Positions 1 through 64,000 of a stretch of 64,000 nt of DNA are shown one piece after another. Positions within the stretch are counted from its first letter, which is position 1, and every line of letters begins with the position of its first letter. The stretch covers positions 60,262,447-60,326,446 of the forward strand of contig OX638131.1 of NCBI GenBank assembly GCA_951804985.1, read 5' to 3'. A program made the position numbers and the translations under genes. Origin of the DNA: Dryomyza anilis (taxonomy: Eukaryota; Arthropoda; Insecta; Diptera; Dryomyzidae). Below the pieces are notes generated by a model. It searched no databases, was not told the DNA's origin, and saw nothing but the letters and a program-made list of their open reading frames with translations.

Positions 1-371
1 GGCCATCAAAACTAAAAAATAAGAAACCACCATCGAAATCCTCTAAAAACAAAATAATTCAACAGCATTTGTGTAGCTCCGGTCAGGATAACAAATATAT
101 ATTTTAGATTTGAAATTTAAATTAACTGCTATCCACCCAAGCCCATGTACAGCAATATATTGATCAGCACGAGAGTTGATACCCCCACTAAGGAAACTGC
201 CGGAAGCCTGCTTCCCACCAATTGTTTTGGGCAAAAATGTAAATAAAAAAAATTTCAATGAAATAAATCTTTGTATTTTATGAAATGTCTAAATTTAAAT
301 TTCCTTTACTTGACATTCCATACTTTTTGACGTCAGCAATACAGGGTGTACATGCGCAATGCGTAATCTTA
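1..371. other. No gene recognised
   Basis: AT-rich sequence at the window edge. A 71-codon minus-strand reading frame (43-258) has a glycine-rich start but no motif I can assign, so it is not called as a gene. Confidence 0.4.
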
Positions 372-985
372 TTATTCTATTATTCTTGCGCCCGATGCGC
401 GGATGAATTTCATTATTTTTAGCGGATGTTTGTTCTTGATGTCATCTATTTCCTGGAAGGAAAAAGAGCCTAAAATGTTGTTACGTTTGATCGATAGTGC
501 AGGACATATTCAGAGGAAGTGATAGCTGTTTTCCTCGGCCTCTATGTCACCGCACCATCTACACAGATCTTCCCCTCTAAAACCCATTTTTCTAAGATGT
601 GATAGAAAGGTGTTATGTCTTGTGATAATTCCTACTTGTAATCTAATTGATGTCTTTTTTAGCTCTAATATAGTCTTGCTTGCGAGGCATGAGTTTGTGT
701 CGTATCTTTTTTTTGTCATTTGTTCTTCGAGTCTGGTTGTTAAACGTATTTCGAATTCTGCGAAATCTTTTTCATTTCCTGGAATATTGTTATGTCCTGG
801 TACCCAGCACAGTTTTAAACAGTGTTGTTCATCGAGAACATGGAGTTCTCTGTGAAAACGGCTGACTACCTCCGATCTAATATTCCTATTCTGCAAGGCT
901 TTGATGGTTGCTTGGCTGTCACTTCAGCACTTTTTCTTTTCAGTGTGGTTTATTCTGGAGCCATAGATATTTCAAAAATGAACAA
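372..985 (-). pseudogene. LINE ORF2 tail: RNase H and C-terminal Cys/His fragment
   Basis: This minus-strand fragment is the last part of a non-LTR retrotransposon ORF2. The RNase H catalytic motif SDSQAT lies near 910-930 and WVPGHNNIPGNE near 790. A C-terminal Cys-rich segment (CRWCG followed by a His) lies near 520-560. The same order ends the complete LINE at 25608-29204, so the fragment belongs to the same broad R1/LOA type. An in-frame TGA near 508 interrupts the frame, which then stays open to about 372. Endonuclease and reverse transcriptase are absent, so this is a truncated dead copy. The upstream boundary is approximate. Confidence 0.8.
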
Positions 986-2441
986 TTTGTTTAGTTTTAT
1001 TTATTTTAAAATTTTGAATTACATATTTTTTATGAGTTTTGTAAACAATGCACTGATGTTTTATTTTAAATTTTTCGTTAACAAATGTTGAGTCTTTCAA
1101 CCGGTTTTCAAAAAAAGTAAATGGCGACAGAATTTTGAAAGGTGAAAGTTGTATATACTTCAACCATGGTAAGAACACTTCTAATCTAAAAATGTCGTAA
1201 AATCAAACCGAATTTAAGAATATTTTATATTAGAAAAATTCAAATATTGCAAAACTCTACAAAAGAGAAAAAAAAATCGTCAACATTTCGATGATAACAC
1301 TCTTCTACAAGGATTTTAACCTATCATTTCTGGTAGATTTTGTTCTTTAGATTCTTGTTGCGTACTCAGAATTTGGCCATTACGAAATTTGTATTATCTA
1401 AAAAGTGTGTAATTATTAAAATTATACACTAAGAAAACAAGAGTTTATGAAAGTCTTGCTGCAACTATCTGTTTAAATTTACGCCTTGTAGAAAATATTT
1501 AAACATCCCATAAGTTTCAATAAAGTTGCAGCAAAACTATTAATATTTTTTAAATATGACGTATATGCAGATAGTTACGAGATGTTTGCCACAACAGGTA
1601 TGAAAACTGAGATATTTACAGTGGACTGATAGCAAACATCCTGATTTCTTGGACATTTGCATCAAAAATCTTTAGTTATTTTGACATTTGACTTCTATAA
1701 AAAAGAAAAATGGCGTACTTTTTCCTTACGCTCGATTTATCCACAACAATTAAGTTAATCCACTGTAAAAAAGTGTCAACATAAATATTACATTTTAAAG
1801 GTAAAAATAAAGTCTCCTGGTATTGAAATTATCAAGACGTAATGGAAAATATTCCGCGAAGAAGACTTGAGACTTCGTTGTACAATTTTATCTTCGAAGG
1901 ATCTATAAACGCGATGGCGATGTATAAATAGGATACTGTTTAAATTTTAGAATAAATAAAAATACATTTGATTCATATTATTTTAATTCAATAAAAATTT
2001 CTCCGCGAATTCTAATGGGGTACCTGTTCCAAATATTCATCAACTATTTTCCAATTTGTAAGATGTTTAATTGATGGTTGCTATAAATAATCGTAAATTT
2101 GAAAGATGGTTGCCAGCAATATTTATCGTATTTGTTAGATGTTTGAAAGATGTTTGTCCCAAAGCCGATCTAAATAATTTGTAAATAACTTGAGATTTGG
2201 GGCTGTGATATTTCTGTGAACTATCTTTGTTTTCTTAGTGTAGGTTATTATTTGTAGAATTTCGTACATTTTTCTTGATATTAAGCACTATTTAAGTATA
2301 TTTGAAACGATAATGAGACATCTTTGATCTTAATTTTTTTACTAAGGAGTGCGTACGAAAAATTTGTAACATTGAATAATCAAAAAATCAAGTAAGTCGT
2401 GAATCCAAATTATGCGAAATTTTTTTTGTATTATACCTCAA
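986..2441. other. Intergenic, nothing recognised
   Basis: About 1.45 kb of AT-rich sequence with only short non-motif reading frames on either strand. No RNA gene, TIR or retroelement protein was recognised. Confidence 0.5.
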
Positions 2442-2665
2442 TCTACACACATAGAAAATTATTTTTGAAATTTGAAAATAAATATTATCAATTAATTAAA
2501 ATCTACAAACGACAATATTATTTTTAATTTTGAAAGTAAAATTATTAATTTTCATTTAGAATTAAAAAAAAAAAAATAGTTAGACACTCTGTTTTTATTT
2601 CTTATTTTGACATTTGATGTTTTTATTTTTGAAATATTCAAATTTATCGCGCGTTATTGTGTGGA
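2442..2665 (+). repeat. Dispersed AT-rich repeat, copy 1
   Basis: It starts ACACACATAGAAAA and runs through AAATATTATCAATT, ACAATATTATTTTTA and a distal CGCG-containing segment. The same blocks recur in the same order at 12032-12240, and the starting motif is seen in reverse near 4860-4875. This looks like a non-coding MITE-like family. Its ends are not firmly defined. Confidence 0.6.
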
Positions 2666-3010
2666 CCAGAGAGTATTCATTTGATATAGAGTTTCCTTCC
2701 GAAAAAACATTGGTTAAGTGGAATTGGAATTTTACAGATTGAATTTAACAGATGAAAACAGTGCACAAAATTGGATCTGACCGCGGATAATTTGCAACCA
2801 AACTTACCAAGATATATTGCAATCCAACGCCTTATAAATTTTAATTATTTTTCTGTCCAAACATATGGCAGAAAACATCAGAATATTGATTTGAAAATGT
2901 GTCTGTTGACAACATTTTCGTTTCAATTTCCACATAACCAATGTTTGAATTTATTTGACAAAAGTGGCAGCGAATCCACCTGTATGGAAATTCTATATCA
3001 AATATACTAG
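2666..3010. other. Intergenic, nothing recognised
   Basis: AT-rich spacer. The overlapping short frames on both strands (2771-3098) encode no recognisable domain. Confidence 0.4.
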
Positions 3011-3178
3011 CCAGTGAAACTCTTCGGTTTCTGGGCGGTAAACTAGCTGGGCGGTAAACTGGACAAATACTGGTCAAAAACTGGCCAAAAACTTGCAAAA
3101 AACTGGCCAGAAACTAGTCAAAAACTTGCCAAAAACTTGCGAGAAACTGGCCAAAAACTATCAAGAAACTCGACATGT
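3011..3178 (+). repeat. Foldback repeat, left arm
   Basis: A degenerate tandem array of a roughly 10-20 bp motif of the type AAAACTGGCCAAAAACTTG. Its reverse complement (TTTTTGACCAGTTTTACTGG type) forms the array at 3490-3540 and 4173-4350, so the two could pair as a long inverted repeat. The arms are imperfect and the family is not recognised. Confidence 0.65.
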
Positions 3179-3489
3179 AATAAGTAAATAAAATAATGTC
3201 AAAAATAATTTTTATTTTTTAATTTACAAAGCTCAATAACAGACCAATAATACAGCACTTGGCGATTTCCGATTGTCCAACATCTCCACTTCGATGATCT
3301 GTTGCAAAAAAACATGTTTTAAGATTGCAAAAATAAAAAACGAAAAAATTAACCTTAGAAGATTTTGCAGCAACTCACACAAGAGATTTAAATTGTTTTT
3401 TTGATGTTTTCTTTTGTCACATAAGACATACAAAAAATTGTTGCTTCATACTTTATATTCAATATTTATTAGCAAAGTGAGTGCGTTCA

Positions 3490-4350
3490 CCCTTACAAGT
3501 AACTCACCAGTATTGACTAGTTTTACTGGCAGGGATCTACCACACCCAGAAAAAAATCATGGCAAATTGATAGTATTTCAATAGAAAAACAATAATTTAT
3601 ACCATTAAAATTGGTCAATAGGATGCGTCCCATTAGTTCAGTAATATTGAAACTGTTAATACAATGTGTGGTTGTACCGTACATTTTATAATGTGATATT
3701 TTAATTACAATAACAAAGACCTATACAAATTTAATGATACGTATTATTAATTTTATTATTTATTTTCTGTAATAAATAAAAATATAAATAAATATATAAA
3801 TATAATTTATTTACATTAAATACATTGGTCCTTACCAATGTCGCGTTAAATAATGTGAATATTACAAAAAAATACATGCGACCATTTTGAGTAAACACGC
3901 AGAATGACGTACAAAACGAACATGTATTCGTTTTTGTGTTTTTTTACACCACGTTTATTATTATAGGAGGAAACCATTAAAACAACAGTATTTATTCTAT
4001 TTAAAATAATAATATTGAAATAATTAAATTTATGGTACTGAATTTTCCAAATACTATTGAATTAATTTGATTAACTTTTGATTTAAAAAGAAAAAACTAT
4101 TAATACATGAACCATAACATCAATGGTCGTACCATAAAGTACTTAATGGTACATTTTCTTCTGAGTGCAGTATCCGACAAGTTTTTGACCAGTTTTACTG
4201 GTGGAAGACCAGTTTTTAGCAAGTGTAAGAGTAATCCCTACCAGTAACTGACCAGTTTTTGACTAGTTTCACTGGAGACCAGTTTTTGACTAGTTTCACT
4301 GGTAGGAGACCAGTTTTTCGCCAGTTTTTGACAAGTTTTACTTTTTTTTA
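3490..4350 (-). repeat. Foldback repeat, right arm, split by a MITE
   Basis: Repeats of GACCAGTTTTTGACTAGTTT type, complementary to the left arm at 3011-3178. The arm is interrupted after about 50 bp by the 625-bp element at 3543-4167 and then continues to about 4350. The central spacer (3180-3490) is AT-rich with no gene. Confidence 0.6.
3543..4167. mobile_element. MITE-like element with CACYCAGAA termini
   Basis: The left end reads CACCCAGAAAAAAAT and the reverse complement of the right end reads CACTCAGAAGAAAAT, giving imperfect TIRs of about 15 bp. The dinucleotide CA flanks both sides (3541-3542, 4168-4169). It has no coding capacity. The TIRs resemble those of the 979-bp element at 5138-6116, so both may be mobilised by one transposase type. 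The superfamily is not certain. Confidence 0.65.
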
Positions 4351-4735
4351 GCAGTATTTGAGCTGCCTAGTAAATTGTTGCTCGGGTACTTGCCATTCTT
4401 CGAGATGCAAGGTACGGTTTAACAACTGATTTGCGTTCCAAAACCGGCGGAAAGGTTCTCCCACTGTTCGTGTTTGACTATTGGGAAGTGATACCCGGTG
4501 ACCCATGTGAGTCAGTCAATAAACCCTACCAATGTGTAAACGTTATGGGCTTAAGGATGGTCTTTCGATGTGGAATTGTGTCAAACATTATTAATCGTAT
4601 GAAGTTATAAAATAAAAATGCATTTTAAATTAGAAATTGTGTTTTTATTTCATTATTGTTGCCTTTTCCATTTTAAATTATAAATGTCATTAAAAGCGAA
4701 AACCCAAACTAACAATAGAATTATTGAAAGCTAAC
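4351..4735. other. No gene recognised
   Basis: A locally GC-richer block (about 4360-4560) followed by AT-rich sequence. It could be an old transposon remnant, but no protein motif or terminal repeat supports that. Confidence 0.3.
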
Positions 4736-4875
4736 ATTTTATTATCAATACTTGTTTGATAATTTTATTGTTGTATCCGACAATAATTTGAAAATAGTAT
4801 TTGTGGATCCATTTTAACATAAAATATTTTTAAACTATTGTCGGATTCGACAATAATTTTCTATGTGTGTATGTA
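4736..4875 (-). repeat. Short AT-rich repeat related to the ACACACATAGAAAA family
   Basis: Ends in TTTTCTATGTGTGT, the reverse of the start of the repeats at 2442 and 12032. It contains two copies of a TGTCGGATTCGACAA-like palindromic motif (around 4775 and 4840). Confidence 0.4.
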
Positions 4876-5137
4876 AATTTTTTACCAAAATTAAATTATT
4901 ATAATTATTTGTTTATAAGAAAGTTTTGAGCCTTTTCTGAATCACCTCTATCAAACCCTTTATAGTGATTTCATTCATATTTTTGGCAGTTTCAGTCCAC
5001 TTAATCTTAAATTCATTTATGTCCTTCGATACACCTTTCGTCTCCTTCAGTTTCCGCTTAATTAGAACCCAATAACGTTCCACTGGCCTCAGTTCTGGGC
5101 GTTTGGGTCATTAGCTTCTCTAGGTACAATATTCATA

Positions 5138-6116
5138 CACCCAGGGAAAAAACATTGTAATTCCGTTATCATTCATAGTAAATTCATTATATATCTTAAC
5201 GATATGAAGTCAAATTTATTTATAGTAAAAACATTATTTTTCATAGTAATTTTTTAAATTGTCAAATGTCACAAATTTACTATGTTTAATTTGTATTTAC
5301 TATGAGTAATAATGTTTTTTTGTTTACAATCTGCTGCATATAAATTTACTATGTTTAATAATATTTTGAATTCAAATACAAATTAATGGAAAGATTCACA
5401 TTTAGGATTATTTTTATCTATGGTATTTTAATTCGAAACAAATATATTAGCATATATACACAATTTGACTACAATGCGGCAGCTGCGACGTCGGAAAAGT
5501 CAACGTCGTCCGCCAAAGAAATACATTATAACCTGGACTCAGCGAGGCTGCTGATTTAAGATTTAATTTATTTAGTGACCCATTACCCGCAGTTGGACGT
5601 CGGACATTTTCCTAAAGCGACGATAATGTCAAAGAAAAAAATCGCTTCTAATCGAATCGCAATGCAAGCGTCTTAAACACATTATCGCAGGCCGCAGCGA
5701 CTTGCTGATGCAGCTGCCGCTCTTTGGTATCATCCTTACAGATTCGACTACCGTGTCTCCTTTACACTCATCACCGGTGGCGGCACCAGCGGGCATCAGG
5801 AATCCTAATAATATTAGAGACATCCGCCATAAGAAGTGTCGTGTTGCCGCCAGCTGGTACATGTAAAAATATAATTATTTAAATATATTTAATTAATTTT
5901 GTGATAGCTTACCCGTTGTTAAACAATTTTTTTAAATGGCAAAAGAAAAAACAGACAGCCAATTTCGAAAAATTCATACAATTTACAATGAAATATTAAT
6001 GATCAAACCAATTCATAGTAAATTTACTAGAAACGCTAACAATTATAAAATGTTCTTGTGCATAGTAAAAATATAAGAAACGTAGTAAAATTTTCGATAT
6101 ACTTTTTCCCTGGGTG
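5138..6116. mobile_element. 979-bp TIR element with TA target duplication
   Basis: The left end CACCCAGGGAAAAA is the reverse complement of the right end TTTTTCCCTGGGTG, and TA flanks both sides (5136-5137, 6117-6118). TA duplication is typical of Tc1/mariner-type insertion. Subterminal CATAGTAAATTTACTATG-type motifs recur near both ends. It encodes no transposase but holds a GC-rich core (5470-5870) with a short reading frame. It landed inside the Tc1-like transposase pseudogene, so it is younger than that copy. Confidence 0.85.
5629..5862 (-). CDS. Short secretory-like ORF inside the 979-bp element
   Basis: A 77-codon frame starting at an ATG. It has a hydrophobic stretch (residues about 14-28, MSLILLGFLMPAGAA) that could act as a signal peptide or short anchor, followed by a cysteine-containing tail. 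I recognise no family. Base composition is GC-richer than the rest of the element, which suggests captured host sequence, possibly part of an exon. Expression is not supported by anything else seen; it may be a chance frame. Confidence 0.25.
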   Translation of the reverse strand: MYQLAATRHFLWRMSLILLGFLMPAGAATGDECKGDTVVESVRMIPKSGSCISKSLRPAIMCLRRLHCDSIRSDFFL

Positions 6117-6444
6117 TACTATTGTTGGTGTATCACTCCTTCGCTTCTTTTCCATAGTGGCATATTTCCAGATGAGGCCAAAAGAAGTTGGATACCTAAT
6201 TCTGGATTATAAATAGTGTTAACATCTTTTGCAAGCATTCAGAAATATAACTATACGTGCTGATTGGCCCAGAAGTTAAATACGGTTGACTTCTTTTACT
6301 ACAGCTGCATATTACCAGCCACACGAGAAATTTCTTAGGGACTTGGTAGCTCAAGGTTTTTTTTTTATAATGTGGGATAAAAAATAGAGCCACAGCACTC
6401 AGACAGGGTTATATCTATTGTGCTGTGACCCAGTTCCCTAGTTT

Positions 6445-9400
6445 TTAATGATACTTCTTAGATTCATTATTGAATCTAAGAAGGCTATTGTGTGATAAAG
6501 AGTGAAGCTCTCTCATCACGTCTGTGCCAAAGATCTGTCTTCTAATTCTAGAAAATGCTGGACAGTCACAGAGATAGTGCTCTGTGGTGCCAGTTTCTTC
6601 GTAGCAGGCAGAACATAAGGCGCTTTCCGCCAGGCCGATTGCGTTCTTGTGTTTTTCACATGCGTTGTGTCCCGTTAGAAGTCCCGTAAGTTTTCTGCAC
6701 TCCTTTCTACTTAAAGAGGCCGATTTTTGGTTATCGTCGGTGTCATGAGCTTGGAGAATGTGCATTTCGTCTCATTCAGCCATCTGCTCTTGTGTGCAGA
6801 GGCGACCCAAGAGCTGATGACAAATTTTCCCGTAGATGCAGGTAGTCCAAGCACAGGTTCTGGTCCAAATGGATTATCCTCAGATCCAGCACGTGCTAGT
6901 TCGTCAGATGCCCGAAACTCCTTTATGGCCCGGCACCCAAATCAGTTTCAGTGTGTTGTATTTACCAACACAGTTGAGACGTGATCTGCATTGACGTACA
7001 ATTTTGGATGTGATGACCGGGTTGTTCAAAGCCATAAGAGCAGTCTGACTATCGCTGCAAACTGATACAGCCCTGTTCTGCCATCTATTATCCGCAATGT
7101 AGTCCATAGCCATAAGTATAGCATAGACTTCGGCTTGAATTACCGAGGCATTTTCGCCTAAGGCGAAGTGAAGTCTGCGGTCATCCGGTTCCACAAATAC
7201 TCCAGCACCAGATCACTGATCGGTTCTGGAGCCGTCTGTGAAAATGCGGTGTGACCCTCTAGCTGGCTCACAGTCAGGCGTTAGCCAGTCTTGAACGTCA
7301 GGTTGGCAGACCTCAAAATTTCGTCTTGGTAATATTTCTGTTATCATAGCATCAGAGGGCATCTGATGCCTCTGATGAAGATGTCAAGTAGTGGTAGGTT
7401 TAAGATTGCATTCAGTGCTGGATTGCATTCAGTAGTGGGAAAGGCACCCGTAACACCCAGACACACGGTTCTCTGAATCTTGGCAAGACTAGTTGTCACG
7501 CACTTTCGCGACAGCTTGTTCCACCAGACTACCGATACATATGATATCATCGGTCTTATCATTGCCGTGTAAATCCATAAATTTTGCTCGGCAATAGTCT
7601 TCATATCTTCCCAAAAATTCCTCTGCATTGACAGAAGGCATTCAAAGCTCGCAAAATTTTATTTTCAACATGTTTTGTCCAAAGTAGTTTACTATCTAGA
7701 GTTAAACCCAGATATTATACTTCGTTAGACAGAGGAATAGTGACACCCTTAAGTACTGGTAGAGATAATCCTGTCATTATTATTTTCCTAGTGAAGAGAA
7801 CAATCCCTGTTTTGTGAGGGTTGACGGAAAGTCCGTTTGCAGTACACCAGCTGTCAATTCGGTTCAATGAGTTTTGTGTTTTAACACAGACCTCATTGAG
7901 GGAAAAGCAACACCGTCTGCATAGGCCTGGGAATAGACACCTGGTCCATCAAGATCGTTGAGCAGAGAGTCAACCAACATACACCAGAGCAGGGGGGAGA
8001 GAACGCCTCCTTGAGAACAACCTCTATTCACCCCTGCCATAATATACTGACCGCACTCCGCCTCAGAAGTGATGGTTCTAAACATGAGCATTGACTTTAG
8101 CCATTTGACCAATGTTTCATCTATTCCATGCCTTCTAGCTGCGTCACACATTCCATCAAAAGTCGCAATATCAAAAGCACCCTCGATGTCAACAAATATG
8201 CCCATCACGTACATCTTCCTCTGAAAAGCATACTCGATCCGGCCAACCAGATGTTGCAATGCTGTTTCACAGGATTTTCCACTTAGGTAGGCATAATGTC
8301 TTGATGGTAGTGGGTACCTTGACAGCGATGTTTTTCTGATGTGCAACTCAACTAGTCTTTCTAGACAATTAAGTATGAAGGACATCATACTAATGGGTCT
8401 GAAGCTCTTGGCTAAGGAATAGTCTTCTCTTTCAACTTTAGGAATGAAGGCTACTTTAACTAAACGCTAGGATTTCGGAATGTATACCCATGCGAGACTT
8501 GCTCTAAAGATCTTCTTTAGGCATGGTAGCAATTGGATTATACCTTTGTAGCATGACTGGGTAGATGCCATCCGGTCCAGGTGACTTGAAGCCATCAAAA
8601 GAGGCCACTGCGTATTAGATAGCTTCATCGTACACAACCAATCTGGCAACCTGCCTGTCATGTTTTGTCACATTAGAGTTGTTATTGCAGTCTTCAGTGC
8701 TGGGATTACAAAGTGGCCCTATGTGGATTCGATTTCCCGGAAAGTGAGTCTCAACTGGGACACTGAGTGCCTCTGTCTTAGACTCAGTATACGAGCCATC
8801 AGGTCTCCGCAGTGAGTCCAGTCGGGCAGTTCGGTCTCTTTTAAGAAACTTGACCAATCGGCTAGTCTAAATTGCTCCTCAGGGCTCTATTTAGAAACTT
8901 GCTGGAATCCTTGCGCAAGATTTCAAGACAAGCGTTCCACCAAGGAACGGGAGGTCTAGATAACGTTTTTCGTACCGGACATGTTCGTACAAAACTAGAA
9001 TTTATGACATCGTTCATAACTTGAACGGGCGTTTCAATACTTTTTTTGATACGAATTCTGACAAGAATATTGAGAGAATTCTCAAGTTCACGTCTGAAGC
9101 GTGCCCAGTTCGTTTTTCTAGGGTTTCTTACTGTCAAAGAGGGCAGCACCTCTCGGTCAGTATGAAACTCGATATACCTGTGGTACGATAAAGAATCTTC
9201 TTTAAGAACCTTCCAGTTTAAGATTTACTCTCTCAGTCTACATTTAGACAAAGTTAGGTCAATCACTTCCTGTCTTCTAGCAGTCATAAACGTGGGTTAA
9301 TTACCAGTGTTGTGAATGTTCAGATTGGAGGTCATGATAAAGTCAAGGAGTCTGGTACCTAGTGCGTTGCATTTACTGCTGCCCCACACAGTGTGTTCAG

Positions 9401-9833
9401 CATTAGCGTCACAGCAAATAATAAGACCAGTCTCCTTAAAATCACAGTACTCTATGAGCTCAACAATTACCTTTGGCGGAGGAGGCAGTAGTAAGTCATA
9501 GGGTAAGTAGCCTGAGGCGACAATCAAATGTTTCCATCCACTATCGCTTTCATAGCTCACTTTGGCTGCCACCAGGTCTTGCCCACAGAATTGGGTTAAC
9601 TTGGTGACAGCAAAGTATTTCGATACTATAAAACAGCTTCTAGGCCTTGCGACTTGCTCATCGTATAGTATGGTTTCACCACGTAGTTCACTAAGACTAC
9701 AGATGCGTTTCTTATACACCCATGGTTCTTGAATGGTTGTGATGTGGGGTAATGTATGCAACAAGGAGAGCCGCTTACCTAGTAAAGCGGTAGCAGCTTT
9801 AGAATGTTGCAGATTGATCTGAGTAAATATCAT
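6445..9833 (-). pseudogene. LINE ORF2: endonuclease, RT, RNase H (multiple breaks)
   Basis: ORF2 begins at the ATG at 9833 (MIFTQINLQHSKAAT). The endonuclease spans 9833-9297, with IQEPW and CDANAEHTVWGSS as the metal-binding region. Linker pieces follow at 9149-8467 in shifting frames. The RT palm lies at 8388-7864 with a CSQGGVLSPLLW motif and an AYADG at the catalytic site, where YADD is usual, so the polymerase centre is altered. RNase H lies at 7194-6904 (CSDSQTALMAL, WVPGHKG) and the Cys/His tail (CSACYEETGTTEHYLC) at 6765-6445. At least five frame changes make it inactive. Confidence 0.85.
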
Positions 9834-10660
9834 GACAGGATAATTAACTCGTTTCTCAATGCAGCCGATCCAGAACTTGAAGCGCCAGTGCTCTTGATTG
9901 TGGATGCAATATCACTGGAAACTGTCGAGTTCTGGGAGTTACGGGGTTTCGCAGTAGCAGTGAAGGTTTTAAACTTCTTGCCATTGCGCTTCTCAAGTGC
10001 ATTGGCAGCCACCACAGCAGCAGCAGATAGTCCGGCTTGAGTTGGAGTAACCTCCACCGAACTATCGCGTTTTGCTGTGGTAGCTGGGGAAGAGAAAGCC
10101 TCTTTGCGATCTTTCGCTTTATTCTTCCTTCTCCTACTCACCTGGGCATCGGACAACCTGACCTCTGTATTCAGAGATCCGGGTCCGGTCTCCTATGGAA
10201 GTTTAGCTTCCAGTTGGGCGTCGGTCTCTCTAGGATTAGATGCTGGCAAGACACCACTTTCCTTCGATAGACCCATGTTTCTAAATACGTGACAGAAAGG
10301 AGCCCTGAGAGGACACAACACTGTCGAGCAGCCATACAGTGGAGGATTAGTCGTAGGCATAGCCGAACCGACACTTTCCTCCACTGGTATGGAAACCACT
10401 GCGTTGTCGTTATCCTAACCTAGATTCCTAGCTGTCTCATAAATTTGGGAGATGGAGGGGCACGATGAACCCCCTGCTACAGGAGCAGAAAGGTTCATCG
10501 TACCAGGGTTGGTTGCGTGGATTGAGGCCCCCAGAATCCTTGCCTCAGCCGCCGAAGCGGGTGGATTGCCGCTTTTGTGGGTACCACCTGGAGTAGTTAT
10601 ATCTTCATGTTGACCCATCGCGGTGGTGTAGGATTTCTTTAGAGTCTGCCACCCCACCAA
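9830..10660 (-). pseudogene. LINE ORF1 (gag-like) remnant
   Basis: Three minus-strand frame pieces (10660-10415, about 10399-10171 and 10156-9830) form a low-complexity Ser/Ala/Thr-rich N-terminal region with a basic patch (SRRRKNKAKDRK). The last piece ends in a TGA that overlaps the ORF2 start ATG as ATGA. The structured gag core seen in the young LINE ORF1 is not evident, so part of ORF1 may be deleted. Confidence 0.6.
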
Positions 10661-10815
10661 TAAAAAAAGACTATGGTCGTATTTAGTTCATTACTCATCA
10701 TAAGCCTGTCTGACAAGGGTGACCCTACCAGAAACTTTAAAAAGTTTCCGTCTTCTTAGCCCTATTGAGTCATTGTAACTTAAGCCCCCACACCACGTCA
10801 AGGTAACCACCACGT

Positions 10816-11108
10816 GGGGGAAGAGGCTAGTGCGTTTGAACTGCGAGCCGAAAGGTCCCCGGTTCAAGCCTGGACTGGGGCTAACAACATCTTTTCATAG
10901 AAACATTTTTCTATACCGCGCTACCTCTCGGCAGTAAATGGCAAACCTACTAGAGTAAAACATTGCCTATGAAAAGCTCTCACCTGCCGTTCGGATTCGG
11001 CAACAAACTGTATGTCCCCCCACTTGGAGTATAAATATAACACGCACAGCTCAAAATGGTCTAAGTTCTTATAGGACTGTAGTGCCAAACTATTATTGTA
11101 TTATTATA
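10816..11108 (+). mobile_element. tRNA-derived SINE, copy 1 (5' end degenerate)
   Basis: It contains the B-box-like GGTTCAAGCC of a tRNA promoter, then a body shared almost base for base with 23070-23374 (CTATACCGCGCTACCTCTCG, CCGTTCGGATTCGGCAA, AACACGCACAGCTCAAAATGG) and an ATT-rich tail. The A-box region is degraded compared with the second copy. Confidence 0.85.
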
Positions 11109-11189
11109 CATTTCTTCCACATTTCCCCGCAGATGCGCTTTGGAAAAGTCGTTACTGGAATCTGCGAAAAGTCAGCCATATTGCAACCA

Positions 11190-11335
11190 TGGATTGAAAC
11201 CTAAACGAAAAGCGGTTTCGATTTCGGTTTTTTCCGCGTTTCGGTTTTAAGTTTTTATAACGAAACGGTTTCGGAATACCGGTTCCAAGTTACGGTTTCG
11301 GTTTTGATTTCGGTTTTTGTATAAAATTTCTTATT
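11190..11335 (+). repeat. Degenerate tandem repeat of GGTTTCGGTTT type
   Basis: Repeated CGGTTTCGGTTTT-like words over about 140 bp, forming a low-complexity tract. No function is apparent. Confidence 0.6.
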
Positions 11336-12031
11336 TTCCATATTTTTCAATGTCCAACAAAAAACCTGGGGTAAAGTGGGACATGGGGTAAAGTGGAAAA
11401 TTGCAATTTTTTGCCATGTTTTTGCATTTAAAAATAAAAACAATTGTCAAGTGCTTCTTAATATAACATTAATTTTTTCATCCATGGTTATAATCAAATT
11501 AATATCTTAGTAATAGCATATCGAAAATAAAAAAATACTTTTGAAAGTTTTTTTAGAGTGCTAGTGGCGTTTAAAATGATCGAATATCTATTGAAATTCA
11601 AACTGGTTTGAAAATAATCTAACATTGTTTATATGGTGCTAAGTTATGTTCAAATTGTGATATTGGGGTAAAGTAAGAATCATTTTAAAGTGGTAAACGT
11701 AATTTAAGCAATGTTTGTTGTAATTTTAGTACAAATATTATGTTATATAAATTTTTGGATTGATTTCGCCAAAAAAAAAGTTCAATCGTAACCACAAACC
11801 AATGAAAAGCAACATTTGACTTCATTTGATCTAAATTGCAGAAGTGAGCCGAGGAGGGAACCTTAAACAAGAGCAAGAAGAATGCATCGGTAAATAATGT
11901 TAAACTTCAAGAAGAAGAAGAATTTCGTACAACTTCATCCATAAAAGCCAAAGAAAGTATGTTTAAACAAGTGGGTGAACTGTAATATCTGCAACTGTAT
12001 ACTTAAAATGTTCGAACTTGACGACCAGCAA
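11336..12031. other. No gene recognised
   Basis: AT-rich sequence with three GGGGTAAAGT words (about 11369, 11392, 11665) and short frames without motifs. Confidence 0.4.
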
Positions 12032-12240
12032 CTACACACATAGAAAATAATTGTTAAATTTTGAAACTAAATATTATCAATTTCTTGAAAGCAAAAAATG
12101 ACAATATTATTTTTAGTTTGAAAATAATATAATTAATTTTTGTTATTGAGTGTAGAATAACTTTGACGTATAAAATTATTATTTATATTTTGAAGTTTTA
12201 TATTATTATTTTCAAAAATATTCGTTATTGTCGCGCGATA
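12032..12240 (+). repeat. Dispersed AT-rich repeat, copy 2
   Basis: Begins ACACACATAGAAAATAA and shares ordered blocks with 2442-2665, including a CGCG-containing end (TTATTGTCGCGCGATAG). Non-coding. Confidence 0.6.
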
Positions 12241-13292
12241 GTTCGGCGGCCCCGCTATCGAACTTATACACTTTATATGTTTTTTATGTGAAATATTACA
12301 TCGGCAGCAACGTCTGATGGCCGCACGCTAATAATCCTTTAATTATTTTCCAATAAATAATTTTATATTTGAATTCTTTTAATTTAAACTTAGACTTTAT
12401 TTCAACACTTTTCAGCTCAATATTTTTGGCTTCTTACACCTCTAAACTCTATTTCACAACTTACATAAAATTTAACTTAACTATTGTAAGAAAGCATGTT
12501 TCAAATCTACATGTTCCGGCAGAGTGCCGTGCGCAAATTCCACTCACTATTTGCTTCCGTAAGGGAAAAGGCCCTTAGCCAATCATGATGCTGCTGGTTT
12601 GACCCAGCTTCGCTCATACTGTTGCTAGTTCATTGGCTTGCTTGACTATGACACATATGTCCTACGTTGCACTTTACTGCAACGTAACGATAACTGCATG
12701 AAGTAGTCATCGCGTAAGTATGTCACGATACGATTATAATATCAACGTATAGTGGCTTACCAAAACATTTATTTTAAGAAAAAATTATTATTAAAATTAA
12801 TAATAGTTTTTTCTTTTACATAATTGATATTGCCTAAAAATTATACTCTTATCAGTTTACTTAACAAGTCTTATCAATATATCTGAATATTATCTAAAAA
12901 AAATATATGATAAAAATATTACAATTTATCATATTCTATTTTAAAATGACCCCACCACCGAACATAGTTTATAATGCACAGAACATTGCAGTTGGCAAAA
13001 CAGTAGCTTCTTAGGTTACCGCTTTGTAATTGCTTTGTTTTGTGTTGTTCTGTTGTTATTCTTATTTATATGTGCGAGCAATTATGCTTTATTTTGTGCA
13101 ATGAATTATTTACTTGAACTTAGGCATATTCGACGATATTCCAACTAAAATACTTAAATTTTTTTTCCCACACCTTTTTTTTATATATATATTTTTTTGT
13201 TTTTCAATCCCTCTTTTGTTTTCCCTCAAATTATTAATTCAAATTTATAATATATATAGAATATTCTTCTTGAATCCCTCATACTCATACCC
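12241..13292 (-). other. 3' flank of the env remnant, possible LTR
   Basis: No coding motif. The stretch near 12985-13060 (GGCAAAACAGTAGCTTC, GGTTACCGCTTTG) matches sequence at about 62583-62660, which lies in the same position downstream of the second env. This suggests both are 3' terminal regions (LTR or UTR) of related retroviral elements. LTR borders cannot be set without the paired LTR. Confidence 0.4.
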
Positions 13293-15210
13293 CTACATCA
13301 TTCCATAAGCTGGTCCCAATGTCGTTATGGTTGGCTTTCGACTCTGCTCTTCGTCCACATGTTTCTGTTTAACAACTTCAGCTCGTTGACTTGTGGTTGG
13401 CCGAAATGCAATACGCTCCTCTAATTCTTTCTCCTCAATTTTTACGCTACTGATAGCATTTATTGTTGCTACTGTCTCCCTATCCTTCAGTGACTTTTTT
13501 AGCTTTCTCGATGATTCTACTCGAAGGTACCAAAAATACGCTAATACCACGAAGATTAATACCAACACTACCATGCCGTACGATGCTCCCATAGTCTTCA
13601 ACTCGTGCTGATGCTTTAGCCATTCTAGCCGCTCCTGCTTCTGACTCAATTCCTCTTTCAGATCTTCAAAACTGCGCTGGCCATCCCTTAGTGCTGACCG
13701 TAATTTGCTGTGGTCCGACGTCTGTATTGGCAAAAGTGTTACTGACGCATTTTCTGTGCGTAACGCTCCCCAATCCCCCTTTATATTTTCGATATTCAAG
13801 GTGTGCTCCTCTTTTTTATAGGTTACATTCCTGAACATTCTTGGTGCAGGCCTCATTCACTGACATTCACCCCATCCCTGCTAGCGTCAGTGTAGCCGTG
13901 TTTATTCCGCAAATCGCTTCGAAAACCACTGGCGTGTCAAACCTGAACAACCAGGAGTTTGAAGCCCATAGTTTCACTACCAACCCTGAACTCTTCCTAA
14001 TAGCTACATGTTCACAGGTATTCACTCTATCTGTCCTGTGTTGCATTAACGTGACCTCACAAAGTACGTTGCTAATCGTTCCTGGACGTCTACATAGCGT
14101 TATCTCCTTGTCCATCTCTTGGTTCACCGTAACACATCTTAAATGATCCTCGTGCGTTAATCCTGTGAATCTACTCCGATCCTCCGCCTCCGCTATGTAG
14201 TCATACTTTGTCTTAACCAGCGAGTCCCATTCCTCATTGATGTTAATGGGGATCGGATAAATCCTGTACAACGCAAATAACACATCATCCGGCAGTGGTG
14301 TCTTAATTATGAACATCAGACTATCCCCGTCCGGAAAAACTTGTACCTTTGACAAATGATGCGTATCAAAAGTCTGTTGAATAAACCAATTCGCTTTGCC
14401 CCTTAATTTGAGACGGGCCAACATTGCCTCTAGTTCCTTTCGGTCTATTATTGTAGGATGCAGATCCCCCTTGTAGAGATCGTCAATTATTGCCATTTCT
14501 ATTGATTGTTGTCCCTGAATCTCCATTAAATAAGCATTTATGGTTGACTGTATTTCCAACAAATGTAAAAAAAACTGTACTTTGTTGAGCTTGTTATCTA
14601 TATCTCTATTTATTTTCTGCTGTTGTTTCTGCTTCCACCTCCCTTAGAGAATCCAGCAATGGTGCTGACAGTTTTTCAAAATTAGATGTCATCACCGTCA
14701 CCTGTTTCCTCATGACGTCATAGGTTAAGCTCTCTCGGTTCTCAATGTCCTCCAGATGTTTGTATATCTTTTCTCGATCACTGTTGTCCATTACGCCGAA
14801 AGCCCAGTTAAAGCCCTCACCTACGAAATTTAGCGACCGCTTTTGGCGATTCTTTTGAATTGTTCTTTTAATAACACCCTCATTTTTCTGTAATGTCCTC
14901 ATTATCGACGATGTTTCTTGCATTGCCGCTTCACACGATCTTCCGAAATTCATTCCTGGTACGCTTGAACTCATTTTCCGGCACATTTCAATGGCTGCTT
15001 CCATATATTTTTTCGTTAGATCCAGAAAATTCGTCAACTGCAGTGGTATGAACTTAGATATCACTGTTCATTCGTCACTATAAAATAATGCCTCAGTAGT
15101 TTTCTCAAAAAATATTCTTGTCTCGTTCATCGGCGTCTGCGTGATGTTGACAGCTTCAGCTGCTGCCAACACCAGGGCCAGCATAAGGCCCTTAGCATAC
15201 TACATAAAAT
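13293..15210 (-). pseudogene. Errantivirus-type envelope glycoprotein (env), decayed
   Basis: The minus-strand pieces 15064-14606, 14562-13867 and 13856-13293 together resemble an insect retrovirus envelope. An N-terminal hydrophobic leader starts near 15175. A furin-type basic site lies near 14845, followed by a hydrophobic stretch, then a long extracellular region with several cysteines. A transmembrane helix (near 13590-13545) precedes a basic cytoplasmic tail. Such proteins sit in the host membrane or virion and mediate fusion. In-frame stops lie near 15065 and 13866, and frames change near 14620 and 13850, so this copy is inactive. No gag or pol of the same element is visible nearby. A related env runs off the right edge of the window. 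Confidence 0.75.
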
Positions 15211-15636
15211 TATACCATACACTTACATTTTAATTTCCACCTGGTTCAAATTTTTTATCTTCTTTTTTTTACTTTAAAATTCAAAAACCTAACGTTTCTT
15301 TGTGCAAAATTTAATCGTTTAATCTCAACTTTATATTTAATATCTATTTTGTCCAAACTTAAATTTGCTATAGTCGTACACTCACCGTAGAACCTCATTT
15401 AAACAATGTGTCGAACTGTCCTCAGTACTTATAAAGTATCCAAATTCAGTATTTTACAAAAACGGCGACGGATATCTTCGGTCGAAATGCGGAGTCAAAT
15501 TCGCGATTTAAAAAAAAAAAAAATTTCATACCTGACTTCTATGGACAACAATTATTTAGTTGCAGTTTATTCTTTGGATATTCAACTTCAATTTTAATCG
15601 TGCTCCGTAAGTAAAAATTGTATTTACATCTACAGG
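15211..15636. other. No gene recognised
   Basis: AT-rich spacer upstream of the two-exon gene. A 63-codon plus-strand frame (15406-15597) has no recognisable feature, although an upstream exon could lie here. A GTAAGT at 15607 is too close to the acceptor at 15636 to define an intron. Confidence 0.3.
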
Positions 15637-16203
15637 AGGACAGGTGCGAGCAACTGCGCGAGGAGCAGGATGAGCTCCGGGCTGCCCGAAGGCAGCATCC
15701 TTTAACAATTCGCGATCTAGACGCGTTACGACAACAAGGATTAGTCATCGAGCATTCAGACGAGCACAGTTAGTAACATTTATTTAAATTTTTAAATTAC
15801 TCATTTCTATTAAATATTTTTTTTTTAATTATTTTTTTTTTTTTGGCTCCTTTTTTTTTAAAAAACAGATATTCTCACAAATTTTGATGCCGTGGACTTC
15901 AGTGACGACAACGCCGAGTATGTTCGAGGTAGGATGAGCGACCACCAGGCTATGGGCCTCTGGAATAGCAATCAACTGAAATATTTCGAAGCATATTTGA
16001 CAACGCTGAGGGCGAATTGGTGGGATGAAGGCGTTGATACACGCCTGCATCGCCTCATCGAATCTTACAAGGATGATCCTACTTTTGAGGTATTTCTTTT
16101 AATCTGCCGAGAGATCGTACGTTTAGAGAAGGAAGCCGGCGCGCTGATCGGGACGCTGTTCGTCCCGCGGGTCGTCATGTACTTGGGTGCCTACACCCCC
16201 TAA
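15637..16203 (+). CDS. Unknown protein, two 3' exons of a possible host gene
   Basis: Two GC-richer segments read as consecutive exons. Exon a (15637-15769) follows an acceptor (TTTACATCTACAG) and ends at a GTTAGT donor. Exon b (15868-16203) follows AAAAAACAG and ends in TAA. The 98-bp intron joins them in phase, giving about 156 residues. The first part is a charged Glu/Arg-rich helix (EDRCEQLREEQDELRAARRQ), likely coiled coil. The second has WNSNQLKYFEAYL and ANWWDEGVD and looks globular and helical. I recognise no family. Upstream exons were not found. An AATAAA (about 16276) and an A-run follow. It could be a host gene end or a domain of an unrecognised transposon. Confidence 0.5.
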
Positions 16204-16410
16204 AATATGTGAAATTTATTTGAAAATGATGTAAACATTATGTGAAAAATTATATGAAAACCAAGATTAAAAGAAATAAAATACCCACATAAAAAAAAAA
16301 AAATAATTTACATCTATCCGTTGTTATTATTTGGAAAACAAACTGGTTATTTTCATCGTCGATTTCTACTTTTTCTTTTGTTTTAACACCAATCGCTTGG
16401 TATAAAAATG

Positions 16411-16416
16411 TATATA
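16411..16416. repeat. Polinton target-site duplication, left
   Basis: TATATA immediately before the element; the same hexamer follows it at 33508-33513. Polintons generate 6-bp duplications. Confidence 0.8.
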
Positions 16417-17783
16417 AGTAGTATGTTTGCGCCGGTTCTGGCTCAAAGGGGCTCCATGGAGCCATAAGGAGCCATGAGGAGCATTTTTTAACAGAGGTGT
16501 TGTTATTGTTTTCAATAGGGATCATTTTTTAACAGAGGTCTTGTTAGTGTATTCAGTTGAGATCAGTTTTTTATCAAAAGCGTTCTAATTATTTTCATAT
16601 GGAGTATTTTTTTAACATGGTTGGATAATATTTTATCGAAAGCGTTCTAATTATTTTCATACGGAGTATTTTTTAACATGATAAAGTAGTACGTTTGCGC
16701 CGGTTCTGGCTCAAAGGGGCTCCATGGAGCCATAAGGCCCCATGAGGACCATTTTTTAACAGAGATGTTGTTATTGTTTTCAATAGGGATCACTTTTTAA
16801 CAGAGTAGTTGTTAGTGTATTTCAATTCGGATAATTTTTTAACAGAGGTGTTGTTATTGTTTTCAATAGGGATCATTTTGTAACAGAGTAGTTGTTAGTA
16901 TAATTTCAGGTGTATTATATGTATACTATATACATTATAATGGCATGGAGCAATTGGGATGACATTTTAACATATGTTGTTAATGTTGATACATACATAT
17001 ATATTATATGTATGTTATGAAGGCATGCAGCCGTAAAGAGTAAATTTGCAACTCATATTGTTGTTGGGATAATTATTTCGGAGTAAGCATTTTTAATGGA
17101 AATATTTATAAACGTAGATATATGTACGTAATAATTTTGTTGTTGTATATGTTATAGAAGCAATTAAAATTTCAGTTTTATGCTTGATGATTTATTTTGC
17201 ATGATCATCAAGAGAGTTGAGGAACGAAGATTGTAATTTAAAACATGGCTATATGAATGAATGTTGTTATTAGACATATATTTTTTGGTGGGTAATTTTT
17301 TTGTTGTAAACAGGTAAATGCACTTCTGCATTAATGCATTGACACATATTTAATTCAAGGTGAATTTTACTACAATGGATATTGTAGTATATTTTTATTT
17401 TACAAAGTCATGGTCATTTAATTCGTTTAATTTGCTTTTATGAATGAATGGGCCATAAGACTATTTGCTTATATGAATGAATGGGCCATAAGACTCCATT
17501 GGGATCATTTTTATTTAAATTTGCATGGAGCAATAATGCTCCATTGGGATCAATTTTTAAACAACATACTATAAGTTTTAATGATTGAACATGTTAAAAC
17601 ATGTTTAATTTTATTTAGTTTTTTCTTGAGTCAAATTTTATATACTCTCTTTAAAATTTTAATTGAGTATATTTATACTAATGGAATTATCTTTTAACTC
17701 ATTTTAAAGAGATATCCATTATATATAAATGGATCGAAATTTGAATTAAAGTTATTTATCGTCTACATTACAATTTGATAGGA
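16417..17783 (+). repeat. Polinton left terminal inverted repeat
   Basis: About 1.37 kb that is the inverted counterpart of 32074-33507, ending at the shared CAATTTGATAGGA. It carries subterminal repeats of TTTTTTAACAGAGGTGTTGT type with GGGATC words. The first 60-70 bp (from AGTAGTATG through GGGGCTCCATGGAGCC) is repeated internally from about 16687. Confidence 0.9.
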
Positions 17784-17795
17784 AAAAATACTATT

Positions 17796-18074
17796 ATGGA
17801 AGTTATAAAAGTAAAAAAGTTTTTAAAAGGATTTAATAATATTTTATTTGACGATCATAAAAAACAGTTTATTAAGTTTATCCCTTATTGTAAGCATTAC
17901 CTGTATATGGAAAAAATATTAACTATTCACGGAGTACATTATAAGAGCTGTCCATGGGCCACAGATGACTTAACGGAGGGACCAGATACATGTGGTTGTT
18001 ATTATTATGACAAGGAATGCAAAGACATTGATAAGCTAATAAAATTATATTATAGAATAAAATATACAAAATAA
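17796..18074 (+). CDS. Small Cys-containing Polinton protein, unknown
   Basis: A 92-residue frame that starts at the first ATG past the inner end of the left TIR. It is lysine- and isoleucine-rich and contains HGVHYKSCPW and a CGCYYYDKEC cluster, which could bind a metal. I recognise no family. Position next to a TIR is typical of variable Polinton accessory genes. Only one unbroken frame is present, and no intron is evident. Confidence 0.55.
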   Translation: MEVIKVKKFLKGFNNILFDDHKKQFIKFIPYCKHYLYMEKILTIHGVHYKSCPWATDDLTEGPDTCGCYYYDKECKDIDKLIKLYYRIKYTK

Positions 18075-18267
18075 TTGTTTATTATTAATAATGTTTTTAT
18101 TATACTATATTCAATGAATTTGTAAAAATTTTAAATAATAGACAAATTTATAAATTATTTTCATTAAATTGTTTTATTTATTTTTTATTATAGGAAACTT
18201 AAAAATACTTTTAAAATAATGTACAGCTAAAATATTATTAATATATAAATTATATATATCAAAATAA

Positions 18268-18648
18268 TTAAAAAAACTTTTTAAAAGAAATATTTTTACT
18301 TCTTAAATATATAAATATACAGCAATAAACACCGCATAACATTGAAATTTCACTTTGTAATCGGAAATTGCTTTTAATAAATGTGGATGCATTGGTTTGA
18401 ATAAAATTTATAAATGGTTTAATAGGTGAACTCCCTGCAGAACAAAAATATTCAGCCGGCCCATTTTGAGGAAAATATATTACAATCCAATGTGATCCTG
18501 GTTTAAATGATGAATCCATATTCACAATATAAAATGCTGCCTTTTTTATTCGATTTCTAGGTAGCTGATTTGATGCAAAAACTCCTTTAAAATTTTTCTT
18601 AGTTACTAAATTTTTATATAAAATATTTTCTATATTACTTGTATTCAT
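18268..18648 (-). CDS. Polinton adenovirus-type cysteine protease (PRO)
   Basis: 126 residues, near the short end for the family. The enzyme would cleave capsid precursors during particle maturation. The catalytic His lies in PGSHWIVIYF (residues about 51-60). The nucleophile Cys is in CGVYCC (about 107-112), preceded by the conserved Gln of LQSEISMLCG. The segment after the His, AEYFCSAG, carries Cys where the third, acidic member of the triad (EYFD) normally stands, so activity is doubtful. The start ATG overlaps the stop of the major capsid frame as ATGA. The ORF itself is unbroken. Confidence 0.8.
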   Translation of the reverse strand: MNTSNIENILYKNLVTKKNFKGVFASNQLPRNRIKKAAFYIVNMDSSFKPGSHWIVIYFPQNGPAEYFCSAGSSPIKPFINFIQTNASTFIKSNFRLQSEISMLCGVYCCIFIYLRSKNISFKKFF

Positions 18649-20095
18649 AATGATTGTAATACAGTACGATTTTTATCAATTTCCAAAATACTATCAAACT
18701 CACAATATGCTAAACACGTAATTGCTTCAGAAAGTTCTTCACTGAAACGACCTTCAATTCGTATTGTACCTTGATTTATTAAGTTTCCACAGTGTGAGTT
18801 ATTGTTATGATCTGGTGTTAATATCCGAAATATCCGTTATCAAATAATTCTTTAGTTATTTGATGTCCCTTATCAAAGTAATGTATGCCAGTACCTTTAA
18901 ATAAGGTTTGATATCCCCTTGTACTTATACGTCCATGTTTATAATCAAATTCAATCGGCTGTGCTGGTACTTGTACTCCATTTACAACTAAATTAAATCT
19001 TTGTAAATTGAAATGGCGAAAGTTATACGGATTTTCCGAACGATCACCAGTATATGCTTTATTAGTTACCATACCAGTACCAGTACCTTTAAATAAGGTT
19101 TGATATCCCCTTGTACTTATACGTCCATGTTTATAATCAAATTCAATCGGCTGTGCTGGTACTTGTACTCCATTTACAACTAAATTAAATCTTTGTAAAT
19201 TGAAATGGCGAAAGTTATACGGATTTTTCGAACGATCACCAGTATATGCTTTATTAGTTACCATACCAAATATTAAGAAATTTGGAAGTTGTCCAATTAT
19301 AACATTATCTAACAGTAGATAATGATTGCCGGGGTGAATGGTGAATGTCTTGATTTCAACTTTTTTATATGGATAAATAGCATTTCTACTTTGTAAAACA
19401 TTATGATGTGCCATTAAAATATTACGATTAATGGTAAGATGATTAATGTATAAGTTAGCTTCATGAATTTTAATAGATGACTCTCCAGATTTGGAATCTT
19501 CTAGTATATAAAAAGAAGGTTTATCCATATTAAGGGTTACTTTAAGATCCACATTATTAAGAAGATATTTAGATTGATTAAATATATCTGCATGAAGTTT
19601 TCCAATCAATTCAACTCGTTCTCAATTTTTAAATGTTTTCTTTCGTCTAGCTAAACCTGGATTTTCATTCTCAACTATTGAATTAATTTTTTTTATATCT
19701 AATGACCATCCGCATGATTCAAGATGTGTAGATTTAGCATCATTTCCATAGTTTAATAATGTTTCAATATAAGATCTATAGTGATAATTATTATCAGATT
19801 GCGATACATTTCTATTATTTAAATGAACACTACAGCTCCGAAATAATGAATGAAGTAAATTGTTTATAACTCCTCCACTTCCATTAATTTCTACAATTAA
19901 TCGTAAATAAACACTACTTAGATCACGATATGTTTCACCATTTCCAAGTGAAAGAAATTCTATTGTAGTAGAGTTGTCAATTGTTGCTATTGGACTATAT
20001 GATACCTCCTCTGTTTTAATTATGCTAGTTTGTACAGGTGGTGACTCAAAAAGATCTAATTCACTTTTCATACATTCAATAAATCCTGCCATCAT
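18645..20095 (-). pseudogene. Polinton major capsid protein (MCP), interrupted
   Basis: The double jelly-roll capsid protein that would build the icosahedral shell. The N-terminal part (20095-19622) has SLGNGETYRDLSSVYLRL and related segments typical of Polinton MCP. After an in-frame TGA at 19622-19624 the same frame continues to about 18830. The usual C-terminal segment, with LTPD, NQGTIR and CEFD words, is read in another frame from about 18830 to the stop at 18645, so one frameshift is also present. A 192-bp tandem duplication adds 64 residues. Its start overlaps the PY-like frame and its stop overlaps the protease start, both as ATGA. Inactive as read. Confidence 0.88.
18891..19274 (-). 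repeat. 192-bp in-frame tandem duplication in the MCP gene
   Basis: Two adjacent 192-bp copies (18891-19082, 19083-19274) with a visible difference at one base (TTTTCC against TTTTTC near 19045/19237). The duplication is a multiple of three and repeats a 64-residue block containing NPYNFRHFNLQRF and FDYKHGRISTRGY. Near-identity indicates it is recent. Confidence 0.95.
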
Positions 20096-20479
20096 AAATA
20101 AATTAACAGTTGCCGTTTAGTTTTCATATGATCTTTTTTCTTTAGTCGTTTGAATTTTATACGTTTTCCATTCCCATCTTGTATATTTCTAATTTTGCTA
20201 ATAACTTTTTCTTTTAAATTTCGAACAGCCTTTTTACCCTGTTTTTATAGGTTTAGTACCTAACTCTTCCAAAACTGATTTTCCAATTTCGAGTGAATGA
20301 TTTTTTAAAGAATTTAATCCAGTTTTCATTAGAGGTTTTAGATGTGTATACAAGGCCGAAAAAAATGAACCAATTCCACGACCATATTGAACAATTCTAG
20401 GAGAATGGTATATATCTCCTATATTATCCAAATTTGTTCCGGATTGATTAAGATAGTACTCAGAATAAATCTTGTCCAT
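20092..20479 (-). pseudogene. Polinton PY-like protein, frameshifted
   Basis: The frame starts at 20479. After an N-terminal segment (YHSPRIVQYGRGIGSFFSAL) comes a hydrophobic and basic part (LKPLMKTGLNSLKNHSLEIG). This matches the organisation of Polinton PY proteins, small virion-associated factors placed just upstream of the capsid gene. The frame closes at 20234. A basic tail (GKKAVRNLKEKV and RIKFKRLKKKD) continues in another frame to a TGA at 20092-20094 that overlaps the MCP start. One frameshift near 20238 therefore breaks the gene. The role is inferred from position and composition. Confidence 0.65.
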
Positions 20480-20508
20480 GGTTTACATATAAATGATATC
20501 AGTACAAC

Positions 20509-21414
20509 TTATGAAGCTTCTTTTATATTACGAAAATGTAACGTGCAATAAACGGGGAATTCATTCGACATAATATTTATTTTCATTATAGAAATATTAT
20601 TTATATTTGAAGATTCCAATGGATAATATTCAATATTTTTAAAGTGAATATAATTTATTTCATTTAAACATGGAAATATTTTTAAGCATTTTATTTTTTG
20701 ATCGCCTACATATCTGGGTTTAATAATGTCTGTGTACACAAACACTAGGTTGTATAGCTCGCTAGATCTTAATTTATAACTTGTATGCGAATTAAATTTT
20801 TCATAAGAATTCGATATAACATCTAACATTTTAAGTATTGTATTCTCCGATACAAAGTGTCTATTAATACTGCTTTTTACGCCAACCAACTCAGGGTTTT
20901 CATTTATACTATCTTGAATGTCTAATTTTTCAGTTATTAATTTTAAACTTTTATCTTTTTTGTTATCGATATTCAACTCATCTTTATTTTTTTTATTTTT
21001 TTTTATTACAACTGTATCAGGATTAGAATTGCCATTGAGTTGATTTTCTGCAATTTGTGGTTTTTCTTCTCTATTCGTGATAGCTTGATTTATTTTGTCC
21101 ATGAAATTTAAATATGTGATAGGGATAGTATTTATTTTTTTATCTACTTTTAGATCACTATTTACATTTTTGATATTACTTTTATTTAACTTTAAAGTTG
21201 ATTTCAAAATATCCCTTTTATTCAAATTTCGAGATACTTCAAATGTAGATGGGTTATTAACAAGTTGAAATGAAATTTCTGTTAAACCTACAACCCAGTT
21301 TTCATTTAAAATCAAAGATTGTTTTAATAAATTTGTAAATGTAGATTTAGTATTTTCATAGATATTTGCGGAATTATTACTTAATAAAGTAACATAAAAA
21401 CTGGAATCACCCAT
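20509..21414 (-). CDS. Polinton minor capsid/penton protein
   Basis: A 301-residue uninterrupted frame beginning MGDSSFYVTLLSNNS, the typical start of Polinton penton proteins, with NENWVVGLTEISF close behind. The C-terminal half has LYNLVFVYTDIIKPRYVGD, the signature block, and ends in a short beta-rich segment (VYCTLHFRN). Single jelly-roll pentons close the capsid vertices. The central region (residues about 100-190) is lysine/asparagine-rich and probably disordered. This is one of the few Polinton genes here without a visible break. Confidence 0.85.
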   Translation of the reverse strand: MGDSSFYVTLLSNNSANIYENTKSTFTNLLKQSLILNENWVVGLTEISFQLVNNPSTFEVSRNLNKRDILKSTLKLNKSNIKNVNSDLKVDKKINTIPITYLNFMDKINQAITNREEKPQIAENQLNGNSNPDTVVIKKNKKNKDELNIDNKKDKSLKLITEKLDIQDSINENPELVGVKSSINRHFVSENTILKMLDVISNSYEKFNSHTSYKLRSSELYNLVFVYTDIIKPRYVGDQKIKCLKIFPCLNEINYIHFKNIEYYPLESSNINNISIMKINIMSNEFPVYCTLHFRNIKEAS

Positions 21415-21517
21415 CTTTTATTTTCAAATGTTTTAATAAGAATGCTAGTTTTTTATTAAAAATCACTTTATTTATATAAATATTTGAACAACATAATTAT
21501 AATAAATTAAATATAGT

Positions 21518-22463
21518 TTACTTAGTTAATAAATCGTTTTTATTGATCCATGAACTAAGTTCACTTCCAAAACCGAACCATTTGACATATACCATATCCT
21601 TTTTTTCTTTTTATAACCTTTTCAACTAGATAAGTATTTGATGTTTCTGTTTTAAGTAATTCTTCTTCATAAAATCCTCCTTTTATTAATTCTCCTTGAT
21701 AATCAATTAATTGATAAGTAATTGGATTTGTGATCTTTATTTTATTTATCTTGAATACCTCATTGGTCCAATTGGATTCATATGCTTTGTAGAAAGTACC
21801 TTTATATTTACTAATTCGAACATCATCTCCAATTTTTAATTTGCTCATCTTAAATGTTTTATTATGATTGTAAACTGTATTTAAAAGCATTTGTTGATTA
21901 GATTTATTGACATTTTTTGGAGACATTTTAATACTACGATGATATTTATTATTACATATATTTATATTTTTTGTAATCAATTCTAACCATTTATAAGTAC
22001 CTTGAAGACTAAAGTCTTTCCACATTAAATTTTTAAAAGTTCTATTAAACCTTTCAATTATTGAAGCCTTCATATTGGAAAATGTATGATAATGGTTTAT
22101 TTCAAATCGATTCATTAATTTTTTAAAATGTGAATTGAAAAATTCTTTACCCTGATCAGATTGAATATTATTTGGAATTTTATTCTTATTTTTTTCCAGA
22201 ATATTTTGCATAGCTAAGGTTACATCGATTCCACTTTTGGTTTTAACAGGAATTGCATATGCGTATTTAGAAAAAACATCTATAACAGTTAGTAAATATT
22301 TATATCCTTTATTAATCTTTGCAAAAGGTATCATTTCTACAAGATCAATTTGCCAAGTATCTGAAATACCCTTTTGTATAAACCTACGCCGTTTAAAATT
22401 TCTTCTTGCTTGTCGGTGCAATTCATTTACAAGAACTTCTTTACTCATAGTGAGTTCAGCCAA
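21518..22463 (-). pseudogene. Polinton retroviral-type integrase with chromodomain-like tail
   Basis: Joins element ends to target DNA. The catalytic core shows the three acidic positions in order: WQIDLVEM (D, residue about 39), IQSDQGKEF (D, about 102) and KASIIERFNRT (E, about 138). A basic C-terminal region follows, with YLVEKVIKRKK. The first frame closes at 21561. A second frame from about 21600 to the TAA at 21518 encodes a VKWFGFGSELSSWI segment like the end of a chromodomain. One frameshift in an A-run near 21600 thus removes the tail. The core is intact. The gene diverges from the ATPase gene. Confidence 0.88.
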
Positions 22464-22561
22464 TAATGGAAATGATTGATTTTTAAAAATTTATATTTAT
22501 ATAAAAAATACATGCTTCCAACAATTATTTTTATTTGAAGTTAGTCATAGCATAGAGAACA
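22464..22561. promoter_or_regulatory. Divergent intergenic region, integrase/ATPase
   Basis: 98 bp between the starts of two divergently oriented Polinton genes, so promoters for both should lie here. It is AT-rich and contains TTTATATTTATATAAAAAA, TATA-like on either strand. No specific factor site can be named. Confidence 0.4.
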
Positions 22562-23745
22562 ATGTTTCATCAATTTGTGTATCCATTTACAATGTTAGTT
22601 TGTGGTCCATCAGGTTGTGGCAAATCGACATTTATTATAAATCTTATTAACAATAAACATTTAATTAGTTCTCCTATTACGAAAGTAATTTGGTGTTATG
22701 CTGAAAAAAACTCATTACCAGAAATTGATAATGTAAATTTTATTGAAGGTATTCCAGATGACTTTGAGAATTCCGCCAATGAATCTATACTAATTATTTT
22801 AGATGATTTAATGTTAGACTCATTTAATAAAAAAGTTTGTGAACTATTTACTAAAGGTTCACATCACCGAAATTTATCAGTTGTTTTAGTAACGCAAAAT
22901 ATTTTTCATAAGGGAACATATACAAGAGATATATCATTGAATTCAAAATATATAGTTATGTTTAAAAATCCTAGAGATAAACTACAATTTCAATGTTTGG
23001 CAAGACAAATTTATCCTGAAAATTATAAAGAATTAGTTCGAGTATATAACAGCCGCGGTATATATGTAGCCGCGGTAGCTCAGTGGTTAGTGCGTTGGAC
23101 TTCGAGTCAAAAGGTCCCCGGTTCAAGCCTGGACTGGGGCTAACAACATCTTTTCATAGAAACATTTTTCTATACCGCGCTACCTCTCGTCAAGTAAATG
23201 GCAAACCTACGAGAGTAAAACATTGCCTATGAAAAAGCTCTCACCCGCCGTTCGGATTCGGCAATAAACTGTAGGTCCCACCACTTTGAGTACAAATATA
23301 ACACGCACAGCTCAAAATGGTGAGAGAGCTCGGCCGAAGTTCTGTACAGGACTGTAGCGCCAAACTATTATTATTATATAACACTTGTACTGAGAGTGCT
23401 CATGGTTATTTATTAATAGATCTTACACAACAAGCACATAACGCATTAAGATTCAGATCTAACATTTTCAATAAAGAATATTGTTATTGCTTTGTTTGCA
23501 AACTGAAACGATTGAAGGAGAACAAATATATTCTATATGTTCTTAAAAATGCGAAACCTAAATTGCGAAATGCAATTCAAAAAAATGCGGATGATAATCT
23601 TATAAAAGCTATTAATGGAAGTAAAATTACACCGAAAACTAAGCAAACTATGTTACCATATCAATACTCATCTCGCCTTACTCGTCAAAGAAATAAAACA
23701 TTACAAAATGATTATGATGATGTTAATTGGTATAATATTAAATAA
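22562..23745 (+). pseudogene. Polinton packaging ATPase, SINE-interrupted, with fused basic tail
   Basis: FtsK/HerA-type ATPase that would drive DNA into the capsid. Walker A is GPSGCGKST (residues about 17-25), Walker B is ILIILDDLM (about 77-85), and VVLVTQN follows near 107. A SINE at 23052-23374 with 9-bp duplicated flanks interrupts the frame after about residue 163. The remaining ATPase end (TESAHGYLLIDLTQQAHNAL) follows directly. The same frame runs without a stop into a lysine-rich segment (PKLRNAIQKNADDNLIKAI) that in other Polintons is a separate small protein. An AATAAA overlaps the stop. Inactive because of the SINE. Confidence 0.85.
23052..23374 (+). mobile_element. tRNA-derived SINE, copy 2, in the ATPase gene
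   Basis: The head has A-box-like TAGCTCAGTGGTTAGTGCG and B-box-like GGTTCAAGCC spaced as in a tRNA, so RNA polymerase III promotion is expected. The body matches 10816-11108. The 9-bp TATATAACA precedes it (23043-23051) and follows it (23375-23383), showing target-primed insertion. The first 18 bp contain a second GCCGCGGTA word, so the exact 5' end is a little uncertain. Confidence 0.92.
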
Positions 23746-23893
23746 AAAAGCATTTTTTTTTTACATATATAAAATTGAATTTTTATTTTATTGTTTATTT
23801 AATTTAATACATTATACATGTATATAACATTATACATTATATTCAATACGTTTACATATTAATTTTATAAATATCTATGTTCATAAAAATATC

Positions 23894-24836
23894 TTAATCA
23901 GTACTTAAAGCTTTAATATAATTAATTTTATAATGCCCCCAAGCAAGTGTGTTTATACCATCATCTAGTATATACCGCTTGTCATCTATAAAATTAAGTG
24001 CTAATTTATTTACACATTGTGTATATAAAATATGGGCTTTAGATCTAATTATATACATTTCTCTCATTATAACTTTTTTATTGTAAAGACATGTTTTATA
24101 ATCATGAATAGTAAATGTTTTACTAACTGATTTTTTAACACCTTTTGCTTTTGATATTGGTGTACCATCTTCAATAGTAAAAAAGTATGTCTTAGGTTTA
24201 AGACATACTATTTCTGTCTTTATTTTACCATTATTTTCGTCTTTCATCAAACCCACTACTTTACAATTATTTTGATTATAACCAAATATATTAGGATTCT
24301 CATAACTAGAAGTGTCAAAAATATAATTTGATGGATCAGTTTTTTGAACATCTTCTTAAATGTCTTTATAGAAATCAATGCTATTAACTTCAATTACAAG
24401 CGAGTCTGTATCCGTATATACTAAACGAATATTTGAATTAAATTTGTTTTTTAAGTAGTTATAATAAAAATCATACATTTTTAATTTTGATAGATCTAAT
24501 ACACAAAACCCTGTATATATTGGTTTATTTAGCTTTACTCTGAGCTGTTTGGATTCAATTATCACCATATTTTCATCTATAATGGTTTGGCTATGAAAAG
24601 CTGGACTTGCTATTAAAGCTCTTGCTCCTTTTACTTTTCCTAAATTCTCCCAGTTACATGAAATTTTGACATTCTTTCTTTTTTCAACATTTTCCATAGT
24701 CTTCCCATATACTGCGTTATTCATAAGTTTATAAAAAAATTTTTCAAATTCATTTTTAGCTTTTAATCTCATAACAGTATTCAGATCGATATATTTTTTA
24801 AGCCAACAGCTTTGTTGAAACTCTAATACTCTGTGA
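23894..24836 (-). pseudogene. Polinton DNA polymerase B, C-terminal part (palm/thumb)
   Basis: Family B, protein-primed type. The palm shows motif B as KLMNNAVYGKTMENV and motif C as YTDTDS, which supplies catalytic aspartates. An in-frame TAA at about 24355-24357 stops the frame just after motif C. The same frame then continues through DTSSYENPNIFGYN to the thumb and C-terminus (stop at 23894). The upstream side is cut by the LINE at 24837, beyond which the gene resumes at 29345. The gene ends convergently with the ATPase, 148 bp away. Not functional. Confidence 0.9.
24825..24836. repeat. LINE target-site duplication, left
   Basis: AATACTCTGTGA, repeated exactly at 29345-29356 on the other side of the LINE. 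Confidence 0.9.
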
Positions 24837-25611
24837 CCCAGATGACAAACGCAAGTTTGCCATCATCGATGAAAGCCAGCCCTGTGGAAAGATTGCTGAG
24901 GATAAAAGGGGGCTACTGGAGGAAGTGTGGAATGACGCACTTGCGAACTCGATTATCGAGTCTTCTGACAGCACCCCCGAAATCCATCTGGAATACTGCA
25001 GCTTTGTCCGCGGAGTCTACAGGATCACCGTGGTGTCTTTGGACTGTGTCGACACCCTGCGCGATCTGGTGGAAAGGTTGCCTGAGCCATGGGCAGACGC
25101 TAAGCTACGGCTTGTGGCTATGAGCGACATACCCGTTCTGCGTAAGGCAACCTTCTTCGTCAGAGCAAACGGGGCGAAGCGACCCACGTGTGATATCCTT
25201 AGGATTCTGGCGAGGCAGAACCGTGGGCTGAGAGTGGAACTTTGGGAGGTGTTCCACAGGGATGAGATGACCGATGGAAACCTCATCGTTGTGGGCATTG
25301 ACCAGAACTCCATCACGACACTGGAGAAGTCTGGGGGTCGTGCCTTCTTCCTTACGTCATCCGTGACCATTAAGCTGGGCGGAAAACCTGTAGGAGCTGG
25401 GGCCCAATCCGGGAAACAGCATTCCAAGGGTAATCTTCCCAGCCCGGTCGTGGAGGATAGTAAGGATAAGGTCAAGGCCGCGGGCAGTATGGGGGTTCAG
25501 GTCTACCCGACCAAAGAAGCAGGGACGAGCGGAGGAGAGGACGAGGGCCTATCAGAATTTTCTGATGATACCCTTACGCCCTCTCAGGAGGACGAGCTAC
25601 TCGCCCAATGA
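24837..25611 (+). CDS. LINE ORF1 (gag-like), 5' truncated
   Basis: The frame is open from the insertion point; the first internal ATG is at 24925. The region near 24855-25340 (KFAIIDESQPCGKI, VWNDALANSI, CDILRILARQN) forms a compact domain like the uncharacterised domain found in ORF1 of many insect LINEs. A Ser/Glu/Asp-rich tail (SGGEDEGLSEFSDD) follows. The product would bind LINE RNA. The N-terminus and promoter are lost, so expression would need a neighbouring promoter. The stop TGA overlaps the ORF2 ATG as ATGA. Confidence 0.8.
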
Positions 25612-28600
25612 TTCTGCTTACGCAGATCAACCTCCATAGGAGTCGACTGGCGACGGCTGCGCTTATGGAGAGAATGGAAGAAGGTAAGACGCACATCGCA
25701 CTGATCCAGGAACCCTGGACTGTAAATGACAGGGTTGCTGGTTGGGGTGACACGCGATACCAAATATTTTATACACTCAATGCAGGCCGCCCTAGGACCT
25801 GTATTATCTGTAAAAAGGATTTTAACTTTTCTTTCTCCACAGAACTGTCTTCCTCAGACGCCACCACAATTTTTGACGGGAGCGATGGCCTCATGCTGTC
25901 TTCAGTATATCTCCCGCATGACTCCCCGGAACCTCCACCCTCCGAGGAACTGCTGAGGATTACAAGGTTTGCTGCCGAAAAAGGTAAGAAATTAATAATT
26001 TGTACAGATGCCAATTCTCACCATACAACATGGGGAAGCTCCGACTGTAATGCTCGGGGACATGCCCTATTTGAATTTATTAATGCGTATGATCTTCTGA
26101 CCCTAAACGTTGGTTGCTCTGCCACCTTCATCACTAGAGTCAGAAAGGAAGTACTTGACATAACTCTTTGCTCTAAAAACATACTTGACATGATCCAAGA
26201 CTGGCATGTCTCTAGCAGACATTCCTTCTCAGATCATAGATACGTCTGTTTTAAACTATCCATTCCTAACATTCCCCCACCTATGTTTCGCAACAAATCG
26301 AAAACTAAGTGGGCTCTATTCAGAAGACTTTTAAAGAATGCGTTAGACGTATCTCCCGCACCCCCTTTAAGTTCTATATATATCATTGACGGGGAGGTCA
26401 AAACCATAACAAATAGCCTTATACGAGCTTTCGAAGAGGCTTGCCCTCTTCGCACCCGAGAGTCTTTCAAGGAAAAACCCTGGATGACAGGGGCTTTGAA
26501 AAACCTAAGAACGGATACTCGGAGACTTTTCAATAAAGCTAAAAGATTAAATACTACAGAGCATTGGGATCTCTACTACCAAAAACTCAGTGTATACAAA
26601 AAGAATATGCGCTCCGCAAAAAGAGGGTCATGGCGACTCTTCTGTGCACAAGTTGATTGTGTTACAAAAACCGCAAGAATTAAGAAATTCCTCTCGAAAA
26701 CCCACTCTCAACCGGAACTCCTGATAGACAGGCAGGGGGTAAGAGCAGGTAACTCTGAGGACTCTTTAAAGATTCTAATGGAGGAGCATTTCCCAAACTG
26801 TTTCGTCAACTCAGATGAGACGAGACTATGGGAAACCTCTCAATACTCCCACAACTTAGCCATCACCACCGATATGGTGGGGAAGGCAATTCATAGCTTC
26901 CAGCCATATAAAGCCCCAGGGCAAGATGGAGTTTTCCCAGCCCTACTACAACGGGCAGTGGATCTCCTGGACGTCCGTCTATCCAGGCTTTATGAGGCAT
27001 GCCTTAATCAGAGCTATACCCCCCTCACATGGCAAGAATCAAGAGTAGTTTTCATACCTAAGCCGGGTAAAGAAACCTACTCAACCCCTAAGGCATATAG
27101 ACCCATAAGTCTAATGTCCTTCCTACTGAAAACAATGGAACGCATATGCGACACCATGGTTAAAGAAAAAATCCCTTATGAGCAGCTGAAGTTTAAGCAA
27201 CATGCATACATAAAGGGGCGATCCGTTGAAACCGCCTTACATGAGGTAGTTAACAAAATTGAAAGGTCTATCGACCTAAAAGGACTCACTCTAGCAGCCT
27301 TCATTGATGTTGAGGGTGCTTTTAATAACGTTCACACTGACACACTGATCTCGTCCCTTGCCTCATTTGACGTTGACCCGGCTATTTTACACTGGGTACG
27401 TCATATGTTGTGCAACAGATCCATCACTTGTCAGCAGGGCAATATTACCCTAAGGGGATGGGTGTTTCGCGGTACCCCACAGGGTGGCATTCTCTCACCG
27501 CTACTCTGGGTCGTCACCATAAACAGTCTCCTAAGAAGACTAACCGAGGCTGGTTTACATGCTGTCTGCTACGCAGACGACATCGCCATCCTTGCCTCGG
27601 GGACACATCTTCTTCTCCCTTCTAGACGAATCCAAGAAGCCTTGGATATCTCGGCTGAATGGTCATCACCTAGGGGATTAAATATAAACCCCCAAAAAAC
27701 TGAAATCTGTCTCTTTACTAGGAAAAGGAAGCTACCTAGCTATCCTCTTCCACAGGTAAACGGAGAGATACTGGCACTTACAGGTCAAGTCAAGTACCTT
27801 GGAGTTATCCTGGATTCTAAACTTAACTGGAAGGCACAAATAGCTAGCAGAGCCACAAAAGCCGTTAGGGTTTGGGCAACCTGCAGAAGATGTATTGGTC
27901 CTACATGGGGACTTCGACCAAAGATGACCCACTGGATTTTCACCAGCGTTGTACGACCAATACTAACATATGCGTCACTTGTATGGTGGACAGCTTTGGG
28001 ACGAAAATGTAACATCAAACCACTTGAGAAAGTGCAACGGGCGTGTTGTCTCGGCATTTCAGGTGCGATGTCTACCACTTCGACCAAAGCTATTGAGACT
28101 ATTCTAAATATACGCCCAATACAAATTCAAGTTAAATATGAGGCCTCGGTAGCAGCGGCTCGACTAAACATCCTTGGGGGATGGCTCAATTCCGAGACAT
28201 TAACCAATCACCAAACCATAATTAACTCAATTCCTAATACTGTTTCTACAGGTAATTGGAACTGCGACCGCATCCCGGAGGAAACCAATCATACCGCCGC
28301 AAAGTTCGCTTTCCCGACTAGGGAGGAATGGGACAACGGCCAAGTATTGTCTAGCAATCCGGGGATCCACCTCTACACTGACGGATCAAAATTAAACGGT
28401 CACACTGGTGCAGGCTTTTTCTGTGAAGCCTTTTCTGCAAAAGAAAGCCTTCGTCTGCATGACCACAACACCGTCTTTCAGTCGGAAGTAGTGGCTATAA
28501 CAGAAGGGGCTAAATTTATACAAAGCACTCACTGTGTAGACAAGTGTATTAAAATTTTCTCAGACAGCCAAGCTGCCATTAGAGCTTTATCCACGGACAA

Positions 28601-29204
28601 GGTGAAATCCAGAGTGGTTCTACAATGTAAAGAGGCCCTTGCTGATCTCTTACTTGTTAACACTGTGGACATTATCTGGGTCCCAGGACACTGTAACATT
28701 GAGGGGAACGAAATAGCCGACGAATTGGCGAGAAATGGATCAGAAATGGACACAATCTCAGTCATAACCGGCAGACCTTTCCAATTTCTAAAAAACGAGA
28801 TGAGCTCATGGGCTTATCGACTTCACAGTAAATCATGGGAAGAATCGAGCGAGGGCCAAGCAACTAAATGGCTATGGGGCCCCCCGAACAAATCCAAAAC
28901 AAACAAAATTGTAACGCTTAATAAAAAGGAGTTAAAACAATACACAGGCATCCTCACTGGACATAATGAGCTAAGAGGTCATCTTTTCAAATTGGGAAGA
29001 GTCGACTCTTACTTCTGCAAGGCCTGTGAGGAAGAGACAGAGACGCTTGAACACTACTTGTGTCACTGCCCGGCATTTGCCAGACTTAGATTCATCCACT
29101 TCGGAGCTCCACTTATTTCATCATTGAAACAACTGGGAAGCTTGGACTGGAAAGTACTAAGAAAATTTGTCAAATCCACGGAATTTCTAAACTCCACTGA
29201 GTAG
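25608..29204 (+). CDS. LINE ORF2: endonuclease, reverse transcriptase, RNase H
   Basis: An uninterrupted 1198-residue protein, full length for the family. The apurinic-type endonuclease covers residues 1-215 (QEPW near 34, TDANSHHTTWGSS near 130, SDHRYVC near 207) and nicks target DNA. The reverse transcriptase spans about 430-760 with YRPISL, FIDVEGAFNN (about 565), GTPQGGILSPLLW (about 625) and catalytic CYADDIAIL (about 653). RNase H (about 918-1045) has LYTDGSK, SDSQAA and WVPGHCNIEGNEIADELA. A C-terminal CKACEEETETLEHYLCHC motif (about 1136) may bind RNA. All catalytic acidic motifs are present, so activity is plausible. The start is set by the ATGA overlap with ORF1. Confidence 0.95.
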   Translation: MILLTQINLHRSRLATAALMERMEEGKTHIALIQEPWTVNDRVAGWGDTRYQIFYTLNAGRPRTCIICKKDFNFSFSTELSSSDATTIFDGSDGLMLSSVYLPHDSPEPPPSEELLRITRFAAEKGKKLIICTDANSHHTTWGSSDCNARGHALFEFINAYDLLTLNVGCSATFITRVRKEVLDITLCSKNILDMIQDWHVSSRHSFSDHRYVCFKLSIPNIPPPMFRNKSKTKWALFRRLLKNALDVSPAPPLSSIYIIDGEVKTITNSLIRAFEEACPLRTRESFKEKPWMTGALKNLRTDTRRLFNKAKRLNTTEHWDLYYQKLSVYKKNMRSAKRGSWRLFCAQVDCVTKTARIKKFLSKTHSQPELLIDRQGVRAGNSEDSLKILMEEHFPNCFVNSDETRLWETSQYSHNLAITTDMVGKAIHSFQPYKAPGQDGVFPALLQRAVDLLDVRLSRLYEACLNQSYTPLTWQESRVVFIPKPGKETYSTPKAYRPISLMSFLLKTMERICDTMVKEKIPYEQLKFKQHAYIKGRSVETALHEVVNKIERSIDLKGLTLAAFIDVEGAFNNVHTDTLISSLASFDVDPAILHWVRHMLCNRSITCQQGNITLRGWVFRGTPQGGILSPLLWVVTINSLLRRLTEAGLHAVCYADDIAILASGTHLLLPSRRIQEALDISAEWSSPRGLNINPQKTEICLFTRKRKLPSYPLPQVNGEILALTGQVKYLGVILDSKLNWKAQIASRATKAVRVWATCRRCIGPTWGLRPKMTHWIFTSVVRPILTYASLVWWTALGRKCNIKPLEKVQRACCLGISGAMSTTSTKAIETILNIRPIQIQVKYEASVAAARLNILGGWLNSETLTNHQTIINSIPNTVSTGNWNCDRIPEETNHTAAKFAFPTREEWDNGQVLSSNPGIHLYTDGSKLNGHTGAGFFCEAFSAKESLRLHDHNTVFQSEVVAITEGAKFIQSTHCVDKCIKIFSDSQAAIRALSTDKVKSRVVLQCKEALADLLLVNTVDIIWVPGHCNIEGNEIADELARNGSEMDTISVITGRPFQFLKNEMSSWAYRLHSKSWEESSEGQATKWLWGPPNKSKTNKIVTLNKKELKQYTGILTGHNELRGHLFKLGRVDSYFCKACEEETETLEHYLCHCPAFARLRFIHFGAPLISSLKQLGSLDWKVLRKFVKSTEFLNSTE

Positions 29205-29344
29205 CATTACAGCTACAACATATTACAGACGACTCATGTTCCGAGGGGTCACAACGGGCCTACTTTATGGCCTAGGTGTACTCTGTGCGATGCACAGAGG
29301 GGTTTTTCCCCCCTCTTTTCAATCAATCAATCAATCAATCAATC
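29205..29344 (+). other. LINE 3' UTR with CAAT-repeat tail
   Basis: A short 3' UTR containing a CTCTGTGCGATGCACAGAG hairpin and a GGGG...CCCC pair (GGGGTTTTTCCCCCC), then about seven CAAT repeats up to the TSD. Such terminal structure is a likely recognition site for the element's own reverse transcriptase. Confidence 0.75.
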
Positions 29345-30829
29345 AATACTCTGTGAACTTTTAATAAAATTAGGCCCTGTTTCAGACATTCTTGAAGCAT
29401 CATATAATGGATTTTATATTGAGTCTTATGAGTTAAATTAATTTCGGTACTTTAGATTTAGAAGAAGCAGGTGATACTTTACTTTCTGGACAAAATGGGA
29501 AATCATTATGCATATCATGATATTCTCAGGATAACTTAAGTCTTAAGTCAAATAATTTATGATTTCTTTTACGTGACTGTGTACTAATAAGACGACTTAT
29601 GTCTCTAATCCATACGTAATGAGTACTTGTCTCGTTTTCACAAAATAGAATATTAATATGTATTGGTTGTTCATTTTTTGTCTTATATACTGGTCCCAGT
29701 ATTTCATATTTATTTACATTAACTTCATTATACATAAATATGTTTATGCTAATTGAGTTTTCTAGTTCGAATATTTTCGTATTCTTCACTTTGTGAGGGA
29801 ATTCTATTCCAGTAAAATTAATACAATTTCCATCAATATTTATAATATCACAAGTAAAATCCTCTATTCCATAAGATTGTATTCGAGATGGATTTTTGAT
29901 ATTTGAATACATAAGAGCTGATATAATTGCCCATTTAAAGCAGTAAATGTCATTATTATGAACATTAACACAAGCTTTTTTATTTTGTATGCATTGAGGA
30001 AGTTCAAAATAGTTCAGTCCTCTTAATGACATGTACTGATTGATGTTAACTTCAATTTTATTAATTTTTGTTAAAGACCAACCTCTATCTCTTTCTTGAA
30101 ATTCATTCATTTTTTGTATTATTACATCCTTCATATCTAAAATAGCCGTACTGATGTCACTCTCTGATATTAATGTAAACTGTTTAATTATATGGGACTT
30201 AATTGATATTTTAAATTCATCATCTCCATTTTCAGGTTTAACCGGAAGAATATATTCTCCGGAGACTTCGACATTAAATTTTATTGATTTTTTTGATAAT
30301 AACTCACGTTTTAGTAAAGCTATTAGTTGTGGTTCTATTTTTCTCAAGTAATCTTTTATATTTAACTCGCCTTCGTCACCATTATACAAGATATAATTGC
30401 ATCATTTTGTTTGAATGCATTTTTTATAAGCTTGAAACCATCTTTATCATCCTTCTCAGCGGATTTCTTATGTAAATTTGTTCTTATATGAGCTTTCCAT
30501 AAAGATTTATGAACGAAACAATTGCATAATATACAATTAATTGTTTCATTGCTAGTTGATGCTCCATCATTATCCATTACCGGTTCCACCTGTAGTTTTG
30601 TCTTCTTGATATACAGCTCCTGATCATGTTTCGATAAATGAACTTTTAAATTGTATTCCCTTGAGAACGTTTTATTACATTTTTTACATGTAAAGTTTTT
30701 ATTGTCATGCACATTTAGGATGTGCCTTTTTAAATTATATAACTTCCCGTAGGACTTTTTACACATTTCACACACGAACATTTTAAAATATGTTTTTGGA
30801 TACGTTGGATTGAAGTGATAGATATACAC
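29345..30829 (-). pseudogene. Polinton DNA polymerase B, N-terminal part with C2H2 fingers
   Basis: Read from 30829. C2H2 zinc fingers come first (CEMCKKSYGKLYNLKRH, CKKCNKTFSREYNLKVH). They are followed in another frame (from about 30389) by the N-terminal domain common to arthropod Polinton polymerases (LRGLNYFELPQ, DIYCFKWAIISAL, HYVWIRDISRL). That frame closes at 29526. The next piece (about 29525-29357) begins YHDMHNDFPFCPES and leads into the palm, continuing at 24836 after the LINE. The 3'-5' exonuclease block expected between these pieces is not seen, implying an internal deletion. Frameshifts lie near 30380 and 29430. The LINE TSD copy (29345-29356) is included. Confidence 0.82.
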
Positions 30830-31177
30830 TAAATATTGCTACTTAACTTCAAATCAACATTACCTACCATCAATATTTTTGCTGACTTATTAAAATTTTA
30901 TTTTTTTTTTGCATAGTAGGGATATCTCAAATTACTTATTAAAATATAGAAAACGGAGTTGTTATAAAATGTTCAAAAATTATGAAATCGTATTCTGTAT
31001 TTTATTGACTTCTGGTGTATTCCACTAGATATACTTTAAATTTTGCTGAATTCAAATTTATATATTCAGTTAAACATATATCATATTACATACTTTGATG
31101 TATAAAGGTGTTCTATACAATGGATATACTAATAAATTTTAATCGTTTTCACACTTTTAATATATAAACATTAAAAA

Positions 31178-31569
31178 ATGGAGTGTGAATTTTGTCCATA
31201 TTTAAAATTCTCGACTAGAAACAATCTGAAGCGGCATATCCTTATTCGTATAAAAAGGCAAAAACTTATAATTGTAAGTAAATAACTAAATATATTTTTT
31301 AAAATTATTTTATATTAATAATAAAAATTTTATTAACAGTAAATCCTCAAATTGAAATACTAGAAGTCGTAACACTCCCGTCAGTAAATTTGATAGCTGT
31401 TGGAATTAGGGAAGGGTTGTTAGATGATGGACTAGATCATCTATTTCTTAACTTAGACGATCCGAGGATGTTAAATGAGGATCGCCATTATTGTAATTTA
31501 ATGGACGATGATGATGATAAAATTTTATTAAACGCTCTACTGAGTTTTGAGCAAATAATGCAAACATAA
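31178..31569 (+). CDS. Small C2H2-finger protein with acidic tail, one intron
   Basis: It starts at ATG 31178 (MECEFCPYLKFSTRNNLKRH), a C2H2-like finger whose last His is not in frame. A GTAAGT donor at 31274 and a TTATTAACAG acceptor ending at 31339 bound a 66-bp AT-rich intron. Exon 2 encodes an acidic tail with LLDDGLDHLFLNLDDP and LMDDDDDKILL, stopping at 31569. The frame that joins exon 2 in phase differs by one base from the ATG frame, so a small indel in exon 1 probably breaks the gene. The finger resembles those before the polymerase. Finger plus acidic tail suggests a transcription regulator of the element (inference). Confidence 0.5.
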
Positions 31570-31695
31570 GTTTTATTAATTATTTGTTATATTGTTTCAA
31601 ATCGTTTTAAGAATAAATAAATAAAACTATATGTATATATTTAAATATTTTATTTAAAAATGAATATATTTAAAAGTAAGTATATAGATACGTTT

Positions 31696-32061
31696 TTATT
31701 CATAACGTAAATCGAATAGAGCCATCCCCATTAATTCAGATTGTCGTCCTCTAAAAATAATAGACCACTTCTTCTCATTTATATTATATAAATATGGATC
31801 ATCGGTTTCAACTTTTCTAGAAATTCTTGCTGGTAGATAAAACCATCTATAGTCTGTTAGATGTACAATTAATTTTGTTCCATTAATTGTGTTTTTCCAT
31901 TCAAATTTAGAAATCCTGAATTCCTGATCAATGGGCAAGTCATCTACTCTAATGTATGTAGAGAGGTTTCCTTTTGCTAAACTAATAATTTCAGCGAAAT
32001 CCCTAAAATAAAAAAAAATATATAAATTAATAAATACAAAAATTAAAAAAAAAAAACTAAC
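31696..32061 (-). CDS. Small Polinton protein of unknown role, possible intron
   Basis: The conserved-looking part (about 32005-31696) reads FAEIISLAKGNLSTYIRVDDLP, then a beta-rich segment (LIVHLTDYRWFYLPARIS) and a C-terminal WSIIFRGRQSELMG. Small proteins of about 100 residues with this layout occur near Polinton ends in other arthropods, without known function. At the 5' side a GTTAGT follows an ATG at about 32061, and a T-rich tract ending TTTTAG lies near 32006. A roughly 55-bp intron is possible, but the phases do not join cleanly. It sits right inside the right TIR, as the unknown gene at 17796 does at the left. Confidence 0.5.
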   Translation of the reverse strand, partial: VSFFFLIFVFINLYIFFYFRDFAEIISLAKGNLSTYIRVDDLPIDQEFRISKFEWKNTINGTKLIVHLTDYRWFYLPARISRKVETDDPYLYNINEKKWSIIFRGRQSELMGMALFDLRYE

Positions 32062-32073
32062 CATATTTTTTGT

Positions 32074-33507
32074 TCCTATCAAATTGTAATGTAGACGATA
32101 AATAACTTTAATTCAAATTTCGATCCATTTATATATAATGGATATCTCTTTAAAATGAGTTAAAAGATAATTCCATTAATATAAATATACTCAATTAAAA
32201 TTTTAAAGAGAGTATATAAAATTTGACTGAAGGTAAAACTAAATAAAATTAAACATGTTTTAACATGTTCAATCATTAAAACTAGTATGTATGTTGTTTA
32301 AAAATTGATCCCAATGGAGCATTATTGCTCCATGCTAATTTAAATAAAAATGATCCCAATGGAGTCTTATGGCCCATTCATTCATATAAGCAAATAGTCT
32401 TATGGCCCATTCATTCATAAAAAGCAAATTAAATGAATTAAATGACCATGACTTTGTAAAATAAAAATATACTACAATATCCATTATAGTAAAATTAACC
32501 TTGAATTAAATATGTGTCAATGCATTAATGCAGAAGTGCATGTACCTGTTTACAACAAAAAAATTACCCACCAAAAAATATATGTCTAATAACAACATTC
32601 ATTCATATAGCCATGTTTTAAATTACAATCTTCGTTCCTCAACTCGCTTGATGATCATGCAAAATAAATCATCAAGCATAAAACTGAAATTTTAATTGCT
32701 TCTATAACATATACAACAACAAAATTATTACGTACATACATCTACGTTTATAAATATTGCCATTAAAAATGCTTACTCCGAAATAATTATCCCAACAACA
32801 ATATGAGTTGCAAATTTACTCTTTACGGCTGCATGCCTTCATAACATACATATAATATATATGTATGTATCAACATTAACAACATATGTTAAAATGTCAT
32901 CCCAATTGCTCCATGCCATTATAATGTATATAGTATACATATAATACACCTGAAATTATACTAACAACTACTCTGTTACAAAATGATCCCTATTGAAAAA
33001 AATAACAACACCTCTGTTAAAAAATTATCCGAATTGAAATACACTAACAACTACTCTGTTAAAAAGTGATCCCTATTGAAATACACTAACAACATCTCTG
33101 TTAAAAAATGCTCATCATGGGGCCTTATGGCTCCATGGAGCCCCTTTGAGCCAGAACCGGCGCAAACGTACTACTGTATCATGTTAAAAAATACTCCGTA
33201 TGAAAATAATTAGAACGCTTTCGATAAAATATTATCCAACCATGTTAAAAAATACTCCGTATGAAAATAATTAGAACGCTTTTGATAAAATATGATCCAC
33301 ACATCTTAAAAAATACTCCATATGAAAACAATTAGAACGGTTTTGATAAAAAACTGATCTCAACTGAAATACACTAACAAGACCTCTGTTAAAAAATGAT
33401 CCCTATTGAAAACAATAACAACACCTCTGTTAAAAAATGCTCCTCATGGCTCCTTATGGCTTCATGGAGCCCCTTTGAGCCAGAACCGGCGCAAACATAC
33501 TACTACT
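32074..33507 (-). repeat. Polinton right terminal inverted repeat
   Basis: Inverted counterpart of 16417-17783, slightly longer because of an extra repeat unit around 33180-33300 and an extra terminal ACT. The internal copy of the terminal block lies at about 33105-33178. Confidence 0.9.
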
Positions 33508-33513
33508 TATATA
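33508..33513. repeat. Polinton target-site duplication, right
   Basis: TATATA directly after the element, matching 16411-16416. Confidence 0.8.
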
Positions 33514-33653
33514 ATTTTCAAGGTCGATTTTTGTTTTTATTTTTTTAGTATTTCTTGCTTGTTAAAAAAATAAAAACAGAAAAATTGCAAAATAACAACA
33601 GAAAATTGCAAATTCTGCATATAGCAATGCGTTTTATTTTACTTAATTATGCA

Positions 33654-33670
33654 AATATATATATATATAA

Positions 33671-33747
<77 letters not shown>

Positions 33748-33756
33748 TATATATAA

Positions 33757-33818
<62 letters not shown>

Positions 33819-33830
33819 TATATTATATTT
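33654..33830. repeat. (AT)n microsatellite
   Basis: About 175 bp of AT dinucleotides with AAATA interruptions, 150 bp outside the Polinton end. Expected to be length-variable. Confidence 0.95.
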
Positions 33831-34791
33831 TTTTAATATTTTTGGTCGACCGCGATTTATTTGCTTTTACCTTTTGTAGAGTTTATATATAATTGTATTT
33901 AACTATCCAATCTGCCTATGCCATTGTTTCTTTAGATCATTTTTATTTCTTCGTATTAAAAGCTTTTACCCTATTATATTTCTCATAATATCATTCTATT
34001 TATTTAATTTTACATTTCACTTTTGTTTATTTATCCCTATATTATATTTCATTGATTTCACGATTTCATTACATTTTTTTTACTCCTTTTTTAAAATCCC
34101 ATATAATTCTATTTTGTTTCATTATCTTTAATTATTATTTTTCGTTTTACTTATTAATCATATTTTACCCCCTACTCCGCTACAACGTTGGTAATCAATT
34201 ATTTTTTAAACCAATTCTTGCTACTTTGCATCTTCCCTTTACTCCACGCCGTCTCGCGCCATCTATCCATTTATTATTATTTTTCATATTTTATTTAATG
34301 CATTAAAGTATCTCATTTCATTTGTAGTTCATTAACAGCGAGCAGTGGTTCCTATCGTATGGGTCAATGCCTTTGACTGACCTATATCAATTGTAGTGAC
34401 AATTCAACTTTTATTTTTGTTAATTAGTTTTATTTTATTATTATTATTTTTTTTTTATCATTAACTGCTATTAACTTGTGAGTTTTTCATACTCATCTAC
34501 TATAATTTGTTAAATTACCTTACTCCCTTATCTATTTTCTTTATTTAAACTTTGTTAGTGTATGATGTAAGTCACCTTTTGAAATTAATACATAACTATT
34601 TCCTTATGCACTAATTTATTTCATTAATATTCCCTATATATTTATTTTATTTAATCACTAAAAATCTTATTTACGCGTACATTGTTTTTTTTTTTTTTTT
34701 TTTTTTTTTTGCTCTTCACCCTTAATTGCAATATTATGCTTTTAACATGATCTAAATTATGTTTTATGATAATTACGAACTGTTACGTTAT
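33831..34791. other. No gene recognised; possibly 3' part of the gypsy remnant
   Basis: AT-rich with a 26-T run at about 34685-34710 and no protein motif. It lies downstream of the minus-strand gypsy integrase tail, where an LTR or UTR of that element would be expected, but no LTR pair is visible. Confidence 0.35.
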
Positions 34792-35228
34792 TTATTTTGT
34801 TATATTTGCTTCAAAATTATATGCTTTTAATAAATTGTTATGGAATTTTTTCCCTTTTCCTTTGATAGAAATCATCGTCGTTACACGACTTACTATCGAA
34901 AATACTTCGTACGGTCCTACCCAAATGGGTGAAAATTTATTCTTTCTGTTCTGATTTTTAACAATATTTTATCACCTACGCTAAATATTTTTGGGTGTAA
35001 TGTGCTATCATAGATTTGTTTAGATTTTTCTTTTGCTTTTTCTTGATTCTCTGTCACGATTTCGTGTGTGCATTGAATTTGAAATTTTAATAACTTGTTG
35101 TAATCGTCGGTATTATATACTGGTGAACATTTTCGCTTAAGATTTGTTGGCATCTCAAATTCGTACCCGTATGAAATACGGAAAGGTGTTTGCCCCGTGG
35201 ACATATGCACTGTGTTATTGAGGATGAA
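34792..35228 (-). pseudogene. Ty3/gypsy integrase C-terminal fragment with GPY/F module
   Basis: The fragment begins near 35225 with NNTVHMSTGQTPFRISYG, a classic gypsy integrase core end. An acidic/basic helix and FSVGDKILLK follow. After a frameshift near 34965 another frame continues with WVGPYEVFSI, a GPY/F module, and a HNNLLKAYN end, stopping at 34792. The rest of the element is missing. Upstream it is fused directly to the LINE RT frame, so one long open frame (36370-35087) spans both. Confidence 0.8.
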
Positions 35229-37708
35229 ATATTTTCATCCCCTATTAAATATATTGCACGCTGTTGGATTCGATCCAGGAACTCCAAAGAAGATTTTGAA
35301 GCCCCTGCCCATATGTGCGAATTGTATTCCATCTTAGGCCGAATATAGGTGAAGTAGACAGTGCGCAAGTCAGCAGGAGTGAAGTATGTCTTACACCGTT
35401 TTAAAAAACCGAGGCACTTGGCCGCCTCTTTCGACACGGCAAATATGTGATCATTCCAACGGAGATCACATTGAATTGATATGCCCAGAACGTCAAGAGC
35501 AGCTGACTCTGCAATATCCACAGCAACCATATTAAGGGGAGGTAGGGTTGAATCCATTCTTTTGTGAGATAACAGACAACATTGGGTCTTGCGTGCATTA
35601 AAATCAACTCTATTTGCAAGACCCCACTCGGAGATTGTTTTAAGGTCATTATTGAGTGTGTCATTCATAGTGCGTCTTTTACTCTCAATCTCCAAAGAGG
35701 TTGGGCGCTTTTTGAACGAGTATGAATGACAAATGTTGCTATCATCTGCAAAGGAATGGATTGGGTTCTGGGTCAATGACAGAAGGTCATTGATAAATAC
35801 CAGAAATAGGGACGGGGATAGGACGGAATCCTGCGGAACTCCAGAATTGATGAAATGTTGTTCCGAAAGAACACCATCCATCGCAACTCGTATTGAACGA
35901 CCCTGGAGAAAACTCGAAATCCATCGAGTAAAAGATTCACCAACACCATATGCAATTAGTTTTGAAACGAGGGCTTTATGCCACACTCGATCAAAAGCCT
36001 TGGAGATATCGAGAGCAACAGCCTTGCTCTCCCCGAAAAGGTGAACACAATTAATCCACTTTTCGGAGAGGACCGCCATCAAGTCACCTGTGGATCTGGT
36101 CCTACGGAAACCGTATTGTCGGTCACTGAGCAATTCGTTGTGCTCAAGATAGTTCACAAAGTGGAAGTTAATTACGCTCTCCATTACCTTGGAGAATGCA
36201 GAGCATATTGCAATGGGTCGGTAATTGGCAGGGTTCGTGGCCTCGCCCTTTTCCAGAACTGGCTGGATATTGGCAACCTTCCAACAAGATGGAAAAACTC
36301 CTGTCGTGTAGGAGATGTCAAAAAAGTTACGCAACGGACAAGCCAGCGTTGACGCGCACTTCTTCAACACATGGGCAGATATGCCATCTGGCCCAGAGGT
36401 TTTGTTAAGTTGAGGTTTTCCAAAACCTTTTTAACTGCCCGAGTTCGAAAATGTTTCTCCGGCATAGCAGAAGAAACAAACTCGACGACAGGTAGTGGTT
36501 GATTACTATCTGGGAGCGTTGAATTATTTGCAAATAATTCTGCCAAGAGATTAGCTTTATCAACCGGGTCAGTGAAGGTCTGGCCATTCATACTAAGAGT
36601 TGGAGTAGACGATGTCGTCTATGACCAGAAATTTTTACTACCCCTGTGAGAGAGTAAGACCTTTTTGCGCGCGTTTTGTTCGTGAAGAAACTTTTGGCGC
36701 GAGATCACGGCATTACAGCGATTCCTAGCCTGTATACGAAGTCTTTCAGTATCTGCATTCTTGTTAGAACGCCAAGTCTGAAAGGCTTCCTCTTTCGACC
36801 TGACTGCAGCATGCATGGACTTTTACATCATATTTTTCATGATGTGAAGTCAGAAAAAGGTCTAGGACTTTTGGGCTTTGCCCGCCGACGCGTGGAATAT
36901 ACGTCGGCTCCTTCACCATTTGAGTGTTGTGCACATTAAAATCGCCGGCAACAACAATTTCACTGCCTGGAAATTGCTCCAATATATTTGAGATCGAATC
37001 AGATAAGGCATCCAGCTTATTACAGGTGGAAACCCTATCTAAATTCGGACTCCTATAAAGAAAGCACAAGTGCATGATGTGTGTTTGAATTTAACCCAAA
37101 TAGTATTAAATTCGCTATCCGACACTCTATGTTGTTGCTGCAGTTGATACGCAACGTCACTTCGGATAAAAAGAGCAAGGCCCCTATGGGCAGAGAGTAA
37201 TGGCAATAGGTGATAACCAGGTATATGAAAATCCAGTGGATCTGCACCCTCATTAACCTGGGTCTCACCTAGTGCCATTATTTGTGGCCTATGGATGGAC
37301 ACATACGCATATACCGAGCAAAAGTTCGCCCTTAGCCCACGAATGTTGCAAAAATCTATGCGAAATTTTTGCGACATTTTTTCTACTGGGCAACTTCAAA
37401 ACAGACATACATACTACCAAGGCGCAGCAGTTGAAACAAACAAATTAGAGCGTAGCCGTAGTGAGTTTTATGCCTTCACCACATCATAGATTACGCACTC
37501 AGTGCAGCCTCAACCGTGCACGCTAGTAGCGTGGAGTAGGATGGGGGAGGGAGGGAATACGTCAACAAACCTGTGCAATTGCAGCAAAGAGCATAGAAAA
37601 GTCCTTTGCGTCGGCAATTGCAAAAACAGCGAGTGCGGCAACTCAGCAGGCAGCGCGAAACCGGTTCTATTATGTGGTTGTTGTTGTTGAATTATTATTG
37701 TTTGTTTT
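35229..37708 (-). pseudogene. Jockey/CR1-type LINE, 3' truncated
   Basis: ORF2 starts at 37377 (MSQKFRIDFCNIRGL). Endonuclease pieces (ALGETQV, IVVAGDFNVHNTQ) run to about 36764, then a linker to 36370. The RT follows, with ANYRPIAICSAFSKVME, ALDISKAFDRVWH, SGVPQDSVLSPSLF and SFADDS; the last is the catalytic site. The frame is cut at about 35229, where gypsy integrase sequence begins. No RNase H is present, unlike the other LINEs here. GC-rich sequence from 37378 to 37708 is probably its 5' UTR. Frameshifts at about 37050, 36800, 36600 and 36390 disable it. Confidence 0.82.
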
Positions 37709-38366
37709 CGCAATCGAATGAAAAGAAGAAGAAAGCAAACCAAAGAACGAAAGAAGCTAATGAGAGGAAAATAATGAAACGAGAAATTGAACTAATGAAA
37801 AGAGAAATTGATATTCAAAGGAGAGAAAACGAAATTTTAAAGAGAGAAAATGAAATTCTTATGAATGATAGAATCAACAATGATGCAAATAAAACTGATG
37901 ACGGTTACGCAAACGAAAATTTCAGAAACGTAAAGGATCTTATCTCGGAATTCATGGGAAATGGAGACTCTTTTCAACACTGGGAATCACAGCTAAAAAG
38001 TATTCGAGCGGCTTATAATCTTGATGATAACAATTTAAGGGCACTTATCTCAAACAAATTGAAAGGTAAAGCGTTGAAATGGTTTCACTCAAGATCGGAC
38101 ATCATGACAGTGCCAATTGTAAAATTGTTATCGGACATGAAAACTTTGTTTGAAGATCGATCTAGCCGATTAACATTAAAACGAGAATTTGAAGCAAGAA
38201 AATGACTAACAAATGAAACATTTCAGGAGTATTTTCACGAAAAAATTATACTTGCAAATAAAATAACAATCGACGAAGACGAGCTGCTGGAATATTTGAT
38301 TGAGGGTATTCCAGATTCTACACTGCGGTCACAATCAAAAATGCAATGTTTCCGTGACATTTATTA
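37709..38366 (+). pseudogene. A0 gag, N-terminally truncated
   Basis: It starts in a Lys/Glu-rich coiled coil (repeats of KREIELMKREIDIQRRENEI type). The capsid-like region follows (VKDLISEFMGNGDSFQHWES, LISNKLKGKALKWFHSR). The frame meets TGA at 38203-38205, followed by CTA, then stays open in the same frame (LTNETFQEYFHEK) until about 38360. There a 7-bp deletion relative to A1/A2 shifts it. Gag would assemble the intracellular particle. Confidence 0.8.
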
Positions 38367-38387
38367 GAAGCATTTAATAAAATAAGT

Positions 38388-40191
38388 TTGAACAAACCGA
38401 CATTAATGAAATCAACATTGGTTTCTCATCAAAATGTAGCATCGGAAGTGAAGTCTACAACGAAGCAGATCAGGTGTTACAATTGTAACTCCATCGGGCA
38501 CACAGCAGCTGAGTGTCGCAAGCCAAAGCGAGAACCAGGAGTATGTCATGTATGTGCAGAAAAGGGTCATTATGCCGCTGAATGTCCTAAGAGGAAGATT
38601 CGACCGATCCATCAAATCAACCAGGAAGAAGACGACGATGATTATGTAAGAAATTTAGAATATAATTTTAGGAAAGTAAATTTTAATTATAAAACGTTAC
38701 TAGGGACATTAATTGATACCGGCAGCCCAATAAGTATAGTTCGCCAACAGTTCGTGCCTTTTGTTCTTATTACTAAAAGACCAAATACATTTTCAAACTT
38801 TTGCGGAATAAACAAAAGTCCACTTATTATTATTGGAAAAATTGAGTGCATTGTGTTTTATGAAAATATGGACAAAAATTTAAATTTGTTTGTCGTTCCA
38901 GATGATACGATGACTTATCCATTGATGTTAGGAAATGATTTCTTAAAAATAACAAAACTTAAATTAAAGAGAACTGAGAGTGAATCCAATGATAACGTTA
39001 AATTTAATGAGTATGAAAAGGAATGTTTTAGCTTAATGAAAATAGAATCTGATGAAACGAATATATGTATAAATAATAATGATATTGATTTTAATTCTAA
39101 AGATAAGTTTACTAAAATTTTTAACGAGTGTTATATGTACTGTAAACGTCCTGATGTGCCTGAGATTAAATGCGAAATGAAGTTAATGCTAAATAATGAA
39201 AAACCATTCCATTGCCCTCCGCGGAGATTATCTTATCACGAAAAAGAACAAGTACAAGTTATATTGGATGAGTTGCTTCAGAAAGATGTTATACGGCCGA
39301 GCAGCTCAGATTATGCATCTCCTATTGTATTGGTTAGAAAAAAGACAGGTGATATTCGATTATGCGTAGATTATCGCACTTTAAATACAGTTACATTGAA
39401 AGATAATTACCCAATACCACTCATTGATGATTTACTTGATAGATTAGCTAATAAAAAATTGTTTTCTCTGTTAGACTTAAAAAGTGCGTTCTACCATGTA
39501 TATATGAATGAGAATTCTATAAAATACACATCATTTGTGACTCCAATGGGTCAATATGAGTTTCTAAAAATGCCATTCGGGCTAAGGAACGCACCGTCCA
39601 CGTTCCAACGTTTTGTTAGCCAAGTTTTTGATGATCTTATAAGATCTGGGAAAATAGCGATATATTTGGATGATATAATGATAGCCACAGTTACTATAAA
39701 TGAACATTTGGATATATTGAGAGAGGTTTTCGATAGACTTGTAAAAAATAAATTGGAATTGAGATTAGATAAATGCCATTTTTTGGAGTCAGAAATAAGG
39801 TATTTAGGATATACGGTTTCGAATGAGGGTATACGACCTGATGAAAAAGGTATTGAGTCAGTTATTAATTTTCCTATACCACAAAGCGTAAAAGCTGTTC
39901 ATAGTTTTTTAGGTTTGTGTTCATATTTTAGAAAATTTATTAAAGGATTTTCATTGATAGCTCAGCCATTGTATAATTTAATTAGGAAAGACACAGTTTT
40001 CAAATTTGGTGAGGATGAGGTGCGTTGTTTTGAACGTATAAAACAAATGTTAGTCGAAGGACCTGTACTAGCGATATATGATCCTAGGGATGAGATAGAA
40101 CTTCATTGCGACGCGATTCGGAGCCATATTATTACAGAGAAAATCCGATGGAAAGCTGCATCCAGTTTTTTATTTTTCAAAACGAACAAGC
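38388..40191 (+). pseudogene. A0 nucleocapsid, protease and reverse transcriptase
   Basis: One open frame. Two CCHC knuckles come first (CYNCNSIGHTAAEC, CHVCAEKGHYAAEC, residues about 26-65). The aspartic protease has LIDTGSPISI (about 110). The RT has LCVDYRTLN (about 325) and the catalytic YLDDIM (about 425), with the thumb to about 550. The RNase H start (LHCDA) is hit by an 11-bp deletion near 40112, which pushes the frame into nonsense ending at 40199. This is the only A copy with protease and the RT core; A1-A3 lack them. Confidence 0.9.
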
Positions 40192-41374
40192 GAGTATGAA
40201 AAGGAATGTTTTAGCTTAATGAAAATAGAATCTGATGAAACGAATATATGTATAAATAATAATGATATTGATTTTAATTCTAAAGATAAGTTTACTAAAA
40301 TTTTTAACGAGTGTTATATGTACTGTAAACGTCCTGATGTGCCTGAGATTAAATGCGAAATGAAGTTAATGCTAAATAATGAAAAACCATTCCATTGCCC
40401 TCCGCGGAGATTATCTTATCACGAAAAAGAACAAGTACAAGTTATATTGGATGAGTTGCTTCAGAAAGATGTTATACGGCCGAGCAGCTCAGATTATGCA
40501 TCTCCTATTGTATTGGTTAGAAAAAAGACAGGTGATATTCGATTATGCGTAGATTATCGCACTTTAAATACAGTTACATTGAAAGATAATTACCCAATAC
40601 CACTCATTGATGATTTACTTGATAGATTAGCTAATAAAAAATTGTTTTCTCTGTTAGACTTAAAAAGTGCGTTCTACCATGTATATATGAATGAGAATTC
40701 TATAAAATACACATCATTTGTGACTCCAATGGGTCAATATGAGTTTCTAAAAATGCCATTCGGGCTAAGGAACGCACCGTCCACGTTCCAACGTTTTGTT
40801 AGCCAAGTTTTTGATGATCTTATAAGATCTGGGAAAATAGCGATATATTTGGATGATATAATGATAGCCACAGTTACTATAAATGAACATTTGGATATAT
40901 TGAGAGAGGTTTTCGATAGACTTGTAAAAAATAAATTGGAATTGAGATTAGATAAATGCCATTTTTTGGAGTCAGAAATAAGGTATTTAGGATATACGGT
41001 TTCGAATGAGGGTATACGACCTGATGAAAAAGGTATTGAGTCAGTTATTAATTTTCCTATACCACAAAGCGTAAAAGCTGTTCATAGTTTTTTAGGTTTG
41101 TGTTCATATTTTAGAAAATTTATTAAAGGATTTTCATTGATAGCTCAGCCATTGTATAATTTAATTAGGAAAGACACAGTTTTCAAATTTGGTGAGGATG
41201 AGGTGCGTTGTTTTGAACGTATAAAACAAATGTTAGTCGAAGGACCTGTACTAGCGATATATGATCCTAGGGATGAGATAGAACTTCATTGCGACGCGAT
41301 TCGGAGCCATATTATTACAGAGAAAATCCGATGGAAAGCTGCATCCAGTTTTTTATTTTTCAAAACGAACAAGC
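39009..41374 (+). repeat. 1183-bp tandem duplication of RT/RNase H in A0
   Basis: 39009-40191 and 40192-41374 are direct tandem copies that look identical by eye. Both carry the same 11-bp RNase H deletion, so the deletion came first. The junction CAAGC/GAGTATG shares GA with the normal continuation GATCAGG, a microhomology joint. 1183 is not a multiple of three, so the second copy is out of frame with the first. Confidence 0.95.
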
Positions 41375-41890
41375 GATCAGGAACCTAAATACCACAGCTT
41401 CGAATTAGACACTTTATCAATCATTTATGCTCTACGTAGCTTTAGAAATTACTTACATGGTTTGAAGTTCAAAATAATAACTGATTGCAATTCATTAATA
41501 TTAACATTAAACGAAATGGAAGTAAATCCTAGAATTGCCCTAGAATGGCCATTAGAATTGCAAAATTTTGATTACAGTTTAGAACATCGTAGTGGATCGA
41601 AGATGCAGCATGTTGATGCACTTAGTAGGATTTTCAATATCTTAGTTCTTGAAGAAAATACGTTTGAACAAAATTTATCAATTTGTCAGTACAAGGAAGA
41701 AAATATTAACAAAATACGAGTACAATTAGAAAGAGAAGAAAGTAAGACGTATGAAATGCGAAATGGTCTGATATACAGAAAGATTGGACAGAATATTCTG
41801 TTTTATGTACCAAGGAGGGGAATTTGTTGCGTATGTACCATGATGAAATGGGGCACATGGGGTGCGATAAAGTTTCGAATGCAATACTAA
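40219..41890 (+). pseudogene. A0 second RT copy and RNase H remainder
   Basis: The duplicated RT (40219-41374; LCVDYRTLN, YLDDIM again) is followed by unduplicated RNase H sequence (41375-41640; ITDCNSLILTLNEME, VDALSRI). Next comes the linker to integrase (41640-41890). The 11-bp deletion throws the frame off between them. The final frame ends at 41890 after a frameshift near 41818 that all A copies share. Confidence 0.85.
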
Positions 41891-43112
41891 AATCATAATG
41901 GTTTCTTCAAATGAAGGATAAAATTAAATACTATATCTCCAACTGTCTTAAATGTATAGCTTTTTCTCCAAAATCGGGAAAACATGAATACTCAGTAATA
42001 CTCCGAAAGGGAATGTGCCTTTTGAAACTGTGCATATAGATCATTCGGTCCAGTTTTGTTGAAGAATGCACATAAGAAGTATGTGTTTTTAGTAGTGGAT
42101 GCGTTTTCAAAATTTATAAAATTATATTCCGTCAGATAAACTGACACAAAAGAGGTTTTGAGTTGTTTGAAGTCATATTTCCATGCATATAGTCGTCCTA
42201 AAGCGATAGTATCGGATAGAGGAAGTGCATTTACTTCAAAAGATTTTAAGCAATTCCTTGAATGTAATAACGTCCGCCACATAAAAATCGCTACTGGATC
42301 TCCTCAAGCTAACGGCCAAGTTGAGAGGGTCAACAGAACTTTAGCCCCAATGATAGCAAAGTTGACCAGCGCAGGGAATTGTTCTACTTTAGATAAGGTA
42401 TTGCCAGACATCGAGTTTGCTATGAAAAACACGATTCATCGTAGTATAGGGGTAACTCCTAGTGAAATACTTTTTGGAATTAACCAAAGAGGATTAGTGA
42501 TAGATTACCTGAAGGAAAAGTTAGATGAAATGAATAAAAACCAGTTGGGAAGGTTAGATCACATGGGAAATTTTAAAGTAGGTGTAATTATGATAGTTAG
42601 GATTATCAAAATTATAGTCGGTCTAAGCCGACTATAAATACCCTACACATATGTGTGGTTACCATTCAAAGTGATATATAGGTCACCAGGGTATACGAAT
42701 CCTGAAAATAACTACAAACATTCAATCGCTGAAGAATTTCCATTCATTTGATACCCATATTTACAAATGGGTAGGTGTACCGAATTTCGTTTTTCTTTTT
42801 GTGAACCACAAGTCTTTTCGCCGGAAAACATTATTATCATGTATTTGAGCATGATATCAATATATGTTTGACCAAAAAGGTTTACCTAAGCACGTATACA
42901 TAAAAATTGATCTTTATATGTACATTTTATATGAGGTATTTGAACATAAGTGGTCGGATCATAGGTCACAATGGACCGATCTCGCCAATTCGCACATACA
43001 GCGTAGGTATATTAGTAATCTAAGTTATAAGTTTCATTTATCTAGCTCTTCAATTTTAAAAGTAGTAGGGATTTCAACAGGCAGACGGACAGACAGACAG
43101 ACGGACAGACAG

Positions 43113-43154
<42 letters not shown>

Positions 43155-43691
43155 GGACAGACGGACATCGCTAAATCGACTCAGGAGGTCATGCTGATCA
43201 AGAATATATATACTTTTCCATACCGGAGATGCTTCCTTCTGGGTGTTACAAACGGCGTACCAAACTGAATATACCCTTTCACTCTTAGTGTAGGGTATAA
43301 TGAAACTGAGAGGAATTTAGTACAGATAAGAGCTAAAGCGTCAGATAAAGTAATAAAGTGTCAAAATTATAATAAATTGTTAAAAGATCTAAATAGGACT
43401 CAGAAAATATATAAAGAGGGAGATTATGTAATGGTAAAGAATTTTATTAGTACAGCAGGAGCATGCAAGAAGATTGCTCCAAAGTTTAAAGGTCCATATA
43501 GAGTGGTAAAAACTTTGCCAAATGATAGATACCTTTTAAAAGATGTAGATGGGTTTAAACCCACTCAAATTCCGTATGAGGGTATATGGGAAGTTGCTAA
43601 TATTAAACCATGGATGGCTAATAAAGAATTTAAATCAGACGAAATCGGGACGATTACAAGTCAGGATGGCCGAACTGTAGAAACACTGTAG
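41821..43691 (+). pseudogene. A0 integrase, split by a mini-me element
   Basis: After the frame change, an HHCC zinc module (MYHDEMGHMGCDK, CLKC) is followed by the catalytic core: HIDHFGPV (first D, about 42040), VSDRGSAF (second D, about 42215) and GQVERVNRT (E, about 42320). In-frame TAA codons lie near 41897 and 42137. The mini-me at 42535-43301 cuts the core from the GPY/F-like C-terminus (KFKGPYRVV, near 43480), which ends at 43691 inside the LTR. It cannot be translated as one protein. Confidence 0.85.
42535..43301 (+). mobile_element. mini-me/DINE-1-like element, copy 1
   Basis: An insertion absent from A3, bounded by AACCAGTTGGGAAGG and TAGGGTATAAT. It contains a perfect stem (TATAGTCGG/CCGACTATA) at about 42617-42641, a (GACR)n microsatellite at 43082-43166 and the adjacent core ATCGCTAAATCGACTCAGG, then GATCAAGAATATATATACTT. 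Microsatellite plus core is the hallmark of dipteran mini-me/DINE-1 non-autonomous elements. Non-coding. Confidence 0.85.
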
Positions 43692-43867
43692 AAAGTACTG
43701 TAGAATTAAAAAAAAAAGAAAATCATGCTGTCGGTACAGAATAGTAGGCAGTCGTTAAGAAGATCATTGTAGCGTGTAGTCGCATATAATAAATTTTATA
43801 AAAATAAAATTTGCGTTTTATTTCAAATCAATTAAAATTTTATTAAAGCAAAAAATAACTGCTTACA
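43676..43867 (+). repeat. A0 3' LTR
   Basis: 192 bp, TGTAGAAACAC to CTGCTTACA, with TG/CA ends. The AATAAA-like ATAATAAATTTTATAAA lies centrally. Directly followed by element B sequence (GTAG). Confidence 0.9.
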
Positions 43868-44846
43868 GTAGCTGCCTTTAAATATGTGTTTTTAAGCAAT
43901 TCAAATAATGATTCTAAATCATCGATTTTCTTAGTCCTCACTAATTCATATGCATCTCCATCAAGACGCAGTTTAACGCATATCATGAATTCTTCTTGAT
44001 TTTCTTCACTTATATTAAGGTTCGCTGCCTTACAACCGTCTATAAATCTAAGAAGCTCCATTTTTAGGAACGGTGAATCTTCGCCCTTGAACACCGGGAC
44101 CAGATTTCGTACGCATTTCGAAATATCGTCTGTAGGCATTTCAATTATTGTTCTATCTGTTGTTATGTTTTCTAAATTTTCTTATATTCTTAAAGCTTCT
44201 TTATGGTATAACGTTTCTTGGGCTAATTTTACCTCCGCCTCTTAAAATCTGATCTTTGAGTCTAATTCTCTTACTTTGTTATTTGCCTCTTCGACTGATT
44301 CAAATTCTAATCTAGGTTGTTGATGCAGTACCCTAGCTACTTATTCATCAGAAATGTCTTTTTCTTTTAACAAAGCTCTTAATTTCTCGTTTTCCGACTC
44401 TAAAACGCAGGCGTGATCTAACAACTCCTGTTGTTCTGCTAATTTATCGTTTTTTTTTGTCGTTAACGCTGCAAACTCGCCTTTCCAGTTTTCTATCTCC
44501 TTTATTTTATTTTCACTCTTGTGTTCCAAGAAATATATTAGTTCTTCGAACACGACATCTACTCCTTCTACTTCGGAAGAGACCTTTGTACTATTTACTT
44601 TATTTTTTATTAATTGTAAATGTTCTTTGTTATTTACTTCGAGGCTGATTTGAGCCCACAATTTATCCGTAAACCTGTCCAATTGCCCTCTTTTACTAAA
44701 CCCACACATATTACATCTAATCTTCTTACTATATTCTACCACGAAATTCTCAAAACTTTTTGATATTCTTGATAATATGTTGTTTACTCTATACCCTACT
44801 TTTACTACTTCCTCTCCAAATGTTCCCTTATATTTTTCATATCCTG
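43868..44846 (-). pseudogene. Element B gag, N-terminal half (B0)
   Basis: Minus-strand element B. From about 44846 it reads AGYEKYKGTFGEEVV, then a Cys pair (RCNMCGFSKRGQLDRF), a long coiled coil (KSENKIKEIENWKGE, ESENEKLRALLKEKD) and, past stops near 44340 and 44240, the capsid N-terminal domain (VPVFKGEDSPFLKMELLRF, ESLFELLKNTYLKAAT). The reading stops at the A0 3' LTR, so the capsid is cut in mid-domain. The stops are shared with B1 and B2. Confidence 0.8.
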
Positions 44847-45222
44847 CTAGTTTTTTTTATTTTGTTCCCTAATGTAATCGACACAATACTTATAAAATGT
44901 ATGAAATGAATTATTATACCTGCTACTGTATTACAAACCAAATAAGGTGGCTCAACATATGTATCAACTGTCAGTCCCGACGTTTGATGAACAATATTTT
45001 CGTCGATTTTTTCTCCCTTCTCCTTCTCCTTACAGACCAAACACGGTGGCTCAACATATGTATCAACGGTCACTCCCGACGTTTGATGAACAATATTTTC
45101 GCTCACGGTTTTTTGGCTGTTATTCGCAACTTTGGTAGCAAATGTGATCACAGGCTCCCTTTGTGTATGAACCACTATTTCTACCTTTGACCTAACTTTA
45201 CTAATGTTAACGGGACCCCAGC
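44847..45222 (-). pseudogene. Element B post-gag stub with 99-bp duplication (B0)
   Basis: A frame after gag (VVHTQREPVITFATKV) carries a tandem repeat of ENIVHQTSGxTVDTYVEPP, with a 99-bp period (starts at 44946 and 45045). It may be the start of pol or a spacer. It then passes straight into the next gag N-terminal region, so the whole pol and LTR of element B are missing here. The head-to-tail junction of the array probably lies inside this stretch. Confidence 0.55.
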
Positions 45223-46318
45223 TTACTGGCCTTGACTGAGCCCCTGGTAGTTTCCCTTATTTTGATTGTTACTACCGTTTGGCCCAAAATTTTGCTTAGC
45301 GTGGCAATCCGCTATCATATGGCCAACTTGACCGCACTCATAACATGCTCTATTACTTCTGTAAGGCCTATTAGGCTTATCGTTATTACTGTGGTTATTT
45401 CTAAATGGATTATTATTTCCATTATTTTCATTACCATAATTAATATTATTATTATTAGTATTCTTATTATAATTATTACTGTTATTTCCATGATTGGGAA
45501 AACCTCCACTACCCCCTTGATATGGCTGATTTGGTTTCAGTTGACCTTTATATTCGTTGTTCGGAAAGCCTTGGTATTGTTGATTATGATTTTGCGGCTG
45601 TTGGTAACCCTTATTTAGAAGTCCTTTGTATTGCTGATTTTGTTGTTGCGGCTGTTGGTAACCGTTATTTAGAAGTCCTTTGTATTGCTGATTTTGTTGT
45701 TGCTCCTGGCACCCTTCCAATCTATTTAATCCGCATCGCCAACCAGATTCATGTCTGTACTCCTCGCATTCTCTGCAAAATGGTGTATTTTTGCGGATAT
45801 AACAGTCATCCCTTGTGTGTCCTGGTCTAATGCAAAAAGAACAGACTGGCCCTTTTATCATGGCAGCCCATGTATACCCATAATTTCTATTTTTTTGATT
45901 TTTACCCCTACCTTGTCTTAAAATTCTAATATCATTTTCTTGATTATTTTTACTAAACGAAGTTCCATTCGGTATTTTTCCAAACTATACAGTTCCTCCG
46001 GTTGTTTCGGTCCCCTCTGTATTGTAGCCTCTGCCCTTAACGCTTCATCTAATAATTCATTTAAATTATCCGCCCTGCTACTCAACAGTAGTATCTTTAC
46101 AGTCGGGTCACTCACTCCTACTTTAAATGCTGTGAGCACTGAATTTAATAGCTCTGTGTTAAAAACGTCCGTTGGCAGGTTCTTCTTTTTGTACATTGTA
46201 TCGGCTATGTCGTTTGCGTTTGACTGCAATACTTCTAACCGCCTTGCAAATGCCCTCAAACTTTCCCCTCCACCTTGATATGCTTGTCTTATGTTGTATT
46301 GTACGGAATCTAATGTGG
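45223..46318 (-). pseudogene. Element B gag, C-terminal half with zinc knuckles (B0)
   Basis: It begins at the A1 5' LTR junction with a QYNIRQAYQGGGESLRAFARR capsid C-terminal motif. Zinc-binding clusters follow: CSFCIRPGHTRDDC, CRECEEYRHESGWRC, and near the end CYECGQVGHMIADC. Between them is a Gln/Asn/Gly-rich low-complexity region with three QQYKGLL/QQYQGF-type repeats (45540-45715). One frameshift separates 46259-45918 from 45861-45223. Together with the N-terminal half across A1 (49496-50460) it forms one split gag. Confidence 0.85.
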
Positions 46319-46506
46319 TGTAGAAACACTGTAGAAAGTACTGTAGAATTTAAAAAAAAAGAAAATCATGGTGTCGGTACAGAATAGTAGTCAGTCGTTA
46401 AAAAGATCATTGTGTAGTCGCATATAATAAATTTTATAAAAATACAATTTGCGTTTTATTTCAAATCAATTAAAATTTTATTAAAAGCAAAAAATAACTG
46501 CTTACA
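46319..46506 (+). repeat. A1 5' LTR and primer-binding site
   Basis: 188 bp, TGTAGAAACAC to CTGCTTACA. The following ATCATCAGAAGTGGGATTG looks like a tRNA primer-binding site (CAGAAGTGGGAT); the tRNA is not assigned with confidence. Confidence 0.88.
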
Positions 46507-46532
46507 ATCATCAGAAGTGGGATTGTACAAAT

Positions 46533-47600
46533 ATGTCAACTAATATCCAATTGCTTGAGTCATACACTGTTCTGCAATTGAAAACGTGGTTGAACAATTT
46601 GGGACAAAAAACAACTGGCAACAAAAGCGAATTAGTGCTTCGACTAATGGAAATTCCAGAAAATATTCGTGGCGAGTTTGCCGAAAGCGGTGAGCATAGC
46701 AATGTGACGGAGTTGGTTGATGTAACAAGCGACGCGGAAGACGCCGAGGGAGCCGAAGGAAACGCCGACGAATCTGGAAGTAATGGCGATGACACTGTGA
46801 ATGACGGAGCTGGTGCAGCAAATGCAGACAAACAAGATGAATTCACACTTCCAGAAGAATCCAATAACGACGAAATTCCAATGAGTGTGTATACTAATGA
46901 AAATGAAACGGAGACGCAATCGAATGAAAAGAAGAAGAAAGCAAACCAAAGAACGAAAGAAGCTAATGAGAGGAAAATAATGAAACGAGAAATTGAACTA
47001 ATGAAGAAGAAATTGATATTCAAAGGAGAGAAAACGAAATTTTAAAGAGAGAAAATGAAATTCTTATGAATGATAGAATCAACAATGATGCAAATAAAAC
47101 TGATGACGGTTACGCAAAAGGAAATTTCAGAAACGTAAAGGATCTTATCTCGGAATTCACGGGAAATGGAGACTCTTTTCAACACTGGGAATCACAGCTA
47201 AAAAGTATTCGAGCGGCTTATAATCTTGATGATAACAATTTAAGGGCACTTATCTCAAACAAATTGAAAGGTAAAGCGTTGAAATGGTTTCACTCAAGAT
47301 CGGACATCATGACAGTGCCAATTGTAAAATTGTTATCGGACATGAAAACTTTGTTTGAAGATCGATCTAGCCGATTAACATTAAAACGAGAATTTGAAGC
47401 AAGAAAATGACTAACAAATGAAACATTTCTGGAGTAATTTCACGAAAAAATTATACTTGCAAATAAAATAACAATCGACGAAGACGAGCTGCTGGAATAT
47501 TTGATTGAGGGTATTCCAGATTCTACACTATGGTCACAATCAAACATGCAATGTTTCCGTGACAAACATCATTTATTAGAAGCATTTAATAAAATAAGTT
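46533..47600 (+). pseudogene. A1 gag with SAP-like N-terminus
   Basis: Starts at ATG 46533. Residues about 5-40 (LQLKTWLNNLGQKTTG, ELVLRLMEI) resemble a SAP helix-extended-helix motif, which binds AT-rich DNA in other proteins. An acidic linker (DAEDAEGAEG) and coiled coil follow. A one-base deletion near 47008 shifts the frame, and the capsid-like region resumes at 47066-47410. It ends at TGA followed by CTA at 47408, then remains open with a TAA near 47435. Inactive. Confidence 0.85.
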
Positions 47601-47687
47601 TGAACAAACCGACATTAATGAAATCAACATTGGTTTCTCATCAAAATGTAGCATCGGAAGTGAAGTCTACAACGAAGCAGAAAAAAA

Positions 47688-48653
47688 TTGGAATTGAGAT
47701 TAGATAAATGCCATTTTTTGGAGTCAGAAATAAGGTATTTAGGATATACGGTTTCGAATGAGGGTATACGACCTGATGAAAAAGGTATTGAGTCAGTTAT
47801 TAATTTTCCTATACCACAAAGCGTAAAAGCTGTTCATAGTTTTTTAGGTTTGTGTTCATATTTTAGAAAATTTATTAAAGGATTTTCATTGATAGCTCAG
47901 CCATTGTATAATTTAATTAGGAAAGACACAGTTTTCAAATTTGGTGAGGATGAGGTGCGTTGTTTTGAACGTATAAAACAAATGTTAGTCGAAGGACCTG
48001 TACTAGCGATATATGATCCTAGGGATGAGATAGAACTTCATTGCGACGCGAGTTCCCTTGGATTCGGAGCCATATTATTACAGAGAAAATCCGATGGAAA
48101 GCTGCATCCAGTTTTTTATTTTTCAAAACGAACAAGCGATCAGGAACCTAAATACCACAGCTTCGAATTAGACACTTTGTCAATCATTTATGCTCTACGT
48201 AGCTTTAGAATTTACTTACATGGTTTGAAGTTCAAAATAATAACTGATTGCAATTCATTAATATTAACATTAAACGAAATGGAAGTAAATCCTAGAATTG
48301 CCCTAGAATGGCCATTAGAATTGCAAAATTTTGATTACAGTTTAGAACATCGTAGTGGATCGAAGATGCAGCATGTTGATGCTCTTAGTAGGATTTCCAA
48401 TATCTTAGTTCTTAAAGAAAATACGTTTGAACAAAATTTATCAATTTGTCAGTACAAGGAAGAAAATATTAACAAAATACGAGTACAATTAGAAAGAGAA
48501 GAAAGTAAGACGTATGAAATGCGAAATGGTCTGATATACAGAAAGATTGGACAGAATATTCTGTTTTATGTACCAAGGAGGGGAATTTGTTGCGTATGTA
48601 CCATGATGAAATGGGGCACATGGGGAGCGATAAAGTTTCGAATGCAATACTAA
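47688..48653 (+). pseudogene. A1 RT thumb, RNase H and connection
   Basis: After the deletion joint (GAAGCAGAAAAAAATTGG, about 47681) the frame resumes in the RT thumb (CHFLESEIRYLGYTV). An intact RNase H domain follows (LHCDASSLGFGAILL, FELDTLSIIYALRSF, VDALSRI). It ends at 48653 after the frameshift common to all A copies. With no polymerase centre, only RNase H-like sequence survives. Confidence 0.88.
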
Positions 48654-49386
48654 AATCATAATGGTTTCTTCAAATGAAGGATAAAATTAAATACTATATC
48701 TCCAACTGTCTTAAATGTATAGCTTTTTCTCCAAAATCGGGAAAACATGAATACTCCGTAATACTCCGAAAGGGAATGTGCCTTTTGAAACTGTGCATAT
48801 AGATCATTCGGTCCAGTTTTGTTGAAGAATGCACATAAGAAGTATGTGTTTTTAGTAGTGGATGCGTTTTCAAAATTTATAAAATTATATTCCGTCAGAT
48901 AAACTGACACAAAAGAGGTTTTGAGTTGTTTGAAGTCATATTTCCATGCATATAGTCGTCCTAAAGCGATAGTATCGGATAGAGGAAGTGCATTTACTTC
49001 AAAAGATTTTAAGCAATTCCTTGAATGTAATAACGTCCGCCACATAAAAATCGCTACTGGATCTCCTCAAGCTAACGGCCAAGTTGAGAAGGTCAACAGA
49101 ACTTTAGCCCCAATGATAGCAAAGTTGACCAGCGCAGGGAATTGTTTTACTTTAGATAAGGTATTGCCAGACATCGAGTTTGCTATGAAAAACACGATTC
49201 ATCGTAGTATAGGGGTAACTCCTAGTGAAATACTTTTTGGAATTAACCAAAGAGGATTAGTGATAGATTACCTGAAGGAAAAGTTAGATGAAATGAATAA
49301 AAACCAGTTGGGAAGGTTAGATCACATGGGAAATTTTAAAGTAGGTGTAATTATGATAGTTAGGATTATCAAAATTATAGTCGGTC
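48586..49386 (+). pseudogene. A1 integrase core, truncated
   Basis: HHCC module and D,D,E core motifs as in A0 (HIDHFGPV, VSDRGSAF, GQVEKVNRT). TAA codons lie near 48660 and 48900. At about 49299 it runs into 88 bp of mini-me sequence that ends at the palindrome centre (TATAGTCGGTCT). From there it jumps to the LTR, losing the integrase C-terminus. Confidence 0.85.
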
Positions 49387-49391
49387 TCAGG

Positions 49392-49495
49392 CGAAGATCA
49401 GTAGTAGTCGCATATAATAAATTTTATAAAAATACAATTTGCGTTTTATTTCAAATCAATTAAAATTTTATTAAAGCAAAAAATAACTGCTTACA
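49392..49495 (+). repeat. A1 3' LTR, 5'-truncated
   Basis: Only the last about 100 bp of the LTR (GTAGTCGCATATAATAAA to CTGCTTACA). Confidence 0.85.
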
Positions 49496-50456
49496 GTAGC
49501 TGCCTTTAAATATGTGTTTTTAAGCAATTCAAATAATGATTCTAAATCATCGATTTTCTTAGTCCTCACTAATTCATATGCATCTCCATCAAGACGCAGT
49601 TTAATGCATATCATGAATTCTTCTTGATTTTCTTACTTATATTAAGGTTCGCTGCCTTACAACCGTCTATAAATCTAAGAAGCTCCATTTTTAGGAACGG
49701 TGAATCTTCGCCCTTGAACACCGGGACCAGATTTCGTACGCATTTCGAAATATCGTCTGTAGGCATTTCAATTATTGTTCTATCTGTTGTTATGTTTTCT
49801 AAATTTTCTTATATTCTTAAAGCTTCTTTATGGTATAACGTTTCTTGGGCTAATTTTACCTCCGCCTCTTAAAATCTGATCTTTGAGTCTAATTCTCTTA
49901 CTTTGTTATTTGCCTCTTCGACTGATTCAAATTCTAATCTAGGTTGTTGATGCAGTACCCTAGCTACTTATTCATCAGAAATGTCTTTTTCTTTTAACAA
50001 AGCTCTTAATTTCTCGTTTTCCGACTCTAAAACGCAGGCGTGATCTAACAACTCCTGTTGTTCTGCTAATTTATCGTTTTTTTTTGTCGTTAACGCTGCA
50101 AACTCGCCTTTCCAGTTTTCTATCTCCTTTATTTTATTTTCACTCTTGTGTTCCAAGAAATATATTAGTTCTTCGAACACGACATCTACTCCTTCTACTT
50201 CGGAAGAGACCTTTGTACTATTTACTTTATTTTTTATTAATTGTAAATGTTCTTTGTTATTTACTTCGAGGCTGATTTGAGCCCACAATTTATCCGTAAA
50301 CCTGTCCAATTGCCCTCTTTTACTAAACCCACACATATTACATCTAATCTTCTTACTATATTCTACCACGAAATTCTCAAAACTTTTTGATATTCTTGAT
50401 AATATGTTGTTTACTCTATACCCTACTTTTACTACTTCCTCTCCAAATGTTCCCTT
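49496..50456 (-). pseudogene. Element B gag, N-terminal half (B1)
   Basis: Same organisation as B0 43868-44846 (Cys pair, coiled coil at 50369-49968, capsid start), but a short deletion near 49635 adds a frameshift in the capsid part compared with B0. This half pairs with the C-terminal half at 45223-46318 across A1. Confidence 0.8.
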
Positions 50457-50849
50457 ATATTTTTCATATCCTGCTAGTTTTTTTTATTTTGTTCCCTAAT
50501 GTAATCGACACAATACTTATAAAATGTATGAAATGAATTATTATACCTGCTACTGTATTACAAACCAAATAAGGTGGCTCAACATATGTATCAACTGTCA
50601 GTCCCGACGTTTGATGAACAATATTTTCGTCGATTTTTTCTCCCTTCTCCTTCTCCTTACAGACCAAACACGGTGGCTCAACATATGTATCAACGGTCAC
50701 TCCCGACGTTTGATGAACAATATTTTCGCTCACGGTTTTTTGGCTGTTATTCGCAACTTTGGTAGCAAATGTGATCACAGGCTCCCTTTGTGTATGAACC
50801 ACTATTTCTACCTTTGACCTAACTTTACTAATGTTAACGGGACCCCAGC
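50457..50849 (-). pseudogene. Element B post-gag stub (B1)
   Basis: Same as 44847-45222, including the 99-bp tandem duplication; I see no structural difference. Confidence 0.55.
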
Positions 50850-51945
50850 TTACTGGCCTTGACTGAGCCCCTGGTAGTTTCCCTTATTTTGATTGTTACT
50901 ACCGTTTGGCCCAAAATTTTGCTTAGCGTGGCAATCCGCTATCATATGGCCAACTTGACCGCACTCATAACATGCTCTATTACTTCTGTAAGGCCTATTA
51001 GGCTTATCGTTATTACTGTGGTTATTTCTAAATGGATTATTATTTCCATTATTTTCATTACCATAATTAATATTATTATTATTAGTATTCTTATTATAAT
51101 TATTACTGTTATTTCCATGATTGGGAAAACCTCCACTACCCCCTTGATATGGCTGATTTGGTTTCAGTTGACCTTTATATTCGTTGTTCGGAAAGCCTTG
51201 GTATTGTTGATTATGATTTTGCGGCTGTTGGTAACCCTTATTTAGAAGTCCTTTGTATTGCTGATTTTGTTGTTGCGGCTGTTGGTAACCGTTATTTAGA
51301 AGTCCTTTGTATTGCTGATTTTGTTGTTGCTCCTGGCACCCTTCCAATCTATTTAATCCGCATCGCCAACCAGATTCATGTCTGTACTCCTCGCATTCTC
51401 TGCAAAATGGTGTATTTTTGCGGATATAACAGTCATCCCTTGTGTGTCCTGGTCTAATGCAAAAAGAACAGACTGGCCCTTTTATCATGGCAGCCCCTGT
51501 ATACCCATAATTTCTATTTTTTTGATTTTTACCCCTACCTTGTCTTAAAATTCTAATATCATTTTCTTGATTATTTTTACTAAACGAAGTTCCATTCGGT
51601 ATTTTTCCAAACTATACAGTTCCTCCGGTTGTTTCGGTCCCCTCTGTATTATAGCCTCTGCCCTTAACGCTTCATCTAATAATTCATTTAAATTATCCGC
51701 CCTGCTACTCAACAGTAGTATCTTTACAGTCGGGTCACTCACTCCTACTTTAAATGCTGTGAGCACTGAATTTAATAGCTCTGTGTTAAAAACGTCCGTT
51801 GGCAGGTTCTTCTTTTTGTACATTGTATCGGCTATGTCGTTTGCGTTTGACTGCAATACTTCTAACCGCCTTGCAAATGCCCTCAAACTTTCCCCTCCAC
51901 CTTGATATGCTTGTCTTATGTTGTATTGTACGGAATCTAATGTGG
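50850..51945 (-). pseudogene. Element B gag, C-terminal half with zinc knuckles (B1)
   Basis: Near-identical to B0 45223-46318: capsid C-terminal motif (51886-51545), frameshift, then knuckles and the three-repeat Gln-rich region (51488-50850). Only scattered base differences are seen (for example AAGCAATTAT-type changes near 51650). Confidence 0.85.
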
Positions 51946-52133
51946 TGTAGAAACACTGTAGAAAGTACTGTAGAATTTAAAAAAAAAGAAAATCATGGTG
52001 TCGGTACAGAATAGTAGTCAGTCGTTAAAAAGATCATTGTGTAGTCGCATATAATAAATTTTATAAAAATACAATTTGCGTTTTATTTCAAATCAATTAA
52101 AATTTTATTAAAAGCAAAAAATAACTGCTTACA
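51946..52133 (+). repeat. A2 5' LTR
   Basis: 188 bp, matching the A1 LTR, followed by the same CAGAAGTGGGAT primer-site motif. Confidence 0.88.
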
Positions 52134-52159
52134 ATCATCAGAAGTGGGATTGTACAAAT

Positions 52160-53200
52160 ATGTCAACTAATATCCAATTGCTTGAGTCATACACTGTTCT
52201 GCAATTGAAAACGTGGTTGAACAATTTGGGACAAAAAACAACTGGCAACAAAAGCGAATTGGAAAATTCCAGAAAATATTCGTGGCGAGTTTGCCGAAAG
52301 CGGTGAGCATAGCAATGTGACGGAGTTGGTTGATGTAACAAGCGACGCGGAAGACGCCGAGGGAGCCGAAGGAAACGCCGACGAATCTGGAAGTAATGGC
52401 GATGACACTGTGAATGACGGAGCTGGTGCAGCAAATGCAGACAAACAAGATGAATTCACACTTCCAGAAGAATCCAATAACGACGAAATTCCAATGAGTG
52501 TGTATACTAATGAAAATGAAACGGAGACGCAATCGAATGAAAAGAAGAAGAAAGCAAACCAAAGAACGAAAGAAGCTAATGAGAGGAAAATAATGAAACG
52601 AGAAATTGAACTAATGAAAAGAGAAATTGATATTCAAAGGAGAGAAAACGAAATTTTAAAGAGAGAAAATGAAATTTCCTATGAATGATAGAATCAACAA
52701 TGATGCAAATAAAACTGATGACGGTTACGCAAAAGGAAATTTCAGAAACGTAAAGGATCTTATCTCGGAATTCACGGGAAATGGAGACTCTTTTCAACAC
52801 TGGGAATCACAGCTAAAAAGTATTCGAGCGGCTTATAATCTTGATGATAACAATTTAAGGGCACTTATCTCAAACAAATTGAAAGGTAAAGCGTTGAAAT
52901 GGTTTCACTCAAGATCGGACATCATGACAGTGCCAATTGTAAAATTGTTATCGGACATGAAAACTTTGTTTGAAGATCGATCTAGCCGATTAACATTAAA
53001 ACGAGAATTTGAAGCAAGAAAATGACTAACAAATGAAACATTTCTGGAGTAATTTCACGAAAAAATTATACTTGCAAATAAAATAACAATCGACGAAGAC
53101 GAGCTGCTGGAATATTTGATTGAGGGTATTCCAGATTCTACACTATGGTCACAATCAAACATGCAATGTTTCCGTGACAAACATCATTTATTAGAAGCAT
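52160..53200 (+). pseudogene. A2 gag
   Basis: ATG at 52160, but a deletion of about 12 bp near 52260 removes the end of the SAP-like motif and changes the frame. The acidic and coiled-coil part reads in 52317-52688. A one-base insertion then shifts to 52669-53025, which holds the capsid-like region and ends at the shared TGA-CTA. Inactive. Confidence 0.82.
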
Positions 53201-53302
53201 TTAATAAAATAAGTTTGAACAAACCGACATTAATGAAATCAACATTGGTTTCTCATCAAAATGTAGCATCGGAAGTGAAGTCTACAACGAAGCAGAAAAA
53301 AA

Positions 53303-54268
53303 TTGGAATTGAGATTAGATAAATGCCATTTTTTGGAGTCAGAAATAAGGTATTTAGGATATACGGTTTCGAATGAGGGTATACGACCTGATGAAAAAGG
53401 TATTGAGTCAGTTATTAATTTTCCTATACCACAAAGCGTAAAAGCTGTTCATAGTTTTTTAGGTTTGTGTTCATATTTTAGAAAATTTATTAAAGGATTT
53501 TCATTGATAGCTCAGCCATTGTATAATTTAATTAGGAAAGACACAGTTTTCAAATTTGGTGAGGATGAGGTGCGTTGTTTTGAACGTATAAAACAAATGT
53601 TAGTCGAAGGACCTGTACTAGCGATATATGATCCTAGGGATGAGATAGAACTTCATTGCGACGCGAGTTCCCTTGGATTCGGAGCCATATTATTACAGAG
53701 AAAATCCGATGGAAAGCTGCATCCAGTTTTTTATTTTTCAAAACGAACAAGCGATCAGGAACCTAAATACCACAGCTTCGAATTAGACACTTTGTCAATC
53801 ATTTATGCTCTACGTAGCTTTAGAATTTACTTACATGGTTTGAAGTTCAAAATAATAACTGATTGGAATTCATTAATATTAACATTAAACGAAATGGAAG
53901 TAAATCCTAGAATTGCCCTAGAATGGCCATTAGAATTGCAAAATTTTGATTACAGTTTAGAACATCGTAGTGGATCGAAGATGCAGCATGTTGATGCTCT
54001 TAGTAGGATTTCCAATATCTTAGTTCTTAAAGAAAATACGTTTGAACAAAATTTATCAATTTGTCAGTACAAGGAAGAAAATATTAACAAAATACGAGTA
54101 CAATTAGAAAGAGAAGAAAGTAAGACGTATGAAATGCGAAATGGTCTGATATACAGAAAGATTGGACAGAATATTCTGTTTTATGTACCAAGGAGGGGAA
54201 TTTGTTGCGTATGTACCATGATGAAATGGGGCACATGGGGTGCGATAAAGTTTCGAATGCAATACTAA
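53303..54268 (+). pseudogene. A2 RT thumb, RNase H and connection
   Basis: As A1. In the RNase H third motif region it reads TDWNSLILTL where the other copies have TDCNSLILTL. Confidence 0.87.
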
Positions 54269-55002
54269 AATCATAATGGTTTCTTCAAATGAAGGATAAA
54301 ATTAAATACTATATCTCCAACTGTCTTAAATGTATAGCTTTTTCTCCAAAATCGGGAAAACATGAATACTCCGTAATACTCCGAAAGGGAATGTGCCTTT
54401 TGAAACTGTGCATATAGATCATTCGGTCCAGTTTTGTTGAAGAATGCACATAAGAAGTATGTGTTTTTAGTAGTGGATGCGTTTTCAAAATTTATAAAAT
54501 TATATTCCGTCAGATAAACTGACACAAAAGAGGTTTTGAGTTGTTTGAAGTCATATTTCCATGCATATAGTCGTCCTAAAGCGATAGTATCGGATAGAGG
54601 AAGTGCATTTACTTCAAAAGATTTTAAGCAATTCCTTGAATGTAATAACGTCCGCCACATAAAAATCGCTACTGGATCTCCTCAAGCTAACGGCCAAGTT
54701 GAGAGGGTCAACAGAACTTTAGCCCCAATGATAGCAAAGTTGACCAGCGCAGGGAATTGTTTTACTTTAGATAAGGTATTGCCAGACATCGAGTTTGCTA
54801 TGAAAAACACGATTCATCGTAGTATAGGGGTAACTCCTAGTGAAATACTTTTTGGAATTAACCAAAGAGGATTAGTGATAGATTACCTGAAGGAAAAGTT
54901 AGATGAAATGAATAAAAACCAGTTGGGAAGGTTAGATCACATGGGAAATTTTAAAGTAGGTGTAATTATGATAGTTAGGATTATCAAAATTATAGTCGGT
55001 CT
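54201..55002 (+). pseudogene. A2 integrase core, truncated at the mini-me palindrome
   Basis: Core motifs as in A1, with GQVERVNRT at the third acidic position. The mini-me remnant (54914-55002) ends at the same base of the palindrome as in A1, so the deletion predates the A1/A2 duplication. Confidence 0.85.
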
Positions 55003-55007
55003 CAGGC

Positions 55008-55110
55008 GAAGATCAGTAGTAGTCGCATATAATAAATTTTATAAAAATACAATTTGCGTTTTATTTCAAATCAATTAAAATTTTATTAAAGCAAAAAATA
55101 ACTGCTTACA
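55008..55110 (+). repeat. A2 3' LTR, 5'-truncated
   Basis: Same truncated LTR as 49392-49495. Confidence 0.85.
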
Positions 55111-56064
55111 GTAGCTGCCTTTAAATATGTGTTTTTAAGCAATTCAAATAATGATTCTAAATCATCGATTTTCTTAGTCCTCACTAATTCATATGCATCT
55201 CCATCAAGACGCAGTTTAATGCATATTATGAATTCTTCTTGATTTTCTTACTTATATTAAGGTTCGCTGCCTTACAACCGTCTATAAATCTAAGAAGCTC
55301 CATTTTTAGGAACGGTGAATCTTCGCCCTTGAACACCGGGACCAGATTTCGTACGCATTTCGAAATATCGTCTGTAGGCATTTCAATTATTGTTCTATCT
55401 GTTGTTATGTTTTCTAAATTTTCTTATATTCTTAAAGCTTCTTTATGGTATAACGTTTCTTGGGCTAATTTTACCTCCGCCTCTTAAAATCTGATCTTTG
55501 AGTCTAATTCTCTTACTTTGTTATTTGCCTCTTCGACTGATTCAAATTCTAATCTAGGTTGTTGATGCAGTACCCTAGCTACTTATTCATCAGAAATGTC
55601 TTTTTCTTTTAACAAAGCTCTTAATTTCTCGTTTTCCGACTCTAAACCGCAGGCGTGATCTAACAACTCCTGTTGTTCTGCTAATTTATCGTTTTTTTTT
55701 GTCGTTAACGCTGCAAACTCGCCTTTCCAGTTTTCTATCTCCTTTATTTTATTTTCACTCTTGTGTTCCAAGAAATATATTAGTTCTTCGAACACGACAT
55801 CTACTCCTTCTACTTCGGAAGAGACCTTTGTACTATTTACTTTATTTTTTATTAATTGTAAATGTTCTTTGTTATTTACTTCGAGGCTGATTTGAGCCCA
55901 CAATTTATCCGTAAACCTGTCCAATTGCCCTCTTTTACTAAACCCACACATATTACATCTAATCTTCTTACTATATTCTACCACGAAATTCTCAAAACTT
56001 TTTGATATTCTTGATAATATGTTGTTTACTCTACTTTTACTACTTCCTCTCCAAATGTTCCCTT
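55111..56064 (-). pseudogene. Element B gag, N-terminal half (B2)
   Basis: As B1, with the same capsid frameshift near 55250 and a further few-base deletion near 56033 (ACTCTACTTTTAC). Coiled coil at 55984-55583. Confidence 0.8.
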
Positions 56065-56457
56065 ATATTTTTCATATCCTGCTAGTTTTTTTTATTTTGT
56101 TCCCTAATGTAATCGACACAATACTTATAAAATGTATGAAATGAATTATTATACCTGCTACTGTATTACAAACCAAATAAGGTGGCTCAACATATGTATC
56201 AACTGTCAGTCCCGACGTTTGATGAACAATATTTTCGTCGATTTTTTCTCCCTTCTCCTTCTCCTTACAGACCAAACACGGTGGCTCAACATATGTATCA
56301 ACGGTCACTCCCGACGTTTGATGAACAATATTTTCGCTCACGGTTTTTTGGCTGTTATTCGCAACTTTGGTAGCAAATGTGATCACAGGCTCCCTTTGTG
56401 TATGAACCACTATTTCTACCTTTGACCTAACTTTACTAATGTTAACGGGACCCCAGC
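56065..56457 (-). pseudogene. Element B post-gag stub (B2)
   Basis: Third copy of the stub with the 99-bp duplication retained. Confidence 0.55.
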
Positions 56458-57499
56458 TTACTGGCCTTGACTGAGCCCCTGGTAGTTTCCCTTATTTTGA
56501 TTGTTACTACCGTTTGGCCCAAAATTTTGCTTAGCGTGGCAATCCGCTATCATATGGCCAACTTGACCGCACTCATAACATGCTCAATTACTTCTGTAAG
56601 GCCTATTAGGCTTATCGTTATTACTGTGGTTATTTCTAAATGGATTATTATTTCCATTATTTTCATTACCATAATTAATATTATTATTATTAGTATTCTT
56701 ATTATAATTATTACTGTTATTTCCATGATTGGGAAAACCTCCACTACCCCCTTGATATGGCTGATTTGGTTTCAGTTGACCTTTATATTCGTTGTTCGGA
56801 AAGCCTTGGTATTGTTGATTATGATTTTGCGGCTGTTGGTAACCCTTATTTAGAAGTCCTTTGTATTGCTGATTTTGTTGTTGCTCCTGGCACCCTTCCA
56901 ATCTATTTAATCCGCATCGCCAACCAGATTCATGTCTGTACTCCTCGCATTCTCTGCAAAATGGTGTATTTTTGCGGATATAACAGTCATCCCTTGTGTG
57001 TCCTGGTCTAATGCAAAAAGAACAGACTGGCCCTTTTATCATGGCAGCCCCTGTATACCCATAATTTCTATTTTTTTGATTTTTACCCCTACCTTGTCTT
57101 AAAATTCTAATATCATTTTCTTGATTATTTTTACTAAACGAAGTTCCATTCGGTATTTTTCCAAACTATACTGTTCCTCCGGTTGTTTCGGTTCCCTCTG
57201 TATTGTAGCCTCTGCCCTTAACGCTTCATCTAATAATTCATTTAAATTATCCGCCCTGCTACTCAACAGTAGTATCTTTACAGTCGGGTCACTCACTCCT
57301 ACTTTAAATGCTGTGAGCACTGAATTTAATAGCTCTGTGTTAAAAACGTCCGTTGGCAGGTTCTTCTTTTTGTACATTGTATCGGCTATGTCGTTTGCGT
57401 TTGACTGCAATATTTCTAACCGCCTTGCAAATGCCCTCAAACTTTCCCCTCCACCTTGATATGCTTGTCTTATGTTGTATTGTACGGAATCTAATGTGG
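56458..57499 (-). pseudogene. Element B gag, C-terminal half (B2), one repeat shorter
   Basis: As B0/B1, but the Gln-rich stretch has one QQQNQQYKGLLNNGYQQP-type unit fewer. A base change near 56585 closes the knuckle frame early (56584). The capsid C-terminal motif is at 57440-57099. Confidence 0.83.
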
Positions 57500-57687
57500 T
57501 GTAGAAACACTGTAGAAAGTACTGTAGAATTTAAAAAAAAAGAAAATCATGGTGTCGGAACAGAATAGTAGTCAGTCGTTAAAAAGATCATTGTGTAGTC
57601 GCATATAATAAATTTTATAAAAATACAATTTGCGTTTTATTTCAAATCAATTAAAATTTTATTAAAAGCAAAAAATAACTGCTTACA
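57500..57687 (+). repeat. A3 5' LTR
   Basis: 188 bp, TGTAGAAACAC to CTGCTTACA, then the CAGAAGTGGGAT primer-site motif. Confidence 0.88.
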
Positions 57688-57713
57688 ATCATCAGAAGTG
57701 GGATTGTACAAAT

Positions 57714-58755
57714 ATGTCAACTAATATCCAATTGCTTAAGTCATACACTGTTCTGCAATTGAAAACGTGGTTGAACAATTTGGGACAAAAAACAACTGGC
57801 AACAAAAGCGAATTAGTGCTTCGACTAATGGAAATTCCAGAAAATATTCGTGGCGAGTTTGCCGAAAGCGGTGAGCATAGCAATGTGACGGAGTTGGTTG
57901 ATGTAACAAGCGAAGCGGAAGACGCCGAGGGAGCCGAAGGAAACGCCGACGAATCTGGAAGTAATGGCGATGACACTGTGAATGACGGAGCTGGTGCAGC
58001 AAATGCAGACAAACAAGATGAATTCACACTTCCAGAAGAATCCAATAACGACGAAATTCCAATGAGTGTGTATACTAATGAAAATGAAACGGAGACGCAA
58101 TCGAATGAAAAGAAGAAGAAAGCAAACCAAAGAACGAAAGAAGCTAATGAGAGGAAAATAATGAAACGAGAAATTGAACTAATGAAAAGAGAAATTGATA
58201 TTCAAAGGAGAGAAAACGAAATTTTAAAGAGAGAAAATGAAATTCTTATGGATGATAGAATCAACAATGATGCAAATAAAACTGATGACGGTTACGCAAA
58301 AGGAAATTTCAGAAACGTAAAGGATCTTATCTCGGAATTCACGGGAAATGGAGACTCTTTTCAACACTGGGAATCACAGCTAAAAAGTATTCGAGCGGCT
58401 TATAATCTTGATGATAACAATTTAAGGGCACTTATCTCAAACAAATTGAAAGGTAAAGCGTTGAAATGGTTTCACTCAAGATCGGACATCATGACAGTGC
58501 CAATTGTAAAATTGTTATCGGACATGAAAACTTTGTTTGAAGATCGATCTAGCCGATTAACATTAAAACGAGAATTTGAAGCAAGAAAATGACTAACAAA
58601 TGAAACATTTCTGGAGTATTTTCACGAAAAAATTATACTTGCAAATAAAATAACAATCGACGAAGACGAGCTGCTGGAATATTTGATTGAGGGTATTCCA
58701 GATTCTACACTGCGGTCACAATCAAAAATGCAATGTTTCCGTGACATTTATTAGA
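57714..58755 (+). pseudogene. A3 gag with SAP-like N-terminus
   Basis: The best-preserved gag: 292 residues from ATG 57714 through the SAP-like motif (residues about 5-40), acidic linker, coiled coil (about 130-180) and capsid-like region (VKDLISEFTGNGDSFQHW, KGKALKWFHSR). The stop is the TGA (58590-58592) that all copies share, followed by CTA. The same frame continues (LTNETFLEYFHEK) until the 7-bp deletion near 58745. Confidence 0.88.
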
Positions 58756-58869
58756 AGCATTTAATAAAATAAGTTTGAACAAACCGACATTAATGAAATC
58801 AACATTGGTTTCTCATCAAAATGTAGCATCGGAAGTGAAGTCTACAACGAAGCAGAAAAAAATTGGAAT

Positions 58870-59825
58870 TGAGATTAGATAAATGCCATTTTTTGGAGTC
58901 AGAAATAAGGTATTTAGTATATACTGTTTCGAATGAGGGTATATGACCTGATGAAAAAGGTATTGAGTCAGTTATTAATTTTCCTATACCACAAAGCGTA
59001 AAAGCTGTTCATAGTTTTTTAGGTTTTTGTTCATATTTTAGAAAATTTATTAAAGGATTTTCATTGATAGCTCAGCCATTGTATAATTTAATTAGGAAAG
59101 ACACAGTTTTCAAATTTGGTGAGGATGAGGTGCGTTGTTTTGAACGTATAAAACAAATGTTAGTCGAAGGACCTGTACTAGCGATATATGATCCTAGGGA
59201 TGAGATAGAACTTCATTGCGACGTGAGCTCCCTTGGATTCGGAGCCATATTATTACAGAGAAAATCCGATGGAAAGCTGCATCCAGTTTTTTATTTTTCA
59301 AAACGAACAAGCGATCAGGAACCTAAATACCACAGCTTCGAATTAGAGACTTTGTCAATCATTTATGCTCTACGTAGGTTTAGAATTTACTTACATGGTT
59401 TGAAGTTCAAAATAATAACTGATTGCAATTCATTAATATTAACATTAAACAAAAAGGAAGTAAATCCTAGAATTGCCAGATGGCCATTAGAATTGCAAAA
59501 TTTTGATTACAGTTTAGAACATCGTAGTGGATCGAAGATGCAGCATGTTGATGCTCTTAGTGGGATTTCCAATATCTTAGTTCTTGAAGAAAATACGTTT
59601 GAACAAAATTTATCAATTTGTCAGTACAAGGAAGAAAATATTAACAAAATACGAGTACAATTAGAAAGAGAAGAAAGTAAGACGTATGAAATGCGAAATG
59701 GTCTGATATACAGAAAGATTGGACAGAATATTCTGTTTTATGTACCAAGGAGGGGAATTTGTTGCGTATGTACCATGATGAAATGGGGCACATGGGGTGC
59801 GATAAAGTTTCGAATGCAATACTAA
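58870..59825 (+). pseudogene. A3 RT thumb, RNase H and connection
   Basis: Same joint as A1/A2. Point changes create a stop near 58946, so the longest frame starts at 59064. The RNase H first motif reads LHCDVSSLGFG. A 3-base loss near 59477 removes one residue. It ends at the shared frameshift. Confidence 0.86.
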
Positions 59826-60866
59826 AATCATAATGGTTTCTTCAAATGAAGGATAAAATTAAATACTATATCTCCAACTGTCTTAAATGTATAGCTTTTT
59901 CTCCAAAATCGGGAAAACATGAATACTCCGTAATACTCCGAAAGGGAATGTGCCTTTTGAAACTGTGCATATAGATCATTCGGTCCAGTTTTGTTGAAGA
60001 ATGCACATAAGAAGTATGTGTTTTTAGTAGTGGATGCGTTTTCAAAATTTATAAAATTATATTCCGTCAGATCAACTGACACAAAAGAGGTTTTGAGTTG
60101 TTTGAAGTCATATTTCCATGCATATAGTCGTCCTAAAGCGATAGTATCGGATAGAGGAAGTGCATTTACTTCAAAAGATTTTAAGCAATTCCTTGAATGT
60201 AATAACGTCCGCCACATAAAAATCGCTCTTGGATCTCCTCAAGCTAACGGCCAAGTTGAGAGGGTCAACAGAACTTTAGCCCCAATGATAGCAAAGTTGA
60301 CCAGCGCAGGGAATTGTTCTACTTTAGATAAGGTATTGCCAGACATCGAGTTTGCTATGAAAAACACGATTCATCGTAGTATAGGGGTAACTCCTAGTGA
60401 AATACTTTTTGGAATTAACCAAAGAGGATTAGTGATAGATTACCTGAAGGAAAAGTTAGATGAAATGAATAGAAATGAAACTGAGAGGAATTTAGTACAG
60501 ATAAGAGCTAAAGCGTCAGATAAAATAATAAAGTGTCAAAATTATAATAAATTGTTAAAAGATCAAAATAGGACTCAGAAAATATATAAAGAGGGAGATT
60601 ATGTAATGGTAAAGAATTTTATTAGTACAGCAGGAACTTGCAAGAAGATTGCTCCAAAGTTTAAAGGTCCATATAGAGTGGTAAAAACTTTGCCAAATGA
60701 TATATACCTTTTAAAAGATGTAGAGGGATTTCAACCCACTCAAATTCCGTATGAGGGTATATGGGAAGTTGCTAATATTAAACCATGGATGGCTAATAAA
60801 GAATTTAAATCAGACGAAATCGGGACCATTACAAGTCAGGATGGCCGAACTGTAGAAACACTGTAG
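59760..60866 (+). pseudogene. A3 integrase, core and C-terminus continuous
   Basis: From 59991 a 291-codon frame holds the catalytic core (VSDRGSAF near 60145, GQVERVNRT near 60250) and the GPY/F-like KFKGPYRVV end (about 60660), stopping inside the LTR. The upstream TAA found in A0-A2 near the first core region is absent here. The shared frameshift and a TAA near 59830 still separate it from RNase H. Confidence 0.88.
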
Positions 60867-60995
60867 AAAGTACAGTAGAATTAAAGAAGATCATTGTAGC
60901 GTGTAGTCGCATATAATAAATTTTATAAAAATACAATTTGCGTTTTATTTCAAATCAATTAAAATTTTATTAAAAGCAAAAAATAACTGCTTACA
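60851..60995 (+). repeat. A3 3' LTR, internally deleted
   Basis: 145 bp. It lacks about 45 bp after TGTAGAAAGTACAGTAGAAT compared with the 5' LTR, so it is not identical to its partner. Confidence 0.85.
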
Positions 60996-61722
60996 GTAGC
61001 TGCCTTTAAATATGTGTTTTTAAGCAATTCAAATAATGATTCTAAATTATCGATTTTCTTAGTCCTCACTAATTCATATGCATCTCCATCAAGACGCAGT
61101 TTAACGCATATCATGAATTCTTCTTGATTTTCTTCACTTATATTAAGGTTCGCTGCCTTACAACCGTCTATAAATCTAAGAAGCTCCGTTTTTAGGAACG
61201 GTGAATCTTCGCCCTTGAACACCGGGACCAGATTTCGTACGCATTTCGAAATATCGTCTGTAGGCATTTCAATTATTATTTTATCTGTTGTTATGTTTTC
61301 TAAATTTTCTTCTATTCTTAAAGCTTCTTTATGGTATAACGAAGTTTCTTGTGCTAATTTTACCTCCGCCTCTTAAAATCTGATCTTTGAGTCTAATTCT
61401 CTTACTTTGATATTTGCCTCTTCGACTGATTCAAATTCTAATCTAGGTTATTGATGCAGTACTCTAGAAATGTCTTTTTCTTTTAACAAAGCTCTTAATT
61501 TCTCGTTTTCCGACTCTAAACCGCAGGCGTGATCTAACAACTCATGTTTTTCTGCTAATTTATCGTTTATTTTTTTCGTTAACGCTGCAAACTCGCCTTT
61601 CCAGTTTTCTATCTCCTTTATTTTATTTTCACTCTTGTGTTCCAAGAAATATATTAGTTCTTCGAACACGACATCTACTCCTTCTACTTCGGAAAAACAT
61701 TTGTACTATTTACTTTATTTTT
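60996..61722 (-). pseudogene. Element B gag, N-terminal half (B3, truncated)
   Basis: Capsid start (61267-60996) and part of the coiled coil (61669-61448). More diverged than B0-B2, with one upstream stop codon missing and small indels. Cut at 61722 by the second mini-me element. Confidence 0.8.
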
Positions 61723-62437
61723 TATACCCTACACTAAGAGTGAAAGGGTATATTCAGTTTGGTACGCCGTTTGTAACACCCAGAAGGAAGCATCTCCGGT
61801 ATGGAAAAGTATATATATTTTTGATCAGCATGACCTCCTGGGTCGATTTAGCGATGTCCGCCTGTCTGTCTGTCTGCCCGTCTGTCTGTCCGTCTGTCTG
61901 TCTGTTGAAATCCCTACTACTTTTAAAATTGAAGAGCTAGATAAATGAAACTTATAACTTAGATTACTAATATACCTACGCTGTATGTGCGAAGATCGGT
62001 CCATTGTGACCTATGATCCGACCACTTATGTTTAAATACCTCATATAAAATGTACATATAAAGATCAATATTTATGTATACGTGCTTAGGTAAACTTTTT
62101 TGGTCAAATATATATTGATATCATGCTCAAATACATGATAATAATGTTTTCCGGCGAAAAGACTTGTGGTTCACAAAAAAAAATCGAAATTCGGTACACT
62201 TACCCATTTGTAAATATGGGTATCAAATGAATGGAAATTCTTCAGCGATTTAATATTTGTAGTTATTTTCAGGATTCGTATACCCTGGTGACCTATATAT
62301 CACTTTGAATGGTAACCACACATATGTGTAGGGTATTTATAGTCGGCTTAGACCGACTATAATTTTGATAATCCAAACTATCATAATTACACCTACTTTA
62401 AAATTTCCCATGTGATCTAACCTTCCCAACTGGTTTT
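61723..62437 (-). mobile_element. mini-me/DINE-1-like element, copy 2 (inverted)
   Basis: Reverse orientation to 42535-43301: ATACCCTACACTAAGAG at its left end, GATCAGCATGACC and CGATTTAGCGATGT core, (GTCY)n at about 61860-61906, the TATAGTCGG/CCGACTATA palindrome at 62338-62362, ending CTTCCCAACTGGTTTT. Confidence 0.88.
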
Positions 62438-62855
62438 ACTTATTTTCATTTTAAGAATCTTATTAATGTTTATCTTCGTTACTCAATTACTTAATTAATG
62501 GTCGCAGTTTTAGTGATATTTATATACTTTATGTAACGCTAAAAAGAAAAATGTATAACATTACAAGTCACTGAACGTGCAATTGACAAAACAGTAGTTG
62601 ATCAAGTTACCGCTTTGCAATCGCTGCGTTCCGTGTGCTCTGTTGTTTTTCTTGTTTTTCATCTAAGTCATTATATGTTTTATTTTATATTATAATTTTC
62701 ATATAATTAATGTGTTTTTTTTTTTAATGTCGTTAGACAGTAATTTATTAAATAATAATTGCTTGTTGTCTAACTATCTACCTCGAAAAACAAACGCCTA
62801 ATGTTGTCTATGTCTGACTTCCTAATTTATACTTCAATGGAATATACAAAAAAAA
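62438..62855 (-). other. 3' flank of the second env, possible LTR
   Basis: AT-rich. The stretch 62580-62660 (GACAAAACAGTAGTTG, AAGTTACCGCTTTGCAA) matches the region below the first env at about 12985-13060. Probably 3' UTR/LTR of the env-bearing element. No gene. Confidence 0.45.
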
Positions 62856-64000
62856 TTATACACAATTAAACCCTGGTCCTGATGTTCTTAGTACTGACTG
62901 CTGTGACTCATCTTCGGTCAGGGGTTTCTGCGCTGGCATAGATTGTGGTGCTGTTGTTATTGCGTTTTTTTGCTTTGTTGTCGTTCGTAGGCTTGCAGTT
63001 GGCGTGGTTGGTTTCATTTCTCTTTTTAATGTATTGCGCGAAGAATTGTTTCTTTGGAGCGGTGGCTGTTGGATTGGAAGTTTCTTCGACATTTTTTTGA
63101 ACTCGTTCATTTTGGTTGCTTCCACATCGACGGATGCAATTTTCGATTTATTCTTACTGATTTTATCATTTTTGTTGTTAGATTTCTTTTTACATAGTTG
63201 ATGGTACCGCAAATATACCACATACGCGGTCAATAACAGTATTAGTGCCAAAATTACTACCCCGAATGATATACCGGTGTTTGTTATATCATTTTGGCGG
63301 TTGAATAACTCCTTTCGTTCTGTATTGTAATCTATTTCTGCTAACAGATCGTCTAAATTTCGCTGACCGTCCTTTAGTGCTGATCTTATTTCACTGTGGT
63401 CTGAAACTAAGATTGGTAGTGGTATAGCTGTTACATTTGGAGTAGGGAATGATGACCAGTTTCCTTTCAGGATTTCAAGAAATGTTGTGTGGTCTTCTTT
63501 TTGTATGTTACTTCCTCGTTGGTAATTTGTGTATGTTCATATGGTAATATCAATTCCTGATTATGAAGATCACATGCCTCATTAACTGACATCCATCCTA
63601 GTCCAGATAATGTCAACGTTGCCATGTTAGTGCCGCATACTGCTTCGAATTTTGTTGGTGTTTCAAATTTATATAACCAAGTGTTTGGAGACCATAGCTT
63701 CACGACCAAACCGGAACTCTTCTTGATCGCAACGTGATTGCAATTGTCTGATGGAACTGTTTTGTGTTGTATTAGAGTCACTTCGCAAAGTTTGTTGCTG
63801 TTTGTTAGTACTGTGCCGGGTCGTTTGCATAGTGTGACCTCCTTATTCATGCTCTGGCTGATAGTTATGCATTTATCGTAATCAGCAGTTGTTAATCCTA
63901 TGAATTTACTTCGGTCTTCAGCTTCCGCTAAGTAGTCGTATGTCGTCTTAACCAACGCGTCCCATTCTTTATTATTGTTGGTGGGTATTGGATAGACTCT
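62856..64000 (-). pseudogene. Errantivirus-type env, second copy, cut by window end
   Basis: Two frames (63955-63467 and about 63470-62856) cover the C-terminal two-thirds of an envelope protein related to that at 13293-15210, in the same order. First comes a cysteine-containing ectodomain, then a heptad-like segment, a transmembrane helix near 63285-63210 (VVILALILLL) and a long basic Lys/Thr/Pro-rich cytoplasmic tail. The tail is longer than in the first copy. One frame change near 63470 breaks it. The N-terminal part with the cleavage site lies outside the window. Confidence 0.75.

What the first reader, a model, noticed from the sequence alone, without database searches (positions are those of the whole stretch)
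43868..61722. Tandem array built from one retrotransposon inserted antisense in another
Element A interrupts the same codon of element B gag in every unit, and the composite has been multiplied as about 5.6-kb tandem units. The array produces opposing gag transcripts and inverted pairing potential, so it could be a source of double-stranded or piRNA precursors.
Basis: partly seen in the sequence, partly recalled or inferred. Interest (0 to 1): 0.75.

Follow-up and report, generated by a model that had tools for sequence, protein, structure and literature searches.

The report
Tandem array inside a dead provirus
A decayed retrovirus-like element, already split by a second retrotransposon, had its gag region multiplied into a short head-to-tail array; this looks like ordinary DNA-repair-type duplication in a transposon graveyard rather than a working piece of machinery.

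Summary
A Ty3/gypsy retrotransposon ("Inner", plus strand, own LTRs) sits antisense in the gag gene of another ("Outer", minus strand), at the same codon in every copy. The pair is repeated head to tail at 5.6-5.9 kb spacing: three near-complete units plus a truncated one, so the array runs 37709-61721, not 43868-61722. Comparison with the genome explains it. Twelve uninterrupted Outer sites at 8 other loci show the empty target and a 4-bp target duplication (GTAG). All three head-to-tail junctions are the same 4-bp microhomology (CCCT) inside Outer, found only here among the scored genome matches. Remains of an Outer provirus (LTR, env, end of pol) lie left of the array in element order, split by a Polinton and a LINE, so the array most likely grew in place inside one provirus. 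Copies differ by 0.1-2.4% and by a mosaic of indels, arguing against a simple assembly duplication. Two other Outer proviruses carry internal arrays with other breakpoints. No inverted repeat lies within a unit, and no RNA data were available, so the piRNA/dsRNA role is unsupported. Duplicated transposon nests are known in Drosophila.

The parts
12337..12767 (-). LTR segment of an Outer provirus (its 3' side)
   Evidence: 94-97% to the right-end segment of L003, L004, L008, L010 and L005; the same segment also lies left of env in L018, so it is terminal at both ends there
13867..15067 (-). env remnant (Baculovirus F-type) of the Outer provirus
   Evidence: PF12259 in ORFs 13867-14643 and 14606-15067; 12337-16385 colinear in pieces with L018, 14632-16417 with L006
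16417..33507 (.). Polinton/Maverick inserted in the Outer provirus, flanked by 6-bp TATATA
   Evidence: L006 runs on across the site; inverted terminal repeats (1232 bp at 97.8%); rve, A32-like ATPase, PolB
33508..35220 (-). Outer provirus, segment from env side to end of pol
   Evidence: matches L001, L003, L004, L006, L008, L010 in pieces, all six stopping at 35220; L006 lacks 33669-34314, which other loci match in part
35221..37708 (-). non-LTR retrotransposon piece standing where Outer pol and the left part of unit 0 would be
   Evidence: RVT_1 in 35087-36430; another copy in L016 covers 35217-37640 in pieces, 82-96%
37709..43867 (+). Inner copy 0: 5'-truncated, pol not deleted, exact tandem duplication 39009-41376 (period 1183), 3' LTR 43676-43867
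42540..43299 (+). ~0.76-kb non-coding repeat inserted in Inner copy 0
   Evidence: uninterrupted in copy 3 at 60475; 92% inverted copy at 61722-62437
43868..44689 (-). Outer gag N-terminal half, copy 0
44686..44689 (.). head-to-tail junction 1, CCCT microhomology
44686..46318 (-). Outer pol start and gag C-terminal half (zinc knuckles), unit 1
46319..49495 (+). Inner copy 1: 5' LTR 46319-46506, pol deletion at 47681, repeat fragment to 49394 joined to truncated 3' LTR from 49404
49496..50316 (-). Outer gag N-terminal half, copy 1, ending in junction 2 (50313-50316)
50313..51945 (-). Outer pol start and gag C-terminal half, unit 2
51946..55110 (+). Inner copy 2, same deletions as copy 1
55111..55931 (-). 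Outer gag N-terminal half, copy 2, ending in junction 3 (55928-55931)
55928..57499 (-). Outer pol start and gag C-terminal half, unit 3 (54 bp shorter)
57500..60995 (+). Inner copy 3: both LTRs (57500-57687, 60851-60995), pol deletion, no ~0.76-kb repeat
60996..61721 (-). Outer gag N-terminal half, copy 3, the most diverged; array ends here
   Evidence: 2.2-2.4% substitutions to the other three
61722..62437 (-). reversed copy of the ~0.76-kb repeat at the right edge of the array

Best explanation
An errantivirus-like Ty3/gypsy provirus (Outer, minus strand: LTR, gag, pol, Baculo_F-type env) took an antisense insertion of another Ty3/gypsy element (Inner) into gag, with a 4-bp target duplication. 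Later, a break or replication slip joined two sites in Outer sharing the four bases CCCT, one in gag and one near the pol start. This duplicated the gag segment with its Inner passenger in place, head to tail. Unequal exchange or conversion between the copies then extended and shuffled the array, while small repeats, a LINE, a Polinton and deletions eroded the locus. Shown: nesting, empty site, target duplication, one shared junction with microhomology, remains of an Outer provirus to the left in element order, differences between copies. Inferred: that those remains and the array are one provirus (the link is broken at 35221-37708), repair- or replication-type joining, later exchange, absence of function.
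For: Repeats and copy anatomy. Empty Inner site at 12 of 12 sites found by motif in 8 other loci, all with GTAG; the window reads GTGG|Inner|GTAG. In nine fetched records (8 loci) Outer continues on both sides of the junction; the window fuses the two sides at one CCCT (one record reads CCCA on one side). Only the three window copies span the junction among 40 scored of 1042 first-look candidates. Window 12337-16417 and 33508-35220 are colinear in pieces with other Outer copies across the Polinton. Age order: Inner's LTR pair in copy 3 differs at 5/145 sites and the copy 0 3' LTR from the copy 1 5' LTR at 7/187, against 11/5458 between units 1 and 2 (p 4e-5 and 9e-7). Mosaic: the pol deletion is in copies 1-3, the ~0.76-kb repeat in copies 0-2; with an assumed ancestral copy lacking both, all four combinations occur, which needs exchange. 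Two other Outer proviruses carry internal arrays with other breakpoints, flanked by their own left and right parts.
Against: The right remainder of Outer (5' LTR side) is missing next to the array, and Outer pol between 35220 and the array is gone, so the outer edges of the original duplication are not visible and the array could in principle belong to another Outer copy than the remains on its left. A 4-bp match at a junction can occur by chance. Only four copies; of the two-versus-two sites seven fit one grouping and only one conflicts. The left target copy differs by one base from the right; duplications of 1 or 7 bases would also keep the frame, though the empty sites favour 4.
Confidence: 0.83

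Rival explanations
1. The repeated units came from an extrachromosomal circle closed at CCCT, copied by rolling circle and re-inserted.
For: A circle junction and a tandem-duplication junction look alike; the Outer right remainder is absent beside the array and the left remains are separated from it by a LINE and a deletion.
Against: Remains of an Outer provirus lie to the left on the same strand in element order; two other Outer loci have arrays flanked by the element's own left and right parts, which is in-place duplication; units form a mosaic rather than one clean amplification.
Confidence: 0.1
2. Assembly artefact: fewer units exist than the contig shows.
For: Units 1 and 2 are only 0.2% apart (11/5458); the 1185-bp repeat in copy 0 is 100% identical; no reads were available.
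Against: Units differ by substitutions and structure; copies 0 and 3 are each structurally unique; the junction itself needs at least one real duplication. Loss of one of units 1 and 2 would still leave an array.
Confidence: 0.05
3. The array is maintained as a source of dsRNA or piRNA precursors.
For: Two retrotransposon genes on opposite strands in a transposon-dense locus; such loci can feed piRNA pathways in flies (general knowledge, not from a call).
Against: No inverted repeat within a unit; no transcript or small-RNA data; copies decay independently; nothing here distinguishes it from neutral decay.
Confidence: 0.05

Closest known systems
Tandem arrays of nested transposons in Drosophila melanogaster high-density regions (PMC1794594; passages and figure legends seen)
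   Same: A transposon nested in another and the nest duplicated as tandem arrays (invader1->DM88 nest in the Hsp70B region; both LTR elements by recall), copies differing by later insertions; tandem duplication called sufficient for some cases
   Different: Here the duplication appears to lie inside one provirus and the junction shows 4-bp microhomology; another, unnamed species
Tandem repeats derived from maize centromeric retrotransposons CRM1TR/CRM4TR (PMC3648361; passages seen)
   Same: Tandem repeats born from Ty3/gypsy elements, nested insertions suggested as a starting point, conversion or unequal exchange as amplifiers
   Different: Those units come from around the LTR-UTR junction and are more numerous (39 full-length CRM4TR monomers mentioned); here gag and pol start plus an antisense passenger, about 3.5 units
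Satellite birth from transposons (review PMC9659126; passages seen)
   Same: Lists unequal crossing-over, repair-driven duplication and rolling circle as routes
   Different: This array is short and its junction was seen at one locus only; it has not become a satellite

Membership tests
Ty3/gypsy LTR retrotransposon (Inner) | LTR pair ending TG...CA | tested here: met
   188-192-bp LTRs starting TGTAG and ending TTACA
Ty3/gypsy LTR retrotransposon (Inner) | gag with zinc knuckles, then RT, RNase H, integrase in that order | tested here: met
   SAP (23.5 bits, just under the cut-off of 23.9), zf-CCHC, RVT_1, RT_RNaseH, rve, found in different broken copies
Ty3/gypsy LTR retrotransposon (Inner) | short target-site duplication | tested here: met
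   GTAG target seen empty at 12 sites in 8 loci; left copy in the window now GTGG
Errantivirus-like Ty3/gypsy provirus (Outer) | gag, protease, RT, RNase H, integrase order | tested here: met
   zinc knuckle, RVP, RVT_1, RNaseH, H2C2, rve in L005; RVP and the zinc knuckle there are below Pfam's cut-offs, the zinc knuckle in the window is above
Errantivirus-like Ty3/gypsy provirus (Outer) | env gene downstream of pol | tested here: met
   Baculo_F pieces at 13.9-15.1 kb; stretch colinear with L018 and L006
Errantivirus-like Ty3/gypsy provirus (Outer) | placement by an RT tree | not tested
   no tree was built
Duplicated nested-transposon cluster | same nest, same insertion point, repeated head to tail | tested here: met
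piRNA cluster / dsRNA source | uniquely mapping small RNAs or transcripts on both strands | not testable with these tools
   no RNA data
piRNA cluster / dsRNA source | inverted repeats in the unit able to pair | tested here: not met
   none within a unit in 43000-62500
Satellite DNA | many copies, long arrays | tested here: not met
   about 3.5 units; junction seen only at this locus among 40 scored candidates

The most novel reading that the evidence does not exclude
The Outer family has a recurrent habit of multiplying its own internal gag/pol segment in place: in this genome at least three Outer loci carry head-to-tail arrays with different breakpoints (5.6 kb here, 4.3 kb x 4 on C6, 4.4 kb x 2 elsewhere on C2), making the family a seed of new tandem repeats rather than the victim of one accident.
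Probability: 0.25. Interest if true: 0.45.

Novelty: new member of a known kind. Interest (0 to 1): 0.3.

Why it matters
It is a clean, datable example of how a nested transposon becomes a tandem array: the empty target, the duplication junction and the order of events can be read from one assembly. Together with the two sister arrays it gives material to test whether some retroviral-like families seed tandem repeats more often than others.

Tried and rejected
My first placement of the unit junction at about 44866, from ORF order alone (note), was wrong; the genome comparison put it at 44686-44689. My note counts 13 empty Inner sites in 9 loci; the output shows 12, and L001/L002 are one locus, so 8 loci. 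My note counts 38 places including the array; it is 38 besides the three window copies. Protein searches: Inner gag gave 7 relatives (best named: Teleopsis dalmanni); Inner pol gave 2757 at E <= 0.001, 120 listed; the Outer zinc-knuckle ORF gave none. Two Outer gag pieces had no PDB relative, and neither Inner pol nor an Outer gag piece had a confirmed relative in viral contigs. A single-sequence fold of the Outer gag C-terminal piece was helical but poor (mean pLDDT 48.8) and was not used. Considered and rejected: independent insertions of the composite (identical flanks, one junction); transposition of the composite as a unit (no target duplication at the junction); hairpin RNA. Not tested: whether the Inner-in-Outer junction or Inner itself occurs elsewhere in the genome, because those searches did not complete; only the fetched loci L001-L015 were checked for Inner, without a match. 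Confidence in the best explanation was lowered from 0.86 to 0.83, and the circle rival raised from 0.08 to 0.10, when rechecking showed that the link between the array and the remains on its left is inferred.
Full report
NAMES. 'Inner' is the plus-strand LTR retrotransposon; 'Outer' is the minus-strand element whose gag it interrupts.

THE ARRAY IS REAL. Self-comparison finds 7.5 kb at 99.5% identity offset by about 5.6 kb, with continuation to 60475. Outer gag resumes after Inner at 43868, 49496, 55111 and 60996. There are four Inner copies, four Outer gag N-terminal halves, three gag C-terminal halves and three head-to-tail junctions. It ends at 61721, where a reversed ~0.76-kb repeat starts.

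WHAT THE TWO ELEMENTS ARE. Inner has 188-192-bp LTRs (TG...CA), a SAP-domain gag, zinc knuckles, RT, RNase H and integrase, seen in different broken copies. Its gag is 45% identical to an unnamed protein and 44% to a Teleopsis dalmanni protein, so the host may be a fly; it is unnamed here. Outer alone gives only zinc-finger hits in the array, but in another genomic copy (L005) the continuation carries protease (below Pfam's cut-off), RT, RNase H and integrase in Ty3/gypsy order, and an env stretch lies beyond in L018 and L006.

NESTING. All four right flanks and all three left flanks of Inner are identical for the 41 bases printed. At 12 of 12 sites found by motif in 8 other loci Outer is uninterrupted and reads GTAG at the target (11 sites read TAATGTAGCTACC, one TAAGGTAGCTACC; diverged sites would be missed by the motifs). 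The window has GTGG before and GTAG after Inner, so the 4-bp target was duplicated, and one copy changed before amplification. With a 4-bp duplication the gag frame runs K-A-A-T-L-D-S; lengths 1 and 7 also keep that frame.

THE JUNCTION. A 601-base query across the suspected boundary matched in full only at the three window copies; the other long matches start at 44686 or 44687 (40 scored of 1042 first-look candidates). In nine fetched records (8 loci) Outer runs on past this point on both sides; the window fuses the two sides at a single CCCT (one record reads CCCA on one side). This is a tandem-duplication junction with 4-bp microhomology, not LTR-LTR recombination.

THE ARRAY MOST LIKELY LIES INSIDE ONE PROVIRUS. 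Window 12337-16385 matches L018 in order and in pieces (LTR segment, env), and L006 runs from window 14632-16417 straight to 33507-35220, skipping the Polinton, whose ends are flanked by TATATA; L006 lacks 33669-34314, which other loci match in part. At 35220 six of six matching loci part from the window, where a LINE piece starts; another copy of that LINE in L016 covers 35217-37640 in pieces. Then the array begins. So LTR, env, end of pol and the gag array lie on one strand in element order. The link across 35221-37708 is inferred: Outer pol and the left part of unit 0 are missing there. The 5' LTR side of Outer is not found next to the array; to the right lies a different, related env-bearing element (73-80% identity).

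ORDER OF EVENTS. Inner's LTRs differ by 5/145 within copy 3, and by 7/187 between the copy 0 3' LTR and the copy 1 5' LTR; units 1 and 2 differ by 11/5458 over the pieces compared. Inner is therefore older than the last duplication. Copy 3 is 0.35% from copy 1 at its left (5/1435) but 2.35% at its right end (17/722; p 3e-5), as expected for the edge of an array or a recombinant. The pol deletion (copies 1-3) and the ~0.76-kb repeat (copies 0-2) overlap in a way that needs exchange between copies, if the ancestor lacked both. The two-versus-two sites give weaker support: seven are 0110 (copies 1 and 2 together) and only one is 0011.

ASSEMBLY. Substitutions, indels and structural differences between units speak against a simple false duplication. 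No read data were available. The one suspicious stretch is the exact 1185-bp repeat in Inner copy 0.

SISTER ARRAYS. On C6 an Outer provirus carries four copies of a 4.3-kb internal segment (99.1-99.7% where compared; copy 2 compared over 2.6 kb), flanked by its own left part and its own right end; against L005 the junction shares at most one base. On C2 near 67.73 Mb another carries two copies at 4.4 kb, with a breakpoint about 0.6 kb into a foreign insert. These loci were picked because hits lay close together. A fourth pair, 14.4 kb apart on C2 (57.97-57.99 Mb), was not inspected.

FUNCTION. No inverted repeat lies within a unit. Outer gag in the array is interrupted by Inner and by stops and frameshifts; Inner copies 1-3 lack part of pol. 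No data on transcripts or small RNAs exist here. The neutral reading is enough.

NOVELTY. Tandem arrays of nested transposons are described in D. melanogaster (PMC1794594, passages and legends seen). Searches aimed at arrays inside errantivirus-like elements or piRNA clusters (no paper; 8 of 44 listed; 3 of 3 listed) were seen as listings only and showed no such precedent in titles or abstract starts, which is thin evidence. I rate it a new member of a known kind.

Noticed in passing
16417-33507: A Polinton/Maverick about 17 kb long with >1.2-kb inverted terminal repeats (97.8%) and TATATA flanks, inserted in the Outer provirus; integrase, A32-like ATPase and PolB pieces recognisable.
   Followed up: partly
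25569-29204: A 1211-aa open frame of a non-LTR retrotransposon (endonuclease, RT, RNase H) sits inside the Polinton next to PolB.
   Followed up: partly
23068-23381: A tRNA-Arg-like stretch at the end of the Polinton ATPase frame; related copies at 10822-11060 (93%) and in L003 (97%) suggest a tRNA-derived SINE.
   Followed up: partly
39009-41376: Exact (100%) 1185-bp tandem duplication in the pol of Inner copy 0; either very recent or an assembly error.
   Followed up: partly
18888-19268: 192-bp unit duplicated at 99% within a Polinton open frame.
   Followed up: no
42540-43299 and 61722-62437: ~0.76-kb repeat with (ACAG)n and a terminal TATACCCT...AGGGTATA hairpin; size and features recall the mini-me/Helitron2_Cv type described for Calliphora vicina (PMC3630058, passages seen); membership not tested.
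   Followed up: partly
62856-64000, L009, L014: A related env-bearing element (73-80% to Outer) directly right of the array.
   Followed up: partly
L001, L002, L011; L007, L015: Two other Outer proviruses with internal head-to-tail arrays and different breakpoints.
   Followed up: partly
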